From assembly GCF_014203225.1 (NCBI RefSeq), contig NZ_JACHIO010000014.1:62001-126000 (forward strand): a DNA stretch of 64,000 nucleotides, given 5' to 3'. Source of the DNA: Granulicella mallensis. GTDB lineage: Bacteria; Acidobacteriota; Terriglobia; Terriglobales; Acidobacteriaceae. The notes under the pieces are model-generated. The model ran no database searches and was not told the origin of the DNA. It saw only the letters and a list, made by a program, of their open reading frames with translations. The translations under genes and the position numbers were made by a program. Shown here piece after piece: positions 1 to 64,000 of the stretch. How positions within the stretch are numbered: the stretch's first letter is position 1; each line of letters starts with the position of its first letter.

Positions 1-731
1 ACAAGGTCCGTACCGAAGCCCGCCGGATCGAGGCGCAACTCGAGTTACTGGGCCTACTCAAGAGGCTGCCCTCCTACCGCTCTGAGATGGGCCGTTCTCT
101 GCGGCTGCTCAAAAAGATTCGCCGGACTGCCGGACGCGTCCGCGATCTCGATGTTCAGCGCAAGTTATTAAAGACTCACACCGCTGAAGACGAAAAGCAG
201 ATCGAACAGCATACGGATGCCAAGCTCAACGAACTCGCCGAGCTTGGAGAGCTTCGCCAGATCCGCAAGCAACGCCGCAAGCGCGCTGCCCGCAAGCTTC
301 TGAAGCTGCTCCATAAGCGACAGGCAAAGCTTGCCTCCGCCTTCGACGCGCTGCTGACCGCTCTCGAGCCTGCGCAGGAACTTCAGTTGTCCGCAGCCGA
401 GCTCTTGCGCCTGGTCGATCAACACTTTCGCGGCACGCATGCTCTCATCATTCGCCACCCTTCGAGCGAACATCTGCATTCCATTCGCAAGGCTGCGCGT
501 ATTGCACGTTACCAGGCAGAGCTCGCGACGAACTCTGCAGCCGCCACGCGTTCGGCACAGCGCTATGAGGCACTCCAGGTCGCCGGCGGCCAGTGGCATG
601 ACACGCTCGCACTTGCTGCCGAAGCAGCAACCGAACTGGGTGACAACCACAGCACCGCTGTCTGTTTTAGCCAGCTGCGCGACCAGCACCTCGCCGACTA
701 TCGAGCCTTGCTCGAACGTGTCCGCACCTGA
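1..731 (+). CDS. CHAD domain protein, 5' end outside window
   Basis: The open frame runs from the window edge to a TGA at 729-731, so only the C-terminal part (about 240 residues) is present. The visible start (KVRTEARRIEAQLELL) and the later HSIRKAARIARYQAEL stretch match the arginine- and lysine-rich helices of CHAD (conserved histidine alpha-helical) domains, which bind polyphosphate or other polyanions. The protein is strongly helical and basic, with heptad-like Leu/Ala/Lys spacing around residues 50-110. The nadD start lies 10 bp after the stop, so the two are probably co-transcribed. The specific function is unknown; the family call is fairly secure, the binding role is family knowledge. 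Confidence 0.75.
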   Translation, partial: KVRTEARRIEAQLELLGLLKRLPSYRSEMGRSLRLLKKIRRTAGRVRDLDVQRKLLKTHTAEDEKQIEQHTDAKLNELAELGELRQIRKQRRKRAARKLLKLLHKRQAKLASAFDALLTALEPAQELQLSAAELLRLVDQHFRGTHALIIRHPSSEHLHSIRKAARIARYQAELATNSAAATRSAQRYEALQVAGGQWHDTLALAAEAATELGDNHSTAVCFSQLRDQHLADYRALLERVRT

Positions 732-741
732 GAGCTCCTCC

Positions 742-1347
742 ATGCGCATTGGCTTCTTCGGCGGCAGCTTCGACCCCCCTCATCGAGGCCACCTCGCTGT
801 GGCCCGTACAGTAGCAGCTACTTTCAGGCTCGACCGTCTCCTGCTGGCACCCACCGCACAGCAGCCGCTCAAGCCAGGAGGCGCTGCTGCTTCCTTCCAG
901 GACCGCCTCGCCATGGTCGAGATCCTCTGCCGGGGAGAGGCTCGATTCGAGCCCTCCGCGTTGGACGCCCCACGACTCCACAGCGGACCGAACTACACCA
1001 TCGATACCCTTCGACATCTGCGGGCCGAGTTTTCCCATTACCCCGAGATCTACAGCATCGTCGGTGCAGACTCTTTCCTGGACCTGCGCCGCTGGCGTTC
1101 GCCCGATCAACTGCTCGCTATTGTGGATTGGATCGTCGTCAGCCGTCCGGGCTTCGCTCTTTCAGCACTCAACAAACTGGATTTGACACCTGAACAACGC
1201 GCGCACATTTACCTGCTGGAGGGCGTCACGGAACCTGTAAGCGCCACCGAGGTTCGCGCCTGTCTGCGTGAGGGCCGCGACTGCAGCGAACTCGTTCCGT
1301 TCGACGTTCTCAGCTACATTCAGGAACACCATCTTTACGGCGCATAG
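742..1347 (+). CDS. nadD: Nicotinate-nucleotide adenylyltransferase
   Basis: NadD adenylates nicotinic acid mononucleotide with ATP to make deamido-NAD in cytosolic NAD synthesis. The 201-residue protein begins MRIGFFGGSFDPPHRGH, the nucleotidyltransferase signature with the GGSFDP loop and the HxGH-type motif, and carries IVGADSFLDLRRW in the middle and VSATEVR near the C-terminus, the family's ISST-like motif. A longer open frame exists upstream, but the ATG at 742 places the signature at residue 3 as expected and sits 10 bp after the CHAD stop. rsfS follows, a widely conserved arrangement, although here about 600 bp of repeats separate the two. Confidence 0.95.
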   Translation: MRIGFFGGSFDPPHRGHLAVARTVAATFRLDRLLLAPTAQQPLKPGGAAASFQDRLAMVEILCRGEARFEPSALDAPRLHSGPNYTIDTLRHLRAEFSHYPEIYSIVGADSFLDLRRWRSPDQLLAIVDWIVVSRPGFALSALNKLDLTPEQRAHIYLLEGVTEPVSATEVRACLREGRDCSELVPFDVLSYIQEHHLYGA

Positions 1348-1387
1348 AGCTGTCTCCAAGTTGCTGTTTCGGGACGAAGATTGAGCC

Positions 1388-1733
1388 GTGCAAATCGCGC
1401 CCTGAGGCAAGATACCGGAAGGGCACGGCTGAAGCTGTCCAGTGCCGGGCCGTAAGAACGGGGCACAGCCCCCTTCCGCTCTGCCGAAGGCTGAAGCGAA
1501 GGCGTAGCCGGAGCGACTGAATTGGTGCTGCCAGGACTGTGCAGGGTTCAGCACGGATGCATCCGGGGCTAAAATGGCCTGTTTCGCCACTACAAAAAGA
1601 AAGCAATTCAGTCGTTGCGCCCTGCGGGCTTCACTCCTGCCTTCGGCAGAGTCGTACGGCCTTTGGCCGGCTTTCTACGGCACGGTTGAAACCGTGCCCT
1701 TCCGCTCTGTGCCTCAACAAGCTATTTGCACCG
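1388..1733. repeat. Composite palindromic repeat between nadD and rsfS
   Basis: The region 1348-1950 holds no convincing gene. Its centre is a long imperfect inverted repeat: the outer ends read GTGCAAAT at 1388 and ATTTGCAC at 1733. Nested arms carry CTCTGCCGAAGGCTGAAG versus CTTCGGCAGAG and CGACTGAATTG versus CAATTCAGTCG, and a separate hairpin GGCACGGTTGAAACCGTGCC lies near 1679. A related composite copy lies at about 46888-47276, and single hairpins of the same kind occur at 52650-52800. This looks like a non-coding family dispersed in the genome. Confidence 0.7.
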
Positions 1734-1950
1734 GTCGATTGAGGTCCAGAAGCAATTTGATGACACACCCTAGTCTCTGTAGTCCTGGCTCTCAGCCAAA
1801 CCGAAACGGAACTGCTATCTGTTCACTTCGCCCTACATTTCAACGAGGCTCAAACCGAAAGGACGCAGTTTCAGCCATACTGATTACTCACGACTCTTTC
1901 GTCCTTACAGCGCCTCACCTGTACTAGGATGGAATGTCTAAAGGAGTTTC

Positions 1951-2565
1951 ATGCCCAGTACCGAAGTAAACCAGATGCTCGCCGCCGCCGCTGCTGCCTG
2001 CGAAGACAAGAAGGCAGAGGACATCCGCATTCTTGCACTAGATCCATCGGAGAGCGGCCTGACCGACTACTTCCTCATCTGCAACGGCACCAACGATCGC
2101 CAGAACGTTGCGATCAGTGATGAGATCGAAATTCGCCTGAAGCGCGAATTCGCCACCTATCCCAATTCGGTCGAAGGCCGCCGCCAGGGCGACTGGGTCC
2201 TGATGGATTATGTCGACTTCATCGTCCACATCTTCTCCCCGGAGAAGCGTGCGTTCTATGGACTGGAGCGACTGCGCAAGACGGCAACGCGGTTGAGCAT
2301 TGAAGATCTGAATGCGGAACTCAGGTCTCAGATCAACGCTTCGCGCAAGAAGAAGCCCGCACCGGCAGCGGTGGCTCCGAAGAAAGCCGTACCAGCCAAA
2401 AAGAAGTCGGTACCTGCCAAGAAAGCCGTACCTGCAAAAGCCGCGAAAAAGGCTCCTTCGAAGCCCCTGAAGAAAGCCGCCACGAAAAAGACAGTTTCGG
2501 TGAAGTCGGCGAAGAAAGCTCCAGCCAAGAGCACAGCGAAGAAGACTGCGAAATCGCGCTCGTAG
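1951..2565 (+). CDS. rsfS: Ribosomal silencing factor RsfS with lysine-rich tail
   Basis: RsfS (YbeB/Iojap) binds ribosomal protein uL14 and blocks 30S-50S joining in starvation. Residues 1-about 128 are a full RsfS domain: DIRILALDPSESGLTDYFLIC, then GRRQGDWVLMDYVDFIVHIF and FYGLERL. Residues about 130-204 are an added tail of repeated KKAVPAK and KKAPAK units, about half Lys/Ala and resembling histone H1 C-termini. RsfS proteins are usually 105-130 residues, so the tail is unusual. A ribosome-binding site (AAAGGAG) precedes the ATG. A bidirectional terminator follows at 2622-2659. Confidence 0.93.
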   Translation: MPSTEVNQMLAAAAAACEDKKAEDIRILALDPSESGLTDYFLICNGTNDRQNVAISDEIEIRLKREFATYPNSVEGRRQGDWVLMDYVDFIVHIFSPEKRAFYGLERLRKTATRLSIEDLNAELRSQINASRKKKPAPAAVAPKKAVPAKKKSVPAKKAVPAKAAKKAPSKPLKKAATKKTVSVKSAKKAPAKSTAKKTAKSRS

Positions 2566-2621
2566 CAGCTAGTTAGACAAATCCCTGTACCCAGATCAGA
2601 GCTGCACGAAAGATAGAAACA

Positions 2622-2659
2622 AACGAAAGGTGGAGAGCCGAAGCTCTCCGCCTTTCGTT
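2622..2659. terminator. Bidirectional terminator between rsfS and receptor gene
   Basis: Arms at 2622-2638 and 2643-2659 pair over 17 bp with one mismatch and a 4-nt loop. A T-rich run follows on the plus strand and A-rich sequence precedes it, so it can serve both convergent genes. Confidence 0.8.
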
Positions 2660-2678
2660 GTTTTGTACAGATTGAAGC

Positions 2679-5600
2679 TTAGAAGTTGAACTTGCCGAAT
2701 ACCTGAATCACACGTCCGCCGATACCAGCTCCCTGGAAGGAGCCGTAAGGGCTGGTCGGAGGAGCTGCGATGGAGCTGATGACTCCAAGGCCGTTTGATG
2801 ACGAGATATCCGCTCCGGGAAGCGCAAAGTTCGGGTGATTGAACAGATTGAAGCCATTCGCACCAACCTGAAGATTCATAGAATTGCGGCGGTACAGCTT
2901 CTTGGCCAGGGTGAGATCCGTGTCTGCATAGTGCGGACCGGTGAATTGATTGCGCGGAGCATTGCCGAAGTCCGTTTGAGAACCCGATGCCACGAAATCT
3001 GAGGTGGAGAAGCACGGAGTAATCGCAGCCGAGGCTCCGCAGTTCCGGTTCATCTTGAAGTTCTTGATGTCTACGAGAACGCCACCGTTATCGGTACCGC
3101 CCGTGTACGTGCTCGGGCCAGAGCTATCGTAAACCGTGAAGGGTTGACCGCTGCGGTAGAAGCTCTTACCTGCGACAAGCCATCCGCCCAATACCTGGTT
3201 TTCAATGGTGTTCTGGAAGTGGAAAGGCATGTCGTACACAAAATCGAGTGAAAGGCTATTACGGATATCGTAGTCGGCAACGGAGTAGTTCAAGTGCCTT
3301 ACGCTATGCGGATCTATCTGCCAATTCGATTTCGCGTAGTAAGAGTTATAGTTATACGGCTCATTGGTGGTTCCCCCATTGGAGGAATCATCCATAGCCT
3401 TGCTATATGTGTAGTTCACATTGAGAGTCAGGCCCTTATCAATGTGCTTGTAGGTAACGGAGCCGCCGTTGTAGTTCGAATGCGCTGCATTGCTATAGAG
3501 AGTGGCTGGACCGAAGTTAGGATCGGGCTGAGCCGTTGGCAAACCTCCGAAGCCGGGAACTGCTGCTGCTGCATTGACCGCACCATTCCAGATGATTTCA
3601 TCGTAGCCGGTGTTTCCGGCGTACGCGAGGATGACAGCATCACTCTTCGTGAACTGATGTTGTACCTGCAGGCTGAACTCGAGGTAGGTTGGGTTTTTGA
3701 ACTCGGAAGGTGCCAGTGCCAGAGCGGGATTCGCAAAGCCAGGGATGGTAGCTCCCAGGGAGCTGGAGCTTGCCTGATTATTGAAACCGGCTTCTACACC
3801 ATTGAACGACGCCAGAGAGTTGGCCATGGCGCTACCCGGAATCAGAGTCGAACCGACACTGCCTGACGTAATGTACGAATTATAGACATTCGGCATGTTG
3901 TCAATAAAGTTGTCCAGAAACCCAGCAGGGTAGAGGTCCGTGAACATGCCAAAGCCACCGCGAACGACTGTGCGGCCATTTCCGGTGACGTCATAGTTGA
4001 AGCCGAACCGGCCCTGCGGATTGATCTTCGGCACGCTGGCAAAGGGGTGCGATTGATTAGCGTTCACCAGGCTGCTGTAGGGCGTCGAGGTTGTGACATT
4101 ACTCTGCGGAAACGCCCCGTTGTAGAGGGAGAAGCAGGCGTTCGTGCACAGAGGATTGCCGGTGCGATCGAAGCGAACTCCAAGCGTCAACTTCAGACGC
4201 GACGTCGCTTGCCATTCATCCTGCGCATAGACCCCAATATTGTAGAGAGCCAGGTCTGCAGATTTGTTGTTCGTGAGTTGCTGTGTGAAGCTAGATCCGA
4301 ACGGGTTACCGTTTGGATTGCTGGCTGTCTTGGTTGAGGGATTGATAACCGAGTTCAGAATTCCATTTGCGAAGTCGCCCATGAAGAGGGCATACGTGCC
4401 GGCAAAGTTTTGCTGGGCGTCGACGTCGGTGATATCGTTGCGCCGGAAGTCATATCCGAAGCGAAGCGTGTGATTGCCCTTGATGACCGAGAGATCGTCG
4501 ACGAACTGATACTGCGTCACATTGCGGCCGTCGATGTACGAGTTCGACAAACCAAGGTTCTGATTTCCCAACTGCGCCTCCGCGCCGTTGGAACCGCCAT
4601 CGTTAATCGAAGCAAAGTAGGTGGGGAACGCCGCCAGTGTAGCCGCCGTGTTGGAAGGGCCGAAGAAGGCCGTGTACCAGTTTGCAGCAAAGATAAATTG
4701 ATTGACGATGTGCGGGCTGAAGACGTACGTGTCGTTAAGCTGTCCTTCATACGAAGGCTGGCTGCTGATCGTGCTGAACAGCGGGTTCACGAAGCTGGTA
4801 TACGTCGGCTGCGTGCCGCGGTCCATCTTGTAGCGGCCAAAGAGCTTGTGCTTGTCGCTGATATTCCAGTCGACACGGCCCGTGAAGAGCCATTCGATAT
4901 TCTTGTTCGCGCCTGTTCCAAGTGCAGACGAGGTGCAGGATGTAGTTTTGCCGAACGTACCGCCGTTTCCATCCGGAAGGTTCAGGAGGGCAGCCGATCC
5001 GCACCCCCATTGGCCACTACTATCCTGAAGCTGACCTGATCCATTTGTAACCGGTACTGCTTTTGCGAAGTTGGGAGACGAGTTATAAAGCGCAAACGCC
5101 TGCTGGTAGAAAGGAATATTGGCTGGAGCAGTCGTAGCCAGATTGTTCAGCACCGCACTCTGAAACGCTTGCGTAGGAAATGCAACGTAATTCTGAGCGG
5201 GCAATACGTAGTGAAGGCCTTCATAGTCGGCAAAGAAGAAGAGCTTATCTTTCCAGACCGGACCGCCTACGTTTGCAGCCCATTGGTTAGAGACAGCGTG
5301 AGGACGTGCACCTCCACCCTGCTTATTGAACCAGTCGTTCGCATTCAGAACGGTGCCGTTATAGAAGTAGTTCGCGGCGCCATGGAACTTGTTGCTGCCC
5401 GACTTGGTGGTGTAGTTGATGATGACGCCTGCGCCACGTCCATACTGCACACCATAGCCGTTCTGTACCACGGCAGCTTCGGAGATCTCGCCCTGTCCCA
5501 GAGTCAGGTTGCTCGAGCCTGAGTTATTGAGATTCAGGAAGGGGTCTTCGTCGTCATATCCATTGAGCACATACAGGTTCGACGTGCCGGGCAGTCCATC

Positions 5601-6149
5601 GGAGCTGAAGTTGCCGTAGGCACCGCCCGAGTTCAAGACGACTCCGGGAGCGGTAAAAGCGACGGTGGTAATGTCACCGCCGGGGGAGGGCAGGTTTTGA
5701 ATCTGGCTTTCCGTCAACGTCATGATCGACGCAGGGGATTGAGTATCTACCAACTGCGCGGCCTGGGCGCTTACCGTGACAGCCGTATTGCTGCCGGCCA
5801 CACCCAATGTAATGTCTACGTTCGGCGTCTGGCCTACCAGTACGACAACCGTTGTCGGCTGGGACAACAGGCCATTGGACGTAACATCAAGCTCGTACTT
5901 GGACGGTTTGAGCAACGGAGCACTGAACCGGCCCTCTGAATTGGTGACGACCTTCAGGGTCGCGTTTGTCGCGGTGTCGATAATCTTGACCATTGCGCCC
6001 GGAACCAGGGCACCCGTCGGATCGACCACAACTCCCGTAATAGCACCGGTTACAGCATTTTGCGCGGAAACAAGACCTGGCACGAAAAGTGCCGCGAAAA
6101 GCATACCCAAAACAAGGACTTTTTTGCAGATGGCCGAAAGCTTCTTCAT
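2679..6149 (-). CDS. Oar-like TonB-dependent receptor (1)
   Basis: Outer-membrane receptor of about 1156 residues of the type abundant in Acidobacteria, expected to import bulky nutrients with TonB energy. A signal peptide (MKKLSAICKK, hydrophobic core, ending VSAQ) is followed by a carboxypeptidase-regulatory beta-sandwich (GAITGVVVDPTGALVPGA), a plug region around residues 130-250 and a long barrel that ends in the aromatic residue typical of Omp85-inserted barrels (GKFNF). The ATG at 6149 gives a clean signal peptide and has GAGGAG upstream; an ATG at 6197 would add 16 residues ahead of it. The gene sits between rsfS and rlmH, interrupting a conserved order. The substrate cannot be told from sequence. 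Confidence 0.9.
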   Translation of the reverse strand: MKKLSAICKKVLVLGMLFAALFVPGLVSAQNAVTGAITGVVVDPTGALVPGAMVKIIDTATNATLKVVTNSEGRFSAPLLKPSKYELDVTSNGLLSQPTTVVVLVGQTPNVDITLGVAGSNTAVTVSAQAAQLVDTQSPASIMTLTESQIQNLPSPGGDITTVAFTAPGVVLNSGGAYGNFSSDGLPGTSNLYVLNGYDDEDPFLNLNNSGSSNLTLGQGEISEAAVVQNGYGVQYGRGAGVIINYTTKSGSNKFHGAANYFYNGTVLNANDWFNKQGGGARPHAVSNQWAANVGGPVWKDKLFFFADYEGLHYVLPAQNYVAFPTQAFQSAVLNNLATTAPANIPFYQQAFALYNSSPNFAKAVPVTNGSGQLQDSSGQWGCGSAALLNLPDGNGGTFGKTTSCTSSALGTGANKNIEWLFTGRVDWNISDKHKLFGRYKMDRGTQPTYTSFVNPLFSTISSQPSYEGQLNDTYVFSPHIVNQFIFAANWYTAFFGPSNTAATLAAFPTYFASINDGGSNGAEAQLGNQNLGLSNSYIDGRNVTQYQFVDDLSVIKGNHTLRFGYDFRRNDITDVDAQQNFAGTYALFMGDFANGILNSVINPSTKTASNPNGNPFGSSFTQQLTNNKSADLALYNIGVYAQDEWQATSRLKLTLGVRFDRTGNPLCTNACFSLYNGAFPQSNVTTSTPYSSLVNANQSHPFASVPKINPQGRFGFNYDVTGNGRTVVRGGFGMFTDLYPAGFLDNFIDNMPNVYNSYITSGSVGSTLIPGSAMANSLASFNGVEAGFNNQASSSSLGATIPGFANPALALAPSEFKNPTYLEFSLQVQHQFTKSDAVILAYAGNTGYDEIIWNGAVNAAAAVPGFGGLPTAQPDPNFGPATLYSNAAHSNYNGGSVTYKHIDKGLTLNVNYTYSKAMDDSSNGGTTNEPYNYNSYYAKSNWQIDPHSVRHLNYSVADYDIRNSLSLDFVYDMPFHFQNTIENQVLGGWLVAGKSFYRSGQPFTVYDSSGPSTYTGGTDNGGVLVDIKNFKMNRNCGASAAITPCFSTSDFVASGSQTDFGNAPRNQFTGPHYADTDLTLAKKLYRRNSMNLQVGANGFNLFNHPNFALPGADISSSNGLGVISSIAAPPTSPYGSFQGAGIGGRVIQVFGKFNF

Positions 6150-6374
6150 TCTAAAAAACGTACTCCTCAAACAGGGGACCGGTAGGACATAGAACAACTG
6201 GCGGGATGCCGGCTTGCGTACTCGGATCTGCCCTTGTGCCCTGCACTTCTAATGCCAAATCCATCAAGTTTGTGAAATATTGATAATTCAAGCTTTGCGA
6301 TCTACTGGATTGTGAATAATATGTCTTTTTTTAGTAATTTATCGTGCGCTTCTATGTAATTCTGTAGATCGACG

Positions 6375-6827
6375 ATGGAAATCCTCCTCGCAATCATCCG
6401 GCCACGGCGCTCGCCCGCCTCGGAACCTGACGCCCAACTGCTCCAGCGCTACATCCAGCGCTCCAGCCGATATGTTCCCTGTGACCAGCGTGAGTTTTCC
6501 TCTGAGGCTGCCCTGTTTGCCCACCTCGATCGTCCTGCACGGCGTACTGCTCCCTACCTCATCCTGACCGACAGCCGAGGGAAACAGATGTCCTCCGAGG
6601 AGTTTGCCTCCACACTTGGGGGTGTTCAGGATAGCGGTGTCCAACAGGTGGTCATGGCCATAGGTCCGGCGGACGGCTGGTCGCCCGAAGCCCTCCGTCG
6701 CGCCAGCCTTACAGTGGCTTTCGGGCGAATCACCCTGCCCCATGAGCTGGCCGCCGTCGTGGCCGCCGAACAGATATACCGCGCACTGACCATTCGTGCC
6801 GGGCACCCGTATCACCACGGGCACTGA
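6375..6827 (+). CDS. rlmH: 23S rRNA pseudouridine-1915 N3-methyltransferase
   Basis: RlmH is a SPOUT-fold methyltransferase that uses S-adenosylmethionine to methylate pseudouridine 1915 in helix 69 of 23S rRNA on assembled 70S ribosomes. The 150-residue protein shows the SAM-knot segment AIGPADGWSPEALRRA (family: IGGxxG), LTDSRGKQMSSEEFA, and the C-terminal signature TLPHELAAVVAAEQIYRA ending in PYHHGH. The expected second Gly of the knot is Pro here (AIGP). The gene is divergent from receptor 1 and convergent with receptor 2. A deleted second copy lies at 10758-10926. Confidence 0.92.
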   Translation: MEILLAIIRPRRSPASEPDAQLLQRYIQRSSRYVPCDQREFSSEAALFAHLDRPARRTAPYLILTDSRGKQMSSEEFASTLGGVQDSGVQQVVMAIGPADGWSPEALRRASLTVAFGRITLPHELAAVVAAEQIYRALTIRAGHPYHHGH

Positions 6828-6845
6828 AATCTTCGCCATAAAAAA

Positions 6846-6871
6846 GGCGGGAGAGTTTTATCTCTCCCGCC
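6846..6871 (-). terminator. Terminator of receptor gene 2
   Basis: GGCGGGAGAG at 6846-6855 pairs perfectly with CTCTCCCGCC at 6862-6871. Six A residues at 6840-6845 give a T-run on the minus strand. It also lies directly behind rlmH. Confidence 0.8.
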
Positions 6872-6895
6872 AGGGTGTTGAAGACTTCTTTTTTC

Positions 6896-9800
6896 TTAGA
6901 ACAGGAACTTGAGCGCGAACTCGAGCTGACGAGGAGCGCCTGCTGCATAAACACCCGTTCCGAGACCAACGCGGTAGGCCTCCTGGCTGGCGTAGGTCGT
7001 GCTGTTAATCGTACCGGTGGCTGCAGAGTTGATATTGCTCCCCAGGACTCCTAACTCGCGCACCGTACCGAGCGTTCCAGGAGCATCGAAGTTCGCAAAG
7101 TTCAGGATGTTGAAGGCATGCACGCTCGGTTGGATCGTTAGTGCCGCACCGAATTTGTAGTTATAAGAGAGGCCGAGATCCCAAATACGCAGGATATCGT
7201 TGCCTACCTGGTTCGCAGGCGCTGGAAGCAGCGTCTGCTGCACAGCACCTAGCGAAGCCAACTGGCTCGCAGTCAGAACACCAGAGTTGACCACAGCCTT
7301 GCCTGCTGGAGTCAACTGACCTGCGTTGGTTGAGTTATAGCTGTTGATAAGGTTGTTGATGTTGTGCGCATTGAACTGGCGCATAAAGGAGCCTACGTTG
7401 GCACCCGCCACGACGTCGCCCGTCGTTCCATCGCCATCCAGATCGCTGATGAAGATATCACCTGCTCCCTGGGTTGCCAGGCTAGGTGTAGTGGACAGGG
7501 AGGAGTAGAGGTGAGCAATCGAATCGATGCGCAGGTTTTTGAAGATCTCCAGTCCCAGGCTGCCTGAGAACTGTTGATGACGATCCAGCGAGTTCGATCC
7601 ATAGAAAGCCGATGGATTGTCGTTGCTCAACGCCGTTGCGCCAAAGTCCTGATCTCCACCTGACGAGCGGCCGATATCCGCAGACGTCCCCGTACCGCTG
7701 AAGTGGCTGTAGGTGTAAGCGCCTGTCAGATCGATGGCCGTAATACCCCGAACCGGATTCTTGACGCGCTGAGTTACCGTCACTTCCAGGGCGTTGTACG
7801 TCGAACGTCCACCCGGGGTGAGGAAGCTCATCTGGCCGAAGCTGGCATTGTTGCCGCCAAAGGCGTATATCGAGTTAGGAACGCCGCCACCGGAGTTTTC
7901 AGAGTCGAGACCGTTCGCCGAGAAATCAGCGAGAGTAACCGAGCCTGGACCTGTGCCTCCGGAAGCTGGATGAAGACCGGGGCATCCCCCCGGGCTGAGA
8001 GCGCGCGCTACGCTGGTCGCATTGCACCCCGCCAGCGTAGCGGTTACAGCCGCCTGCGCGGCAGTCGCATTGTAATTACGCGCCGCGCCCACATGATTCT
8101 CATCGATTCCGATGAGAAAATGCTCACCAACATTCCGCAGGTAATCGACCGTAACCACGGTATTTTTGCTCAGCTGCCGTTGAATGCCGATATTCATCTG
8201 GTACGATTCCGGCGTCTTGTACTGGGGCAGGAACAGAGAGTCGCCGTTTACATTGGGGCCTACGGCCATGGCGTTAAGAATGTAGTTGCCATTCGCAGCC
8301 GCCCCAGCGGCCTTGACTAAACTCTGATAGGTGCTTTGCAGCTCAGCAATCTGAGCGGAATCGCTTCCGACCGGCGAACTGCAGATGCTCGCGATCGACG
8401 TGCCCGTCGGGGTTCCATCGACTGTAGTCAAAGGTGTCGTTCTGCCGGGAACAATAATACTGGCGCTAGGGCAAGCCGTAACATCCCCAAAAAACAATCC
8501 AGTAGCCAGACGTACGGGACGATCGAAGAGCACATTGTTCCAGACGTTGTTTTCGTAGTAGATGCCGGCTCCGGCACGAATCACCGTAGTACCCTTGCCG
8601 GTCAGGTCCCAGGAGATACCGGCTTGGGGTCCAAAGTTGCTATTCGGCTGATTCACTTTGTCGCCCAGGCCGGGAGCTATAGCATTGAGTTCAGGAATCG
8701 CTGGCAGATCGGAGTCCTGGCGGCCTGTGTCACGGATGTAGCGCACTCCATAGTTCAGATTCAAACGGGAGCTCACCTTCCACTGATCGCCAACATAGGC
8801 TGTGATGCGCCAGTCATGCTCACCGCCGCCCGGATACCCAAACTGCGGAATCTCGGTATCAAAGCCCTGGCCATTGCCGATGGTAATAGCGGCATTACCG
8901 CCGTTACCGGCAGGATTTAGATTGGGAATATAGTTCTGAGGATTAGCCGCACCACCCGCAAACGGACTATTGTTCGGGTCAAAAGAAGAGTAGTTCAGCG
9001 ATACCTGCGGTTCCAAACCAAAGAAGGAAGCGAGACCGCCACCCAGCAGATGATTGACGCCTGCGCCATAGCGCAGAGTGTGGTTGCGCTTGGTCCAGCT
9101 GCCGTCATACTTGAACTGCTTGTTGGTTTGCACCGTCTGTTGAGGAGCCAGATCGTTGGTACCGCTCGAGAAAGCGCCGATCTCCAGGTTGATTCCAGGA
9201 GTGGAGTTGAAGGCGGGGTTCTGCGTAACCGAGGTTGCGTCGGTGATCTCGTTGAAGAACTTGAAGTAGCCCACGCGGAAGCTGTGGCTGAAGTTTCCCG
9301 TCAGGAAGTCGAGGCCGCCACCCACGTTGGGGACGTTGTTTTCGTTGAGGTAAGGCGAATAATTGTTGCCGCCGCCGAAACCGCCCGTGTCCTTGTTATT
9401 GAAGTAGACACCGCGAAGAAAAGCCTTCGCTCCATGGGGCAGGTTGAAATCAGTGCGGCCCAGAAGGTGCATCTCGGAATAAGGGGCAGCATAGGAGCTG
9501 GAGAGTGCGGCCAGCGGCGTTCCCGCAAGGCTGACAGGGGCCGCGAGATGCTGCGTATAGTTCTCCGCCGATATAAAGAAGAACGCCTTGTCCGGTACGA
9601 TCGGACCGCCCAGACCACCTGAAACATCGTTCCGCTGAAGGTAGTTGTCCTGCCCTCCGGGGAAGTCCGCGCCGCCCGCCCGCTTGTCGCGGAAGAAGTA
9701 ATCGCCTTCACCGTGAATCAGATTGGTACCGCTGCGGCTGACAATATCGACCGAGCCGGAAGAGGTAATGGAGGTCGTGATGTCCAGATTGGATTGTGCG

Positions 9801-10525
9801 ACCTGAAACTCCTCGATGGCTGTCTGCGAGATGTTCTGTGTCGTGGTTCCGACGTTCTCGTCCGAGATGTCAAGGCCGTCAAGCTCCAGACGAGCCGAGC
9901 GACCGAAGCGTCCACCGAACGAGATCGATTCAAAGCCGTTCTTGGTGGGATCGAAGTTGGTGCCGTCCTGGATCTGTACGCCAGGCTGAAGCTGCGCCAG
10001 ATCGAGGAAGTTACGTCCATTCACCGGCAGATTCTGAATTTGCTCCTGGGTCAGGATTCCGGAGATCTGGGTCTGCTGTGAGTCGACTGAAACCGCATTC
10101 CCCTGAACCTCTACCATCGTGGATGCCGAACCCACGACGAGTTTTAGATCGCCGTTAGCGGCTATACCTACCTGAACGGTAATCACCTTTGAAACTGTAG
10201 AGAATCCGGCAGCCTCTGCCGTGACCTTATACACCCCCGGGACGAGGGAGCCCGCAGAATAATAACCAGTCCCTGTCGCTGTAATCATCTTGCTCGAACC
10301 GGTAGCAGGTTGGAGCAGGGTCAACTTGACATTCGGGATACCCGCACCCTCAGGATCCGTAACCGTTCCCTGGATAGTACCGGTCGCATTGGTTACCTGG
10401 GCAAAGGATGGCGCCGCAACCAGAGCAAAGCTCAGGATTAGGAGCGCAAGCTGAAAAGACCAAAACTTGAATCGGAGCTCGGGATCGTAAAGGTTTCTCA
10501 TAAAGTAGAGCAAAGCAATTCTCAT
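6896..10525 (-). CDS. Oar-like TonB-dependent receptor (2)
   Basis: A 1209-residue outer-membrane receptor. The N-terminal hydrophobic segment ending PSFAQ is a signal peptide; the carboxypeptidase-regulatory domain follows (GTIQGTVTDPEGAGIPN), then a plug with the LPVNGRNFLDLAQLQPG motif common in this family, then a large barrel ending EFALKFLF. Starts at 10525 or 10501 (MRNLYDPE) are both possible; neither has a strong ribosome-binding site. The gene lies in the same orientation as receptor 1 with rlmH between them and a deleted rlmH just upstream, as if a receptor-rlmH unit was duplicated. The ligand is unknown. Confidence 0.9.
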   Translation of the reverse strand: MRIALLYFMRNLYDPELRFKFWSFQLALLILSFALVAAPSFAQVTNATGTIQGTVTDPEGAGIPNVKLTLLQPATGSSKMITATGTGYYSAGSLVPGVYKVTAEAAGFSTVSKVITVQVGIAANGDLKLVVGSASTMVEVQGNAVSVDSQQTQISGILTQEQIQNLPVNGRNFLDLAQLQPGVQIQDGTNFDPTKNGFESISFGGRFGRSARLELDGLDISDENVGTTTQNISQTAIEEFQVAQSNLDITTSITSSGSVDIVSRSGTNLIHGEGDYFFRDKRAGGADFPGGQDNYLQRNDVSGGLGGPIVPDKAFFFISAENYTQHLAAPVSLAGTPLAALSSSYAAPYSEMHLLGRTDFNLPHGAKAFLRGVYFNNKDTGGFGGGNNYSPYLNENNVPNVGGGLDFLTGNFSHSFRVGYFKFFNEITDATSVTQNPAFNSTPGINLEIGAFSSGTNDLAPQQTVQTNKQFKYDGSWTKRNHTLRYGAGVNHLLGGGLASFFGLEPQVSLNYSSFDPNNSPFAGGAANPQNYIPNLNPAGNGGNAAITIGNGQGFDTEIPQFGYPGGGEHDWRITAYVGDQWKVSSRLNLNYGVRYIRDTGRQDSDLPAIPELNAIAPGLGDKVNQPNSNFGPQAGISWDLTGKGTTVIRAGAGIYYENNVWNNVLFDRPVRLATGLFFGDVTACPSASIIVPGRTTPLTTVDGTPTGTSIASICSSPVGSDSAQIAELQSTYQSLVKAAGAAANGNYILNAMAVGPNVNGDSLFLPQYKTPESYQMNIGIQRQLSKNTVVTVDYLRNVGEHFLIGIDENHVGAARNYNATAAQAAVTATLAGCNATSVARALSPGGCPGLHPASGGTGPGSVTLADFSANGLDSENSGGGVPNSIYAFGGNNASFGQMSFLTPGGRSTYNALEVTVTQRVKNPVRGITAIDLTGAYTYSHFSGTGTSADIGRSSGGDQDFGATALSNDNPSAFYGSNSLDRHQQFSGSLGLEIFKNLRIDSIAHLYSSLSTTPSLATQGAGDIFISDLDGDGTTGDVVAGANVGSFMRQFNAHNINNLINSYNSTNAGQLTPAGKAVVNSGVLTASQLASLGAVQQTLLPAPANQVGNDILRIWDLGLSYNYKFGAALTIQPSVHAFNILNFANFDAPGTLGTVRELGVLGSNINSAATGTINSTTYASQEAYRVGLGTGVYAAGAPRQLEFALKFLF

Positions 10526-10757
10526 GCCAACTCTGCAGAGAGCTGTGGAATTTCACGGGGCCAAATGTCATATTTTGTGCTTTTTTAATCAATATTTTGA
10601 AGAAATTATCCCTTGCTTCGAATTTCGCACACCTTGGCGACATGAGTCATGCCGATAAGGACAGACGACTACGTTAGATCGCTGCACCCTCATCCGATTT
10701 TTATCTCCGTTAGTTTGAAATTTGAAGACGAATCCCTATGTAATTCCGTAGTTCACG

Positions 10758-10926
10758 ATGGACATCCTGCTTACGACCATTCGGCCCACGGCGCTCGCCA
10801 GCCTCGGAGCCTGACGCCCAACGCTATCGAATCACCCTGCCGCATGAGCTGGCCGCGGTCGTCGCCGAACAGATCTACCGTGCCCTGAGCATCCGGGCCG
10901 GGCATCCGCATCAGCACGGAGATTGA
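10758..10926 (+). pseudogene. Deleted second copy of rlmH
   Basis: The sequence from about 10736 tracks the upstream region and first 65 bp of rlmH (ATGGACATCCTGCTTACG, then CCTCGGAGCCTGACGCCCAA). It then jumps to the last 100 bp (CGAATCACCCTGCCGCATGA to the terminal GATTGA). About 290 bp of the middle is missing and the reading frame hits TGA after 18 codons. It lies divergently from receptor 2 just as rlmH lies divergently from receptor 1. It is a pseudogene left by duplication; similarity is near 85 percent by eye. Confidence 0.88.
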
Positions 10927-11004
10927 AGGCTGTTCCAGGAACAGCGATTCGCCGGGAAAGAGCGTTTCAGCCCGCTCTCTTGTCCCTGCATTAACATCAT
11001 CCGC

Positions 11005-11487
11005 ATGAGCACACTCTCCCGCCGCGACCTCTGTCAGAGTCTTTCCCTACTGGCGCTTCTCCCCACATTGAGCGCCCATACCCAGACCCCGCAAACCGCA
11101 GTCGAACCAGTGGCCGCCGCCGACTGCACAATGCTCACCCTCTGTGAGGTGATTCCCACGGTCCCTGGCAGCTCTACTCATCCGGGAATCACAGGCCATG
11201 GAATCCTTCACGGCCAGATCCCCGGTATCACGCACATCGAGGTCCACGAGACCAAGCTTGACCCCGGCAAGGCGCCGCATCCGCCGCATCGCCATCCGCA
11301 CGCCGAACTGATGCTCATCCGCGAGGGCTCGCTCGAGTTCACCTCCGACGCTCCGCCCGTGACCATCACCGCCGGAGGCACGATCTACTGCGCCCCCAAC
11401 CAGCTCCACGGCATCCACAATAATGGCAATACGCAGACCGTTTACTACGTCGTAGAGATCGGTGGCCAACAGCCCTGCACGAAATAG
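11005..11487 (+). CDS. Exported cupin-domain protein
   Basis: A 160-residue protein with an N-terminal MSTLSRRDLCQ segment followed by a hydrophobic stretch, which reads as a twin-arginine-like export signal. The rest is one cupin barrel: motif 1 is PPHRHPHAELMLIREGSLEF (His, His and Glu metal ligands) and motif 2 is NQLHGIHNNG. Small cupins bind a metal and range from enzymes to sugar- or phenol-binding proteins, so the activity is not known. The gene stands alone between the rlmH remnant and a methyltransferase-like gene. Confidence 0.82.
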   Translation: MSTLSRRDLCQSLSLLALLPTLSAHTQTPQTAVEPVAAADCTMLTLCEVIPTVPGSSTHPGITGHGILHGQIPGITHIEVHETKLDPGKAPHPPHRHPHAELMLIREGSLEFTSDAPPVTITAGGTIYCAPNQLHGIHNNGNTQTVYYVVEIGGQQPCTK

Positions 11488-11550
11488 CGGCAGGGCCGGA
11501 TAAACTGGAAGTTCATCGCGCTTCAGGTTTATCGCGCTTCAAGGAGATCC

Positions 11551-12300
11551 ATGTTCAAGGCCAGTCGCCTCGAGTACCGCTTCCGTTTTCTGATTCACGC
11601 CTTGATCTTCACGCTGGCCTTCTGGGTGCCGTGGGTCGAGTGGATCCCGGGGCTCGACCTGACGCGCAAGACGACCTGGCTGGTCGCGTCGTCGTGGCTG
11701 TCCCTGCATGGCTGGATGAACTTTCAGGTCGCGACGATCGTCCTGCTGGTGGTCGCGCTGCTCTTTACCGGCCTCGGCGCGTGGCTGCGCACCTGGGGAG
11801 CCGCCTACGTGGGTGCAGGAGTTGTGGCGGCCCGCGCAATGCACGGCGCGGTCATGCTGACCGATGGGCCCTATCGCCGCACACGTAACCCGCTCTACCT
11901 GGGCACGCTGCTTCACACCATCGGTCTTGCGATCCTGATGCCCCCAAGCGGCGCGATCTTCGCGATCGTGCTGATCTGGGTCTTTCAGATTCGCCTGGCA
12001 CTTGCTGAAGAGCCGTTTCTCGCGGCGCAATTCGGCCAGCCCTATCTCAACTACGCAGCGGCGGTCCCAAGGTTTCTGCCGTATCCCACTCCACGTGCAG
12101 AGGCTGCAGGAACCGCACCGCGCTGGGGACAGGCTGTACTGGGCGAACTGTACTTCATCGCTGTGTTTGCCGTGTTGGCCGTCCTGGGATGGAACTTCAA
12201 TGGACAGTGGCTGCGTCAGGGCATTCTGATCTCGCTGGGGACGTGGCTGGTGGCGCGTGCGTTTATGCCGGCAGCGAAGGCCGAGACGGCAACAGCTTAG
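11551..12300 (+). CDS. Isoprenylcysteine/PE methyltransferase-like membrane protein
   Basis: A 249-residue integral membrane protein with about six hydrophobic segments. It carries the ICMT/PEMT signature: GPYRRTRNPLYLG around residues 109-121, which contacts S-adenosylmethionine, and AEEPFLAAQFGQPYLNY around residues 151-167. Members methylate lipids, prenylcysteines or other small hydrophobic substrates at the membrane; the substrate here is unknown. The start has AAGGAGATCC just upstream. A bidirectional terminator separates it from the HU gene. Confidence 0.85.
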   Translation: MFKASRLEYRFRFLIHALIFTLAFWVPWVEWIPGLDLTRKTTWLVASSWLSLHGWMNFQVATIVLLVVALLFTGLGAWLRTWGAAYVGAGVVAARAMHGAVMLTDGPYRRTRNPLYLGTLLHTIGLAILMPPSGAIFAIVLIWVFQIRLALAEEPFLAAQFGQPYLNYAAAVPRFLPYPTPRAEAAGTAPRWGQAVLGELYFIAVFAVLAVLGWNFNGQWLRQGILISLGTWLVARAFMPAAKAETATA

Positions 12301-12315
12301 CAATCACCCGAAAGC

Positions 12316-12367
12316 AAAAGCGCCCCATTCTGCGACGATGAAACCGTCGCGCGGATGGGGCGCTTTT
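12316..12367. terminator. Bidirectional terminator
   Basis: AAAAGCGCCCCAT at 12316-12328 pairs perfectly with ATGGGGCGCTTTT at 12355-12367, with a second small stem inside the loop. It separates two convergent genes. Confidence 0.85.
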
Positions 12368-12381
12368 GGCTAAAGAAAAAA

Positions 12382-12678
12382 CTACTTCTTGGGCGGAGCG
12401 ATGGTGTCCTTCGCGACCTTGGCCACGCGGAACTTAACAACGGTCTTGGCCTTGATCTTGATGGCCTCGCCGGTCTGGGGGTTACGACCCACGCGGGCCT
12501 TGCGCTCAGCCTTCACCAGCTTGCCGATACCGGGGATGGTGAACTCGCCGTTCTTCTTCGTCTCCTTGACGGCAGTTTCTGCCAGCAGTTCGAGGAAGGC
12601 TGCGGTCTGCTTGTTCGTGAGCTCGAGCTTCTCTGCCAGCAGGCGGACAAGCTGTGTCTTTGTAATTCCCTTTGCCAT
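12382..12678 (-). CDS. HU-family DNA-binding protein
   Basis: A 98-residue nucleoid protein. The dimerisation helices begin MAKGITKTQLVRLLAEKLEL, and the DNA-binding arm carries IPGIGKLVKAERKARVGRNPQTGE, the HU/IHF signature (GRNPxTG). A lysine-rich end (IAPPKK) closes it. It binds and bends DNA with little sequence preference; whether it is HU or an IHF-like paralogue cannot be told. It is transcribed alone, with about 240 bp of non-coding sequence upstream. Confidence 0.95.
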   Translation of the reverse strand: MAKGITKTQLVRLLAEKLELTNKQTAAFLELLAETAVKETKKNGEFTIPGIGKLVKAERKARVGRNPQTGEAIKIKAKTVVKFRVAKVAKDTIAPPKK

Positions 12679-12922
12679 GTTGTGTACTCCTTCGTTTCCG
12701 AATGATTGAGCATGGGCTTTCGCCCATTCCCCGCAGCTTGAATACGGACACTAATCGCCAGTGTTCATGCGGGTGCGGAGAAAACCGCGCCGAACATCAC
12801 CTTCAACCTTCCTGAACTCTTTGTCAACGGGAAATATCGTGTTTCCACAAGTTTTTTATGGGTTTTTCCGATATTTCACGGTTTTTGTCCCTAAACAGGT
12901 ACAAAACAGGCAAAATCGTCCA

Positions 12923-13663
12923 TCAAAAGAGGGGTCTGGAGGGTTTGCGAACCGCCTCCGACGCCTCAAGAATCGCTCCATTCAGGGCATGCACCAGGGG
13001 TGCCGCGAGACGAAATCTCTGCACCGCTTCCTGCAGAAGTGCAGGATCGAGCGCGATCTCGGAAGGCAACGAAACCTGCACTCCCCAGTTCTTCGCACGC
13101 AGCAGTTCGTCCGCGGGATGGTCCGCGGGAAAGCCCTTGGGCATACGTGTCAGGGACGATGAATCGATCCCCGACATCGGCGGTTGGATCTTGCTTCCTG
13201 CGCTGCGGGCGCGCGGCTTGAGGATCGCAGCCTGCAGAGCGCGATACTCCTCATGGTGCTCCGCGAGCCAGCGGCGGATCGCCAGCAACTGCTCGCGCTC
13301 GGGCATGTAGACCCCAGCGGAGATATGAACCTCCTTGGGGCTGACGTGCAGATAGAAACCGCCGCCGGAGGTCTTCTCCATGCCGCGCCGCGCCCACCAG
13401 GCCGCGACCTGGCGTTTGTACGGACGCTTGTCGGAGCTGAAGCGCGTGTCGCGATAGATGCGCATCATCGTCTTGTTGGCCGGACGCACGTGCTCGGGCG
13501 CGAAGTCGTCCATTGCCTTGTTGATCTCGTCGATGAAGGCGAGCATCGGCTGTTTGAGCGCGCGATCGTAGATATCGCGCCGCGCTTCGAACCACTCGCG
13601 ATCGTTGTAACGTGCGAGGCCGCGAAGGAATTTGAGGGTCTCGGGGGTGAAGTGTGCTGGCAT
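12923..13663 (-). CDS. DUF2461 (TIGR02453) family protein
   Basis: A 246-residue soluble protein matching the DUF2461 family: FLRGLARYNDREWFEARRDIY near the N-terminus, then RIYRDTRFSSDKRPYKRQVAAWW and GGGFYLHVSPKEVHISAGVYMPE. The function of the family is not known. The gene is monocistronic and the start gives the canonical family beginning (TPETLKFLRGL). Confidence 0.88.
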   Translation of the reverse strand: MPAHFTPETLKFLRGLARYNDREWFEARRDIYDRALKQPMLAFIDEINKAMDDFAPEHVRPANKTMMRIYRDTRFSSDKRPYKRQVAAWWARRGMEKTSGGGFYLHVSPKEVHISAGVYMPEREQLLAIRRWLAEHHEEYRALQAAILKPRARSAGSKIQPPMSGIDSSSLTRMPKGFPADHPADELLRAKNWGVQVSLPSEIALDPALLQEAVQRFRLAAPLVHALNGAILEASEAVRKPSRPLF

Positions 13664-13744
13664 GACGATCTGATGCTATATGACCTTGCAGCGAACCTAG
13701 TGTTAGCGAACCTGGTGTTGTAGTCTTACTGCGAGGATTCGCGA

Positions 13745-13969
13745 ATGCTTTCTTCACGGCTCTCCACAAAAGTTCTACGCGTCGTGCCTGGACTGTGCGC
13801 CGCCATTATTCCTTGTGTCGGACTGATCGCAGGATCCTTAGTCACGCGGCATCATGCCAGCGCTCTGACGGTCATTCCTTTGTGCCTACTGGAAGTTGCC
13901 CTTCTAACAATCTCAATGCTGTGCGTTGTGCTCCTTCTGAAGCGTAGCCGCGGGGCGTCTCATTCCTAG
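13745..13969 (+). CDS. Small two-helix membrane protein
   Basis: A 74-residue open frame with two hydrophobic segments (around residues 13-33 and 42-64), a short polar turn and a basic tail (KRSRGASHS). No family was recognised. It ends just before a copy of the GCAAATCTCC repeat at 13971. The composition fits a real small membrane protein, but nothing else supports it. Confidence 0.45.
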   Translation: MLSSRLSTKVLRVVPGLCAAIIPCVGLIAGSLVTRHHASALTVIPLCLLEVALLTISMLCVVLLLKRSRGASHS

Positions 13970-13970
13970 A

Positions 13971-13994
13971 GCAAATCTCCTGTAGGTGTATAGC
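13971..13994 (+). repeat. GCAAATCTCC dispersed repeat, copy 1
   Basis: The 24-bp sequence GCAAATCTCCTGTAGGTGTA plus TAGC is repeated exactly at 34135-34158 and in inverse orientation, nearly exactly, at 44469-44492; a partial copy lies at 44387-44402. All copies abut or overlap gene ends. Confidence 0.8.
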
Positions 13995-14043
13995 GATGAA
14001 GCTGCGCACCGCATGAGGGCAACAGAAAACCTGCAAAAGCCAG

Positions 14044-14073
14044 CGACGGCGGAGACCGAGGTCTCCGCCGTCG
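14044..14073 (-). terminator. Hairpin terminator of the M28 peptidase gene
   Basis: CGACGGCGGAGAC at 14044-14056 pairs perfectly with GTCTCCGCCGTCG at 14061-14073. T-rich sequence follows on the minus strand. Confidence 0.7.
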
Positions 14074-14094
14074 TTGAACCGTAGCGCGATCGGC

Positions 14095-15882
14095 CTATTT
14101 CGCCGGTTCAACAGCATTCGGATACAGCCCAGGAATCGGCGCGGACAACTGCTTCTCCAGCTCCGGATGCGGGAACGGCTTGCGCGGCATCATCTCGTCG
14201 CGCTGGCTGGTGTTCCAGAGAAAGATCGCCTCTACGATGGCAGCCTGTTCCAGATCAGCCTGATGCAGGCGGTCGTAGGTATCCATGTCCGAGTGGTGGG
14301 TGCGCGTCTCGTAGTCCAGGGGGTCCTGAATAAACTGGAAGCCTGGCAGGCCTACGGCGTCGAACGACAGGTGATCGGTGCCACCCGTATTGCGGTTGCT
14401 GATCGTCGTTACGCCAAGATCGTGCAGCGGAGCAATCCACTGCGCGAAGATCGGCGCAATCGCAAAGTTCTCCTGCGTGTATACGCCGCGTACCTTGCCG
14501 GTGCCGTTGTCGAGGTTGTAGTAGGCGTCCAGCGTCTCCCACTCTTTGGTCGTCTGCAGCGGGCCGCGATTGCGGCTCATGTAGCTGGGCGTGCCGGCGG
14601 GGTCAGGCGTAGCGGGGGCGGCGAAGGTGCCGAAGTGCTGCTTCACATAGCCCTGCGAGCCGAAGAGACCCTCTTCTTCTCCGGACCACAACGCGATCCT
14701 GATCGTCCGGCGCGGATGCAGGTCCAGCGCCTTCAGGATACGCACAGCCTCCATCGCGACGATGGAGCCTGCACCGTTGTCCGTCGCGCCCGTACCCGAA
14801 ATCCAGCTATCGAGATGACCGCCGACCATGACGACCTGATCCTTGAGGTCGGAGCCGGGGATCTCGGCAACCGTGTCGAAGCCGTGCTCGTGGTCTCCGG
14901 TGAACTTCGTCTCGATATTGACCTCGACCGTCACAGGCACGTGTGCCTGCGCCATACGCGCGAGACGGTTGTAGTGCTCGATCATCATGACGGCGTTGGG
15001 AATCTTTACGGCGTTCTCCGCCGTCTGCGCGCCGCGGATGAGGTTCGCTCCGTTGTCGTCGAAGATGATGCCGGTGCCTCCGCCGTTGCCGCCATCGCGG
15101 CTGGGCGTGATGATGGCAGCGACACCTTCTTCAATCATCATCTTGAGGGCCCGCTGGCGAAGCGTCGTGAGACGTTGCCGCTCCGCCATCAGCGCCTGAA
15201 TATTCACTGCGGGTGCGGCGTTCGCACGGCGGCTCTCGGCATTTTCCATGTCCTTGAGCTCTTCGTCGGTGTAGCGATGGAAGAGAGGCTCGGTGATATC
15301 GGGGGTGGAACGCATGGCTCCAAGCAGCACGATCTTGCCCGCCAGCGTGCCGTGCAGCTTGTCCAGCTCTTCCGCGTCGGCCAGCGGTACATAGACGACC
15401 TCACCGGTCACGGGGCCCTTGGTAGCGGGCGACCAGGGAGCGGCCTGCATCCAGAGGGGCTCGGGGTCGGGCGAGACCATGCGCGCCCAGGTGTTGATCT
15501 GCTGCCAGCCCATGCCGAACTCGCCCCAGTCTTCGAGGTGTGCGTTTTCGAGGCCGATCTTGCTCAAGGTATCGCGCGTCCACGCGTTGGCCTTAGCCAT
15601 GTTCGGCGAGCCGGTGAGGCGCGGGCCGATGCCGTCGGCCAGGGCAGCGCCAAAATCCATCACCTTGCCATGCTGCAGGCCTTCGGCGCGGATGCGCGCG
15701 TACATCGTGAGATCCAGATTTTCGGTAGAAGGCTGGGGACCGTAGTAGGACGGGACGTTTTTAGATTCCGTCCTGGGCTCGGCGGGCTTTTTCTTGTCTG
15801 TGGCGTGGGCTGCGGCAGAGAGCAGCCCCACGAACAGGAGCGTGGTCGTGCTGCAGCGCAAAATGCGGCGGAAGGCGGGCAT
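14095..15882 (-). CDS. Secreted M28-family zinc metallopeptidase
   Basis: A 595-residue exported aminopeptidase-like protein. The signal peptide (RRILRCSTTTLLFVGLLSAAAHA) is followed by an N-terminal region and a PA-like insert (residues about 140-300), then the M28 catalytic core. Zinc ligands are visible in GGHLDSWISGTGATDNGAGS (His and Asp), SGEEEGLFGSQGY (Glu-Glu) and GGTDHLSFDAVG (His). The ATG at 15882 has AAGGAG six bases upstream and starts the signal peptide cleanly, so the longer frame from 15963 is not used. It probably releases N-terminal residues from peptides outside the cytoplasm. Confidence 0.9.
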   Translation of the reverse strand: MPAFRRILRCSTTTLLFVGLLSAAAHATDKKKPAEPRTESKNVPSYYGPQPSTENLDLTMYARIRAEGLQHGKVMDFGAALADGIGPRLTGSPNMAKANAWTRDTLSKIGLENAHLEDWGEFGMGWQQINTWARMVSPDPEPLWMQAAPWSPATKGPVTGEVVYVPLADAEELDKLHGTLAGKIVLLGAMRSTPDITEPLFHRYTDEELKDMENAESRRANAAPAVNIQALMAERQRLTTLRQRALKMMIEEGVAAIITPSRDGGNGGGTGIIFDDNGANLIRGAQTAENAVKIPNAVMMIEHYNRLARMAQAHVPVTVEVNIETKFTGDHEHGFDTVAEIPGSDLKDQVVMVGGHLDSWISGTGATDNGAGSIVAMEAVRILKALDLHPRRTIRIALWSGEEEGLFGSQGYVKQHFGTFAAPATPDPAGTPSYMSRNRGPLQTTKEWETLDAYYNLDNGTGKVRGVYTQENFAIAPIFAQWIAPLHDLGVTTISNRNTGGTDHLSFDAVGLPGFQFIQDPLDYETRTHHSDMDTYDRLHQADLEQAAIVEAIFLWNTSQRDEMMPRKPFPHPELEKQLSAPIPGLYPNAVEPAK

Positions 15883-16195
15883 AGAAACTCCTTGGAGGGT
15901 GGTGCCAATGGTAGATGTGGAGAATACGCCTGGCTGGCGAGGATAGTTTCGCCGATGGGGCAATTGGTCGGAAGATCCTCAAATTGTCATCTCGACCGAA
16001 GTGCGGGTCCCCGGGTGAACGCGTTTTTTCGTTGGGGTGCGCACATGATGACTTTATCGTGGCTATCCAGCCCGCCTTGTGGTGGGCGATTCCATGAACA
16101 CAAAGGAAGCCCAGAGGCTCAAACGGCCACGGATCTAAGCCCCAAAGGGGCGGCCCAAAGACGCGCCTCCTGTCGAGAGGACAAAGTATAGGAGG
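15883..16195. repeat. Repeat-filled gap, no gene
   Basis: Contains a copy of the GTCATCTCGACCG repeat near 15986-16040, and at 16113-16155 a segment (AGAGGCTCAAACGG through GGGGCGGCC) that recurs inverted at 49411-49453. No coding region was recognised. Confidence 0.65.
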
Positions 16196-16507
16196 CTAGC
16201 TGCGCTGGGACTTCCGCGCCATGCGCCGGGCCCACTGTACGCCCAGATAGCTCAGAGCCAGCGCCATGACCACGACACCCACCGGAAAACCGGCGCGGCG
16301 ATAGGCGATCGCGAAGTCCACCGGGTGATGTGTCACGGACATATAGACCAGCAACACGAGGATCGCGCAGAAGGTCGTCGCGAAGAACGCGGCGAAACCT
16401 GTCGCCAGTCCCATGAGCAGCGATTGGAACCAGCCGAGATCGCCCAGTGGGATTCCCAGCAACACACCGTCGCGCCTTGCGCGTTCTACATCGTTTGCAG
16501 TCGCCAT
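16196..16507 (-). CDS. Small two-helix membrane protein
   Basis: A 103-residue protein with two hydrophobic segments (around residues 32-57 and 73-92) between polar ends; the C-terminus is strongly basic (RRMARKSQRS), suggesting a cytoplasmic tail. No family was recognised. It is divergent from the next gene with only about 20 bp between the start codons, so the pair probably shares a regulatory region. Confidence 0.65.
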   Translation of the reverse strand: MATANDVERARRDGVLLGIPLGDLGWFQSLLMGLATGFAAFFATTFCAILVLLVYMSVTHHPVDFAIAYRRAGFPVGVVVMALALSYLGVQWARRMARKSQRS

Positions 16508-16526
16508 ACTCAGCTAGAATAAGCTA

Positions 16527-17456
16527 ATGGCTGAGACTCTGCAGAGCGGCGCTGTACGTACGCCGCAACTGGTACGCGCGGCACAGGTTGCGCGCGAGGC
16601 GGAAGTTCGCCAATCGGCCAACGGCGTGGCCTTTGCCACCTATGGTGAAACCGGCGTTGACGCCCCCGACCTCGACCGCATGCTGGAGACGGTGCCTGCG
16701 GCCATCGTCGCCTCCCTCAAGAGCAATACCTATTACTTTGTGCCGCTGGCGCTGCGCGAGAATCCCGAGACCGGCGAGAGCACCGAAGCGGACGCCAATG
16801 CAAAGACCAGCACCCCTGCCAACGAGCCGACCATGGTGGCCGGAGAGTATACCGACGCCTTCAGCGATGCCGCTATCTGCCATCGCAACGTAGAGCTGGG
16901 CAGCGGCAACCGCGGCGTGTTCATCTCGACGCGGCTGCTGGGCGACCGCTTCGCGCTGAGCTTCGAGTTCTTCATCAACGTCGCGCATGCGTTCGTCGAC
17001 CAGGCGGGCGTGCCCGCTTCGTTTGCCGACCTCGTGTGGAAGCAGGCCCTCGACAATGTGCGTGGCGAGACCAGCCTCGATGCCTGGGAGTCGCGGAACC
17101 TTGCCTTCGGCCGCCCTGCAAACGCAGAGCCCGAACCTGCAGCCTCGCTTTCGCGGCGCGGGCTTGGACTAGTCACGAAACCGCGTACATTCAGCGGAGC
17201 CTCTTCGAGTACGCCGGCAACATCGGCCACCATCAACGAGAAAGAGCGCGGACTGTATATCGATTCGGCGTTCTCGGATGCCGTTGCGCTGTACCTGCTG
17301 TCGCTGGCGCTGGACTTCGACTACAGCGAGTTGCGTGAGCGCGAGTACCCGCTGCTAGCTCCAGCTGCGCTGGCGGCGCGGCTGCGGCTCGTAGCCGATT
17401 TATTTCCGCCGAACCAGGGGTATGAGTTTGCGGTAAAGTATCGGCGCCGGGCGTAG
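16527..17456 (+). CDS. Conserved hypothetical protein, soluble
   Basis: A 309-residue protein without signal peptide or membrane segments. It has a structured N-terminal part (SNTYYFVPLALREN around residue 65) and a middle segment with many aromatics (FALSFEFFINVAHAFVDQAG). A Ser/Thr/Pro-rich linker around residues 200-235 precedes a C-terminal helical segment (SAFSDAVALYLLSLALDFDYSEL). I do not recognise a family. Base composition and codon use match the neighbours. A strong terminator follows at 17495. Confidence 0.75.
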   Translation: MAETLQSGAVRTPQLVRAAQVAREAEVRQSANGVAFATYGETGVDAPDLDRMLETVPAAIVASLKSNTYYFVPLALRENPETGESTEADANAKTSTPANEPTMVAGEYTDAFSDAAICHRNVELGSGNRGVFISTRLLGDRFALSFEFFINVAHAFVDQAGVPASFADLVWKQALDNVRGETSLDAWESRNLAFGRPANAEPEPAASLSRRGLGLVTKPRTFSGASSSTPATSATINEKERGLYIDSAFSDAVALYLLSLALDFDYSELREREYPLLAPAALAARLRLVADLFPPNQGYEFAVKYRRRA

Positions 17457-17494
17457 CGATTCACAGCGATCTATCGGCAAACGGACTTGAAAGG

Positions 17495-17526
17495 AAAACG
17501 GACTGCACCTTCGTGCAGTCCGTTTT
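17495..17526 (+). terminator. Rho-independent terminator
   Basis: AAAACGGACTGCAC at 17495-17508 pairs perfectly with GTGCAGTCCGTTTT at 17513-17526 around a 4-nt loop, followed by T-rich sequence. Confidence 0.9.
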
Positions 17527-17543
17527 TGCTTTTGCTTTTCTGG

Positions 17544-17696
17544 TTGTCATTCCGAGCGCAGCGAGTGAACCTGCTGTCTCCCGTTCTTTGCTTACATCAC
17601 CCAGAAAGCGTGGGCGACAGCCGAAAAACATGGTTTGCGCCGACAGCGGTTAAAAACGGGAGGAAGCAGGTTCGCTCGCTGCGCTCGGAATGACAA
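17544..17696. repeat. 150-bp inverted-repeat element
   Basis: Arms at 17544-17575 and 17665-17696 (TTGTCATTCCGAGCGCAGCG and its complement) pair over about 32 bp with a few mismatches. A related half copy lies near 52820-52885. It is an intergenic palindromic repeat with no coding capacity. Confidence 0.75.
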
Positions 17697-17713
17697 CTAG
17701 AAAAACAAAGGCC

Positions 17714-18595
17714 TCAAAACTTCCGCAACGGACGCAAAGGCGGCGTGGGCCAACGCTGCGAGCGCATCAACTCGCGCACCTGCTGCTCCCGCTGGACTGC
17801 CGGAGGATGCGAGCGGAAGTAGCCAGCGACGGTCTGCAACGAGATCTGAGCGGCCTCATCGACCGGAGTAGCCGGCTTATCGTCAGACGAATTGGCTTGC
17901 TGCTCCAGCTTCTCGAACTCGCCCAGCAGTTGCAGAATCCCCAGCGGAGAGTAGCCTGCCTTAACCGCAAGCGTGGTGCCATCACGATCGGCCTCCAGCT
18001 CCTGCTCCTTGCTGTAGCCCGCGAGAAAGACCTCCACAGGTAGCCCTACAACAGCGCCGAGCGTTCCCAGTTCGCGCAGGTGCGCCTCTGTCTGCATGCG
18101 CTCCGCGCAGTGCCGCAGGTCGATGTGTTCCACCTCGTGACCAAGCACCGCGGCGAGCGCGTCCTCGCTCTTCATGAGAGCGATCACTCCCTGGCCCACG
18201 AAGACATGTCCGCCGGGAAGCGCGAAGGCGTTCACGAAGGCAGGGTCGGGGATGTAGTGAAACTTCCAGGGCAGCTTACGCCGCGCTCCTGCAGCAGTGC
18301 GCTCGCCAACGGTCTGAAGATAAGCTTCGATGGCGCGATTTTTCGTCGCATCTGCCGGAGACGAAAGCCAGCGTTCTGCATACTCGCTCGCGAGTTCGTC
18401 GCCGAGCGCGATCTCGTCGGCATCGGACATTGGATCGAAGTGCGTGGGAACCCGCGTCGCCTCATGCTGCGCATCCGCCGCAGCCGAGAGGATGCCCTGC
18501 GCCGAAGGCCGTGCAGCGATGCGCTGCCACTGCACAGCCACGATGGCGAAGATGCCCGCGATCACAATAAGGGAAAGAGGAAGCCAGCGTCTCAT
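17714..18595 (-). CDS. M48-family metallopeptidase
   Basis: A 293-residue protein with an N-terminal membrane anchor or signal (LPLSLIVIAGIFAIVAVQW) and an M48 protease domain. The zinc site is LGHEVEHIDLRH (HExxH) around residues 150-161 and the third ligand is in KEQELEADRDG (ExxxD). LPGGHVFVGQGVIAL before it is also typical of BepA/LoiP-like periplasmic proteases. Its start overlaps the stop of the DUF2339 gene by ATGA, so the two are translationally coupled. It probably acts in envelope quality control. Confidence 0.9.
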   Translation of the reverse strand: MRRWLPLSLIVIAGIFAIVAVQWQRIAARPSAQGILSAAADAQHEATRVPTHFDPMSDADEIALGDELASEYAERWLSSPADATKNRAIEAYLQTVGERTAAGARRKLPWKFHYIPDPAFVNAFALPGGHVFVGQGVIALMKSEDALAAVLGHEVEHIDLRHCAERMQTEAHLRELGTLGAVVGLPVEVFLAGYSKEQELEADRDGTTLAVKAGYSPLGILQLLGEFEKLEQQANSSDDKPATPVDEAAQISLQTVAGYFRSHPPAVQREQQVRELMRSQRWPTPPLRPLRKF

Positions 18596-21500
18596 AGGAA
18601 CTTGAGGATCGTCTCCCGGTAACGTGAGTAGAGGAACGAGACCAGCAGCAACGCGAGGCCCATGACGATGAGCGTGAGGATGCGGTCGTTCGTCGAGGCG
18701 TGCCAGATGTCGTAGAGAATAACCTTGCCTACGCCGAGCAGCAACAATCCGAGCCCCGCGAGCCGGTAGCTGCGTTCGCCCACCGTGAGCGCGAAGAGGA
18801 AGGTAATCAAGCCGAGTACAACCCAGCCCGTGGTGATCATGCCGGCGTGCAGTTGGATAAAGAGCAACACCGCAATCAACGCAAGCGGCACAAAGAAGAA
18901 CGGCTGCTCAGGACGAAAGAGCGTGTACCTGCGCCAACCGGACTTCGCATCGACAGCCTGCAGCGCAAACTGCGCACGAATGCGAAAGGCTATCGGCAAA
19001 GCGAGCAACATCAGCACGCAGATAACGCTGACACAGAAGACGCGCGAGCTTGTGAACGCCGTGGCCAGCGGTGCCGGTGAGAAGAGATGGAACATCGACG
19101 CCCGGATCGCAGCAGCCAGCAGCAGTACAAGAGACTGCGCGACGAAGAGCGTACGCTTCAGCCACCAACCGAGAGCGAGGAGCACCAACGCGAAGAGCGC
19201 CCAGGCGACGCCAACCCAATCCGGCCGCACCTCGAAGTAGAGCAGAGCCGTCGCGGCGATCGTCCCGAGCCACGCGGCGATCATGCCCGCATTCTTCTCG
19301 AAACTCGAAACTCGCATCTCGGCACTCGACGGTTCTCCCTGCAATCGCTGATAGACCCAGAAATAGGCGGCGATCAGCGGCAGCACGGTGTAAAGACGTG
19401 GGCTGAGCGTGTGCGATGCATCGCCAACGTTGAGGTTAGAGAACCAGATCCGCACGAAGCTCGCCGCCAACAACGCGTAGCCCTGGTGACGGAAGTAGCT
19501 GCGCCGCAGCATTGTGCCAAGCTCAAACAGCAACAGCCCGAAGACTCCCCAGGCGACGGCAACCGCGACAGGCTCGAGCTCATACCAGAGCAGTGTGCCG
19601 AATAGCGCTGCCGCAGCCCATGAGTAAGCCGGAGCAATGTAGTCACGAGCAAACCCAAGCGCGCGTGTCTTGCGGAGCATGCCCAGGTAGAGCAGAATGC
19701 CGCTGAGCGTTACGGTGATGGCACGCAGCGAGAGCCCATGCCAATGATCCGTAAGAGAGAAATTGAGGATGGCCGCACGAATGATCGCAACCACAGCCAG
19801 CGCATCGGCCTGCGTAGCGAGGTCGCGCGAGGAAAGCCTGTCCGCAAACCAGGCCAGTGCAAGCACGGCGAGCAGCCACACAACGATCGTCCATGTGCCG
19901 GGGAAGCACACCCACAGCCCAGCGGTTGCGGCAATCAAGGCCAGGTACGAAGTAACTCTCAGGCCAACGCGGTCCAGCTCATTCTCTGCAATGTAGCTCC
20001 AGCGCCGCGTGCAGAACTCCGCGTTGAGCCAGAACAAGACGGCAGCACAGAAGAGAGTAATCGCGAGGTGCAGATGATGCGTTGAATCGACATTGGTCTG
20101 GCGGTAGAGAAAGACGGAGGAGACGCCGGTAATCAGCAGTTGCCACGTTGTCGCAAAGCCTGCGAGCACACCCAGCCGCCGGAAGACGACCTCCTTCATA
20201 CGCACGCCGGCGATAAAGAGAACTTCGGCTTCGAGCAGCCAGAGCAACGTCCAGTGCGATCCGCTGAAGCGGAAGGGAATTGAGGCAAGCAGGAACGCAG
20301 AAGCCAGGGTCGAGAGCACGATGAAGGAGCCGCGCCACTTGCGCCGCCCCAGGAAGGCGAGCGCGAACTCGACGATACCGAGGATCAGTAGTCCTCGGAA
20401 CGCCCACTCCGGATGCGACGACTGGTACTTCAACAGCGACAGCAGACCAGCGGAGTTGAGGATGGCCGTGAACGAAGAGACCATCTCCTGGTTGCGCGTC
20501 TTCGGCACGCGCAGCACGTAGAACAGCCGGAAGAGAAGCCAGTAAAACAGCAGGAGCGCCGCACTCGGGATGAACTCGGGGAACGGATGGCCGGGCTGGC
20601 CGCCATCTGGAAGCACGCGATGCAGCCACAGAAAATGATTGAGGTAGACGCCCACAAGGCCCGCGAGACCGAGCTCGAACCAGTATTCACGCGCCGCGAC
20701 ATAGACAAGCCCCAGAGCCAGCAGCGCGCCAGCAACCAGGCTGAACATCGTGACGTGGCTGATGCCCACGGTGACGAACGCCAGCAGAAATGCGAGGCTG
20801 GTAACTACTTGCGACTTGTACTTGAGCGAGTGCGCCACCATCGCCGCGGTAACGATCAGCATCAGGACAAGGTCGATGCCTTGCGAGGACAACACCTGCA
20901 TCGCCTCCACGTGATACAGCGCGAAGGTAACGAAGAAGGTCAGCGCCCAGCCGCCGCCGATCAGTGCGCGCGCGAAGATGCGGTACTGCTGCTTGCGCTC
21001 CAGCAGTACTCCTCCACCCAAAATGGCTAGGCTAAGTACGACCCCAATAGCACTCTTGCCCGCAGGCCCGATCGTACGCAGCAGAAGGCCGAGACCGCCC
21101 GCGAGACCTATGACCAAAATGACGATGCCGAGCTTGTTCAGCCAGTTCTGTCCCAGCCGTTCTTCGATGGAGACGTGCCGTTTCGTCGCCGCTGGAGGGA
21201 GCGTTGTGTGGAGATCTGGGGGAGATGGCAGATCCGGTGAGGCGTTGCCTGCGGATGCGCTCGAGGGGGTATCGGAAGGCTTTTCTAGAAAAGAGGCAGA
21301 AGAAAAATGTGGTGCAAACGAGGCCTGATCGCCGGAAGCATCTTCTTTCGCTAAGAGCACAGGTTCGGGGGCTGCCCCGAATGGCGTCGAAGAGATGTCA
21401 TCTCTGTTGTCTGTGACGGGAGGTGTTAAAGGAGCGAGGTCTTCCTTCGGCTGGACAACCGATGCAGGAAAGGGTCCTCCACGTACGACAGGCGCAGCCG

Positions 21501-21684
21501 TTTGCGGCGCGACAGAGCTCTGTTGTGCTGCAGCAGCCTGCTCCAGCGCAGTCACACGCTGATGCAGACGACCGATCAGGTCGCTGTGCTGTTCGAGCTT
21601 CTTACGGTTAGCGGTTTGCCCCCGGAGCTTTACAAAGAGCCACAGCACCGCGATCACGAGTACAACAATGACAAAGGAGTCCAT
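18592..21684 (-). CDS. DUF2339 polytopic membrane protein
   Basis: A protein of about 1030 residues: an N-terminal helix, a coiled-coil-like stretch (LIGRLHQRVTALEQAAAAQQ), a Ser/Pro-rich linker to about residue 170, then some 25 hydrophobic segments to the C-terminus. Length and pattern match the DUF2339 family. Its role is unknown; coupling to an envelope protease hints at the cell envelope. The ATG at 21684 is preferred; a TTG two codons upstream (21690) also fits. The C-terminus overlaps the M48 gene. Confidence 0.85.
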   Translation of the reverse strand: MDSFVIVVLVIAVLWLFVKLRGQTANRKKLEQHSDLIGRLHQRVTALEQAAAAQQSSVAPQTAAPVVRGGPFPASVVQPKEDLAPLTPPVTDNRDDISSTPFGAAPEPVLLAKEDASGDQASFAPHFSSASFLEKPSDTPSSASAGNASPDLPSPPDLHTTLPPAATKRHVSIEERLGQNWLNKLGIVILVIGLAGGLGLLLRTIGPAGKSAIGVVLSLAILGGGVLLERKQQYRIFARALIGGGWALTFFVTFALYHVEAMQVLSSQGIDLVLMLIVTAAMVAHSLKYKSQVVTSLAFLLAFVTVGISHVTMFSLVAGALLALGLVYVAAREYWFELGLAGLVGVYLNHFLWLHRVLPDGGQPGHPFPEFIPSAALLLFYWLLFRLFYVLRVPKTRNQEMVSSFTAILNSAGLLSLLKYQSSHPEWAFRGLLILGIVEFALAFLGRRKWRGSFIVLSTLASAFLLASIPFRFSGSHWTLLWLLEAEVLFIAGVRMKEVVFRRLGVLAGFATTWQLLITGVSSVFLYRQTNVDSTHHLHLAITLFCAAVLFWLNAEFCTRRWSYIAENELDRVGLRVTSYLALIAATAGLWVCFPGTWTIVVWLLAVLALAWFADRLSSRDLATQADALAVVAIIRAAILNFSLTDHWHGLSLRAITVTLSGILLYLGMLRKTRALGFARDYIAPAYSWAAAALFGTLLWYELEPVAVAVAWGVFGLLLFELGTMLRRSYFRHQGYALLAASFVRIWFSNLNVGDASHTLSPRLYTVLPLIAAYFWVYQRLQGEPSSAEMRVSSFEKNAGMIAAWLGTIAATALLYFEVRPDWVGVAWALFALVLLALGWWLKRTLFVAQSLVLLLAAAIRASMFHLFSPAPLATAFTSSRVFCVSVICVLMLLALPIAFRIRAQFALQAVDAKSGWRRYTLFRPEQPFFFVPLALIAVLLFIQLHAGMITTGWVVLGLITFLFALTVGERSYRLAGLGLLLLGVGKVILYDIWHASTNDRILTLIVMGLALLLVSFLYSRYRETILKFL

Positions 21685-21825
21685 AGGCAATTGCTGATGA
21701 GTATTCCACGAATGCCGTCGGTTTTGTTTGTCGCTGTCCGTCCAAGGGGAGCGATTATTCTGTGGCAGTTATGTCGATCCATGCCCTGCGCACTGGATCT
21801 TCGATTGCCGCTCCTGCAGAAGAGC

Positions 21826-22617
21826 TTAGCTCTTGGTTTTCTCGTAGACGTGCTTGTTGTCTACGATGCCCGCTTTAAAGATCTTCCGAATTCCCTGTCG
21901 CAGTGCGATATCACCCTGTAGAACGAGATCCCGGACGGGTTGTTCCGGCCTGCCACGGAAAGAAGTCACATGGAAGTACTCGTGATCTTCAAGTGGCTTG
22001 GCAGAGAAGTAGTAATTCGATACACAGCAGCGTGAACGATCTACAGTTACCTCGCTTACCGAGTGCCAGGATTTTTCATGAGTGGCCATCAAGGCCAGGC
22101 GATTGAAGTGGCTGGTGATCTCCCGCTGCGGGGCCTTCGGTCCCTCGTCCCAGAGTTCGAGATTGCCACCCTGCTCATGACTCCAATCGGGTGTCACGTA
22201 GTAGAGCAGGTTGAGAACACGGTACCGCTCACGATCCTTATCGTGGGAGTTATCAAGATGGGGATTCAGGAAGTTGCCCTGTGCCATCAAGCTGATTCCG
22301 CCCGCATAAAGCCGGTCGTCTGGAACCATCTCCTGGATTCCTGTAATTTGAGCTACAAGGTCGAGAACGCCAGGATCCTGAAACGCATAAACGATCTCTT
22401 CCAGGATGGGATTGTACTGGTTCATCTGCGCGGCAACGTGCTTGTTTTCGCGCAAGCTCTTCTTCAACGTCATCGTGCTCTTGTCGGGAAAGGCATGAAA
22501 GATTTCGAGCGCCAGTTCTTCCGGTAGAAGATTGTCGATGAAGGAACTCTGAACCGTGTACTTCGGAAATTCGCTGCGCATACGATCAGCCTCCGCTCCG
22601 AGTCTGGCTTGTATCAA
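21826..22617 (-). CDS. 2OG-Fe(II) oxygenase
   Basis: A 263-residue soluble oxygenase of the prolyl-hydroxylase-like superfamily. The iron ligands are visible as NPHLDNSHDKD (HxD around residue 120) and SWHSVSEV (His around residue 185), and an Arg for 2-oxoglutarate in DRSRCCVSNYYFS. The double-stranded beta-helix core is complete and the length is normal. Such enzymes hydroxylate amino acids, proteins or secondary metabolites; the substrate is unknown. It is monocistronic. Confidence 0.85.
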   Translation of the reverse strand: MIQARLGAEADRMRSEFPKYTVQSSFIDNLLPEELALEIFHAFPDKSTMTLKKSLRENKHVAAQMNQYNPILEEIVYAFQDPGVLDLVAQITGIQEMVPDDRLYAGGISLMAQGNFLNPHLDNSHDKDRERYRVLNLLYYVTPDWSHEQGGNLELWDEGPKAPQREITSHFNRLALMATHEKSWHSVSEVTVDRSRCCVSNYYFSAKPLEDHEYFHVTSFRGRPEQPVRDLVLQGDIALRQGIRKIFKAGIVDNKHVYEKTKS

Positions 22618-22919
22618 GGCTGCGTATTCTTTACGATTCCTTACCTATTCTATAGTATTTGTCTCATGGCGGCTTCCGGAATTGGACTGGCTCTTTGGAG
22701 GCCTGCAAAAGCTGATCCGCCGGGCGCATCAAGATCGATACTACGATCATACCTCCTCAAACTTGAAAGTGAGAAACGCCCCCCTAGAGGATGACGGTGG
22801 GATTCGACTCAGGCGATATGTAAGCTTTTCAGGGCGTCGCGGAGATGTTTTACCTTCGACTCGGTCTTCAGTTTGCTCATCATCCCACAGGAAAGCCCAA
22901 GGATGGCTCTCATAGACTT
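22618..22919. other. Intergenic gap without recognised feature
   Basis: About 300 bp between a minus-strand oxygenase gene and the next minus-strand gene. Somewhat A/T-richer than the surroundings. I see no gene, hairpin or repeat I can name. Confidence 0.5.
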
Positions 22920-23450
22920 TTACAGATGCAGGCTGGGGCATTCCACCTGGGGAAGCGGCGGCGAACCGTAGTTGTGGTTCTCGCTCCAGACCATCAGGCG
23001 ATCTCCTGCGGCAGGAATACCGATCCATTGATCAGCCTTAACCTTGACCGTGCCGCAAACCAGTTCCTGCAGTAGTAGTCCTTTGACATACTCCACGGTG
23101 GCGTGGGCTCCCGGTGGATGTCCCAAAGGTGTACCAGCGTACTTCCAGTGCATCGTCGAGCCCAGAGAGAGACTCCGCACTTGTATCGACTTTGAACCGG
23201 CATCGATCTCATCCGGCTGACCGTCTGCAAAGAGCGTGAGATACGCTCCCGCAGGTAACAGTGCGCCATAGGCCTTCCATTCGATGTCCTCAGAGAGCAT
23301 GACCTTTGCCTCGACAAGGGGCACATCTTTCTCGTTGTTCGTCGTCAGCTCAAGATGGCTTCCGGCCGGAATCGTAAGGGTTGGGAACACACGGTTGGAG
23401 GAAAGATTGCATTCCAACAACTGACCGTTGGGGCCCAGTCTCACGCCCAT
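22920..23450 (-). CDS. Conserved hypothetical protein, beta-rich
   Basis: A 176-residue protein without signal peptide or membrane segment. Alternating hydrophobic residues (TIPAGSHLELTTNNEK, ALLPAGAYLTLFADG, SRKSIQ-like strands) suggest beta structure. A stretch of prolines and glycines with HWKYAGTPLGHPPGAHATVEYVK-like spacing lies near residue 105. No family was recognised. It directly adjoins the mnmE-tail remnant at 23532. Composition matches the chromosomal background rather than the island. Confidence 0.6.
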   Translation of the reverse strand: MGVRLGPNGQLLECNLSSNRVFPTLTIPAGSHLELTTNNEKDVPLVEAKVMLSEDIEWKAYGALLPAGAYLTLFADGQPDEIDAGSKSIQVRSLSLGSTMHWKYAGTPLGHPPGAHATVEYVKGLLLQELVCGTVKVKADQWIGIPAAGDRLMVWSENHNYGSPPLPQVECPSLHL

Positions 23451-23531
23451 CGCGCAGGGCCAATGCTAGCGTACGACTTTGACGTCAATCGAACAGCTAT
23501 TAACGTCTCAGGGATACTGCTCAATGTAAAG

Positions 23532-23628
23532 TTACTTGCTGATGCAGAAGGTGGAGAAGATACGTCCCAGGATGCCATCCGTCGTCGTCGCGCCGGTAAG
23601 GGAATCAAGCGGCCGCAGGGCTCCGCGG
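23532..23628 (-). pseudogene. Remnant of an mnmE 3' end
   Basis: From TTACTTGCTGATGCAGAAGG at 23532 this segment follows the last roughly 95 bp of mnmE (30214-30310) at about 85 percent identity by eye, including the stop codon and the ACGTCCCAG and GTCGTCGTCGC segments. It then ends abruptly before a TIGR03435 gene. It is an mnmE fragment, displaced or foreign. A shorter, closer copy lies at 24631. Confidence 0.85.
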
Positions 23629-23646
23629 CTGGAGAAGCTGGGCCTG

Positions 23647-24609
23647 ATGCGGAAGTCTGTGCTGGCCCTGATGATGCTGGCTACCGTTGCCGGACCACTC
23701 CTCTTTGGTGCGCGCTATGGGGAGGTGAGGGCCCAGCAAACGCTGACCGAAGACTGGCAGAAGGCTGCGGGTGGAAAGATGGAGTTTGAAGTGGCTTCGG
23801 TGAGGTTGAACCCGGGGCAGGGTGCGCCGTCGAATTTTCGTTTGAGCCCGGATGATGCCTACGCGCCCACGGGAGGGCTGCTGACTGCGGATGCTCCGTT
23901 GCCGACCTACATCTTCTTCGCGTACAAGATCATGCCCACGCGTGAACAGTTTCAGGCGCTCTTTGGGCAGCTTCCGAAGTGGGTACAGACGGACAATTAT
24001 GAGATCCATGCGCGAGCCGCTACGAAGAATCCGACGAAAGACCAGATGCGCCTGATGATGCAGTCCCTGCTGAAGGAGCGGTTTGGTCTGGTGGCACATC
24101 TTGAGACGCAGGAGACTCCGGTGCTGGAGATGACCTTGCTCAAGCCCGGAACCCTGGGGCCGCAATTGCATCGGCATGAAGATGGGCCAGCTTGCGATGC
24201 CAAGGTCGCAACGGTTCATGGAGCGGAGCTGAAAGAGACGGAAGTCTTTCCAGCGCAATGTGGTGGAGTCGAGGCAGAGAACAGACCAGACCACACGATT
24301 CTGATGGGATCGCGAGACACGACGATGGAGATGATCGCCAAGGCCTTTCAAATTGGCAGGCTGGGCCGCCCAATCATGGATGCGACCGGATTAACCGGGA
24401 AGTATGACTTCACCCTGAAGTGGACGCCGGCCCATGGCGATTTCGGACAGAGGCCTCAGCCGGGATCCCCAGACGAACCTGCGTCTGATTCTCAGGGAAC
24501 GACCTTTCAGGAAGCGGTGAAGGAGCAGCTTGGATTGAAGCTGAAGCCGGGGAAAGCTCCGCTGAAGGTGCTAGTGATCGATCATGTGGAGCGGCCTTCG
24601 ATGGATTAG
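23647..24609 (+). CDS. TIGR03435 family protein
   Basis: A 320-residue protein of an Acidobacteria-expanded family of unknown function. After a hydrophobic N-terminus ([21 protein letters not shown]) comes the family opening [35 protein letters not shown] and [15 protein letters not shown] follow, and the end is [12 protein letters not shown]. The open frame continues upstream into the mnmE remnant, so the ATG at 23647 is chosen. The N-terminus resembles the hinge between M56/BlaR1 sensor and TIGR03435 parts in fused relatives, so this may be the tail of a truncated fusion (inference). Confidence 0.82.
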
Positions 24610-25091
24610 CTATCTCGCGTAAAGTAGTTTCTACTTGCCGATGCAGAAGGTCGAGAAGACATGAATCGCCTTTATTCATAATAGTAAGATAAAAGCGGCT
24701 CGCGCTGGAGACATACCGGAGACATAAGATGCCTTTGCATTTCCGCTTAACAATTTGTAGGCATCGATTGCAAACATATTTGCGCACGGCTCTCCGGTTG
24801 GATCACTCCGAGGCACAAAGCAGTTGGGGGTTTCACAATTCGGCACTTGAACTTGACCGGAAATCTGGCGCAGGTTCAGTTGTCCGGCCTCGCCGCTCCC
24901 TGAGAGGCGTAAACCGATTTTTGTCTTTCGATTAGCCTCTAATCTTAGGAAAGAGGCGCAGAGTTTGCCCAAACCGGCTACGAGTCGTTCAAAGCACTAC
25001 ATCGAGGCCTAGCTCCTGTCGCCACGCTACATGACACGCCTCGATGAAATTGCCGACGTTCGGGCTTAGCTTGGATACTCTAAAAACTTAA
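24610..25091. other. Left flank of the island, no clear gene
   Basis: About 480 bp containing the mnmE-tail repeat at 24631. A minus-strand frame at 24676-24972 (98 codons, two Cys pairs: NCETPNC and EPCANM) has no recognised family and no good ribosome-binding site; it may be a gene fragment. Composition is clearly A/T-richer than the chromosome. Confidence 0.5.
24631..24660 (-). repeat. mnmE-terminus direct repeat, likely attachment site (distal)
   Basis: Matches the last 30 bp of mnmE at 30214-30243 in 27 of 30 positions, including the stop codon (TAG in place of TAA). The two copies bound 5.58 kb of accessory genes. The 3' end of mnmE is a known insertion site for SGI1-type integrative elements. 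Confidence 0.8.
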
Positions 25092-26114
25092 TTGGACTCA
25101 AACATATTAAGCTTGGTGACAACAATTCAGCGTGCAGAAAAGAGAGATTCAGTGGAACGGCTTCGTTACTCTGTCAGTTTGGTGAATCAAGGAAAACATC
25201 GCTTTTACACGCTCACCATGCCGAGCGACGTACTCGCGGAAACTTGTTTTGTATCTAGTCGTGACGAAGACCCGAAGGCTGGCTTTCAGAGGCATCTCGA
25301 CGCTGACCGAGCACAAGCGATCGCGGAATATATCGATAGTGGACACGGAACCATCCCCACGTCCATCATCCTGTCCGCCCAGCCCCAGGCAGAACTCAAG
25401 GACGTAGGGAAGGGCAAGACGATCGAAATCGTGAAAAGTCCAAAAGCGTTTCTCATTCTCGATGGGCAACACCGCGTGTATGGGTTTTCAAAAGCAAAAA
25501 CCAAGATCTTGCGAATTCCAGTCGTGATTTACAACGACCTTTCGCGCAAAGATGAATCGCGGCTGTTCATTGACATCAACACAAAACAGCGGCCTGTGCC
25601 TAATGAACTGTTGCTCGACATTAAAAAATTAGCCGAATACGAGACCGACAACGAGCAAATTCTCGGGGAAGTTTTTGATCTTTTTCAGGACAGCCCCGCA
25701 AGCCCACTAATGGGCCTAATGAGCCCTGCGGCGAAGGCGAGCGGGAAAATCTCACGCGTGACCTTCAACGCGGCGTTAAAGCCACATCTAGCTATCTTCT
25801 CTAGTCTTTCGTCAGAGGAGAGTTTCGAGGCCCTCGCCGCGTACCTGTCTGCGTTGATTGAGAGTGGCAAACAGCTAAAGGTTTTAGATCACATCACAAA
25901 ACCTCAGGTATTTCGTGCCGTCATCTTCTTATTTGGGGATGTTGCTCAAAAGGTCCAGGATCGACATGGGAAGGATTACAGCGCAGCAAACTTTAACGAA
26001 ATCCTTAGGCCAATGTTTCAACGCCTGAAAAATAGCCTTTGGAATGACACGACTTCATATGTGAAGCTTCATGCGCAAATGGCTGACGCCCTGAAGACGA
26101 CTTTCACTCTCTAA
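25092..26114 (+). CDS. DGQHR-domain protein, DndB-like
   Basis: A 340-residue protein carrying the diagnostic FLILDGQHRVYGF motif at about residues 120-132, preceded by FQRHLDADRAQAIAEYI and followed by SRLFIDINTKQRPVP, all features of the DGQHR/DndB family. DndB regulates phosphorothioate modification of DNA; other DGQHR proteins lie in islands with unknown roles. There are no dndA/C/D/E genes here, so a Dnd role is unlikely. The start codon is TTG at 25092; no ATG gives a full-length protein. One base separates its stop from the next gene, so the two form an operon. Confidence 0.85.
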   Translation: MDSNILSLVTTIQRAEKRDSVERLRYSVSLVNQGKHRFYTLTMPSDVLAETCFVSSRDEDPKAGFQRHLDADRAQAIAEYIDSGHGTIPTSIILSAQPQAELKDVGKGKTIEIVKSPKAFLILDGQHRVYGFSKAKTKILRIPVVIYNDLSRKDESRLFIDINTKQRPVPNELLLDIKKLAEYETDNEQILGEVFDLFQDSPASPLMGLMSPAAKASGKISRVTFNAALKPHLAIFSSLSSEESFEALAAYLSALIESGKQLKVLDHITKPQVFRAVIFLFGDVAQKVQDRHGKDYSAANFNEILRPMFQRLKNSLWNDTTSYVKLHAQMADALKTTFTL

Positions 26115-26115
26115 T

Positions 26116-27090
26116 ATGTCACTCGTATCAGATGCCATTCGGCAACTATGGCTCCCGCGAATTCAGACCGTCGTAGGCAGGCCCCTTAAGGGCTTTGGCC
26201 CCTTCGTGCTTGATCAGAAATACCAGATTCACGTAGCCCCCACAAATAAAAGCGCCGAACTGGTTTACGCGGATGAAATGGTGGTATTAAAGGCCTTCGC
26301 TTTCGACACCACCCGATTTGCAACGGCGGCAATCGAGTCCATGGCAGACGAGCCCGCGCATGCGGCTCTTCCAAAATCTACTGCTTGGCTACTCATCCGC
26401 AGCTATTACGCGGCGTTTTTTGCCGCTCACGCAATCGCCCGAATGCTGGGCGTGAGCTACACACGGTTTGAGCCCAAGCACTGCAAAGCTATCGGGAAGA
26501 TCGCAAACTTGTTCGCGGAGAGTGTCGGCAATCCATTACCGCCGCAGCTGTCGGGCGGTCTCTACAGGTGTGAGGTTTCTCGGAACAAGAAAGCCGTGAC
26601 CTGCAGCCTTTTAGGCGATAGCGGCGGTGGCTCACATGAGATTTTTTGGGAAAGCTTTCAGGCTTTGCTAAGAGGCGTTGCAAACGATTTGCTCACATCA
26701 AACATTGGTCTGCCGGAGAACAATCAGATGGCATCTCAAGCTATCGACGTTCTCTGCGACGTGATGAACATTCGCGGGAAACAGGGCGCATGGCTGTCAG
26801 TTGTGCGTAATGAGATCAACTATCAACAAGCCTGGGGTTGCTGGTACCCCTATAACCATCAACTGGAAAAAAGTGCGTTCACAGTCGCCCGAGCCAATAA
26901 GTGGCTCGATGATTTGCCCAATATTGGGTTGGCGGTCGGGAATGCTGAAGTCCAACGCTTTCAGGGGGCGACCTCGTTTCTTGTGAGCCTGTGCCGGGAG
27001 ATGGCAGTCGACATGGCGTCTCGCGCTCCATCAAGAGGAAGCAGTTTTCACAGCGTCGGTGTTCTCGCGATTCTCAAACTTTTAGAGTGA
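26116..27090 (+). CDS. HEPN-like partner of the DGQHR protein
   Basis: A 324-residue soluble protein translated from an ATG one base after the DGQHR stop. Residues 93-112 (LIRSYYAAFFAAHAIARMLG) look like the first helix of HEPN domains, where RxYYAxFxAA is common. VVRNEINYQQAWG near residue 230 could be the second helix, but the catalytic RxxxxH of HEPN ribonucleases is not present in standard form. The pairing and the island setting suggest a two-component module. No firm family assignment is made. Confidence 0.65.
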   Translation: MSLVSDAIRQLWLPRIQTVVGRPLKGFGPFVLDQKYQIHVAPTNKSAELVYADEMVVLKAFAFDTTRFATAAIESMADEPAHAALPKSTAWLLIRSYYAAFFAAHAIARMLGVSYTRFEPKHCKAIGKIANLFAESVGNPLPPQLSGGLYRCEVSRNKKAVTCSLLGDSGGGSHEIFWESFQALLRGVANDLLTSNIGLPENNQMASQAIDVLCDVMNIRGKQGAWLSVVRNEINYQQAWGCWYPYNHQLEKSAFTVARANKWLDDLPNIGLAVGNAEVQRFQGATSFLVSLCREMAVDMASRAPSRGSSFHSVGVLAILKLLE

Positions 27091-27251
27091 TGCCTCGCCC
27101 GTCCCTAGTCCACGGCCAGCCAGGTAGGATGAAGTTGCAACAATAACGGCTTCGGTATCCGTTACTCCGTGAAAGATTTCATTATCGCGGAGATGAACAA
27201 CCCCGACACAACCGCGTAGGTCCTTACTTCGCAACCGCAGAGGAGGTAGAG

Positions 27252-28448
27252 ATGCTCCCATTACGTTTTGATGAGATAGGCAGCGAAGACATACTCAAGC
27301 TCGTGGCTGCGAAGAATCCCGAGCAGAAAACGCTGGAATACAAGGCCAAGCTGAATATCGACACAGGAGATGAAAAGGCAGAGTTTCTCGCCGACATCTC
27401 ATCCTTCGCCAACGCATCCGGCGGTGACATCGTCTTCGGCATCTCTGACGAGCGAGATGGCGAAAACAAGGCAACAGGCATACCGGGCGAGATCAGCGGT
27501 CTATCAATCGAGAATCCTGAAGCTGAGCTTGGGCGCGTCTCACAGATTATTGAATCAGGGGTTCAGCCCCGATTCGCTTTTCAGGCGAAGGTCATTTCGA
27601 TTCCCGATAAAGGGTCGGTCATTTTAATTCGAGTGCCGAAGAGCTGGGATTCGCCGCACATGGTCACCTATTCCAACCGCACGCGGTTCTATTCAAGAAA
27701 CGGCATCGTTGGCAAGGTGCAGCTCGATGTGCGCCAAATCGGAGCGGCTTTCGCAGAGCAGCGCGGCGTCGGAGAGAGATTGCGAGCTTGGAAGGCAGAC
27801 CGCATCGCAAAAGCCGTGGCAGGTGAAGGCCCGGTTGAGCTAAAGGGCGTATCTGTACTCTGGCACTTCGTATCCGTCCCCACACTGAATGACGATCAAG
27901 TGCTACCTCGCGCTTTCAATACGAGCATGCTTCATGGGCAGCCTCTCATGAGCTTGAGCACGGAATTTGTGAGATATAACGCCGACGGATACCTGATGTC
28001 CTCTCATAACGTGCACGGCACAGCCCGATCTTATCTGCAGGTTTTCCGAGAGGGGCACCTCGAATACGGGGACTGCTACGCCTTGGATTCAGATCATGAC
28101 GGTCATATAGCAGGCGGCATTATGGAGGACAAGCTGATAAACACTTTCGGGCGAGCTGCGTTACTGCTGAAGGCACTTGGTACTGCCGATCCGATTTTCG
28201 TTTGCTTGACGCTTATTGGAATGAAGGGAATCGACATTTATTTGCCGTCTCATGCTCAAAGTTGGAACGGCGCAACAAGTCTCCCGTTTGATCGCGATAT
28301 CATCATCTGCCCAGACATTCAGCTGCAAAACCTCGACGAGGGAGAACCCTACCGCTCGACACTTCGGCCAATCGTGGATGCGATATGGCAGGCTGCGGGA
28401 AGAGAGACTTCACCATACGCCAAGATGCGATGGGATGCGCAGCAATAG
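27252..28448 (+). CDS. AlbA_2 (Schlafen-type) domain protein
   Basis: A 398-residue protein. The first 170 residues form an AlbA_2/Schlafen domain (PF04326): TLEYKAKLNI near residue 30, then DISSFANASGGDIVFGISDE and GVQPRF, and TRFYSRNGIVGKV. The C-terminal half (about 200-398) has no recognised fold but contains many aromatics and repeats of DGHIAGG-like turns. AlbA_2 domains occur in nucleases, regulators and defence genes. The ATG follows a strong GAGGAGG ribosome-binding site. It is about 160 bp downstream of the HEPN-like gene on the same strand. Confidence 0.83.
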   Translation: MLPLRFDEIGSEDILKLVAAKNPEQKTLEYKAKLNIDTGDEKAEFLADISSFANASGGDIVFGISDERDGENKATGIPGEISGLSIENPEAELGRVSQIIESGVQPRFAFQAKVISIPDKGSVILIRVPKSWDSPHMVTYSNRTRFYSRNGIVGKVQLDVRQIGAAFAEQRGVGERLRAWKADRIAKAVAGEGPVELKGVSVLWHFVSVPTLNDDQVLPRAFNTSMLHGQPLMSLSTEFVRYNADGYLMSSHNVHGTARSYLQVFREGHLEYGDCYALDSDHDGHIAGGIMEDKLINTFGRAALLLKALGTADPIFVCLTLIGMKGIDIYLPSHAQSWNGATSLPFDRDIIICPDIQLQNLDEGEPYRSTLRPIVDAIWQAAGRETSPYAKMRWDAQQ

Positions 28449-28616
28449 GTAGACTCGCTCATTGCCGACGATCACTCGAATCTGTATCTCTCTTCGAGTC
28501 GATCTCTACGATTTCCACCAGCACTCAGAAACCATATATCAAAGTATTTCCCTACAGAAAAGCGGTATCTCTTAGTTGAAACTGCGTCGGAGTGGTGTCA
28601 TCGGAAAATGAAGAAA

Positions 28617-28914
28617 TCAACAGGACGCGCAAATTGAGTCGCCTTTCGCCGCCGACTCACCTCCAAGGAGGCAATCCCGCCAATAGTGTTCTGGGAGATG
28701 CCCAATTCCTAACTCTTGGCCCCTGACTTCATATTCGCAAAATCGATCCCAAGTCGAGTCGTGGGGCATCACGCGGCGATTCTCTATCTCATTCACAGTC
28801 TGGCGGCACAGACCTATGAATCTTCCCAAGCAAGATTGTGACATTCCGTCCTCCTCCGCAACGCAATGAAGCGTTCAGCGATTGCAGACCTGTTCTCAGG
28901 CTTTTTGGGGTCAC
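28617..28914 (-). pseudogene. XRE-family regulator broken by frameshifts
   Basis: Frame one from 28844 gives MSQSCLGRFIGLCRQTVNEI followed by ENRRVMPHDSTWDRF, the second half of a helix-turn-helix of the XRE type. The missing first helix is in another frame just upstream (KKPENRSAIAERFIALRRRTE), and a possible GTG start (28914) is in a third. Single missing bases in ACGGAATG and in the C-run near 28907 would restore one protein. I therefore read it as a decayed gene, although sequencing error cannot be excluded. It probably once regulated the island. Confidence 0.7.
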
Positions 28915-29009
28915 CTCGGTTCTAGATTGGTCGTCGAATCGGCCTTCAGATTAATTCTGAAGATCGATTTTTGCTGACGGATCAATCTTATCTATAGCGG
29001 AGTTTTTCG

Positions 29010-29540
29010 TCAGGGAAGACGAATGCTTAGCCCTGAGTTTGGGCCTGGCGGCAGTCCCAGCGCAGTATCTGTACCGATATGTGCTCGCAAGTCTGTGAGC
29101 AACTGTTCGACTTCAATATCTGTTCCAATCATGACTTCTGATTCAGGCCGCGGGTTGGATACATGTTTGGCGCGATAAACGACCAATCGATTCGTACCTT
29201 CCGCTTTGGCACGAGCACATAGACCCCTCATGTAGAACCTATTGAACTCACCCTCACTAAGAGTTTCAGGCGTTGTAATTGGCACCTTAACCATTGATGT
29301 GCCATTTTTGGTTTTTCTGGGCTCATGGCTCTTCAAGCGACCCGTCTTGACCAACTCCGCCGCTAATGTTCCATCATGCCCATCGACTGCGGCGTTCTTC
29401 AAGAGCTGTGCATACTCCTTCGCACATTCTTCTGTCAGTCGAGGGCTGATGTACAAGCATCCTTCTTGAACGTCTCTCTCGATCTCCGCAATCATGTGCT
29501 GCCGGGTCATTTCGTCGAGATGATGCAGGTTCAGTGCCAT
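29010..29540 (-). CDS. Conserved hypothetical protein (island)
   Basis: A 176-residue soluble protein beginning MALNLHHLDEMTRQHMIAEI. It has LYISPRLTEECAKEYAQLL, then SEGEFNRFYMRGLCARAKAEG, which resembles the start of a wing or nuclease-like region, then VYRAKHVSNPRPESE, and ends GLPPGPNSGLSIRLP. I recall similar proteins on integrative elements of proteobacteria, but no function is known. It is about 140 bp downstream of the 42-residue basic gene on the same strand and may share its transcript. Confidence 0.75.
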   Translation of the reverse strand: MALNLHHLDEMTRQHMIAEIERDVQEGCLYISPRLTEECAKEYAQLLKNAAVDGHDGTLAAELVKTGRLKSHEPRKTKNGTSMVKVPITTPETLSEGEFNRFYMRGLCARAKAEGTNRLVVYRAKHVSNPRPESEVMIGTDIEVEQLLTDLRAHIGTDTALGLPPGPNSGLSIRLP

Positions 29541-29676
29541 ATGAATAGCCTCCAGAGCGCTTTAGTCGATGATCCGCTGGCTGACAAGACATAACAATCG
29601 ATAGTTAAGTTCGGTTGAATGCCGGGAGTTACCAAGTGTTCTGTAGTCATTTTTCTGACCAAATTGCGGCATGGGC

Positions 29677-29805
29677 TTAACGCTTCTTTCCACCCTTCTT
29701 TTTCGCCTGTGCAAGATCTGATGCTGCAACGCTTCTGATAGCCGCGCTCTTGCTTGTACTCAGGAGCTTGCCTGCTTTACTGGCATCCTTCTTCGATGTG
29801 GCCAT
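29677..29805 (-). CDS. 42-residue basic protein
   Basis: The ATG at 29805 is preceded by a good ribosome-binding site (AGAGGTG). The product begins MATSKKDASKAGKLLS, continues with SAAIRSVAASDLAQAK and ends KKKGGKKR. Lys, Ala and Ser dominate; a short helix and a basic tail are likely. Similar tiny MATSKK-type proteins accompany other mobile elements (recollection, unverified). The function is unknown; the clean start and its position upstream of a conserved gene support it. Confidence 0.65.
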   Translation of the reverse strand: MATSKKDASKAGKLLSTSKSAAIRSVAASDLAQAKKKGGKKR

Positions 29806-30213
29806 AGTTTCACCTCTGGTTAGTTTTGACTCAGTGGTTGATTGCAGCCTGTTTCTACTTTTTGAAATGCTCGTTGCTGTTTATATGAATAGCTTTACGC
29901 TTCAACTTGACCGCATGTAACTGTCACAGCAATTAGAAAGGAAAAAAAATGCTATCGGATATACATTACATCGTGCGTCTCACCGTAACTTAGCATCGCT
30001 GATGCCTTTAGGTTGAGAGCCTTGATCCCAATTTGACACAGAGCCGTACCACCTCACTTGTACAGCAGCGATTAGGACCCCAATATGACGCAAGTGTACA
30101 GCCATGTAGCAAAGAATCGCGTGAGATTGCAGGAGAGGATCAGATGAAACAAAACACAATGCCCTGATAAATAGAAATATGCCGCAGATCTACGGAGATT
30201 CTAGGATGCTAAA
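29806..30213. other. Right flank of the island, no gene seen
   Basis: About 400 A/T-rich bases between the small basic gene and the mnmE stop. It should hold the promoter of the minus-strand gene pair. I saw no integrase, tRNA or repeat apart from the mnmE terminus itself. Confidence 0.5.
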
Positions 30214-31764
30214 TTACTTGCCGATACAGAAGGTCGAGAAGATACGTCCCAGAATGTCGTCTGTCGTCGTCGCACCGGTGAGGGAATCGAGAGCGCGCAG
30301 GGCTGCGTGCAGGTCAAGCAGTACTAGTTCGTGAGGCAGGCCGTTGGTGTTGGCGGCCTGGGCGGTGGTTAGGGCTTGCAGGGTTGTGGTGACGGCTTCC
30401 TGCTGGCGGAGGTTGTTCAGGGCGCCGGAGTCGGCGAGGGCTCCTTCGGCTTGTAGGGCGCGGAGGATGGCTGTGCGCAGTTCTTCCAGTCCTTCGCCGG
30501 TGAGGGCGGAGGTGAGGATGGGGGGCGGCTCTTCCTGGGGCTGGGCTGCTCCCTTTGCTGAAGACGAGATTTGGGGGGATGCGGGCGAAATACAGGGGTC
30601 TCTCCACTCCGGCCGCAAAAGCGCGGCCTCCGGTCGAGATGACAGCGTTTGGGGTAGGTCCATCATGACGGGACTTAGAGCAGCCCCTGCCGCGCTAGAG
30701 TCCGGGCCCTGGAGGTCGATCTTGTTGAGCACCAGCAGATGCGGGCGGGCTTCTAGGGAGGCGGCCAGAGTTCGTTCTTCTGCCGTCATCGTCTGCGTGG
30801 CGTCGTGGATGAGCAGCACCAGGTCGGCGTCGGCGAGGGCTTCGTGGGAGCGGGCGATGCCGAGGGCTTCGGCTTCGTCGGCGGGACGGTCGCCCTGCAG
30901 GCGCAGGCCAGCGGTGTCGATGAGGCGCAGCGGGATGCCGCCCAGGGCTAGCGATTCCTCCACGGTGTCGCGGGTGGTGCCGGGCAGCGGGGTGACGATG
31001 GCGCGGTCGCGCTCCAGCAGGCGGTTGAAGAGTGAGGACTTGCCCGCGTTGGGGCGGCCCACCAGCGCCAGGGAGGCGCCGGAGCGGAGCATCTGTCCGT
31101 GACGGAAGCTTGCGGCCAGGGCTTCGAGCGGGGTTTGCACGGAGAGGATCGCCGCTTCGATCTGGGCGGGCGGCACGACGTCGACATCGTCCAACTCTCC
31201 CGAGGCGAAGTCCATTCCGGCTTCGAGCAGGGCGATCAGGTGCAGCAGCGACTCCTTTGCGGGAGCCACGCGGCGGCTCATCGCGCCCCCCATCTGCTGC
31301 GCGGCGACGCGGGCCTGATCGAGGGTTTGCGCGGCGATCAGGTCGTGTACCGCCTCAGCCTGAGTGAGGTCCAGGCGGCCGGAGAGGAAGGCGCGCTGCG
31401 TGAACTCTCCTGCGGTCGCCAGGCGTGCGCCATGCGACAGCGCTGCGTGCACGATCGCCTCCAGCACTACCGGCGAGCCGTGCGCGGCGATCTCGATGAG
31501 GTCGTCGCCGGTGTAGGAGTGCGGGGCGAGGAAGGCGGTGACGATGGCGTCGTCGAGGGTTCTGGCGTTGGGGTCCGCGGGATCGAGCACGCGGGTGAAG
31601 CGGGCGCGGGCGTGCTCCAGGGGGTGGGTCAGTTGGAGGAGTTGGGCGGCGACGGGGAGCGATTGCGGACCCGCAAGCCGCACAATGCCGATGCCGCCAC
31701 GGCCCGGCGGTGTCGAGATGGCGACGATGGTGTCGACGTCGGGCGAGGCGGGGTGCGTGAGCAT
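30214..31764 (-). CDS. mnmE: tRNA modification GTPase MnmE
   Basis: MnmE with MnmG adds the carboxymethylaminomethyl group to wobble U34 of some tRNAs. The N-terminal domain begins DTIVAISTPPGRGGIGIVRL. The G domain has GRPNAGKSSLFNRLL (G1), GTTRDT (G2), LIDTAGLR (G3) and LNKIDL (G4), and the C-terminus is the conserved CIGK. About 45 extra residues sit between NKID and the G5-like TSALTGEG; they are encoded by a dispersed DNA repeat. The ATG at 31764 is preferred to a GTG at 31779. The last 30 bp are the attachment site of the neighbouring island. Confidence 0.95.
   Translation of the reverse strand: MLTHPASPDVDTIVAISTPPGRGGIGIVRLAGPQSLPVAAQLLQLTHPLEHARARFTRVLDPADPNARTLDDAIVTAFLAPHSYTGDDLIEIAAHGSPVVLEAIVHAALSHGARLATAGEFTQRAFLSGRLDLTQAEAVHDLIAAQTLDQARVAAQQMGGAMSRRVAPAKESLLHLIALLEAGMDFASGELDDVDVVPPAQIEAAILSVQTPLEALAASFRHGQMLRSGASLALVGRPNAGKSSLFNRLLERDRAIVTPLPGTTRDTVEESLALGGIPLRLIDTAGLRLQGDRPADEAEALGIARSHEALADADLVLLIHDATQTMTAEERTLAASLEARPHLLVLNKIDLQGPDSSAAGAALSPVMMDLPQTLSSRPEAALLRPEWRDPCISPASPQISSSAKGAAQPQEEPPPILTSALTGEGLEELRTAILRALQAEGALADSGALNNLRQQEAVTTTLQALTTAQAANTNGLPHELVLLDLHAALRALDSLTGATTTDDILGRIFSTFCIGK
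30586..30645 (-). repeat. Dispersed repeat inserted in frame within mnmE
   Basis: On the minus strand this reads GTCATCTCGACCGGAGGCC, a short stem around 30611-30628, then GGAGTGGAGAGACCCCTGTA. The same repeat occurs in intergenic DNA near 15986 and, split by an insertion, at 46553-46795. Here it is translated within the G domain of MnmE without a stop. Confidence 0.75.
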
Positions 31765-32114
31765 AGTTAAGGATGACACGATAGGTTCCAGCGGAGTGGG
31801 TTTCTCTGTGGGCTGTCGCCACGGCTGAATGTGGGGTTGGCGACGAGCTGTGGCGGTCGTACGGTCTTTTGCATTTTGAGCAGCGGCGAGCGGTCGAGGT
31901 GGTGCCCAATGCGGGGGTCCTTCGCGTACCGCTCAGGATGACGACGAAAAACAAGCAACAGCTAAAAACAGGCAACGGCGCACATCTACCCCTCTACAAC
32001 CCCAGCCCCTGTAATACCCCAGCAATCATCCCACCGCGCCATGCCCGCCACCATTTATCATAGGAGTTGCGGATTTTGCGCCTTTCTCGCAACCGCCAAG
32101 AATAGGAAATCCCT
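31765..32114. repeat. Gap between mnmE and yidC, with repeat arm
   Basis: A divergent-promoter region of 350 bp. Positions 31909-31945 (AATGCGGGGGTCCTTCGCGT, then ACCGCTCAGGATG) recur nearly exactly at 51892-51928, so this is an intergenic repeat arm. No gene seen. Confidence 0.65.
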
Positions 32115-33920
32115 TTGCCAGAGATTCGTAATCCCAATCAGGGCGGTGGCGGAAGCCAGGACAACCGCTCGTTCATGGTTATGCTGATTGTCATGTTTGG
32201 CGTAATCTTCGGCCTGCAGTATTGGCGCAAACAGCACACCCCGCTGCCGCCGGAGAAGTCTCCGGCCATCACCCAAAGCGCCACCCCGCAGTCTTCCGCG
32301 CCCGCAGCGGGCACCTCCAACACAGCATCCAGCGCCTCTTCGGTCGCCACCGTGCAGGGCGCAGCCGAGAGCACGACCGTTGTAGAAAATAAGCTTTATC
32401 GCATCACGTTCTCCAATCGCGGCGCACAGGTTACTTCGTGGGTGTTGAAGGGTTTCAACGACACTACCGGCCACCCGCTCAACCTCGTGCTGGACGATGC
32501 CGCAAAACAGTTTGGCTATCCGCTCTCTCTCTACACCTATGACGCCGGCCTGACGCAGCAGCTCAAGCAGGCGCTCTACGTGCCCTCCGCAACCGGAGCG
32601 CTGCAGGCTCCCGCAAGCCTCAGCTTCGACTACGCAGCCGGCAACATCACTGTGCGCAAGACCTTCAGCTTCGGCGCCGATTACGTCGTCCACGCCGACA
32701 CGGTTGTTCTGCGCGACGGCGCGCCGATCAGCGCTCTGCTCGCCTGGCCTGCTGCACTGGGTGACATGGAAAATCAGCTGGCCTACGGCTATGGCCAGAT
32801 CGATACCAGCACCAACGGCAAGGATGAGCACCTCGATATCAAACACACCTCCGGTGGAGCAACGCTCAAGCAGCCGTTCGACTTTGCCGGTGTCAGCGAT
32901 CAGTACTTCGCCGCGGTCTTTATGCCCGACCAGCCGCAGGACGCGATGCTGGTCACCCTGCACAATCAGATCGACGTGAACAAGATGTCACGCATGCCGG
33001 GCTTCTCCAAGGGCACGGCGCAGGTGCCTGTTCTCGGTACGGCTGTCGGCAATGTGTCAGGCCATAACCAGACGCGTCTCTTCGTTGGTCCCAAGTCCAT
33101 CAAGGTGCTCAAGAGCGTGCGCACCGCGAACAACAATACGCTGGAGACGCTGCTGGACTTCGGCTTCTGGGGTCCGGTCGGCAAGGTGCTCTTCCTCGGC
33201 CTGCAGGCTGTCCACTCCGCGCTGCCTCATGCGCTGGACGCGGTCCACGACTACTCGTGGGGTTGGGCGATCATCTTCTTTACGATCCTCATCAACCTGA
33301 TCCTGCTGCCGCTGCGTGTGCAGGGTATGCGGTCGATGCTGAAGATGCAGCGCATTCAGCCGCAGATCGACGCGATCAAGGCGAAGTACAAGAACCCCAA
33401 GGCCACCGACCCGAAGATGGCCGAGATGAACGCCGAAATCATGAAGACGCAGAAGGATAACGGCGTCAGCATGTTCGGCGGCTGTGTGCCCTCGCTGATT
33501 CAGTTGCCGCTGCTCTTCGCCTTCTTCACCATGATGACGCGCGTGGTCGAGCTGCGGCAGTCGCACTGGTACTGGCTGCACGATCTCTCGCTGGCTGATC
33601 CGCATCACATTCTGCCCATCCTGATGGTCATCACCTCGTTCCTGGCGCAGTACTACACGCCATCGCCGGGTGTAGACCCGCAGCAGCAGAAGATGATGGC
33701 GTTCATGATGCCGTTGTTCTCCGGCTACATGACGTGGCAATATGCCTCGGGCCTGGCGCTGTACTGGAACATCAGCAACATCGTCATGATCATTCAGCAG
33801 CAGGTGATGAACCGTACGTCACTGGGCCGGGAGATGCGTGAGATCGCCGCGAAACGAGCCGCCCGCAAGACCGGGGCAGCGAAGGTTGGCGGTGCAAGGA
33901 CCATCCAGGGCCGCCGCTAG
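32115..33920 (+). CDS. yidC: Membrane protein insertase YidC
   Basis: YidC inserts and folds inner-membrane proteins, alone or with SecYEG. The 601-residue protein has TM1 at about residues 20-36, a large periplasmic beta domain (about 70-340), then the five-helix insertase core starting WGWAIIFFTILINLILLPLR, with a cytoplasmic coiled hairpin (MRSMLKMQRIQPQIDAIKAKY) and a basic tail. The start codon is TTG (32115) with AGGAAAT just upstream; the first ATG in frame would remove part of TM1. khpB/jag follows; a terminator lies between. Divergent mnmE starts 350 bp away. Confidence 0.95.
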   Translation: MPEIRNPNQGGGGSQDNRSFMVMLIVMFGVIFGLQYWRKQHTPLPPEKSPAITQSATPQSSAPAAGTSNTASSASSVATVQGAAESTTVVENKLYRITFSNRGAQVTSWVLKGFNDTTGHPLNLVLDDAAKQFGYPLSLYTYDAGLTQQLKQALYVPSATGALQAPASLSFDYAAGNITVRKTFSFGADYVVHADTVVLRDGAPISALLAWPAALGDMENQLAYGYGQIDTSTNGKDEHLDIKHTSGGATLKQPFDFAGVSDQYFAAVFMPDQPQDAMLVTLHNQIDVNKMSRMPGFSKGTAQVPVLGTAVGNVSGHNQTRLFVGPKSIKVLKSVRTANNNTLETLLDFGFWGPVGKVLFLGLQAVHSALPHALDAVHDYSWGWAIIFFTILINLILLPLRVQGMRSMLKMQRIQPQIDAIKAKYKNPKATDPKMAEMNAEIMKTQKDNGVSMFGGCVPSLIQLPLLFAFFTMMTRVVELRQSHWYWLHDLSLADPHHILPILMVITSFLAQYYTPSPGVDPQQQKMMAFMMPLFSGYMTWQYASGLALYWNISNIVMIIQQQVMNRTSLGREMREIAAKRAARKTGAAKVGGARTIQGRR

Positions 33921-33943
33921 CCTCTCGAAAACCACGAACAGAT

Positions 33944-33993
33944 AAAGGCCTCATCCTGGCGATAATTCATCGTCGTCAGGGTGGGGCCTTTTT
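33944..33993 (+). terminator. Terminator after yidC
   Basis: AAAGGCC at 33944 and GGGGCCTTTTT near 33983-33993 form the base of an imperfect hairpin, with CCTGGCGA and TCGTCAGG-like pairing inside, followed by T-rich sequence. Confidence 0.7.
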
Positions 33994-34335
33994 GGTTTCT
34001 TTCGGTTTGTTTGGTAATGAAGGAAGGGAAAGAAAGTTTTGAGATGCCAAGATGCAATCTTTGGGACAGCATGAGTGCTGAACAAGCCCTGTTTCGTTAA
34101 GGGCACGGGTTTACCCCTGCCGTATTGCGTTAAAGCAAATCTCCTGTAGGTGTATAGCAAAACCACGACACTTATGCTTCCCTCAGGTAGAAGGTTTGTC
34201 TCGCAGTTCATAACGGCTGCTGCAATTTGTGGTGCGATGCGCAATACGATATCGTGAGCAAGATGTAGGCCTTGCTATCGTGTTGTTCGGTGAGGCATCC
34301 TTTTCAAGTTCAAGGATTGAAGGACGAAGAATCAG
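33994..34335. repeat. Repeat region upstream of khpB
   Basis: Holds a REP-like arm at 34091-34121 (TTTCGTTAAGGGCACGGGTT) that matches the end repeats of the RAYT element, directly followed by an exact GCAAATCTCC repeat at 34135-34158. No gene recognised. Confidence 0.7.
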
Positions 34336-34917
34336 ATGGAAGATTTGCAGCAGGCAGCCGAGAAAGTCGCCTCTCTTATGCGGTTACTAACCACCACCGG
34401 CGGTCTTCGCCTGAAGTTTCGCATCACCGCAGGTGCGGGCGCAGCAGACCCTGATGGACTCGAACGTCGCGATATTTACGTCGAGTGCAAAGGTCCCGAC
34501 TCCGATCTGCTCACCGAACGCGATGGAGAACTCCTGCGCTCGCTGGAGCACATCGCCGCGAAGATTCTGCAGCTCGAACCGGAAGACCATGACCGCATCT
34601 CGTTCGACACCGACGGCTTCAAGGCGGAGCGTGCGCAAAATCTGCGCGAGATTGCCGAGCGTGCGATCGACCAGGTGGAAGATACAGACGAGCCGTACAA
34701 GTTCGGCCCGATGAGCTCGCGCGAACGCCGCATGCTGCATCTGTTCCTGCGCGACTCCGGTCTGCAGACGGCCAGCAGCGGTGAGGGGCCACGGCGCTTC
34801 GTAGTGCTCTATCCCGAAGGCTACCGCATCCCGCAGGAGCGTCCCAGCCCGGGCCATGATCGCGGCAGAGGACCATCTCGCGGTCCCCGGCGCGACAGTG
34901 GCCGCAGCCGATATTAA
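34336..34917 (+). CDS. khpB: RNA-binding protein KhpB (Jag/EloR)
   Basis: KhpB binds RNA with a KH domain and an R3H domain and, with KhpA, affects cell shape and elongation in Gram-positives. The 193-residue protein carries an N-terminal segment (residues 8-105, with GPDSDLLTERDGELLRSLEH) that matches Jag KH type II. A clear R3H domain follows (MSSRERRMLHLFLRDS, then SSGEGPRRFVVLYP). A Gly/Arg/Pro-rich tail closes it. The Jag_N domain is absent, as in short forms. yidC lies upstream, the usual partner. Confidence 0.9.
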   Translation: MEDLQQAAEKVASLMRLLTTTGGLRLKFRITAGAGAADPDGLERRDIYVECKGPDSDLLTERDGELLRSLEHIAAKILQLEPEDHDRISFDTDGFKAERAQNLREIAERAIDQVEDTDEPYKFGPMSSRERRMLHLFLRDSGLQTASSGEGPRRFVVLYPEGYRIPQERPSPGHDRGRGPSRGPRRDSGRSRY

Positions 34918-34958
34918 TCGATTGGCAGATTGCGCATTGAAGCGGGTGCTAATAAAAG

Positions 34959-35003
34959 CCCACACCGGCACGCGGCTTTAGCCGCCGAGGTCAGGCGCGC
35001 AGC
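34959..35003. repeat. REP-like arm
   Basis: CACGCGGCTTTAGCCGCCGA matches the inner part of the RAYT end repeats at 55300 and 55812. Confidence 0.65.
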
Positions 35004-35024
35004 GCCACGCTTTCCAGTAATCAC

Positions 35025-35066
35025 AAAAGGCCCGAACTATCGTGATATCGATAGCTCGGGCCTTTT
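35025..35066. terminator. Bidirectional terminator
   Basis: AAAAGGCCCGA and TCGGGCCTTTT flank an inner stem CTATCG/CGATAG; it separates the convergent khpB and reductase genes. Confidence 0.85.
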
Positions 35067-35094
35067 GTTTGGCACTCGATCCTGAGAGGGCCAG

Positions 35095-36003
35095 CTACGC
35101 CAGCAGCACAATCTTCCCTACGCCGCCCTTTTCCGCCGCCGCATGAGCCTCGGACGCATCGGACAACGGAAGCATGCGGTCGATGGGCAGGGCCAGCTTG
35201 CCATCGCGAATCGCCTCTGCATAGTGCACGATCACCTTTGCATCCGCATGCGATCCAAAGGCATTGACCTCAACCGTCGGGTGTAGCGCGGCGTTGCCGA
35301 CTGGCCCAACGGTGCTGCCAAACGCACCACCCGGCTTGACCTTGGCAATCAGCTTCTCTGCCAGGGCACCGCCGATGGTGTCGGCCACAGCGTCCACCAT
35401 GCCGAGCCTGGCCAGCTCGTCTTTATCGCTAACGTCGATGGCTGCCGTCGCGCCCAGCGCAAGCGCTTCTTCGATCTGCTTTTTGCGCACACCCGCGATG
35501 ACCTTCGCCCCCAGCTCCAACGCGCAGAACAGGGCCATGCGGCCTACGCTGCCCAGGGCTCCGGTTAGCAGCACGGTCTGTCCTGCCTGCAGCTTCGCCG
35601 CAGTACGGATCAACTGATCGGCGGTGGTTGCAACCACCGAGAGCGCTCCTGCGGTCGTTGTCTCGACACCCTCGGGAACCTTCGCCAGCTCTTCAGCCTT
35701 TACGACACAGAGCTCGGCATAGCACGCACCGGTGCGCCCAAAGACGCGATCTCCCACGGCGAAGCCCGTAACGCCCTCACCGAGTTCGCGCACGACTCCT
35801 GCAAAGTCATAGCCGAGCACGGTGGGGAACTGCACCGGCATAAACTCTTTCATCGCGCCGGAGCGTATCTTCCAGTCGATCGGGTTGAGCCCCGCCGCCG
35901 CAACACGAACCAGCACCTCACCCTTCCCGGCCTGCGGATCGGGAAAGTCCTCATACTTCAGCTTGGATGGTCCACCATACTCGTGCAGTACAACTGCCTT
36001 CAT
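35095..36003 (-). CDS. NADP-dependent MDR oxidoreductase (quinone reductase-like)
   Basis: A 302-residue zinc-free member of the medium-chain dehydrogenase/reductase family. The GroES-like N-terminal domain (MKAVVLHEYGGPSKLKYEDF, GYDFAGVVRELGEGV) is followed by a Rossmann domain with TGALGSVGRMALFCALELGA (nucleotide-binding glycines, AxxGxxG-type). Cysteines for structural zinc are lacking, as in QOR/zeta-crystallin-type members. It most likely reduces quinones or enals with NADPH. It stands alone after a terminator. Confidence 0.88.
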   Translation of the reverse strand: MKAVVLHEYGGPSKLKYEDFPDPQAGKGEVLVRVAAAGLNPIDWKIRSGAMKEFMPVQFPTVLGYDFAGVVRELGEGVTGFAVGDRVFGRTGACYAELCVVKAEELAKVPEGVETTTAGALSVVATTADQLIRTAAKLQAGQTVLLTGALGSVGRMALFCALELGAKVIAGVRKKQIEEALALGATAAIDVSDKDELARLGMVDAVADTIGGALAEKLIAKVKPGGAFGSTVGPVGNAALHPTVEVNAFGSHADAKVIVHYAEAIRDGKLALPIDRMLPLSDASEAHAAAEKGGVGKIVLLA

Positions 36004-36121
36004 CGCAGCACCTCTGCGGAATGAGATGCAGATGGCTGGGATTGCGTCTCATCTGCCTCGCGAACCGTTGTCTTCAGTGAAATGCAAACGATCATGTTTT
36101 CGCGCATGGTCCAAAGCGGGC

Positions 36122-36538
36122 TCATAGCTTGTATGCGTTTAGATGTCCTTGCTCGGCATACTTATTCAGGGCTTTGTCCCGTGTGACAAGCGTCAGCCCG
36201 TGTTCACGCGTTGTGGCTACGAGAAGCCTGTCTGCTGGGTCACAATGGATTGTTCCCGGCAGACGCGTAGATTCGATCAAGATTCTTGTAGTGAGTGGAA
36301 GGAGCTGTAGACCGCCACTCCGGATAGCTACTTCAACAAACTGGTCAACCGACATGCTCAAGTCCAAAAGACCATCGGAAGAAAGTCGCGCGATCTCCAG
36401 AATGGAGATTGCAGAAAGAAAAAGTGTCCGTTTGCGCTGTATTGCGAGTAGCTCGTCCCGCGCATCGGATTTGAGCTGACTCGCATCTCCAAGCTGAAGC
36501 CAGATCCAATAGTGAGTATCGAGGAGATAAGCGGTCAC
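36122..36538 (-). CDS. PIN-domain toxin (VapC-like)
   Basis: A 138-residue PIN-domain ribonuclease. Acidic catalytic residues appear in order: YLLDTHYW (Asp near 7), ISILEIAR (Glu near 47) and HCDPADRLLVATTREHG (Asp near 98 and 102), then LVTRDKAL. The start is GTG at 36538, overlapping the antitoxin stop as GTGA, so expression is translationally coupled. The usual target is tRNA or rRNA; which one is not known. Confidence 0.88.
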   Translation of the reverse strand: MTAYLLDTHYWIWLQLGDASQLKSDARDELLAIQRKRTLFLSAISILEIARLSSDGLLDLSMSVDQFVEVAIRSGGLQLLPLTTRILIESTRLPGTIHCDPADRLLVATTREHGLTLVTRDKALNKYAEQGHLNAYKL

Positions 36539-36834
36539 TTCGCCTTCTTTCGCTTATTCGCCTTCTCCCATTTGGCCCCGGGATCGCCCCAGTCCATGGG
36601 CGACATGATATCGCCAAGGATCTTTGCATTGGGCGTTCTGCCCCATAAGGGTACGAATGTGTCCACCTCTTCGGTGGGAGGCTTCAGCTCTGCCACAGGC
36701 TTGCCCCGCTTCGTAATGATCAGCGTCAGCTTCTTTTCGTTGACGTCGTCCATCAGTTGCAGGCACTTCGCCTTGAACTCCCCAGCGGCAATGGTAAGGA
36801 CCTTCGGATTGGCAGCGGTCGCTTTCATGACCAT
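36535..36834 (-). CDS. Phd/YefM-type antitoxin
   Basis: A 99-residue protein with an N-terminal DNA-binding fold typical of Phd/YefM (TIAAGEFKAKCLQLMDDV, then LTLIITKRGKPVAELKP) and a positively charged C-terminus that would wrap the PIN toxin. Starts at 36834 (ATG-GTC-ATG) or 36828 are both possible. Two direct copies of ATGACCATAGTC span the start codons and are the probable autoregulatory operator. Toxin and antitoxin overlap by four bases. Confidence 0.85.
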   Translation of the reverse strand: MVMKATAANPKVLTIAAGEFKAKCLQLMDDVNEKKLTLIITKRGKPVAELKPPTEEVDTFVPLWGRTPNAKILGDIMSPMDWGDPGAKWEKANKRKKAK

Positions 36835-36851
36835 AGTCTATGACCATAGTC
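36827..36851. promoter_or_regulatory. Operator-like direct repeat at the antitoxin start
   Basis: ATGACCATAGTC occurs at 36827-36838 and 36840-36851, overlapping both candidate start codons. Such repeats are the usual binding sites of Phd-type antitoxins, so repression by the pair is likely. Confidence 0.6.
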
Positions 36852-36857
36852 ATGAAT

Positions 36858-37586
36858 TCAGCAAATAGGCGTGATCTGTTTCGTCTCTGCCTCCGCACGC
36901 ATGCGCCACTCAAGGCCGTCGGCAAGATCTCCAACGGCATAGTCGAAATGAAGCACTCTGCGGTGTCCCGGATGTTCGGCAGCGGAGGAAGCGTGTAGCA
37001 GGAGTGGACGCATGACCAGGGCTTCGCCAGAGGCCGCGGCGCAGCAGATCGAGCGCTCTTCCTCGACATAGGGGCTGACCTCATTCTGATTGAGCTTTCC
37101 GAGCCTGTGTGTTCCAGGCATCACCCGCAAGGCCCCATTGCTTGCCGGACAATCATCAAGGTGCACACGCACAGTAACCATGCGTTCCAGTACTTCGGAA
37201 GGTGGCTGTACATGCATCACGCCAGCCTTATTGGACCAAGGCCCATATCCAGGAACCTCGCGGCGTTCAGTCACAGCAATCGTTACATCCTGATGCCACG
37301 GCACCTTCCAGTTCGAAGCCGCGGTCTTGTCGAAGAGGGTGGCTCGCACGACGAAGGCGTCTTTGCCGAGCACCTGATTCATAACAGCACGGATTGCAGC
37401 ATGATCGGCCATACTGCGCAGAGCAGGTAGATTGTCGAGCACATCACGAAGGCCGCCGCGCCGCGGACCTTCGTCCTGCAGCTTCTGCTGTTCGAGTAGG
37501 GTGATGAGTTGCTGCACTTCTTCCAAAGAAAAAAGAGGGGCCGTTATGGCGAACCCCTCTTTCTCAAATTGAGCGATATCGATCAT
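36858..37586 (-). CDS. Phytanoyl-CoA dioxygenase (PhyH) family protein
   Basis: A 242-residue Fe(II)/2-oxoglutarate oxygenase. WHQDVTIAV gives the HxD ligand pair, and LLLHASSAAEHPGHRR gives the distal His and the Arg for 2-oxoglutarate. PHxD-like family features (LDDCPASNGALRVMPGTHR) are clear. The substrate is unknown. Its ATG lies inside a 24-bp duplicate of the thrS terminus (37584-37607), so the original neighbour was probably thrS directly. Confidence 0.85.
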   Translation of the reverse strand: MIDIAQFEKEGFAITAPLFSLEEVQQLITLLEQQKLQDEGPRRGGLRDVLDNLPALRSMADHAAIRAVMNQVLGKDAFVVRATLFDKTAASNWKVPWHQDVTIAVTERREVPGYGPWSNKAGVMHVQPPSEVLERMVTVRVHLDDCPASNGALRVMPGTHRLGKLNQNEVSPYVEEERSICCAAASGEALVMRPLLLHASSAAEHPGHRRVLHFDYAVGDLADGLEWRMRAEAETKQITPIC

Positions 37587-37607
37587 CGACTACAACTCCA
37601 TCGCGTG
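37584..37607 (-). repeat. thrS-terminus direct repeat (left)
   Basis: On the minus strand it reads CACGCGATGGAGTTGTAGTC then GATG, matching the last codons of thrS, its stop and the following ATG at 38160-38183 with one change (TAG for TAA). The copies are 576 bp apart and bound the DUF4160-DUF2442 cassette. Confidence 0.85.
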
Positions 37608-37617
37608 ACTGCTTTGT

Positions 37618-37947
37618 TCAACAAAGGATCCAGCTACCAGTTTCACGAATTGCGACATACATCGCATCAGGGGCAAGGTCGAGACCGTTTGACCATGTCA
37701 CTGCCCCGAGTTCGACCCCGACCTCTGCAAAGCGATCTTGATCGCGCAATTCAGCAAAAACCCCGGCATTGGCTGAGGTTATAAGTGCGGATAGATCAAC
37801 AACACCGGATGTGCCATCGAAAAAACGCACTGACAGTCGATAGCCCGGTTCTGAACGGACCTCTGCAACATCATCGCCGTGGGTACAGACGATCGCTGGC
37901 GTTATGGAAGCGGTGCTATTTTCGCTGGCTGTGCTCTCAGTTCGCAT
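37618..37947 (-). CDS. DUF2442 domain protein
   Basis: A 109-residue protein. After an N-terminal tail the DUF2442 fold is complete: YRLSVRFFDGTSGVVDLSAL, then FAELRDQDRFAEVGVEL and WSNGLDLAPDAMY. The ATG at 37947 lies within the end of the DUF4160 gene, a 46-bp overlap in another frame; a start at 37992 would add 15 residues. DUF2442 and DUF4160 genes are often adjacent and have been considered toxin-antitoxin-like, but their activity is not established. Confidence 0.82.
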   Translation of the reverse strand: MRTESTASENSTASITPAIVCTHGDDVAEVRSEPGYRLSVRFFDGTSGVVDLSALITSANAGVFAELRDQDRFAEVGVELGAVTWSNGLDLAPDAMYVAIRETGSWILC

Positions 37948-38162
37948 AGTTTCCAGTTCTCCATCAACTCTTCTTGGTGCTCTGTTGCCCATTCCAATAC
38001 AAGACGTTCGGCTGTTCGCGGCAAGCTTCCCGTAAGGATCTTAAGGGTCTGGATGCCGACCGTCGCCTTGGAATCAGCGTACCGCACATGGAAGTGTGGC
38101 GGGGCATGGTCGTTCCAGAACATCTGGATATACATACCGTAAAACTGGCTAATGGTTGGCAT
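37902..38162 (-). CDS. DUF4160 domain protein
   Basis: An 86-residue protein with the DUF4160 signature: MYIQMFWNDHAPPHFHVRYAD at residues 10-30, with a His-rich turn (HAPPHFH), then LTGSLPRTAERLVLEWA. The ATG is three bases upstream of the thrS stop (divergent reading of the same repeat). It is the first gene of the pair with DUF2442. The function is unknown; a toxin-antitoxin role is a family-level suggestion. Confidence 0.87.
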   Translation of the reverse strand: MPTISQFYGMYIQMFWNDHAPPHFHVRYADSKATVGIQTLKILTGSLPRTAERLVLEWATEHQEELMENWKLCELRAQPAKIAPLP

Positions 38163-38183
38163 CGATTACAACTCCATCGCGTG
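38160..38183 (-). repeat. thrS-terminus direct repeat (right, native)
   Basis: Encodes the last residues HAMEL and stop of threonyl-tRNA synthetase followed by TCGATG, whose ATG starts the DUF4160 gene. Matches 37584-37607 in 23 of 24 positions. Confidence 0.85.
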
Positions 38184-40202
38184 TCCATCGACCAGCTTCT
38201 TCGCCCGCGCGATGAACTCATCGACCGTCACGCTGCCCTCATCTCCCTTAGCGCGTACACGCACGCTAACGGAATCCGAAGCCGCTTCCTTGTCGCCGAG
38301 CACCAGGATGAACGGAAACTTCTGTAGACCGAAGTCGCGAATCTTCGCGTTCATCTTGCCGTTGCCGCCGTCGAGCTCCACGCGCAGTCCTGCTGCTTCG
38401 AGGCGTGCTTTCACACTCTCGGCATAGGCAAGGTGCTTCTCGTTCGAGATCGGCACCAGCCCTACCTGCACCGGTGCGAGCCACATCGGGAACGCGCCGG
38501 CATAGTGCTCGATGAGCACGCCGAAGAAACGCTCCACCGAGCCAAACAGCGCGCGATGCACCATCACCGGCCGATGCCGCTCGCCGTCTTCGCCGATGTA
38601 CTCCAGCTCGAACCGCGCAGGGAGATTGAAGTCGAACTGGACCGTCGATAGCTGCCACAGCCGTCCCAGCACGTCGATGAGCTTGACGTCGATCTTCGGG
38701 CCGTAGAACGCGGCCTCACCGGCGATCTCGACGAACGGAATGTTCTTGCGTTGCAGCGCGGTCTTCAGCGAGTTGATCGCCGTCGCCCAGTGGTCGGCGG
38801 AGCCCGTATAGTCCTGCGGCTTCTTCGGGTCCCAGGTGGAGAGCTCGACCTTGAAGTCTGCAAAGCCAAAGGTGGTCAGCACGCTCTGCGCGAACTCGAT
38901 GCAGGCGACGACCTCGTCTTCGATCTGATCGGGCGTGCAAAAGATGTGCGCGTCGTCCTGCGTAAAGCCGCGCACGCGCAGCAGGCCGTGCATGGTGCCG
39001 CTGCGCTCGTAGCGATACACGTTGCCCAGCTCGGCGTAACGCACCGGCAGGTCGCGATAGCTCTTCGGTGAGTTCTTGTAGATCAGGATGTGGCCGGGAC
39101 AGTTCATCGGCTTCAGCCGGTACTCGGCGTCGTCCAACTCCATCGGCGGATACATGTTGTCCGAATAGTAGCCCTCATGCCCGCTGATCTTCCAGAGCTC
39201 GCGGCGCATGATGTGCGGCGTGACCACAAGGTCATACCCACGGCGCACGCACTCCGCACGCATCCAGTCTTCCATCGTCTTGCGGATCAGGCCGCCCTTC
39301 GGATGCCAGAAGATCAGGCCCGCGCCCGCGACCTCTTGAATGGAGAACAGGTCGAGCTGCTTGCCCAGCACGCGATGGTCGCGCGCCTTGATCTCTTCAA
39401 GATGCTTGAAGTGCGCATCGAGATCCTTCTGGTTGAAGAACGCTGTGCCGTAGATGCGCTGCAACTGCTGGTTCTTCTCATCGCCCAGCCAGTATGCGCC
39501 CGCAATCGACATCACCTTGAATGCCTTGACGCGGCCGGTTGAAGGCACATGTGGCCCGCGGCAGAAGTCGGTGAAGTTGCCGTTCTTGTAGAGCGAGATC
39601 TCGTCGCCGGATTTGGTGAAGCGCTCGATGAAGTGGACCTTCATGAACTCGCCCTGAGCAGCATAGTCGGTCAGGCCTTTTTCGCGCGTCTCTTCGACGC
39701 GCACAAACTTCTCGTCGCGCGCGACAACCTCCGCCATCTTCTGCTCGATGCTGGCGAGATCGGCTTCGGTGAACGCCACGTCGCGATAGACGTCGTAGAA
39801 GAAGCCGTTGTCGGTGGCAGGTCCGTGGCCGAGCTTGGTCTCGGGAAACAGCTCGAGGATGGCGGTCGCCATCACGTGCGCCGCCGAGTGCCGTACCACG
39901 CGCAAAGTGGCGGGATCTGTCTCTTTCAGCAGTTCCAGTGCAACGTCTTCGGTCAGGGGCGTAGTCAGGTCGACGAGCCGCTCAGCCTGCGCTGCGCCGC
40001 CATACATGGCCTCTTCGCTTTGAGTCTCTGCAGCCTCAGGCGTCTCCGTAGTCGTACCGTCGGAGGTGGGTTGGAGAGAACGCACGCGCGCCACAACGAC
40101 GGCCGCAGCCAGTCGAGGAGAGATGCTATTGGCGATGTCGAGCGGCGAAGTGCCTTTTGCTACTTCGCGTACAGAGCCGTCAGGAAGCTGGATTTTGATC
40201 AT
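38166..40202 (-). CDS. thrS: Threonyl-tRNA synthetase
   Basis: Charges tRNA-Thr. The roughly 678-residue protein has an N-terminal TGS domain (IKIQLPDGSVREVAKG), a linker of about 40 residues with Thr/Glu repeats, and the editing (SAD) domain with HSAAHVMATAILELF. The class-II catalytic core shows motif 2 (NVYRYERSGTMHGLLRVRGF), MNCPGH with the zinc Cys, and motif 3 (HRALFGSVERFFGVLIEHYAG). The C-terminal anticodon domain ends GHAMEL. ATG at 40202 is preferred to GTG at 40211. The linker between TGS and editing domains is longer than usual. Confidence 0.96.
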   Translation of the reverse strand: MIKIQLPDGSVREVAKGTSPLDIANSISPRLAAAVVVARVRSLQPTSDGTTTETPEAAETQSEEAMYGGAAQAERLVDLTTPLTEDVALELLKETDPATLRVVRHSAAHVMATAILELFPETKLGHGPATDNGFFYDVYRDVAFTEADLASIEQKMAEVVARDEKFVRVEETREKGLTDYAAQGEFMKVHFIERFTKSGDEISLYKNGNFTDFCRGPHVPSTGRVKAFKVMSIAGAYWLGDEKNQQLQRIYGTAFFNQKDLDAHFKHLEEIKARDHRVLGKQLDLFSIQEVAGAGLIFWHPKGGLIRKTMEDWMRAECVRRGYDLVVTPHIMRRELWKISGHEGYYSDNMYPPMELDDAEYRLKPMNCPGHILIYKNSPKSYRDLPVRYAELGNVYRYERSGTMHGLLRVRGFTQDDAHIFCTPDQIEDEVVACIEFAQSVLTTFGFADFKVELSTWDPKKPQDYTGSADHWATAINSLKTALQRKNIPFVEIAGEAAFYGPKIDVKLIDVLGRLWQLSTVQFDFNLPARFELEYIGEDGERHRPVMVHRALFGSVERFFGVLIEHYAGAFPMWLAPVQVGLVPISNEKHLAYAESVKARLEAAGLRVELDGGNGKMNAKIRDFGLQKFPFILVLGDKEAASDSVSVRVRAKGDEGSVTVDEFIARAKKLVDGHAMEL

Positions 40203-40286
40203 GTCACTCACAATGATTCAAGGATAGAGCAACATGTGGTCGCAATGTTGAGAGAACTCAACCTGCAGTTCTTTGGTGTCGGTACA

Positions 40287-40345
40287 AAAGGCGATGCCCC
40301 ATCCCGCCGCGCCAGGAGCGCGTATAAGGATGGGGCATCGCCTTT
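40287..40345. terminator. Long-stem terminator
   Basis: AAAGGCGATGCCCCATCC at 40287-40304 and its exact complement at 40328-40345 form an 18-bp stem, followed by T-rich sequence on the minus-strand side. It ends receptor gene 3. Confidence 0.85.
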
Positions 40346-40362
40346 GCTGCGAGTCGGTCTGG

Positions 40363-43300
40363 CTAGTAGAGAATCTTCACGCCGAACTGAATGACGCGAG
40401 GCTCAAAGGTGCTGTTGATCTGGCCGGTGTTGGCGTTGGGAGCGCCACCAGCGATGTTGGCCAGCGGTACGGTTCCGCCGACGCCATAGACACCAGTCGT
40501 GGTTCCCTGCGTGCCGCTGATTCCGCCGGGGAGGTAGGGGTTGGTGTGGTTAAGGATGTTATAGAACTCGGTACGGAACTCTACCTTCAGGCTCTCGACA
40601 GGTGTGTTGAACTTCTTGTTCAGTGCGAGATCGGTCTGGTAGAAGGCCGGCGTGCGTCCGGGATTGCGGCCCAGATTGCCGAAGGGGCTCAGCAGGTTTC
40701 CTGCGCCATCCTTGATTGGGGGCAGGACGAAGGCTTTCAGGTTGATGTAGTTGATATAACCCGTGCCGGAGGCCCTGTTTCCGGTACCCAGGGTAATCGG
40801 CTGGCCGGGAACGCGGTCCGGGCGATACTCATTGGCTCCACGGTAGGTTGCCGAGATCTGAGGCGAGACCGCCTGAGCGCCATTGGGAGAGTACGTGATG
40901 TTGAACGGCGTACCCGCCTGCATGGTATTGATCCCGCTGATCTCCCATCCGCCCAGTACCGTATCGGTGATGGCATTGCTATTGCCCAGGAACCGGTGGC
41001 CGTGACCGACGGGGAGTTCGTACACCAGGCTGGTGACGTTGGCGACCGGCAGGTTGTAGTCCGACTGCGAGTAGTCAGCACCGATGTTGTTGCCGTCCTG
41101 CGGGGAAGGCGTGTTGGCTTCGAGCGAGGCGCTGGCGTTGTCCAGAGAATGCGACCAGGTAAAGGAGTTCAATAGCGTGAGCCCCGCCACGAAGCGCTGC
41201 TCATACTTCACCTGCAGCGAATCATAGTGCGAGATGAACTCGTTCAGGGCCTCGGTGATATCGCTCGGCCAGTTGGCGAAGGGACGCTTGAAGCCCTGCG
41301 ACGGGTTCTCCTGGTTTCCATTGAGGAAGCCCTGAAGGCGCAGTCCGTGGTTGCCGACATAGGCGACGTCCAGCAGCGTGTTCTTGCCCAGCGTGCGCTG
41401 CACGCTCAGGAAGTAGCTCTCGACATAGCTGTCTTTGGTGTTCTTCGGAACCCAGGTGATGTTATCGGTGGCCGGATTGAAGGTGCTGACGAGCTGTGAG
41501 GGGAAACCCTGATCGATCGTCGCATAGCAGCTTGGAGTTGTAGCGCCAACAGCGATGATCTGCGATGGCAGCGGATTGCAATGGTTCTTGGCCGTGGGGG
41601 CAACCTGCGTTACGGACGCGAACTGCGCCTGTGGTGCATTGATCCCCAGGATGTCGCCCGAACCAGCGCGCGTGTAGTGGACATAGCTCATGCCGAATCC
41701 ACCACGGATCGCCGTCTTCGGATCGATCGCGTAGGCAAAGCCCACGCGCGGCGCGAAGTCGGTCAGGTCAGGATTGATGAGGGTCTTGCCGTAGACTCCG
41801 CTACCGGAGTAGGGCGTGATGCCATTGCCCGCGACAGCGCCGGGCGTGATCGTCAAGACGGTCTGCGAGACGGGATCGAAGTTGGAGATATTGTTGTGCT
41901 GCTCCGAGTAGGGCGAGCCGTACTCCCAGCGCAGGCCGAGGTTCAACGTCAACTGAGGGGTGGCTTTCCAGTCATCCTGAACATAGGCGCTGTCCATGGT
42001 CTGCCGCAGATGGGTCACGTAGTAGTTAGCCAGCGAGTAGTTATTGCTGTTGCCGAACAGGAAGTCAGCCCAGTAGTTGTCCGCGACGACAGAGCCGATG
42101 CTCTGGCAGTTCGCTGAGGCTGCAACCTTGGTCCCGCCCTGGGTCACGGTCGGGCAGGCGCTATAGCCGGTGGCAAAGCTGAACGAGCCGTAGAGCGGGT
42201 TGTTGTCGTTGACCGCCATCCAGATGTGCTCGTACTCGAAGCCGAACTTCAGCGAGTGCTGACCCTTCACCCAGGTGTAGTTCACCTTGGGGTCGAGCAG
42301 TGAGGGGTTCTGCCACTGGGGATTCGTGCTCTGGCGGCCGAAGGACGTAAAGCCGCCGCCGATGCCGATGGAGGGCAGACCGCCGGCTACGATCGGGTTC
42401 GAGGGCAGACCGGGAATGGTGATGGCGTCGTCGCCGATCGAAAGCGTGAACTTACCGGCCTTGGTGCGGGAGAGACCGATACGCGCATCGAGGAACTTGT
42501 TCGATCCGAACGAATGCGTATAGCCCAGGGCTACCTGCTGATCCAGAACCCGGATGGTGCCGTTGCTCTGACCATCCAGGGGCAGCGGAATCGGCGGGTA
42601 GTTGACGCCTGTCTCCTTGCGATCGCTCACACGCAGGAACCACGAGCTGGCCGGGCTCTGCTGATAATCCAACCGCAGGTCGCCCTTGTCCGAGTTGTCG
42701 GTAAAGGGCACCTGGACGGCATAATCGTTGGTCGCAACGCCGGTTCCGGCAGCACCTACAACCGGCAGAGCCGAGTTGAGCTCCTTGAAGAATCCGAGCA
42801 CCTGTTGCGAGATGGGGTTGATCGCCGAGGTCGGGATGGCCGTGCCTTTGGCATAGCTCTGCCCGGTGATGGGATTCTGCACGTCGACCGAAAGCACGCC
42901 GTTCAACTCATTCTGCGTCGGCAGCGTAAGCACGCTGAGAGGCTTGAGGACCTGGCGGAAACCTTCGTAGTCGAGGAAGAAAAAGAGGTGGTCCTTAAGG
43001 ATCGGACCACCAAAATTCATGCCGAACTGATTGCGATTGAAGGTCGGCTTCTGGAAGGGGACGATGTTGCCGGTTCCGCCAACGACCGTCGGCTTGAAGA
43101 AGCCGGCTGCATTCAGGTCGGTGTTGCGGAGAAACTCATAGACCGTCGCGTGGTATTTGTTGGTTCCGCTCTGCGACGCCACGTTGATGGTCGCACCCGA
43201 GGAGCGGCCAAACTCGGCGCTCTCGTTATTGGTCACCACCTGGAACTGGGAGACGGAGTCAGGCGGGATCGCGATGATCTGGTTGTCGAAGCCCTGGTTG

Positions 43301-43938
43301 CTCTCGCCGTAGGCGTTGTTATCCATGCCGTCCAGCAGGAAGTTGTTGAACATGCTGCGCTGGCCGTTGATGTTGTAGGCGCCCGCGCGCACCAGGCTGT
43401 TGATGGAGCTGGTCGTCGCGGCGGTCGGAGCCTGACGTGAACCGGCTACCAGGCCCAGCAGGTCGGAGTAGTTTCTGCTCACCAGAGGAAAGGCCTCACT
43501 CTGGTAGTTGGTGATCGTCTGTCCGCGTTCGCTGGTCTCGGTCTCAATCTGCAGCGTTACATCGCTGACTTCGATGGAGGTCTGTGCCGAGCCTACCTTC
43601 AATGCCAGGTCGATACGCTGACGGCCGCCGACCGACACCGTAACATTCTGTGCCACGGCATCGGAGAACCCAGGAGCCGTTGCTGTCACCGTGTAAACGC
43701 CTACACGCAGCGATGGGGCCTCATAGTCGCCCTCGCCATTGGTCCTGGTCTGTGTGGCGATGGCCGTAGCCGTATTCGTAATGGTGATGGCAGCGCCGGG
43801 AATGGGCGCGCCGGTAGCGTCGCGAATCGTTCCGACGAGGCTGCCGTTTTCATATTGAGCGTGGCCCGAAGCGCAGATAAAGGCAAACAGAAAAGCCAAT
43901 GCTATCCGGCAAGCTGAAGACAGAATTTTCTTGGACAT
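40363..43938 (-). CDS. Oar-like TonB-dependent receptor (3)
   Basis: A 1191-residue outer-membrane receptor. The signal peptide (MSKKILSSACRIALAFLFAF, ending GHAQ) precedes a carboxypeptidase-regulatory domain (GSLVGTIRDATGAPIPGAAI), a plug carrying the family LVSRNYSDLLGLVAG motif, and a large barrel ending in IQFGVKILY. Its promoter is in repeat-rich DNA upstream. The ligand is unknown; no enzymes are adjacent. Confidence 0.9.
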   Translation of the reverse strand: MSKKILSSACRIALAFLFAFICASGHAQYENGSLVGTIRDATGAPIPGAAITITNTATAIATQTRTNGEGDYEAPSLRVGVYTVTATAPGFSDAVAQNVTVSVGGRQRIDLALKVGSAQTSIEVSDVTLQIETETSERGQTITNYQSEAFPLVSRNYSDLLGLVAGSRQAPTAATTSSINSLVRAGAYNINGQRSMFNNFLLDGMDNNAYGESNQGFDNQIIAIPPDSVSQFQVVTNNESAEFGRSSGATINVASQSGTNKYHATVYEFLRNTDLNAAGFFKPTVVGGTGNIVPFQKPTFNRNQFGMNFGGPILKDHLFFFLDYEGFRQVLKPLSVLTLPTQNELNGVLSVDVQNPITGQSYAKGTAIPTSAINPISQQVLGFFKELNSALPVVGAAGTGVATNDYAVQVPFTDNSDKGDLRLDYQQSPASSWFLRVSDRKETGVNYPPIPLPLDGQSNGTIRVLDQQVALGYTHSFGSNKFLDARIGLSRTKAGKFTLSIGDDAITIPGLPSNPIVAGGLPSIGIGGGFTSFGRQSTNPQWQNPSLLDPKVNYTWVKGQHSLKFGFEYEHIWMAVNDNNPLYGSFSFATGYSACPTVTQGGTKVAASANCQSIGSVVADNYWADFLFGNSNNYSLANYYVTHLRQTMDSAYVQDDWKATPQLTLNLGLRWEYGSPYSEQHNNISNFDPVSQTVLTITPGAVAGNGITPYSGSGVYGKTLINPDLTDFAPRVGFAYAIDPKTAIRGGFGMSYVHYTRAGSGDILGINAPQAQFASVTQVAPTAKNHCNPLPSQIIAVGATTPSCYATIDQGFPSQLVSTFNPATDNITWVPKNTKDSYVESYFLSVQRTLGKNTLLDVAYVGNHGLRLQGFLNGNQENPSQGFKRPFANWPSDITEALNEFISHYDSLQVKYEQRFVAGLTLLNSFTWSHSLDNASASLEANTPSPQDGNNIGADYSQSDYNLPVANVTSLVYELPVGHGHRFLGNSNAITDTVLGGWEISGINTMQAGTPFNITYSPNGAQAVSPQISATYRGANEYRPDRVPGQPITLGTGNRASGTGYINYINLKAFVLPPIKDGAGNLLSPFGNLGRNPGRTPAFYQTDLALNKKFNTPVESLKVEFRTEFYNILNHTNPYLPGGISGTQGTTTGVYGVGGTVPLANIAGGAPNANTGQINSTFEPRVIQFGVKILY

Positions 43939-44493
43939 ATAGAGGGACGATACCGGCGCCTCTATTACAGAACGCTTAAGACAATGTGAATGCTGTGTAG
44001 AAATCGTTTATCTTCAGGCTGTTGCTGCGTCTTTGCTGTTGTCTTTATCGTCGTTGCGGAGTCATTGCCGCAGGGACTCTGCTTCCCGCCCGCTGCGCGA
44101 AGCGCCAACCGAGACGCTTTAGCGTCGCGGGACGGACGGAGGGAGCCGTAGCCTTTAGGCTACGGAATCAGGGGCTAAGCGAGAATCGGGCTTTAGCCCC
44201 GGGCCTTTTGTTCGCAGCCGAAAGAAAGCCCGGGCCTAAAGGCCACATCTTTGCTAAGCCTGAATTCCGTAGCCTAAAGGCTACGGCTCCCTCCGTCTCC
44301 CTGATGCTGAAGCATCAGGGAACGCGCTTCGCGTTGTGCGGAACAGACCATCATTCTTTAACGAATGAACGACTCACCACACTAGAGCAAATCTCCTGTT
44401 GCTGGGAAGTTGAATCGGGCGTGCAGTACCGTTTTTCTAAGGAAAACGTCCATAACTGTCACGGTTCCGCGATACACCTACAGGAGATTTGCT
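43939..44493. repeat. Long inverted-repeat region between receptor 3 and parB
   Basis: Arms at about 44138-44180 and 44258-44303 pair (GGAGGGAGCCGTAGCCTTTA and complement). An inner stem GGGCTTTAGCCCCGGGCC-like lies between. A partial GCAAATCTCC copy is at 44387-44402 and a full inverted copy at 44469-44492 overlaps the parB stop. No gene seen. Confidence 0.75.
44469..44492 (-). repeat. GCAAATCTCC dispersed repeat at the parB stop
   Basis: Reads GCAAATCTCCTGTAGGTGTA on the minus strand, directly after the TAA of parB (44494-44496). Matches 13971-13994 and 34135-34158. Confidence 0.8.
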
Positions 44494-45408
44494 TTACCGC
44501 CGATCGCCCAGCGCTGTCAGGATCGCGTCGAAATCTTCCACGCCACTGTATTCAATGATGACCCGGCCACGGCCCTTCTTATCTTCAATGCTGACCTTCA
44601 ACCCCAACGACCGGCGCAGTTGGTCCTGGGCCTCCTTCACATTGGGGTCGACGGCCACTACCGGCTTATCAGCCTTCACCTTCGACTCGGGATTCATCAA
44701 CCCCTGCACGTAGTTCTCGGTCATGCGTACCGAGAGATGCAGCGCCAGGACCTTCTGGGCTGCTGCGGCAATGGCTTCGGGCGAATCCAGCGCCAGCAGC
44801 ACGCGGGCATGCCCGAAACTAAGCTCGCCAGCCTCCACACTTTTCTGGACAGCTTCCGGTAACCTCAACAAACGAAGGAAGTTAGAGATTGATGTGCGAT
44901 CTTTGCCGGTGCGCGTCGCCATCTGTTCCTGGGTCATCTGGAAGTCGCGGCTCAGACGCTCGTAGGCGCGAGCCTGTTCCATCGGGTTCAGGTCGGCGCG
45001 CTGCAAGTTCTCGACGATGGTCATCTCCATCGCCTGAACATTTGAGACCTCACGCACGATCGCCGGAATCGTCGCCTTGCCCGCCTTCTTGCTGGCCAGC
45101 AGACGGCGCTCGCCCATGATGAGGGTGTAGCGGCCATCCTTACCCTGCCGCACAACGATCGGCTGCACCACGCCCGAGGAGGCGATGGAGCCTGCCAGCT
45201 CGACGAGCTTGGCTTCGTCGAAGTGGGTGCGGGTCTGGAAGGGGTTGCGATCGATCAGCTCGACGGGGATCTCCAGCGGTGTGCCGCTCGGAGTCGCAGG
45301 GCTGGCCTCTACCTTGGCCGGTGGAGGGGTAGCTGCGGGCCGTGAGGGGAGGAGAGATTCAAGGCCTTTGCCGAGAGCACGTCGCTTGGGGTCGTGGGTT
45401 GTTGACAT
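44494..45408 (-). CDS. parB: Chromosome partitioning protein ParB
   Basis: ParB (Spo0J) binds parS, spreads along DNA as a CTP-dependent clamp, and with ParA segregates the replication origin. The 304-residue protein has an N-terminal basic leader, the CTPase/ParB core (NPFQTRTHFDEAKL, then MGERRLLASKKAG with the GERR motif, and ENLQRADLNP), and a helix-turn-helix (MTQEQMATRTGKDRTSISNFL). A C-terminal dimerisation part is at VIIEYSGVEDFDAIL. It starts 9 bp after parA, so both are one operon. Four parS sites lie within 2 kb. Confidence 0.96.
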   Translation of the reverse strand: MSTTHDPKRRALGKGLESLLPSRPAATPPPAKVEASPATPSGTPLEIPVELIDRNPFQTRTHFDEAKLVELAGSIASSGVVQPIVVRQGKDGRYTLIMGERRLLASKKAGKATIPAIVREVSNVQAMEMTIVENLQRADLNPMEQARAYERLSRDFQMTQEQMATRTGKDRTSISNFLRLLRLPEAVQKSVEAGELSFGHARVLLALDSPEAIAAAAQKVLALHLSVRMTENYVQGLMNPESKVKADKPVVAVDPNVKEAQDQLRRSLGLKVSIEDKKGRGRVIIEYSGVEDFDAILTALGDRR

Positions 45409-45417
45409 TCTTGATTC

Positions 45418-46317
45418 CTATTTTCTAAACGGCCAATAGCCTTTGGATTCGCCGATGCTTTCGAGCGTGCTGAAGTTGTGAGCTGGGCGCGGCTTCTTGG
45501 AGAGCTTGATGTTGTTCCGCTTGAGCACTTCGAGAGCGAGTTCCCGATAGGCCTCCGCCCCACGCGAACGCGGATCGTAGGTCACTGCCGGCTTGCCATG
45601 GCTGGGCGCCTCGGCCAGGCGGATGTTGCGCGGGATGAACGTGGTGTAGAGCTTATCGGTGAAGAACTCTTTGAGATTGTTGTGCACCTGCTGGGAGAGG
45701 TTGGTGCGGTCGTCGAACATGGTCAGCAGGACGCCTTCGAGCGCCAGCCCGGAGTTGAAGGCATCGGCGACCCGGTCGAGCGTGGACATCAGCTCCGAGA
45801 TGCCCTCAAGCGCAAAGTACTCCGCCTGCATGGGGACGAGCAGTCCGTCAGAGGCGACCAGGGCATTCAAGGTAAGAAGATCGAGGGCCGGAGGGCAGTC
45901 CAGCAGGATAAAGGTATAGTCGCTGCGAATCGGCTCCAGGGCATCGCGCAGCCGGAACTCCCGGCGTTCCGCGGCTACGAGCTCCAGGTTGGCCCCAATC
46001 ATGTTCTTGGTGCCCGGAATGAGGCTCAGGTTCTCGAGTTCGGTGGGAAGAATCGCCTCTTTGGCTTCGGTCTCCCCGACGAGAACGTCGTAGATGGAGG
46101 CTCGCTCGTCATCGCGCGGGAGTCCGAGACCGCCGGTGGTGTTGGCCTGGGGGTCGCAATCGATCAGCAGGGTACGAACGCCTTCGAGAGCGAACGAGGC
46201 AGCCAGGTTAATAGCGGTGGTCGTCTTGCCGACTCCGCCCTTCTGATTGACGATGGCGATGACCTTGGTGAGCTTCTTCTCGGTCGCTTCTTTCGGGTTT
46301 TCGGTTTCTGTCGGCAT
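45418..46317 (-). CDS. parA: Chromosome partitioning ATPase ParA
   Basis: ParA (Soj) is a deviant Walker A ATPase that moves ParB-parS complexes over the nucleoid. The 299-residue protein begins MPTETENP; the Walker A is [19 protein letters not shown], the A' [11 protein letters not shown] and the Walker B-like [18 protein letters not shown] longer frame to 46419 overlaps the parS sites and would add 34 residues not typical of ParA, so the ATG at 46317 is chosen. Two parS sites lie upstream at 46357 and 46389. Confidence 0.95.
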
Positions 46318-46356
46318 GATGGGACGAGTTTCAGCGTAGCAGATGAAGGGGGTGAA

Positions 46357-46372
46357 TGTTCCACGTGGAACA
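46357..46372. other. parS site 1
   Basis: Perfect palindrome TGTTCCACGTGGAACA, matching the parS consensus TGTTNCACGTGNAACA, just upstream of parA. Confidence 0.93.
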
Positions 46373-46388
46373 TATGAAGTAGACAGAT

Positions 46389-46404
46389 TGTTCCACGTGG
46401 AACA
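46389..46404. other. parS site 2
   Basis: The same 16-bp palindrome as site 1, 16 bp further on. Confidence 0.93.
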
Positions 46405-46552
46405 ATTGCTTAGCCCCATCGCAGCCGTCGCCCGCCGTCCCAGCTACAGCCATTGCCGCAGTCAGCGCTTTTGCCTTTCTTGTTTGTCATTCCCGCGGGG
46501 AATCTGCTTTTCTGCCCGATGGGCAAACCTTTCCTGTAGAGTTCCCTATCTT

Positions 46553-46795
46553 GTCATCTCGACCGGAAAATGACGGCTTTATGTCATGCGTAGTGGAGAG
46601 ACGGTGGATTCAAGGTTGAAGTGCAACAAACTACACCAAAAGCAGCAACGACTTACGTAGAAGGAGCCATGGAAAAGCTGGAAAACAAGGAGCGTTTCCC
46701 ACTTTCCCACGGCACGGCTGCGACGATGTCTATGAATCAATTCGACATATTTGTTGCACTTCAACCTTGAACCCACCGACCCCCGTATTTTGCTC
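46553..46795 (+). repeat. GTCATCTCGACCGG repeat interrupted by an IS30-derived element
   Basis: The left part (46553-46602) ends GTGGAGAGAC; the right part resumes at 46778 with GACCCCCGTATTTTGC. Together they rebuild the repeat seen in mnmE at 30586 and near 15986. Confidence 0.75.
46603..46777 (-). mobile_element. 175-bp IS30-derived miniature element
   Basis: 28-bp terminal inverted repeats (46603-46630 and 46750-46777, one mismatch; inner part TTGTTGCACTTCAACCTTGA) bound 119 bp. A GAC is duplicated at 46600-46602 and 46778-46780, matching the 2-3 bp duplications of IS30. On the minus strand HRRSRAVGKWE resembles the start of the IS30 catalytic region (HWEGDT) and is then cut off. Confidence 0.75.
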
Positions 46796-46887
46796 GAAGC
46801 CGCCTTACTCTTGAGGGGCAAGTGCTGGGTAGTGACGATGAATCGGAGATAGCCGCTTTATCCGCCTGAGATAGAGCGAGGCATAAA

Positions 46888-47276
46888 GCCATGTTTCGTT
46901 AAGAGCACGGCTGAAGCTGTTCCGTAAAAGGCCGAGCTAAAGCTCGTACCGCTCTGCCGAAGGCCGGAGTGCAGGCGCAGCCGTAACGACTGAATTGCTT
47001 TCTTTAGTAGAGGCGAGCGTGCTAAGCGATACGAATCTCTGCAGTGCGATTGAAGGGGAATGCTTGTTCTCGACTTGTCGGGTCCTTGCGGCATCCTGCG
47101 GGGGACTTGGGCTATCCCCATGCACTCTCGCGCGCATGGAAGAAGGCAATTTAGGTCGTTCCGGCTGCGCCTTCACTCCAGCCTTCGGCAGAGACGTACA
47201 GACTTTTCTCCCTGCTTTTTGCGGCACGGTTGAAACCGTGCCCTTCCGATTCGGGCCACAGCAGAGTGTTTGCACC
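46888..47276. repeat. Composite palindromic repeat, second copy
   Basis: Same architecture as 1388-1733: CTCTGCCGAAGGCCGGAG and complement, ACGACTGAATTGCTTTCTT, hairpin GGCACGGTTGAAACCGTGCC, and a TTTGCAC end. Between parA and rsmG there are about 1.1 kb without genes; repeats and parS sites fill them. Confidence 0.7.
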
Positions 47277-47342
47277 CCTGCGTTAGCCTGATTAGCCGCA
47301 AATTCCCCTGCGCGGGCCTAAGCCAACAGAACAACCGAAGAA

Positions 47343-47358
47343 TGTTCCACGTGGAACA
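47343..47358. other. parS site 3
   Basis: Perfect TGTTCCACGTGGAACA, downstream of rsmG. Confidence 0.93.
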
Positions 47359-47387
47359 CTTTGGATTTGCGCCAAGAAGAACTCGAA

Positions 47388-47403
47388 TGTTCCACGTGGA
47401 ACA
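47388..47403. other. parS site 4
   Basis: Perfect TGTTCCACGTGGAACA, ending five bases before the rsmG stop codon. Confidence 0.93.
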
Positions 47404-47408
47404 TTCCT

Positions 47409-48023
47409 CTACTCCGAGATGCGTTCCATCGTTAGCCAGCCCTCACCGGAACCGGGAACAGCAATCTGCTCCGTATCCTTTATTAAGGAGCGGCTCGCCG
47501 AGAGCGTAACCAACCAACCTCCTGGCACTACCCGCGGTCTAGCTGCCGCCAGGGCCTCCTGCATATGATCGACAGCCCGCAGCGTTACCGCGTCGAACCG
47601 GCGTTCCGTAGGCATGGATTCCACCCGCGCGGACCAGACCTCCGTAGCCAGCCCCAGCGTCCGCACCGCCTCACGCAGAAACGAGGCCTTCTTGCCCTGC
47701 GACTCCGCCAGCGTTACCCGTAACCCCGGTAGCAGGAGTTGGATCGGAAGCCCCGGAAATCCCGCACCGGAGCCGAAGTCCAGCAGCGTAGCCTGAGGAG
47801 CCAAACGGCTGGCAAGATGCCGTGCGGCAAAGAGGCTTTCCCCGAAGTGGCGGCGGACAATCTCTTCCGGCTCTCGTATGGCCGTGAGGTTGGTTTTGGC
47901 GTTCCAACGGAGAAGCAGGTCCAGATACTGGCTCAGTCTTCCGTAAAGAGCTGATTCCATTGAATGGGATTCTGTATAGGGGGCAAGCAGGTCGGCAATA
48001 CGGGCTTCGGTAAGGGTGGGCAT
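47409..48023 (-). CDS. rsmG: 16S rRNA guanine-527 N7-methyltransferase
   Basis: RsmG (GidB) methylates G527 of 16S rRNA with SAM; its loss gives low-level streptomycin resistance. The 204-residue protein has WNAKTNLTAIREPEEIVRRHF and the SAM-binding LLDFGSGAGFPGLPIQLLLP, then ESQGKKASFLREAV and VTLRAVDHMQEAL. The ATG at 48023 gives the usual length; a start at 48071 would add 16 residues. rsmG next to parA-parB is a widely conserved order near origins. Confidence 0.93.
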   Translation of the reverse strand: MPTLTEARIADLLAPYTESHSMESALYGRLSQYLDLLLRWNAKTNLTAIREPEEIVRRHFGESLFAARHLASRLAPQATLLDFGSGAGFPGLPIQLLLPGLRVTLAESQGKKASFLREAVRTLGLATEVWSARVESMPTERRFDAVTLRAVDHMQEALAAARPRVVPGGWLVTLSASRSLIKDTEQIAVPGSGEGWLTMERISE

Positions 48024-48411
48024 GCGCTTTTGAGTGTAGTGGAGTGCAGAGAGGAAGGACACCCCTGGCATTTGATGTCATGCCACTTACGCTCTTTGTT
48101 CAATTCGCCCCAGAAACGTCATCCTGAGCGTAGCGCCTCGCGCTTTTGCGAGGTGCGTCCATTCGACTACGCTCAGGACCGAAGGACCCCGAGAGACTTG
48201 ATCCCACCTATGTTGTCGAGACCTTCTCCAGCACGAACGTCCAGACTCAAGCGCTTGAGGTAGAAAAGGGGTATGAGGCATAGGCAAGATGGCCACCTTC
48301 GGGGTCCTTCGACTCCGCGTCCCTAAAAGCCGGGACGCTACGCTCAGGATGACGCGTCTGGGGGTGAGATTGAAAACACAAAAGGTAACTATTCTGATGC
48401 AACCCCGCTGT
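48024..48411. repeat. Repeat region between rsmG and amidotransferase
   Basis: Two palindromic units (about 48119-48200 and 48296-48345) contain CATCCTGAGCGTAGCG and GCTACGCTCAGGATG arms with GGTCCTTCG, of the type also found at 31909 and 51772-51930. No gene seen. Confidence 0.65.
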
Positions 48412-49164
48412 TTACTTACTGGGTACGCTCTTTTCAGCTTCCACGACCAGCCGCTGAAAGAGAGCGCGTGAGGCGGCGCTGATGTCATAGCTGCGCTCCG
48501 GGTGCCACTGCACGCCGATCAGAAACTGGGAGCTGAAAGCAGGATCATTCTCCACGGCTTCGACGACGCCGTCATCCGGGCAGCGCGCGACGACCCGCAG
48601 GCCTTCGCCTGGGATGGAAACCGACTGGTGATGGCTGGTATTCATGGGGAGACGCCGGTAGCCATCCGCCTCGGGTGCTTCAGAGGGTTCGAGCAGCGAG
48701 CCCAGCAGGCTGTTCCCGGCAACCAGGGCCGCGTGAGCGACAGCCACGTTTTTCCCGGCGGAGTGGTTGACCGGCAGAGGGCTGAGATCCTGCACCAGCG
48801 AGCCGCCGCGCCAGACGTTCAGCGACTGCACGCCGAAGCAGATGCCGAGCACCGGCTTGGTGTGGGCGGCGGCGTCTTCGAGCAGCAGGGTGTCCGTGGC
48901 CTCTCGCGCCGGGTCGGCCGGGGAGGTCGCTGGATCGCGCTCGGCGCCGTAGCGTACCGGATCGACGTCGGCGGGGCTGCCGGGCAGCACCACGCCCTGG
49001 CAGGTGGCTGCAAGCTGCTTGATCTGAGCGGCCGGCAAGCTGATGTCGATCTGTACCGGCTCGCCACCGGACCGTGTTACGGCATCGGCGTAGGCCGGCC
49101 AGGAGCGCTGGTTGTAGGAGATATCGGTGCTGGTCGGGACGGGGATGGCGATGCGCGGTTTCAT
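48412..49164 (-). CDS. Class-I glutamine amidotransferase (peptidase C26, PuuD-like)
   Basis: A 250-residue gamma-glutamyl-gamma-aminobutyrate hydrolase-like enzyme. The nucleophile Cys lies in LGICFGVQSLNVWRGGSL, the oxyanion glycines in VVLPGSPADVDP, and the His-Glu of the triad in GVQWHPERSYD. NTSHHQSVSIPG is also a PuuD-type feature. It probably cleaves gamma-glutamyl amides in the cytosol. The ATG at 49164 (MKPRIAIPVP) is the natural start; the frame extends 45 codons upstream without need. Confidence 0.88.
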   Translation of the reverse strand: MKPRIAIPVPTSTDISYNQRSWPAYADAVTRSGGEPVQIDISLPAAQIKQLAATCQGVVLPGSPADVDPVRYGAERDPATSPADPAREATDTLLLEDAAAHTKPVLGICFGVQSLNVWRGGSLVQDLSPLPVNHSAGKNVAVAHAALVAGNSLLGSLLEPSEAPEADGYRRLPMNTSHHQSVSIPGEGLRVVARCPDDGVVEAVENDPAFSSQFLIGVQWHPERSYDISAASRALFQRLVVEAEKSVPSK

Positions 49165-49633
49165 GGCTCTTATTCGATGGTAGTGGAAGACGGTAGGTCT
49201 CTGCCTGTTTCTATTCAATCTGCCAAAGGGTGGCATTCCCGGCCAAGGCTTTTTGCACGGCATGATAAGCCCTGAAGGGACGGTATATCGTGCAGCCACG
49301 ATAGGTCGCCCCTTCAGGGCTCTATCTTTTCTAGGGCACGTAACCCAGGGTTACGGCGACACGGCGAGCAAAGAACGCTCGCCAGCCGCCTCCACCCTGG
49401 GCTGGGATAGGCCGCCCCTTCGGGGCTTAGACCCGTGACCCGTTTGAGCCTCTACGCTCCATTTTGTGTTGATGGAGTTGCTCACACCAATTCTTCAACG
49501 AGCGAAAATTTGAGATTCCGAATCCATCTATCTACAATTTCATTTATAAAAATACAATTTCAAAAAAGATGCCGCTTTCCACGAAGGAAAGCGGCATACC
49601 CTGGCTGGGACAAATCGATAGAAGTCTCGGTGC
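49165..49633. repeat. Repeat region upstream of the cytochrome gene
   Basis: Contains an inverted repeat (AGCCCTGAAGGG at 49268 and CCTTCAGGGCT at 49311) with an inner TATCGTG/CACGATA stem, and 49411-49453, an inverted copy of 16113-16155. No gene seen. Confidence 0.65.
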
Positions 49634-49954
49634 CTATGGATTGAAGAAGCGCATCAGCGCCTGTTCGTCTTCCTTGCTCAGGTTAGCCCGTACGCGCATG
49701 TGTTTCACTACCGTTCCGGAGATGCTCGGGGAGAAGCTCTGCGGCGCATTGTGGCAGCGTTCGCAGTTCTCGTCGAAGACCTGTTGGCCGTCGCGTGGCT
49801 GCGTTGTGTGTACGGACTTGGCCTTTGCAGGCTTCTGGGCCGCCGGGGGAGGGGTGTCGGCAGTCTGGGAAGACATGGGTACCGCAGCCAGCAGTAAAAG
49901 GCTAAGTGAGATTGTTGAAAGAGTCCTCACTGTTTTTCTCAAAAGGTTCGTCAT
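49634..49954 (-). CDS. Small c-type cytochrome
   Basis: A 106-residue exported protein. The signal peptide (TLSTISLSLLLLAAVPMSS) precedes a Pro/Ala-rich stretch and one heme site, CERCH at about residues 64-68; the distal Met is probably in VVKHMRVRANLS. It is a single-heme cytochrome c of the periplasm. Its ATG overlaps the stop of the outer-membrane gene (TAATG), so the two are coupled. The electron partner is unknown. Confidence 0.88.
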   Translation of the reverse strand: MTNLLRKTVRTLSTISLSLLLLAAVPMSSQTADTPPPAAQKPAKAKSVHTTQPRDGQQVFDENCERCHNAPQSFSPSISGTVVKHMRVRANLSKEDEQALMRFFNP

Positions 49955-51018
49955 TATTTTTTTCCTTTCCAGGTGGGAAAGAGGAAGCGATAGATGAGGG
50001 CCGTCTCCCAGATGTTGACATTGCCTCCCGAGTTTGCGGAAGAGAACTGTCGCGCGTAGCTGGTATTGATGCGCACCTCATGCGGCAGGTGGTAGTCCAG
50101 GCCGAAGTCCACTCGCTGGGTGTTCTGGGCGGGCAGCTCGTCGTTGGGGTCCGGGCTGTTGCGGAACGTCTGCTGCAGGCGGAAGATCGGTTCCATTCTG
50201 CCGACGAAGCTGTTCGCTCCATGGAACTGCGAGAGGCGATAGTCCGTCTCCACCCAATAGCCCTGCGAGTGTGGGCCATGGGCGTACTCGGAGCGGACCT
50301 TCAGCGGAATCCTGGCGGGCTCCCACCAGACATGGGTTCCGATGGCGTTCATCTTGTCGGTCTCGAGCAGGCGGCCGTAGGAGGTTCCAATCTCAAGCCG
50401 CTGTTTCGGCAGGTAAACACTCACCTGTCCGCCCACATCGCGGGACGAGTTGATCTGGAAGTCCGTGCTGCCGGCTGAGATGTATGTCGCATAGGTGATC
50501 GAGTAGTTCTCGTTCGAGACGATGTTGCCGCGGATCTGGCCGCCGGTGCCTACGCCGGTGCCCGGGTTGCCGATGCCAAAGATCAAGGGAGCGTCCTGCA
50601 GGGCGCTGATCCAGATGGGGGTAAGCCGCTCGTTGTACGTGCCGAAGGGAATAAGGGAGTAGCCGCCAACCAGGGTCACATGCGAGTTCAGGAAATAGTT
50701 CGCCTGCGCGTAGGTTACATTGACGTGGAATCTCCCGTCGTATCCTGCGCCCGGCTGGGGCTCAACGGTCCCGAGGATGGAAGCGCGCGATTCGAACAGC
50801 AGGTGCTGGCCAACCGGAGCCACCAGCACCGGTGAGACGGCCGGGAAATAACTCGTATTTCCACCTGTGGTGCTGGTTAGAAAGCCCACTGCGCCGGAGA
50901 TCAAAGGAATATCCTGGGCGGTCAGGGCCGGTGCGAGGCAGAGCGCGCCCAGCGAAAGCAGCGTGATGGCGATGCTTCGCGAGAGTCTGCAATGTTTGAA
51001 GTGCGTTCGGTAGCTCAT
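49954..51018 (-). CDS. Outer-membrane beta-barrel protein
   Basis: A 354-residue protein with a signal peptide (SIAITLLSLGALCLAPALTAQ) and a run of alternating-hydrophobicity strands with Tyr/Trp girdles (RFHVNVTYAQANYF, RVDFGLDYHLPHEV). It ends with a strand rich in aromatics (ALIYRFLFPTWKG). It is probably a porin-like barrel. It is translationally coupled to a c-type cytochrome, which suggests an outer-membrane/periplasm electron or solute role; this is inference. Confidence 0.8.
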   Translation of the reverse strand: MSYRTHFKHCRLSRSIAITLLSLGALCLAPALTAQDIPLISGAVGFLTSTTGGNTSYFPAVSPVLVAPVGQHLLFESRASILGTVEPQPGAGYDGRFHVNVTYAQANYFLNSHVTLVGGYSLIPFGTYNERLTPIWISALQDAPLIFGIGNPGTGVGTGGQIRGNIVSNENYSITYATYISAGSTDFQINSSRDVGGQVSVYLPKQRLEIGTSYGRLLETDKMNAIGTHVWWEPARIPLKVRSEYAHGPHSQGYWVETDYRLSQFHGANSFVGRMEPIFRLQQTFRNSPDPNDELPAQNTQRVDFGLDYHLPHEVRINTSYARQFSSANSGGNVNIWETALIYRFLFPTWKGKK

Positions 51019-51105
51019 CGTGATTTCAAGCTACAGAATCGGCCAGTATCAGTGTGTCCGGGAAATGTCTGAAGGGTGTCATCGGTTTGTCACCGATGTT
51101 TTGCC

Positions 51106-51702
51106 CTATCGCACGGCCGACATTGCCGCGCGGAATAACTGCTCAAAGTCGCCTGCGACGGCAGCATCTTTCGCCGCCGTCTCCACGGCCTTTTGCGCAA
51201 CGGGCCGCGCATAGCCGAGGTTGACCAGCGCGCTCAGCACGTCGTCGGCAACCGTGCCCAGGGAGAACCTGGCACCGGTCTCGGGCGTAGAGCCAACCAT
51301 GTCGTCGAGCTTGTCCTTCAACTCCAGCACCACGCGTTCGGCGGTCTTCTTGCCGATGCCGGGGATCTTCGTCAGCGTGGCGTGATCACCCGCGCGAATC
51401 GCGCCGACCAGCCGCTCGGCGCTGATGCCGCTCAGTACAGTTATCGCTAACTTAGGCCCAATTCCGGAGATCGTCAGCAGCTTCTCGAAGAGCCGCTTCT
51501 CGGTCAGCTCCGCGAATCCGAAGAGCGCAAGCGCATCTTCGCGAACATGCGTGTGAACATGCAGCTTCACCTCCGCGCCCTCCGCACCAAGTTCCGTGAA
51601 GGTCGTGATGGAGATAGCGAGCTCGTAGCCCACGCCGTTGCAGTCGACGATAATGGCGTTAGAGGCTTTGCTGAGAATACGTCCGCGTAGATAGGCGATC
51701 AC
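51106..51702 (-). CDS. ruvA: Holliday junction DNA helicase subunit RuvA
   Basis: RuvA binds four-way junctions and loads RuvB for branch migration. The 198-residue protein has the OB domain (MIAYLRGRIL, VDCNGVGYELAIS), paired helix-hairpin-helix motifs (LLTISGIGPKLA and LTKIPGIGKKTAERV) and the C-terminal UBA-like RuvB-binding domain (DDVLSALVNLGYAR). No ruvB or ruvC is adjacent. The start is ATG with CTATCTACG following, the normal N-terminus. Confidence 0.96.
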   Translation of the reverse strand: MIAYLRGRILSKASNAIIVDCNGVGYELAISITTFTELGAEGAEVKLHVHTHVREDALALFGFAELTEKRLFEKLLTISGIGPKLAITVLSGISAERLVGAIRAGDHATLTKIPGIGKKTAERVVLELKDKLDDMVGSTPETGARFSLGTVADDVLSALVNLGYARPVAQKAVETAAKDAAVAGDFEQLFRAAMSAVR

Positions 51703-51985
51703 AGGGCGATTCTACTAAGAACAGGAAGCAGCAAACAGGACAGATCTTGAGTTGCTTATCGTTTGTCACTCGTCGTCATCCTGAAGCGAAGCTGAAGGAC
51801 CCCCGCATTTTGCACGATGCCACTGGCGCGAACGTTGCTGGCTGGCCAACATCGCTTGTTTGGGCAGCCCCGTACGGCTGTGGCAACACCAATGCGGGGG
51901 TCCTTCGCGTACCGCTCAGGATGAAGACGAAAAACAAGCAACAGTATAGATAGCGACAGCGATAAGGACTCAGCCATTCCTATGC
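51703..51985. repeat. Inverted-repeat element downstream of yidD
   Basis: CATCCTGAAGCGAAGCTGAA at 51778 with GACCCCCGCATT, and AATGCGGGGGTCCTTCGCGT at 51892, form a long inverted repeat. The right arm is shared with 31909-31945. Confidence 0.7.
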
Positions 51986-52237
51986 CTACGGCACGGGATC
52001 CAATCCGCCTTTGCTGAAGGGATGGCAGCGTGCGAGCCTGCGCAGGGCCAGCCAGCTTCCGCGCAGCCAGCCGTGGCGCACCACGGCAACGTAGGCGTAC
52101 TCGCTGCAGGTCGGCAGATACTTGCATTGGCCCACACTGAAGGTGTGCAGCATCGGGGAGAGGATGCGCTTGTAGAACGCCAGCAGCACCGCGGCGATAC
52201 GCTCGCGGCTGGAGGACTGCCCGGCGCCGGCGCTCAC
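51986..52237 (-). CDS. yidD: Membrane protein insertion efficiency factor YidD
   Basis: YidD is a small membrane-associated protein that aids YidC. The 83-residue product has [35 protein letters not shown] with the paired Cys, and [13 protein letters not shown], all family signatures. The start is GTG at 52237, overlapping the rnpA stop as GTGA. yidC itself is 18 kb away on the other strand, unlike most genomes where it follows directly. Confidence 0.94.
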
Positions 52238-52623
52238 TGCGGCTTTGCCTCGCTGGTCTTCTTTGCGGAGGCCCGTTCGGCAGCAGCCTGCACAGAGCGA
52301 AAGATCACCGAGACCTCGCGTTCGAGAACCGCGAAGTCCGCATCGATGACGCTGCGCTTCGGATGCAGGATCACATCGACCGGTGCGGTCAGCAGCGGCA
52401 GTGCATGGCGCACGGCCTCGCGCAGGCGCCGCTTGATGCGGTTACGGTCGACGGCTTTGCCGAGCGCCTTCGGCACGGTGAGGCCGATGCGTGGGCCGGG
52501 GGTGTCGCTGCGCCGCTCGGCAGGCCTGGGCGCGTGGAAGTAGGCGATCTGCTTCCCGAACTGCTTGCGCGCGGCCTTGTAGACGATCTGGTAGTCGGCG
52601 TGTTTGCGCAAGCGATGGGTCAT
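52234..52623 (-). CDS. rnpA: Ribonuclease P protein component
   Basis: RnpA binds the RNase P RNA and helps process tRNA 5' ends. The 129-residue protein has [20 protein letters not shown], then [20 protein letters not shown] and [10 protein letters not shown] (the RNR motif). It has a short Lys/Ala tail. yidD overlaps its end. rpmH lies upstream as usual, but about 370 bp of palindromic repeats are inserted between them. Confidence 0.95.
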
Positions 52624-52991
52624 AGAGAGAGGCCAGATGCGGATGAGACTCGGAAGGGCACGGTTTCAACCGTGCCGTAGGAGTAGTTCTTCATTTCCCT
52701 CTCCTGTTGCGACGCTACGCGTCGCAACAGGAGAGGGAAAGACTTAATAAAGTAGCCCCTATCGGCATGGCTGAAGCCATGCCCTTCCGATCTTGCCAAC
52801 ACGTAGCGTTCTCGCTAGTTCGGGAAGCAGGTTCCTCCCCTTCGCTTCGCTCGAGGGTCGGAGTGACAACCAGAAAAGCAAAGGCGAAAGGAATAAGGCG
52901 CTATCGCAAGAGACTCTTGCCCAAACGCACAAAGGCGCTCAGGGAGTACTCCCATGAGCGCGCGAATGTGCAACGTGGGGTAAGAGAAAGA
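52624..52991. repeat. Palindromic repeats between rpmH and rnpA
   Basis: A perfect 22-bp stem (52694-52715 with 52719-52740, 3-nt loop) lies inside. It is flanked by hairpins GGCACGGTTTCAACCGTGCC at 52657 and GGCATGGCTGAAGCCATGCC at 52764, and by a half copy of the 17544 element near 52820-52885. These separate two genes that are normally one transcript. Confidence 0.8.
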
Positions 52992-53147
52992 CTAGTCGCG
53001 GAAGCCGGCAGAGACGGCGATCTTGTGACGGCCCTTGGCGCGGCGGCGGTTCAGAACGGCCTGTCCAGCCTTGGTGGCCATGCGGACGAGAAAGCCGTGA
53101 ACCTTGGAGCGGCGGCGGCGGTTGGGTTGAAAGGTGCGCTTGGGCAT
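52992..53147 (-). CDS. rpmH: 50S ribosomal protein L34
   Basis: A 51-residue ribosomal protein: [19 protein letters not shown], then [20 protein letters not shown]. This is the standard L34 sequence and length. The gene is divergent from dnaA, as in many bacteria, and starts the rpmH-rnpA-yidD series on the minus strand. Confidence 0.97.
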
Positions 53148-53719
53148 CGTCGTTATCCTATTCTGTGACCTATCGAGAGGTCTGCGAATCCTGATGAATG
53201 TCTGCTGCGTGAGGCTGCGCTTGTGTGGTGATTGCGCGAGCCTGCGTGCTTGATAAAGCCACGTGCGGCAGCAAGTTCTGAGTATACCGGAGCTGAGGAA
53301 AACAGGCAACGAAATTCGTGGCGGATTCCTTGCAGACGACGAAAAAGAACCTTCAAGGATGAACAGCAGGGAGTCCTGCGGGGTGGGGGCGTCGATTCTT
53401 CACAAGGTTTGGTGCAACTCAACTTATCTTGCAAAATTTGCATCTCATCTCCTGTCAGAAGGGTCATGTTCGCGTGCTACTATCAACTCCGTTCCGTGAT
53501 TGTCTTCAGGACCTCACGGTAAGTTTTACCGGGCCTAATCTTCTTGTTTCACTCCTTCGACGCTCTGGCGACGAAGACTTCAAAGCAATCATGGAACGGC
53601 CACTCTTCCACAGTTTCTACTGCGGAGGCGCGCGATTCTTTTTTGCTTTTTGCAGTCCTTGTAGCACTTTTTGCAATAGGTTTCCCGAACGCTAATGGAT
53701 TTTAAGGAAGACGATCACA
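53148..53719. other. rpmH-dnaA intergenic region
   Basis: 570 bp with the divergent promoters of rpmH and dnaA. The dnaA-proximal part is A/T-rich with repeated TTTTTGC (near 53640, 53646 and 53674). I found no match to the DnaA box consensus TTWTNCACA, so I do not claim the replication origin here, though the gene order (rpmH, dnaA, dnaN nearby) makes it a candidate. Confidence 0.5.
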
Positions 53720-55144
53720 ATGTCATTTGTTCCGGTTGCCGCCGCCGTTCTGAATCAGTGGGTCCGCATTCTCGGTGCGCTCGAAAAGAAGATCAACCGG
53801 CAAAGCTTTGAAACATGGCTGAAGCCGACACGCTTCTCCCACATCACAGACCGCACGCTGTACGTGCGAATTCCCTCCGCCGAGTTTGAGCATGTCGGAG
53901 ACCGCTATGCCGATCTCATCAGCGAAGCTGTCGACAATCTCGGGCTGGAGCTGGACCAGGTGATCTTTCAGGTTCCCCCACCGGACCCTAACGCCGCGCG
54001 TCTGCGCGAAGATGGCGGATTCGCTCCGCAGCCCAGCCACAGCCTGAACGCTCCCCGCAGCCTGCGCAACGGCGCTCCGACCGGCAACGGTATCGGGCCG
54101 GAGCAGTCACGCTTCGACTGGAACACTGCCGCACAACTCAATCCGCGCTATCAGTTCGACAGCTTCGTGATCGGCAGCGGCAACCAGTTTGCTCACGCCG
54201 CAGCCCAGGCCGTCGCGGAGCGCCCCTCGAAGGCCTACAACCCGCTGTTCGTCTATGGCGGCGTGGGTATGGGCAAGACGCACCTGATGCAGGCCATCGG
54301 GCACCAGGTGAAGCTGCGCCAGCCGCACGCGGCGATCAGCTATGTCTCGGGTGAGAAGTTCACCAACGAGATGATCAACTCGGTCCGCTACGACAAGATG
54401 ACCGGCTTCCGTGACAAGTTCCGCACGGTGGATGTGCTGCTGATCGACGACATCCAGTTCCTCGCCGGCAAGGAGCGTACGCAGGAAGAGTTCTTCCATA
54501 CGTTCAATGCGCTGCACGAGTCGATGAAGCAGATTGTGATCGCCTCGGACCGCCCTCCCAAAGAGCTGGCGGACTTCGAAGACCGTCTGCGCTCGCGCTT
54601 TGAGTGGGGCCTGGTGGTCGACATCCAGCCGCCCGATCTCGAGACCAAGGTTGCGATCCTGCAGAAGAAGGCGGAGCTCGAACAGACTGTTCTGCCGATG
54701 GATGTGGCTTTGTTCATCGCGGGCAACGTACGTACCAACGTGCGCGAGCTCGAAGGCGCCCTGGTACGTCTGATCGCGTGGTGCTCGCTGCATGGCGTGG
54801 AGATCACGCTGCCGACGGCGCAGCAGTGCCTGAAGCAGTTCATCGACACGCAGGTGCGCAAGATCACGATCGAAGCGATCCAGCGCGCTGTGGCTGAGAA
54901 CTTCGGCATGCGTGTGGCGGAGCTGAAGCAGAAGAATAACTCGCGGCAGATCGTGGTGCCGCGGCAGATTGCGATGTACCTGGCCAAGCAGATGACGGAA
55001 GCCTCGCTGCCTGAGATCGGACGCCAGTTCGGCGGCAAGCACCATACGACGGTGATGCATTCGATCGCGAAGATCGATGAGCAGCGCAGGAATGATAAGG
55101 ATCTGAATCGTACGGTGAACAAGCTGATGGAGACGCTTGGGTAG
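53720..55144 (+). CDS. dnaA: Chromosomal replication initiator DnaA
   Basis: DnaA-ATP melts the origin. The 474-residue protein has domain I (WVRILGALEKKINRQSFETW), a Pro-rich domain II (about 85-130), the AAA+ domain with Walker A GGVGMGKTHL, Walker B LLIDDIQFL and sensor segments (RSRFEWGLVVDIQPP). Domain IV carries the DNA-binding signature GGKHHTTVMHSIAKI. The ATG at 53720 gives a standard start. dnaN is downstream but separated by a RAYT element. Confidence 0.97.
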   Translation: MSFVPVAAAVLNQWVRILGALEKKINRQSFETWLKPTRFSHITDRTLYVRIPSAEFEHVGDRYADLISEAVDNLGLELDQVIFQVPPPDPNAARLREDGGFAPQPSHSLNAPRSLRNGAPTGNGIGPEQSRFDWNTAAQLNPRYQFDSFVIGSGNQFAHAAAQAVAERPSKAYNPLFVYGGVGMGKTHLMQAIGHQVKLRQPHAAISYVSGEKFTNEMINSVRYDKMTGFRDKFRTVDVLLIDDIQFLAGKERTQEEFFHTFNALHESMKQIVIASDRPPKELADFEDRLRSRFEWGLVVDIQPPDLETKVAILQKKAELEQTVLPMDVALFIAGNVRTNVRELEGALVRLIAWCSLHGVEITLPTAQQCLKQFIDTQVRKITIEAIQRAVAENFGMRVAELKQKNNSRQIVVPRQIAMYLAKQMTEASLPEIGRQFGGKHHTTVMHSIAKIDEQRRNDKDLNRTVNKLMETLG

Positions 55145-55240
55145 TGGGAGATCGTCGAGTAGGAAGAGCAAAGGCCGCCCGGGTGGGCGGCCTTTGTGCG
55201 TTGTGGGGGTGGAAGAATCATACGTTGTGCATTCAGTTCG

Positions 55241-55322
55241 ATGGAGGGGTTTCGTTAAGGGCACGGGTTTACCCGTGCCACATCAGTCCACCCCCGCACG
55301 CGGCTTTAGCCGCTGAGGTAAG
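55241..55322 (+). repeat. RAYT left end repeat
   Basis: 82 bp with two stems (GGCACGGGTTTACCCGTGCC and GCGGCTTTAGCCGC). It is inverted at 55803-55884 with three differences. Confidence 0.9.
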
Positions 55323-55341
55323 CGCGATAAAATCGCGCACA

Positions 55342-55785
55342 GTGTCTATCCCACCACGACCGGTTCACTCAGGAACGTTCCTGGTCACTACCGCGACCTA
55401 CAATCGCAGGCGCCTGTTTCAGGTCATTGCGAACTGCGATCTCTTCGTCGAGACACTCCAGCACTATCGACGCCAGGGACACTATCTTTTACATGATTTC
55501 GTCGTCATGCCGGAACATGTCCATCTTTTGTTGACACCGCAGAACATCACACTTGAACGAGCTGTAGGACTCATCAAAGGCGGCTTCTCACATCGGTTGG
55601 GATCGAAGTTTCCAGTATGGCAACGAAGCTTCACGGATCAGAGGGCTCGCGATCGAGAAGGCTTTCTGGCAGCACGAAGATACATCCACATGAATCCCGT
55701 GGAAGAGCGTATGTGCGAGACCCCTGAAGATTACAAGTGGTCCTCGGCGTGGAAGGGCGCGCAGAGGCCTGTGGCGAGCGAATAA
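55342..55785 (+). CDS. REP-associated tyrosine transposase (RAYT)
   Basis: A Y1 (HUH) single-strand transposase of the IS200/REP family. From GTG at 55342 the 147-residue protein runs SIPPRPVHSGTFLVTT, then RRRLFQ; the HUH site is VVMPEHVHLLLTPQ. The catalytic Tyr is in ARRYIHMNPVEERM, followed by EDYKWSSAW. The frame is open further upstream, but the family begins here. It sits between dnaA and dnaN and is bracketed by REP-like inverted repeats. RAYTs move REP sequences and are thought to be kept as single-copy genes. Confidence 0.9.
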   Translation: MSIPPRPVHSGTFLVTTATYNRRRLFQVIANCDLFVETLQHYRRQGHYLLHDFVVMPEHVHLLLTPQNITLERAVGLIKGGFSHRLGSKFPVWQRSFTDQRARDREGFLAARRYIHMNPVEERMCETPEDYKWSSAWKGAQRPVASE

Positions 55786-55802
55786 AGCCTGGCGCTATGC
55801 GC

Positions 55803-55884
55803 CTTACCTCGGCGGCTAAAGCCGCGTGCGGGGGTGAACTGATGTGGCACGGGTAAACCCGTGCCCTTAACGAAGCCCCTCCAT
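55803..55884 (-). repeat. RAYT right end repeat
   Basis: Inverted match to 55241-55322 over 82 bp. The pair bounds a unit of about 644 bp. Partial copies lie at 34091, 34959 and 46892. Confidence 0.9.
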
Positions 55885-56693
55885 TGAGACCCCCTCATTA
55901 ACAAAGTTGATTCCCTGCAGAACAGCTGTCTCTTACTAAATAACTGCGGCTGACTTCCATACGAAACGACCCTTCTTTAGCTCTCTCACCCTCCCACCCC
56001 TCGCCTCCAAGCCGCTTCCCCGAAACCGTACCGGCTCTTCCACACTTCAACATTCGTATCCCAGCTTTCCACTTTTGCGCTGCCTGCGCGTTTGGGTGTG
56101 GGTAAAGTGGGTAGCGTTATCGCCTGTGTTGATGCGGTTCTGCGCGCGCTACGCACATTGCGTACGAGAGTCTGCCGGGGTGGCTCGACAGGGGTTGTGC
56201 AGAAAAGGGAAAACCATGGACCTAACCTCGGAGCCGTACCCGGTCGTCCGCATTGTTCGATTTCCGGTGGCGAGTTTTGGAAAGCTTGTGGACCCTGCAA
56301 GTGATGATCCTGAAACACTTCGCCCTGATATCCACTCTTCCACCCACAACGATTACTACTACTAGTAATTCTTTCCCTTTCACCTAGTTTTGTAGAAGCG
56401 TTCTCGGGGAGCCTCCCAGCAGGGTGGGTGGTCCAAGCGAGAGCCGCATCCTCGCCCCTCCCCCCTTGCGCCAGCATCCGTGGTCAAGGCCCCAAACGAG
56501 AGTTCTGGCGGGCGCTTTCGGCCGATGTCCCGTCCCCCACAAAACGTCCCGGGATATTCACACCGAAAAGCGCTCGCACGAAGGGGCCCATTCGCCCTAG
56601 AATCAAGGGAACCCACGCACTCCGCGCGAAGGTGTAGCGAAAGCGGAGTTTGCAACTGGGTGAGTGCGCTATCAGCAAGGGAGAACCCTGACC
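55885..56693. other. Intergenic region upstream of dnaN
   Basis: About 800 bp after the RAYT element with no recognised gene. Short open frames exist on both strands but lack conserved motifs or ribosome-binding sites. It holds the dnaN promoter and might contain replication-origin elements, but I see no consensus DnaA boxes. Confidence 0.5.
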
Positions 56694-57863
56694 GTGTCCA
56701 CCGCCACCATCACGCCTGACGTCGCAGCGCCTACCGGCAATCTTGAGATCACCGTCTCGCGCGCAGAGTTGTTGCGCGAGCTAACTGCCGCGCAATCCGT
56801 CGTCGAGCGCAAGACGACGATCCCCATCCTCTCGAACTTTCTCTTCGAGGCCTCCGACGACAAGCTCACGATCACCGCGACCGATCTCGACCAGTCGCTG
56901 AAGACGAGCTGCGTGGCGAAGGTGAAGAAGGCCGGCGCCTGCACGATCCCTGCCCGCAAGCTGTTCGATTACATCAAGCTGCTGCCCGAGGGCGACATCT
57001 CGATCAAGCTCATGGACAACCACTGGGTGCAGATCCGCGCAGGCCGCTCGAACACGAAGATGGTCGGCATGGCGCGCGCGAACTTCCCCCAGGTGCCTGA
57101 GTTCCCCGAGGTCGGCGTGTTCAAGATCAACGCCGCCAGCCTGAAGAACATGATCGCGAAGACGATCTTTGCGATCTCGAACGAAGAGTCGCGCTACACG
57201 CTGAACGGTGCGCTGCTGGTGCTGAAGGCCGAGTCGATGGCGATGGTTGCGACCGACGGTCATCGCCTGGCGCACATTGAGAAGCTTGGCGAGGCTCTGG
57301 AAGGCATCTCGGGCGAGAAGAAGACCCTGATCCCCCGCAAGGCGCTGGCCGAGCTCTCCGGGCTTCTGGGCGCGTCGGAGACGGACTTCGTGGAGTTCGC
57401 CGACGACGAGCAGTCGCTGTTCTTCCGCATCGGCGGACGCGTGCTGACCAGCCGCAAGCTGACCGGGCAGTTCCCCAACTACGAGGCCGTGCTGCCGCGC
57501 GACAACACGAAGTTCGTCATCGTGCGCTCGGAAGACCTGATGTCGTCGATTCAGCGCGTCGCCCAGTTCGCGGACGAGCGTTCGGGCGCAATCAAGATTC
57601 GCCTGGAGCAGAACGAGCTGAAGCTCTCGGCGCAGTCGACGGATGCGGGCGAGTCGGAAGACATCATCGAGACGCCGTATAACTACGATCCTCTCGTGGT
57701 CGGCTTCAACAGCTCGTACCTGGTGGACTTCCTGCGCGCGACCGGAGTGACCGGCGAAGTGCGGCTGGAGTTCAAGGATGCGCAGTCAGCCGGCCAGATG
57801 CGGCCGGAAGATGGCAACGAGGATGTGAAGTATCGCTACATCCTGATGCCGATGCGTATCTGA
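56694..57863 (+). CDS. dnaN: DNA polymerase III beta clamp
   Basis: DnaN forms the sliding ring for replicative and repair polymerases. The 389-residue protein has the three-domain clamp: LEITVSRAELLRELTAAQSV, RKTTIPILSNFLFEA, then GRSNTKMVGMARANFPQVPE and NEESRYTLNGALLVL, then VATDGHRLAHIEK. The end is YRYILMPMRI, the hydrophobic pocket motif for clamp-binding peptides. GTG at 56694 (MSTATITP) has a plausible ribosome-binding site; a GTG at 56664 adds ten residues. A strong terminator follows. Confidence 0.95.
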   Translation: MSTATITPDVAAPTGNLEITVSRAELLRELTAAQSVVERKTTIPILSNFLFEASDDKLTITATDLDQSLKTSCVAKVKKAGACTIPARKLFDYIKLLPEGDISIKLMDNHWVQIRAGRSNTKMVGMARANFPQVPEFPEVGVFKINAASLKNMIAKTIFAISNEESRYTLNGALLVLKAESMAMVATDGHRLAHIEKLGEALEGISGEKKTLIPRKALAELSGLLGASETDFVEFADDEQSLFFRIGGRVLTSRKLTGQFPNYEAVLPRDNTKFVIVRSEDLMSSIQRVAQFADERSGAIKIRLEQNELKLSAQSTDAGESEDIIETPYNYDPLVVGFNSSYLVDFLRATGVTGEVRLEFKDAQSAGQMRPEDGNEDVKYRYILMPMRI

Positions 57864-57885
57864 GCACTACGCGTGAGATGAGATG

Positions 57886-57933
57886 AAAAATAACCCATAA
57901 GTTGGCCATTTGGCCAACTTATGGGTTATTTTT
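57886..57933 (+). terminator. Strong terminator after dnaN
   Basis: A perfect 23-bp stem (57886-57908 with 57911-57933) with a 2-nt loop, followed by Ts. The length is unusual for a bacterial terminator. Confidence 0.9.
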
Positions 57934-58190
57934 TGCTTGAACAAAACATTCCGCGTGGAATAGAGCAAGGCATAGACTTTCATTGCGGATTTTCGGACCG
58001 GCTGCCTGCTCGTCGGACAAAAGAAGAGGATTGGTGCCCTAGGCGTTGCTCCAAATCACCAGGATTTAGTTGATTGCATTGATCACAAATGGAGTCGATG
58101 AGCTAGCCCGCAGCTCAATAAGGATCACACCTTGAGTCGCCGCAACGAAGCGTTGGATAAGGATGCCTGCGGTAAACTGCACCCTAGACT

Positions 58191-59231
58191 ATGCCGCCAA
58201 AGATGAAAGACATCGCCGCCGCCGTTGGAGTATCCGTGGTGACGGTGTCCAAGGTACTGAACGGAAACAAGAGTATCAGCGAGCACACCAGCAAGCGTGT
58301 TTTGGCGTGTGCTGAACGTCTTGGCTATCTTCCGAATCTGGCCGCCAAGGAACTGGTGACCGGACATTCCAGGATTGTCGGTCTTATCGTCCCGGAGCTG
58401 ATGCATAGCTTCTTCTCTGAAGTGGCTGCGAGTCTGCTGGAAACGCTACGACCGCATGGCTATGGACTAATTATTTCTTCCTCGCGAGACGACTCGGCTC
58501 TGGAACGAGAAGAAGTGCGGCAGATGTCGGCTAGAAACGTAGACGCTTTGGTCATCGCTTCCTGCGAAGCGGATTCGCCTGTGCTGTGTCGTACAGCTAA
58601 AGAGAGACCCGTCATCCTCCTGGATCGCAAGATCGATGGGGTTGCAAGTGGTGCATTTGTCGGTACGGACGATGTGATGGCGGGCGAAATTGCGACGGGG
58701 CATCTGATCGCCGGCGGATACAAGAGGATCGCCTACATTGGCGGGTCGAGCCTGAGTTCCAGCGTGGATCGGGAGACAGGCTATCGAAACGCTCTCAAGG
58801 AGGCACGCATCCGGTTCATCAAGAGTTTGGTGGTCACCCTGCCGCAAAACGAAGAAGCGTCCCATCGATATGCGGCTGCAGCTATGCGTAAGCTTTTGCA
58901 GAACGCGCAGCGGCCTGATGCCGTGTTTTGTTACAACGACACGACTGCTTATGGTGTGGTTCATTCAGCACTCGAAGCAGGGCTTCGAGTGCCTCAGGAT
59001 CTTGGAGTGGTGGGGTGCGGGTACCTTCGCTTGAACGAGTTCATGCGAGTCCCTCTGACCTCAATCGATCAAGACACAGCACGGCTCGGGCAGGAATCCG
59101 CGCGCGCTGCGCTGAAGATGATCGAAGGACGGCAATCGAACAGCTCCGGTAAAAAGCTGGAAGTCATTGTGCCCTCACGTCTGATCCAGGGCGAATCCAC
59201 CCGGAAACTACCCCTCGCTGTCACGAAGTAG
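58191..59231 (+). CDS. LacI-family transcriptional regulator
   Basis: A 346-residue regulator. The N-terminal helix-turn-helix (MKDIAAAVGVSVVTVSKVLNG) and hinge (RLGYLPNLAAKEL) precede a periplasmic-binding-protein-like sugar-sensing core (TDDVMAGEIATGHLIAGGYKRIAYIGG, DAVFCYNDTTAYGV). It lies just upstream of a receptor and an alpha-L-fucosidase, and two operator-like sites are in the receptor promoter, so it probably controls that locus in response to a sugar such as fucose (inference). Confidence 0.92.
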   Translation: MPPKMKDIAAAVGVSVVTVSKVLNGNKSISEHTSKRVLACAERLGYLPNLAAKELVTGHSRIVGLIVPELMHSFFSEVAASLLETLRPHGYGLIISSSRDDSALEREEVRQMSARNVDALVIASCEADSPVLCRTAKERPVILLDRKIDGVASGAFVGTDDVMAGEIATGHLIAGGYKRIAYIGGSSLSSSVDRETGYRNALKEARIRFIKSLVVTLPQNEEASHRYAAAAMRKLLQNAQRPDAVFCYNDTTAYGVVHSALEAGLRVPQDLGVVGCGYLRLNEFMRVPLTSIDQDTARLGQESARAALKMIEGRQSNSSGKKLEVIVPSRLIQGESTRKLPLAVTK

Positions 59232-59320
59232 CTCCCCCCACGTACTTTAAAGTACTACGTGGAATTGAGCCTCAAGAACAACCTCACGTGACGGAAAGTT
59301 CATAGGAAAACAATTTCCTC

Positions 59321-59350
59321 TTGACAAGCATGGTTTGAGCGGCGCACTAT
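59321..59350 (+). promoter_or_regulatory. Probable promoter of receptor 4
   Basis: TTGACA at 59321-59326 and CACTAT at 59345-59350 are spaced 18 bp apart. The -10 is poor. The two operator-like sites follow it. Confidence 0.5.
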
Positions 59351-59370
59351 CCGCTGCGTCAACAATTTAA

Positions 59371-59407
59371 GGTAAACGCTAACCTAGAGCTAATGTAGCG
59401 CTTACCT
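59371..59407. promoter_or_regulatory. Paired LacI-type operators
   Basis: GGTAAACGCTAACC (59371-59384) and TGTAGCGCTTACCT (59394-59407) are near-palindromes centred on CG, like the TGTAARCGCTTACA consensus of LacI/GalR proteins. They lie between promoter and start codon, consistent with repression. Confidence 0.65.
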
Positions 59408-59429
59408 CCGCATCTCAAGAGGACTACGC

Positions 59430-62400
59430 ATGATTCGCTCCCTGCTTCATCAACTTCGTCAGGCCGTCACACCTTTCTCCATCGTGGGGGTGCTTATCTG
59501 TCTATTGCTCTCCCCTGATTCAGTGATTGCACAAGCGAGTGGTCGCGGAACGATTCAAGGAACAATTACCGATCCAAGCGGTGCCCTGGTCCCGGAAGCC
59601 ATGGTGACGGCTACTGAAGTGAACACCAACGTCGTGCGACAACAGAAGGCGACCCGTGATGGCTTCTATGCCATAGCGGCAATCGATCCAGGAACCTATC
59701 GAGTCACGGTCGCAGCTCCAGGCTTCAAGACGTTCACTCATGACAAGGTCGTCGTCGACGCGATCCAGGTTGTGGGTTTGGATTTCGAGCTGGAGATTGG
59801 ATCTGCGGATTCCGTAGTGACGGTGACGACCGCGCCACCGCAACTGAACACGACAAACGCGACGCTAGGCAGCACGATTGAGAGCGATACTTACCGCGCC
59901 CTTCCTCTGCAGCTCGGAAACCAGCCCCGAGATCCAACGGGCTTTGTAGCGCTGACGCCTGGAGTCACCGGAAGCGGCGGTGTCCTCAACTTCAACGGTG
60001 GGCAGGCCAATCTAAACGAGACTTATGTCGACGGCGTGGCGATGGATGATGTGAACCAACAGAGTGATTGGGCGGTCGTTCACAGTACCTTTTCAGTGGA
60101 TGCAGTCGACCAGTTCAATGCCCAAACGAGCAGTGTTTCTGCCGCGTATCAAGGTGTGGGTCTGCAGAACTATGTTCATAAGTCGGGAACCAATGTGTAT
60201 CACGGTGCCTTGTTCGAATACTTCCGGAACACAGCCTTGGATGCCTGGGGGACGTTCGCCAAGCACAGTATCAATGCGATCACTGGTGCTCCGATAAAGC
60301 CGGTGGAGCACAACAATGAGTTTGGCGGCACGTTCGGTGGTTATATCCCACATTTCAAGGACAAGATCTTTTTCTTCTTTTCCTACGACAACACGCGCTT
60401 TCTTTCGGGAACGAACCCGTCCTATCAGACCGTCCCAACCGTTCTTGAGCGGCAGGGCAACTTCACGGAACTGGCGGCAGCCGGTCAGCCTGTGTATGAC
60501 CCTAAGAGCACCGTGTGTGGGGGCACGCCGAACGTCTGCACGCGCGGCCAATTCTCTTACAAGGGTCAGGCAAACGTGATTGACCCGGCACGTCTATCGC
60601 CAATTTCTCAATATATGCAGCAGTTCCTGCCGACCCCGAGTAATGGCAATCTTGTAAACAACTATCTTGGCGGGTTCAACACTGGTTTCAACTACCCGAG
60701 GTACAGCACGAAGGTGGACCTCGATCTCATCAAGAGGCACCGCATCTCGATTCTCTTCCTCGAAGGTGGCCGCGTTGCGAACCCGGCATGTTGTGATGCG
60801 AGCGGTCTGCCACAGCCTTATCTTTCGACTGTCGGCAACACCCAAAACAATCTGACGGCTATGGTCTCTGATACGTGGACGATCAGCGATCATACTGTCA
60901 ATCGGCTTACCTATGCGTTCAATGCTGGAAGCTTCGACGGAGTCGGCAATACGAACCCCAGTGCGGCGGACCCGAAGTGGTGGGCTTCGGCTGCGGGCAT
61001 CACGAACGTTCCTGCCGGACAGGCATCCGACTCATTTCCCCGGACTACATTCGGCGGATCGAACGCTCCAACTTCATGGACGCAGTCGGACACCGCGCTC
61101 CGTAATCCGGTGAATGTGTTCCACATCGTGGACTCGTTTCAGACAGTCAAAGGTATCCACTCGATTAGCGCCGGCGGTGAGGTGCAATGGCAGGAATCGA
61201 ATAACACGTCGATCGATACAGGAACCTATCTATCGTTGTCTTACTCGAACAACGAGACAGCGGGTTTCAACCCGAACAGCGCGACGTTGAACACGAAACA
61301 AGGCGGCGGCTATGCAAGCTTTCTCATCGGGGCTGTTGACGGCGCAGGAATCACCGATAACCGACCCGCAGCCACGATCTACAGCCGATATATGAACTTT
61401 TCTCCCTATGTGCAGGACGACATCAAGCTGACGAGAAAGTTGACCGTCAACGCTGGTTTGCGCTGGGATCTCTTTACGCCCTGGCGAGAGACAGAAAATC
61501 GTTTCTCTTATCTAAGCCTTGCCGCAATCAACCCGGTTACGGGAACACCGGGTGCCTTACGATTCGGTGGCAATGGCGATCCGTCGATCTATTGCAACTG
61601 CACCCGTCCAGTACAGATCTGGTACAAGAACTTTGGACCAAGGTTTGGATTCGCGTATGCGATCGATCCCAAGACTATCCTCAGGGGCGGATTCTCCCTG
61701 ACCTTCACACATGGTGGTGGTGTCGGGGGCCGCGCAAACGCGTCGTCAGGGTCTGGCCAACTTGGGTTCAATGGAGGATCATCCCCGTCCACCACGAACG
61801 GCGGCATCACTCCCGCGTTCTATCTCGACAGCACAAATAGCGCGCTTCCTTCCTACACTCTTCCTCCGAGCATCGATCCTGCTTACGGCACTGGCTATAC
61901 CACCACCGCTGCCTACAGCACGCCGGTCACCGTGACCTACGCCGACCCCTACCTCAGTAAACGCAGCCCCTATTCGGAAAATTTCAATTTCGGTCTGCAG
62001 CGGCAGTTGATGGAAGGGCTCACCCTCAGCGCCGACTATGCTGGCGCCAACGGCAAGTTCCTTCCCACCAGTATTGGAAGGGGAATCTATTCGAATCAGC
62101 TCGATCCGCAGTATTACGCGCTCGGCAGCTTGCTGACGGCCTCAGCGAGTGCGGCAAATGTTGCGGCGGCGCAGAAGATTCTGCCATCGTTCAAGCTGCC
62201 CTCCGCGAACTACTCTCCGAGTGCGTCGATCGGGCAGGCGTTGAGGCCCTTTGCTCAATACAACGGCTTCTCCGACATCTGGGGGAACGTTGGGACGTCG
62301 ACCTACAATGCTCTCCAGATCCAATTGACGCAACAGCAGCGCTGGGGATTGAACTATGGCCTCGCATATACCTGGGCGAAGACGATGGATGATACCGGTA

Positions 62401-63065
62401 CGAGCCGTTCTGCGTATGGCGTAAACGGTATCCCCGCGGGCTACGTTGAACGTTCTCCGAGCGCGAGCGTAGACATTCCCAACCGGATCTCCTTATACGC
62501 TGTCTACAATGCTCCCTTTGGAAAGAGCGGGCCCTGGATCGAACGCCAACTGGTGAAGAACTGGACACTCTCGACCATCCTTCAGCACCAGGCGGGACTA
62601 CCTCTCGCGATCACTGCGAGCGGCTGCAACATGCCGTTCGGAGGCACCTGCATGCCGAACCTGAATCCGGCACACACAGGTCCGATCCGCATCAACGGTG
62701 GCTGGGGACGAAAGGGCCCTACGGCTTCGACGACTCAGTACATCGATCCCACGGCGTTTTCCGTGCCTGCAGCCTATACGCTCGGGAATGCCCCACGTAC
62801 CTACGCCTATGGGCTGCGTGGCCCAGGAAACTATGACGAGTCACTCAGCTTACGGCGCGCTTTCGGGATCTGGGAACGCCTGAAGTTCACCTTCGAAGCG
62901 AGCCTCTTCAATGTGGACAACCACGTCGACTACAGTTCACCGGGCGTATCCTTCTCGAGCGCGATTCCCAACAGTACCAGTGGGAGTTCGAATGCATTCG
63001 GCACCGTGACCGGACAGGCAAACAGCTCGCGGCGCGCCCAGTTCTCCGCCCGACTTGATTTTTAG
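59430..63065 (+). CDS. Oar-like TonB-dependent receptor (4)
   Basis: A 1211-residue outer-membrane receptor. The signal peptide (PFSIVGVLICLLLSPDSVIAQ) precedes a carboxypeptidase-regulatory domain (GTIQGTITDPSGALVPEA), a plug (residues about 130-250) and a barrel that ends AQFSARLDF. It lies 76 bp upstream of a GH29 gene, downstream of a LacI regulator and two operators. The likely cargo is a fucose-containing oligosaccharide, from the neighbour only. Confidence 0.9.
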   Translation: MIRSLLHQLRQAVTPFSIVGVLICLLLSPDSVIAQASGRGTIQGTITDPSGALVPEAMVTATEVNTNVVRQQKATRDGFYAIAAIDPGTYRVTVAAPGFKTFTHDKVVVDAIQVVGLDFELEIGSADSVVTVTTAPPQLNTTNATLGSTIESDTYRALPLQLGNQPRDPTGFVALTPGVTGSGGVLNFNGGQANLNETYVDGVAMDDVNQQSDWAVVHSTFSVDAVDQFNAQTSSVSAAYQGVGLQNYVHKSGTNVYHGALFEYFRNTALDAWGTFAKHSINAITGAPIKPVEHNNEFGGTFGGYIPHFKDKIFFFFSYDNTRFLSGTNPSYQTVPTVLERQGNFTELAAAGQPVYDPKSTVCGGTPNVCTRGQFSYKGQANVIDPARLSPISQYMQQFLPTPSNGNLVNNYLGGFNTGFNYPRYSTKVDLDLIKRHRISILFLEGGRVANPACCDASGLPQPYLSTVGNTQNNLTAMVSDTWTISDHTVNRLTYAFNAGSFDGVGNTNPSAADPKWWASAAGITNVPAGQASDSFPRTTFGGSNAPTSWTQSDTALRNPVNVFHIVDSFQTVKGIHSISAGGEVQWQESNNTSIDTGTYLSLSYSNNETAGFNPNSATLNTKQGGGYASFLIGAVDGAGITDNRPAATIYSRYMNFSPYVQDDIKLTRKLTVNAGLRWDLFTPWRETENRFSYLSLAAINPVTGTPGALRFGGNGDPSIYCNCTRPVQIWYKNFGPRFGFAYAIDPKTILRGGFSLTFTHGGGVGGRANASSGSGQLGFNGGSSPSTTNGGITPAFYLDSTNSALPSYTLPPSIDPAYGTGYTTTAAYSTPVTVTYADPYLSKRSPYSENFNFGLQRQLMEGLTLSADYAGANGKFLPTSIGRGIYSNQLDPQYYALGSLLTASASAANVAAAQKILPSFKLPSANYSPSASIGQALRPFAQYNGFSDIWGNVGTSTYNALQIQLTQQQRWGLNYGLAYTWAKTMDDTGTSRSAYGVNGIPAGYVERSPSASVDIPNRISLYAVYNAPFGKSGPWIERQLVKNWTLSTILQHQAGLPLAITASGCNMPFGGTCMPNLNPAHTGPIRINGGWGRKGPTASTTQYIDPTAFSVPAAYTLGNAPRTYAYGLRGPGNYDESLSLRRAFGIWERLKFTFEASLFNVDNHVDYSSPGVSFSSAIPNSTSGSSNAFGTVTGQANSSRRAQFSARLDF

Positions 63066-63140
63066 TGCAGCTGACCGCACTGGGATCTACTGCATCCACG
63101 CAAACATCTCAACCCTTGAGCTTCAAACGTGAAAGGAATT

Positions 63141-64000
63141 ATGGCGGAGCAAGTTGTGAACGGGCTTACCCGGAGAGAGTTCATGATCAAAGGAACGGTC
63201 GCAGCATCGATGGCGGCCGCGATGGGGAACACTACTGTCTTCGCGCAGAAAGGAGCTCCCGCAGGCGCGCCAGATGCCTACGCCACCGCAAAACCGATGA
63301 TCGATGGCGCATTCAAGCCGACCTGGGAATCTCTGAGAGATCACTACGTCACCCCGGCATGGCTTAATGAAGCTAAGTTCGGCATTTTTATTCATTGGGG
63401 ACTGTATTCCATCCCGGCTCACATCAACGAGTGGTACATCCGTCACATGTACACAACCGACGTGGAATGGCATACGAAGCACTATGGTCCGCCTGACAAA
63501 TTCGGCTATAAGGACTTCATCCCATTTTTTACAGTCCCAAAGTATCAGCCAACAGAATGGGCTTCCTTATTCAAGCAGGCTGGAGCTCGATATGTCGTAC
63601 CGGTTGCGGAACATCATGACGGGTTCGCGATGTGGAACAGCGAGATCACTCCCTGGTGCGCCGGCAAGATGGGACCGAAGCGTGATCTTATCGGCGAGCT
63701 GGCCGGGGCCGTCAGGCAGCAGGGCATGATCTTCGGCGTCTCCAGCCATCGAATGGAACACCATGATTTTGCGTATCCGGCGGACGGCGTGCCAAACGAT
63801 CAGTTCGATCCGAAGTATGCAGGGTTTTATGGCCCACCGATCCCCGGAGACATGAATGAAGGGAATGCCTCCAGGGAGTTCCAGGAGGATTGGCTCGCAC
63901 GTGTGCAAGAGCTCGTCGACAAATACGAGCCGCAGATGATCTATTTCGATAATGGGGTCAATCCCCGCGAATATGACGACGTGAAGCTGCGCGCTGCCGC
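63141..64000 (+). CDS. Alpha-L-fucosidase (GH29), 3' end outside window
   Basis: The first 286 residues of a GH29 enzyme, open to the window edge. A twin-arginine signal (TRREFMIKGTVAASMAAAMG) is followed by the family core: AKFGIFIHWGLYSIPAH, then ARYVVPVAEHHDGFAMWNSE, and IYFDNGV, which carries the nucleophile Asp. The ATG at 63141 has GAAAGGA upstream. GH29 enzymes hydrolyse alpha-linked fucose from glycans, here outside the cytoplasm. The order regulator-receptor-fucosidase supports a nutrient-acquisition locus. Confidence 0.9.
   Translation, partial: MAEQVVNGLTRREFMIKGTVAASMAAAMGNTTVFAQKGAPAGAPDAYATAKPMIDGAFKPTWESLRDHYVTPAWLNEAKFGIFIHWGLYSIPAHINEWYIRHMYTTDVEWHTKHYGPPDKFGYKDFIPFFTVPKYQPTEWASLFKQAGARYVVPVAEHHDGFAMWNSEITPWCAGKMGPKRDLIGELAGAVRQQGMIFGVSSHRMEHHDFAYPADGVPNDQFDPKYAGFYGPPIPGDMNEGNASREFQEDWLARVQELVDKYEPQMIYFDNGVNPREYDDVKLRAA

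Follow-up and report, generated by a model that had tools for sequence, protein, structure and literature searches.

A 5.6-kb island downstream of mnmE in Granulicella mallensis, probably what remains of a site-specific integrative element after decay

SGI1 and related elements of Gammaproteobacteria target the last 18 bp of trmE (mnmE) (PMC6531882). This source, together with PMC9035990 and PMC2297512, describes SGI1-type elements with flanking direct repeats, known tandem arrays, and backbones of 16.5–30.7 kb. A second point of comparison is the cis-mobilizable element (CIME), a term used here as defined in PMC5704250. A literature search by title and start of abstract, for which subscription papers were mostly outside reach, found none on islands for acidobacteria and mnmE; what it found otherwise was mainly SGI1-type and other island work.

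The DNA analyzed here (the window) is a stretch of 64,000 nucleotides from Granulicella mallensis, in which an initial annotation had described an island at the end of mnmE, the target site of SGI1-type elements. The island shares with SGI1 its target, the last 18 bp of mnmE, and the flanking direct repeats. It differs in that it belongs to another phylum and is only 5.6 kb long, and the int, xis, rep, tra, and mps backbone genes were not recognizable among its proteins. The comparison with SGI1 therefore holds for the target site but not for the gene content, in which only the DndB/DGQHR and Schlafen families were matched. Like a CIME, the island has no integration genes (none among the Pfam and NCBIfam matches of its proteins), has core sites on both sides, and shares its target site with integrase-bearing relatives. 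Its attL, on the mnmE side, is probably incomplete, with the core present and the integrase-side arm repeats missing; the distal end keeps both core and arm repeats.

Copies of the mnmE end and the surrounding DNA

The target gene, the copies of its end, and the neighboring DNA are as follows.

30214..31779, minus strand: mnmE (tRNA-modifying GTPase), intact, the target gene; open reading frame with Pfam matches MnmE_helical, TrmE_N, and MMR_HSR1
30214..30243, minus strand: copy A, mnmE-side core site at the mnmE terminus; 18-bp core at 30214–30231
24631..24660, minus strand: copy B, distal core site; 18-bp core at 24631–24648
23532..23625, minus strand: copy C, 94-bp fragment of an mnmE 3' end, 80 of 94 positions identical to copy A
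23641..24609, plus strand: TIGR03435/DUF3738 gene (family match), flanked by copies C and B and convergent to mnmE
21726..30213, no strand: variable stretch, replaced by other DNA in the closest relatives

The protein encoded by mnmE ends in FCIGK followed by the stop codon. Copies A and B have the same orientation and are identical at 27 of 30 positions, as initially claimed, so that the island is flanked by a duplicated mnmE-end core. When 100 dinucleotide shuffles of the window were scanned with a 29-base pattern allowing up to three mismatches, no chance match to the mnmE end was found. A 27-base core pattern, also with up to three mismatches, occurred three times in the whole genome (6,472,662 bases in 52 contigs), each time at the mnmE locus. 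A and B thus stand as the bounds of the island, but the initial count of two copies does not, since copy C is a third.

The core part of copy C occupies 23532–23560, and its similarity to mnmE continues to 23625. Ten of its 14 differences from copy A fall at third codon positions; it therefore seems to be derived from a second functional mnmE lineage. Copy C was considered as a second element end and rejected: it ranked 94,277 of 127,938 in the profile, and it has no element arm repeats, their expected place being occupied by mnmE coding sequence.

The DNA enclosed by copies A and B has a GC content of 50.4%, whereas the conserved left flank has 60.6% and mnmE itself 68.0%, in agreement with the A/T-richness described earlier. 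Among 888 overlapping island-length stretches outside 21726–30213, the lowest value was 54.3%. The low GC content reaches beyond the island, to the left of copy C (53.2% for 21726–23531). The genus comparison covered 19 of the 27 other genomes of the genus. In the two closest relatives, G003 and G009, the variable stretch is replaced by 13.3 and 12.1 kb of other DNA, respectively, and the repeat is absent; these genomes go part of the way toward the empty-site strain that had been proposed as a check, but no clean empty mnmE site was found in the genomes compared. A tblastx synteny comparison gave nothing beyond the closest-relative comparison. G009 also has a TIGR03435 gene convergent to mnmE; with 40% identity between the two and 42 matches to the TIGR03435 gene in its own genome, we did not accept this gene as an ancestral mnmE neighbor common to both.

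Integrase-bearing relatives and the two ends of the island

Tyrosine integrases were found at the same site in other Acidobacteriaceae, including one in the same genus (G012). They start mostly about 184 bp past mnmE, and the second core copy, where seen, lies 4.6–29 kb further on. An open integrase frame after mnmE together with a distal core is present in G158, G176, G067, G387, G390, G191, and G336; the integrase is broken in G365 and G144, and none was found in G199. Two cores without an integrase occur in G199 and in the second unit of G191, which has tandem units at mnmE, as are also known for CIMEs. Among family integrase matches with at least 49% identity, 18 of 19 have the mnmE core just upstream; the exception, G125 (49%), has no core in the approximately 450 bp before the gene and was kept among the 19. 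Five matches of 34–38% identity (G180 and four on a contig other than that of mnmE) were left out of the mnmE clade. Also not counted as elements were G266, with two cores 314 kb apart on one contig, and G302, G350, and G038, with cores on two contigs, although the orphan end of G302 was used in the distal-end comparisons. The underlying scan for the mnmE end, allowing one mismatch, matched 282 of 398 family genomes and misses more divergent ends.

In a named collection, relatives of the integrase adjoin mnmE in 75 of 79 loci, 60 of these at 183–188 bp; by title, nearly all of the 79 loci are from Acidobacteria or Proteobacteria. Distal cores with at most one mismatch were found in four of the 79, and in none of a reversed-sequence control, when up to 10 kb past the integrase was scanned. 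A Proteus match, H1 (36%), was dropped, the exact mnmE core being absent from its 9.2-kb stretch. In islands of Escherichia coli tcmA_3 and RM9088, mnmE is directly followed by a tyrosine integrase that is close in length to those of the acidobacteria and shares about 40% identity with them. Unlike the island described here, these E. coli islands retain the integrase, with an annotated start approximately 320 bp past mnmE, and carry other cargo (a reverse transcriptase gene in tcmA_3); no second exact core was found in the approximately 20 kb read. A phmmer comparison of the five larger island proteins with those called in the compared loci gave no relative at E≤0.01.

Three features mark the ends of the island.

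24649..24727, minus strand: inner part of the distal end, with homology to the corresponding end of the integrase-bearing element G067 (blastn and position-wise comparison)
24707..24726 (24707–24715 and 24718–24726), minus strand: two arm-type direct repeats, TATGTCTCC, at positions as in relatives
30178..30213, minus strand: possible integrase-side end remnant (weak), from a profile of 19 integrase-bearing loci

By blastn, 24633–24727 matched the distal end of G067 with 72.6% identity over 95 nt (E=1.1e-7). At the inner distal positions 43 of 68 bases are identical, and none of 9,136 other placements was equally good. Counted in nucleotides from the core's outer end, the two repeats lie at −95 and −84, positions common to G067, G158, G176, and G387. 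The pair occurs only once in the whole genome, at copy B; in G067 it is present at both ends, with integrase-side occurrences of the same motif at +88, +114, +125, and +162. G067 thus resembles the island in its core, its distal end, and the sequence and spacing of its arm repeats, and differs from it in keeping a 420-aa integrase and in being 21.4 kb long. We infer that the repeats at copy B are integrase arm sites. Among the acidobacterial elements compared, the geometry of the arm repeats is nearly fixed and the arm sequence varies. Position by position, the distal ends of G144, G390, G365, G336, and G191 showed no clear similarity to copy B. A profile of all 11 distal ends ranked copy B 112; a six-member profile, chosen after the ends had been viewed, ranked it 10, and misses its own member G144 when that end is left out.

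On the mnmE side, arm repeats near +88, +114, +125, and +162 are absent. Positions 30178–30213 ranked 414 of 127,930 window positions in the integrase-side profile, a weak similarity. For comparison, 19 mnmE stops with no integrase beside them (three share one sequence) were ranked, 18 at 4,033 or worse and G024 at 446; the profile fails some true members, 18,325 positions scoring better than G060 when it was left out. Seven integrase sequences of the mnmE clade, among them two halves of the broken G365 gene, were used in a tblastn search of the window; the lowest E value was 0.29. Because no integrase gene follows shortly after mnmE, the island was classed as a remnant and not as an active member.

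Origin of the island

The homologous distal end and unique repeat pair, together with the lack of an integrase remnant and of the integrase-side arms, point to a decayed CIME-like remnant. We conclude that 24631–30243 is very probably what is left of a site-specific integrative element of the mnmE-targeting kind found in Acidobacteriaceae; the same-site integrases of the family and the shared arm geometry agree with the initial view of an integrated element now without its integrase. The tyrosine integrase of the ancestral element, which we take to be of the P4 type from its Arm-DNA-bind_3 domain, would have recombined the attachment site with the last 18–27 bp of mnmE (the FCIGK-stop codons), placing the element downstream of the gene. 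With identical terminal codons supplied by the element, mnmE would have stayed intact, and the displaced end would have been left as copy B on the far side. Later, presumably in this order and by deletion, the integrase and adjoining arm repeats would have been lost, leaving the accessory genes and a distal end that still has both arm repeats. Counting against a remnant are the absent integrase-side arms, the weak mnmE-side end, the lack of a clean empty site, the low GC content beyond the island, copy C, the lower rank of copy B in the profile of all 11 distal ends, and the five distal ends that do not clearly resemble it.

The island could instead be non-autonomous by nature, a satellite always lacking an integrase of its own and mobilized in trans by one of the mnmE type encoded elsewhere. 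The absence of a detectable integrase remnant in the window and the integrase-free pairs of cores in G199 and G191 would fit such a satellite, as would a related integrase (L017) on contig C1 of the same genome, which matched the G158 integrase with a phmmer E value of 1.6e-52. However, both arms would be expected in a functioning satellite, and the repeats on the integrase side are missing; moreover, the G158 integrase had no match in the genome at E≤1e-60. We consider a satellite improbable.

Decay of an integrated element, which we prefer, involves one integration, and one integration leaves copy C unexplained. The likeliest origin of copy C is duplication of the mnmE end when incoming DNA recombined with it, whether homologously or illegitimately. 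If copies A and B had arisen in the same way, with no site-specific step, as the mnmE fragment with its third-codon differences might suggest, there would be no explanation for the arm repeats and the element-like end next to copy B, and we regard that origin as very improbable. Vertical inheritance of ordinary gene content with a chance repeat, for which the convergent TIGR03435 gene of G009 might speak, is extremely improbable, the block and repeat being missing from the two closest relatives, the shuffles having given no such repeat, and orf2 being confined to three of 398 genomes.

Cargo genes and wider significance

The genes carried by the island are as follows.

25092..26114, plus strand: DGQHR-domain (DndB/DpdB-like) protein, 340 aa (Pfam DndB, 2.2e-16)
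26116..27090, plus strand: orf2, 324 aa, not assignable to a named family (Pfam, PADLOC, and NCBIfam searches gave no match)
27252..28448, plus strand: Schlafen/AlbA_2-domain protein, 398 aa (Pfam, 7.1e-16)
28617..28844, minus strand: small ORF, 75 aa, no family (from the ORF list; no Pfam or NCBIfam match)
29010..29540, minus strand: orf5, 176 aa, accessory gene
29677..29805, minus strand: small lysine-rich ORF, 42 aa (read from the sequence; no NCBIfam match)

The accessory nature of this cargo, already proposed, is borne out by its patchy distribution, with orf2 in three of 398 and orf5 in six of 339 family genomes, each count including this one. In Dnd and Dpd DNA modification, DndB or DpdB is accompanied by dndCDE or dpd partners. 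None of these partner families was matched within the island, where the DGQHR domain stands alone; the DGQHR protein matched NCBIfam TIGR03187 (6.6e-46) and fell below the DndB and DpdB equivalog cut-offs. PADLOC gave the DpdB/DndB-like match and a weak PDC-S50 match, and nothing else. In two other genomes (L086 and L087), orf2 likewise comes after a DGQHR gene. AlphaFold modeling of orf2 without an alignment gave no usable fold (mean pLDDT 38.9). By prediction, DGQHR and orf2 may form a two-gene defense system, and the accessory genes, including the Schlafen/AlbA_2 gene, may serve in defense.

On balance, we favor the broader view that an integrase clade is dedicated to the last mnmE codons in at least two phyla, with a nearly fixed layout (integrase at about 184 bp, arms at about +88/+114/+125/+162 and −95/−84) and varying arm sequences. 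The island would then be an integrase-less relic whose arms reveal the specificity of its mover, and which carries an unnamed DGQHR and orf2 unit that may act in defense. The locus indicates that site-specific islands integrate at mnmE in Acidobacteriota too, beyond the Gammaproteobacteria of SGI1, and that the arm repeats of an integrase-less remnant suffice to assign it to an integrase type. A geometry that hardly varies, combined with arm sequences that do, provides a natural data set on arm-site recognition by such integrases.

Repeats of the mnmE end and the DNA between them

Copies A (30214–30243, the last 30 bases of mnmE) and B (24631–24660) were identical at 27 of 30 positions and lay in the same orientation. 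No match to the repeat at 3 mismatches was found in 100 dinucleotide shuffles of the window, and all three occurrences of the core in the whole genome (6,472,662 bases, 52 contigs) were within the window. The initial annotation had claimed this 30 bp repeat at 24631, and the claim was upheld by both the match and the shuffles; of its count of two copies, both were present, but a third (copy C, from 23532) had been overlooked. It had also described the DNA between the repeats as A/T-richer. This proved correct: GC content was 50.4% over the 5.55 kb from copy B to copy A, lower than in any of the 888 overlapping stretches of that size outside the variable region, where the minimum was 54.3%. The genes considered as cargo were:

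25092–26114, DGQHR-domain protein (TIGR03187, 6.6e-46; below the equivalog cut-offs for DndB and DpdB)
26116–27090, orf2, no named family matched
27252–28448, Schlafen/AlbA_2-domain protein

Copy C spans 94 bp of the mnmE 3' end (23532–23625) and was identical to copy A at 80 of 94 positions; 10 of the 14 differences were at third codon positions. The nearest mnmE end among those compared was the window's own (80/94), followed by that of G003 (76/94), one of the two closest genomes. Because of these two results, copy C appears to be the terminus of a different functional mnmE lineage, which would have been displaced when incoming DNA recombined here; it seems unlike an attachment site. Copy C stands in front of a TIGR03435 gene, located between copies C and B, whose family has 42 matches in this genome.

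Integrase-bearing elements at mnmE

An mnmE-end pattern allowing 1 mismatch was run on 398 family genomes and matched in 282. Some genomes had two copies, and 11 of these were re-examined. Core pairs on the same contig, spaced 4.6 to 26.7 kb apart, were found in G158, G176, G199, G067, G365, G387, and G390; a pair in G266, 314 kb apart, was left out of the element count. The initial annotation had proposed looking for a tyrosine recombinase in larger versions of the island. A tyrosine integrase of 394–450 aa begins shortly after mnmE in G158, G176, G067, G387, and G390. The G387 integrase has the Pfam domains Arm-DNA-bind_3, Phage_int_M, and Phage_integrase. In G365 (Edaphobacter lichenicola X5P2) the integrase is broken, and in G199 none was found after mnmE. 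G144, G336, and G191 (Granulicella sp. S190; like G365, from the Acidobacteriaceae) also had distal cores, mismatched at up to 3 positions. In G191 two units stand in tandem (L076/L077), the first of 22.8 kb and the second, which has no integrase, of 10.5 kb.

Two-core units in the family, window excluded, by state of the integrase
Open frame (n = 7): G158, G176, G067, G387, G390, G336, G191 first unit
Broken (n = 2): G365, G144
Without integrase (n = 2): G199, G191 second unit

With the G158 integrase as query, the 398 genomes gave 24 matches in 23 genomes at E ≤ 1e-60, and the mnmE core lay just upstream in 18 of the 19 matches with at least 49% identity. Four of these integrases were aligned, and the alignment was used to scan the genome_contigs collection (84,980 species). 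This yielded 79 loci, by record title almost all from Acidobacteria or Proteobacteria. In 75 of them the mnmE end was 35–232 bp upstream of the matched integrase (183–188 bp in 60 of those), the exceptions being L139, L160, L161, and L166.

Distal end, probable arm repeats, and the missing integrase

In a blastn comparison of window positions 21700–30250 with the two-core and integrase loci of relatives, 24633–24727, which comprises copy B and its inner neighbouring DNA, matched the distal end of the 21.4 kb G067 element at 72.6% over 95 nt (E = 1.1e-7). The same region matched G302, at an orphan end, with 72.2% identity over 97 nt (E = 2.0e-4). At the 68 inner positions beside the core, the window and G067 agreed at 43, a count that no other placement out of 9,136 reached. 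Identities for G199, G176, and G158 were 34, 30, and 31 (equalled by 0, 0, and 1 placements), and for G387 and G302 29 each (equalled by 6 and 4); G144, G365, G336, and both G191 ends were near background, and G390 (23) was little above it. Copy B ranked 10th of 127,938 window positions by a profile of six other distal ends, whose members were picked by eye and of which G144 fails when left out, and 112th by a profile of all eleven. Copy C, tried as an element end, ranked worse than 94,000th with either profile.

The aligned distal ends share a direct-repeat pair whose sequence varies by element and whose position hardly does. In G067, G158, G176, G387, and the window, its two copies are 95 and 84 nt away from the core's outer end; in G144, G199, G390, G365, G336, and the first G191 unit, they are at most 2 bases from these positions. 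On the integrase side, G067, G158, and G176 each have their own motif again at +87/88, +113/114, +124/125, and +162, and G387 has it at three of those four positions. Such an arrangement would suit integrase arm sites, which these repeats probably are. In the window the pair reads TATGTCTCC-GG-TATGTCTCC, the G067 version. Allowing 1 mismatch, this version occurs once in the window's own genome, at copy B; G067 has it twice, at its two ends, and G302 once, at the orphan end, with no occurrence in G003, G009, or G012.

The claim that the island has no integrase of its own was sustained: with seven mnmE-clade integrase sequences as queries, no match in the window had an E-value under 0.29. The genome has 21 tyrosine-recombinase matches, none on the window's contig; none matched the G158 integrase at 1e-60, the nearest being L017 on contig C1 (1.6e-52). 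Arm repeats on the mnmE side of the window were sought and are missing. The first 36 nt after mnmE have a moderate likeness to other elements (rank 414 of 127,930), by a profile that also scores poorly for left-out integrase-bearing G060, G397, G144, and G224 and fails for G199; among 19 mnmE stops without an adjoining integrase, G024 ranked 446 and the other 18 at 4,033 or worse. Most simply, one deletion would have removed the integrase and its arm sites. G199 likewise is without an integrase and integrase-side repeats, yet has the distal repeats.

The site in relatives, its cargo, and known elements

G003 and G009, the two nearest genomes by mnmE with identities of 90% and 89% (the latter over the first segment of G009), share mnmE and the left flank (16868–21725) with the window; between the two lies other DNA, 13.3 kb in G003 and 12.1 kb in G009. 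These belong to a sample of 20 mnmE stretches, several ending early at contig ends, drawn from 19 of the genus's 27 other genomes. Apart from the mnmE end itself, the closest match to it within each of the 20 stretches had 11–15 mismatches in 30, compared with 3 in the window, and therefore none shows the repeat. G012, another of the 19 genomes, has an integrase after mnmE. Given this integrase and the other DNA in relatives, the locus is a variable spot. The proposed search for an empty site was thus answered in part: G003 and G009 are without the repeat but hold other DNA, and no clean empty site was found among the 20 stretches. Five short segments (17521–17712, 31905–31971, 44383–44491, 51770–51953, and 52826–52888) match places in G003 or G009 at 72–94% and look like dispersed intergenic repeats.

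orf2 is present in 3 of the 398 family genomes, its own included. In the other two, both acidobacterial, its homologue directly follows a DGQHR gene (L086 541–2448; L087 3–1138), with DGQHR identities of 63% in L086 and 46% in L087, where the gene is cut and 67 residues could be compared; the pair recurs as a two-gene unit without a name. Twenty cargo proteins of other mnmE elements were scanned. The 23.5 kb G387 element (L054/L055, G387:C74:47300-76500; open integrase frame) carries type I restriction-modification and a TIR-AAA-TPR protein, G176 a DnaB-type helicase, and the integrase-less G199 unit (L053, G199:C2:362900-375500) an RND efflux pump. Outside the distal core of L053, the DNA looks by eye like the integrase-side end of other elements, as though one more unit had once occupied that place. 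From the cargo of other elements at the site and the resemblance to DndB, we would guess at a role in defence for the window's cargo.

A passage of PMC9035990 describes SGI1-related elements in Gammaproteobacteria. The SGI1-type comparison made in the initial annotation holds for the mnmE target, common to both, but none of the SGI1 backbone is in the window. CIMEs, as a passage of PMC5704250 has them, retain attL and attR but no longer possess the genes for integration and transfer, which they have lost; the island is close to a CIME, but its attL is incomplete. Among the matches listed (8 of 5,374 records), an integrase follows mnmE in at least four E. coli genomes. The two E. coli integrases examined were 39–41% identical to the five intact acidobacterial ones and start about 320 bp after mnmE as annotated. 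One E. coli island between mnmE and tnaB (tcmA_3, L174 10335–19193) carries a tyrosine integrase together with genes for a reverse transcriptase and a phosphoribosyltransferase-like protein. From the SGI1-related, CIME, and E. coli comparisons, we conclude that this kind of element is already known; the acidobacterial mnmE elements and the remnant in the window are, as far as our literature searches reach, new members of it.
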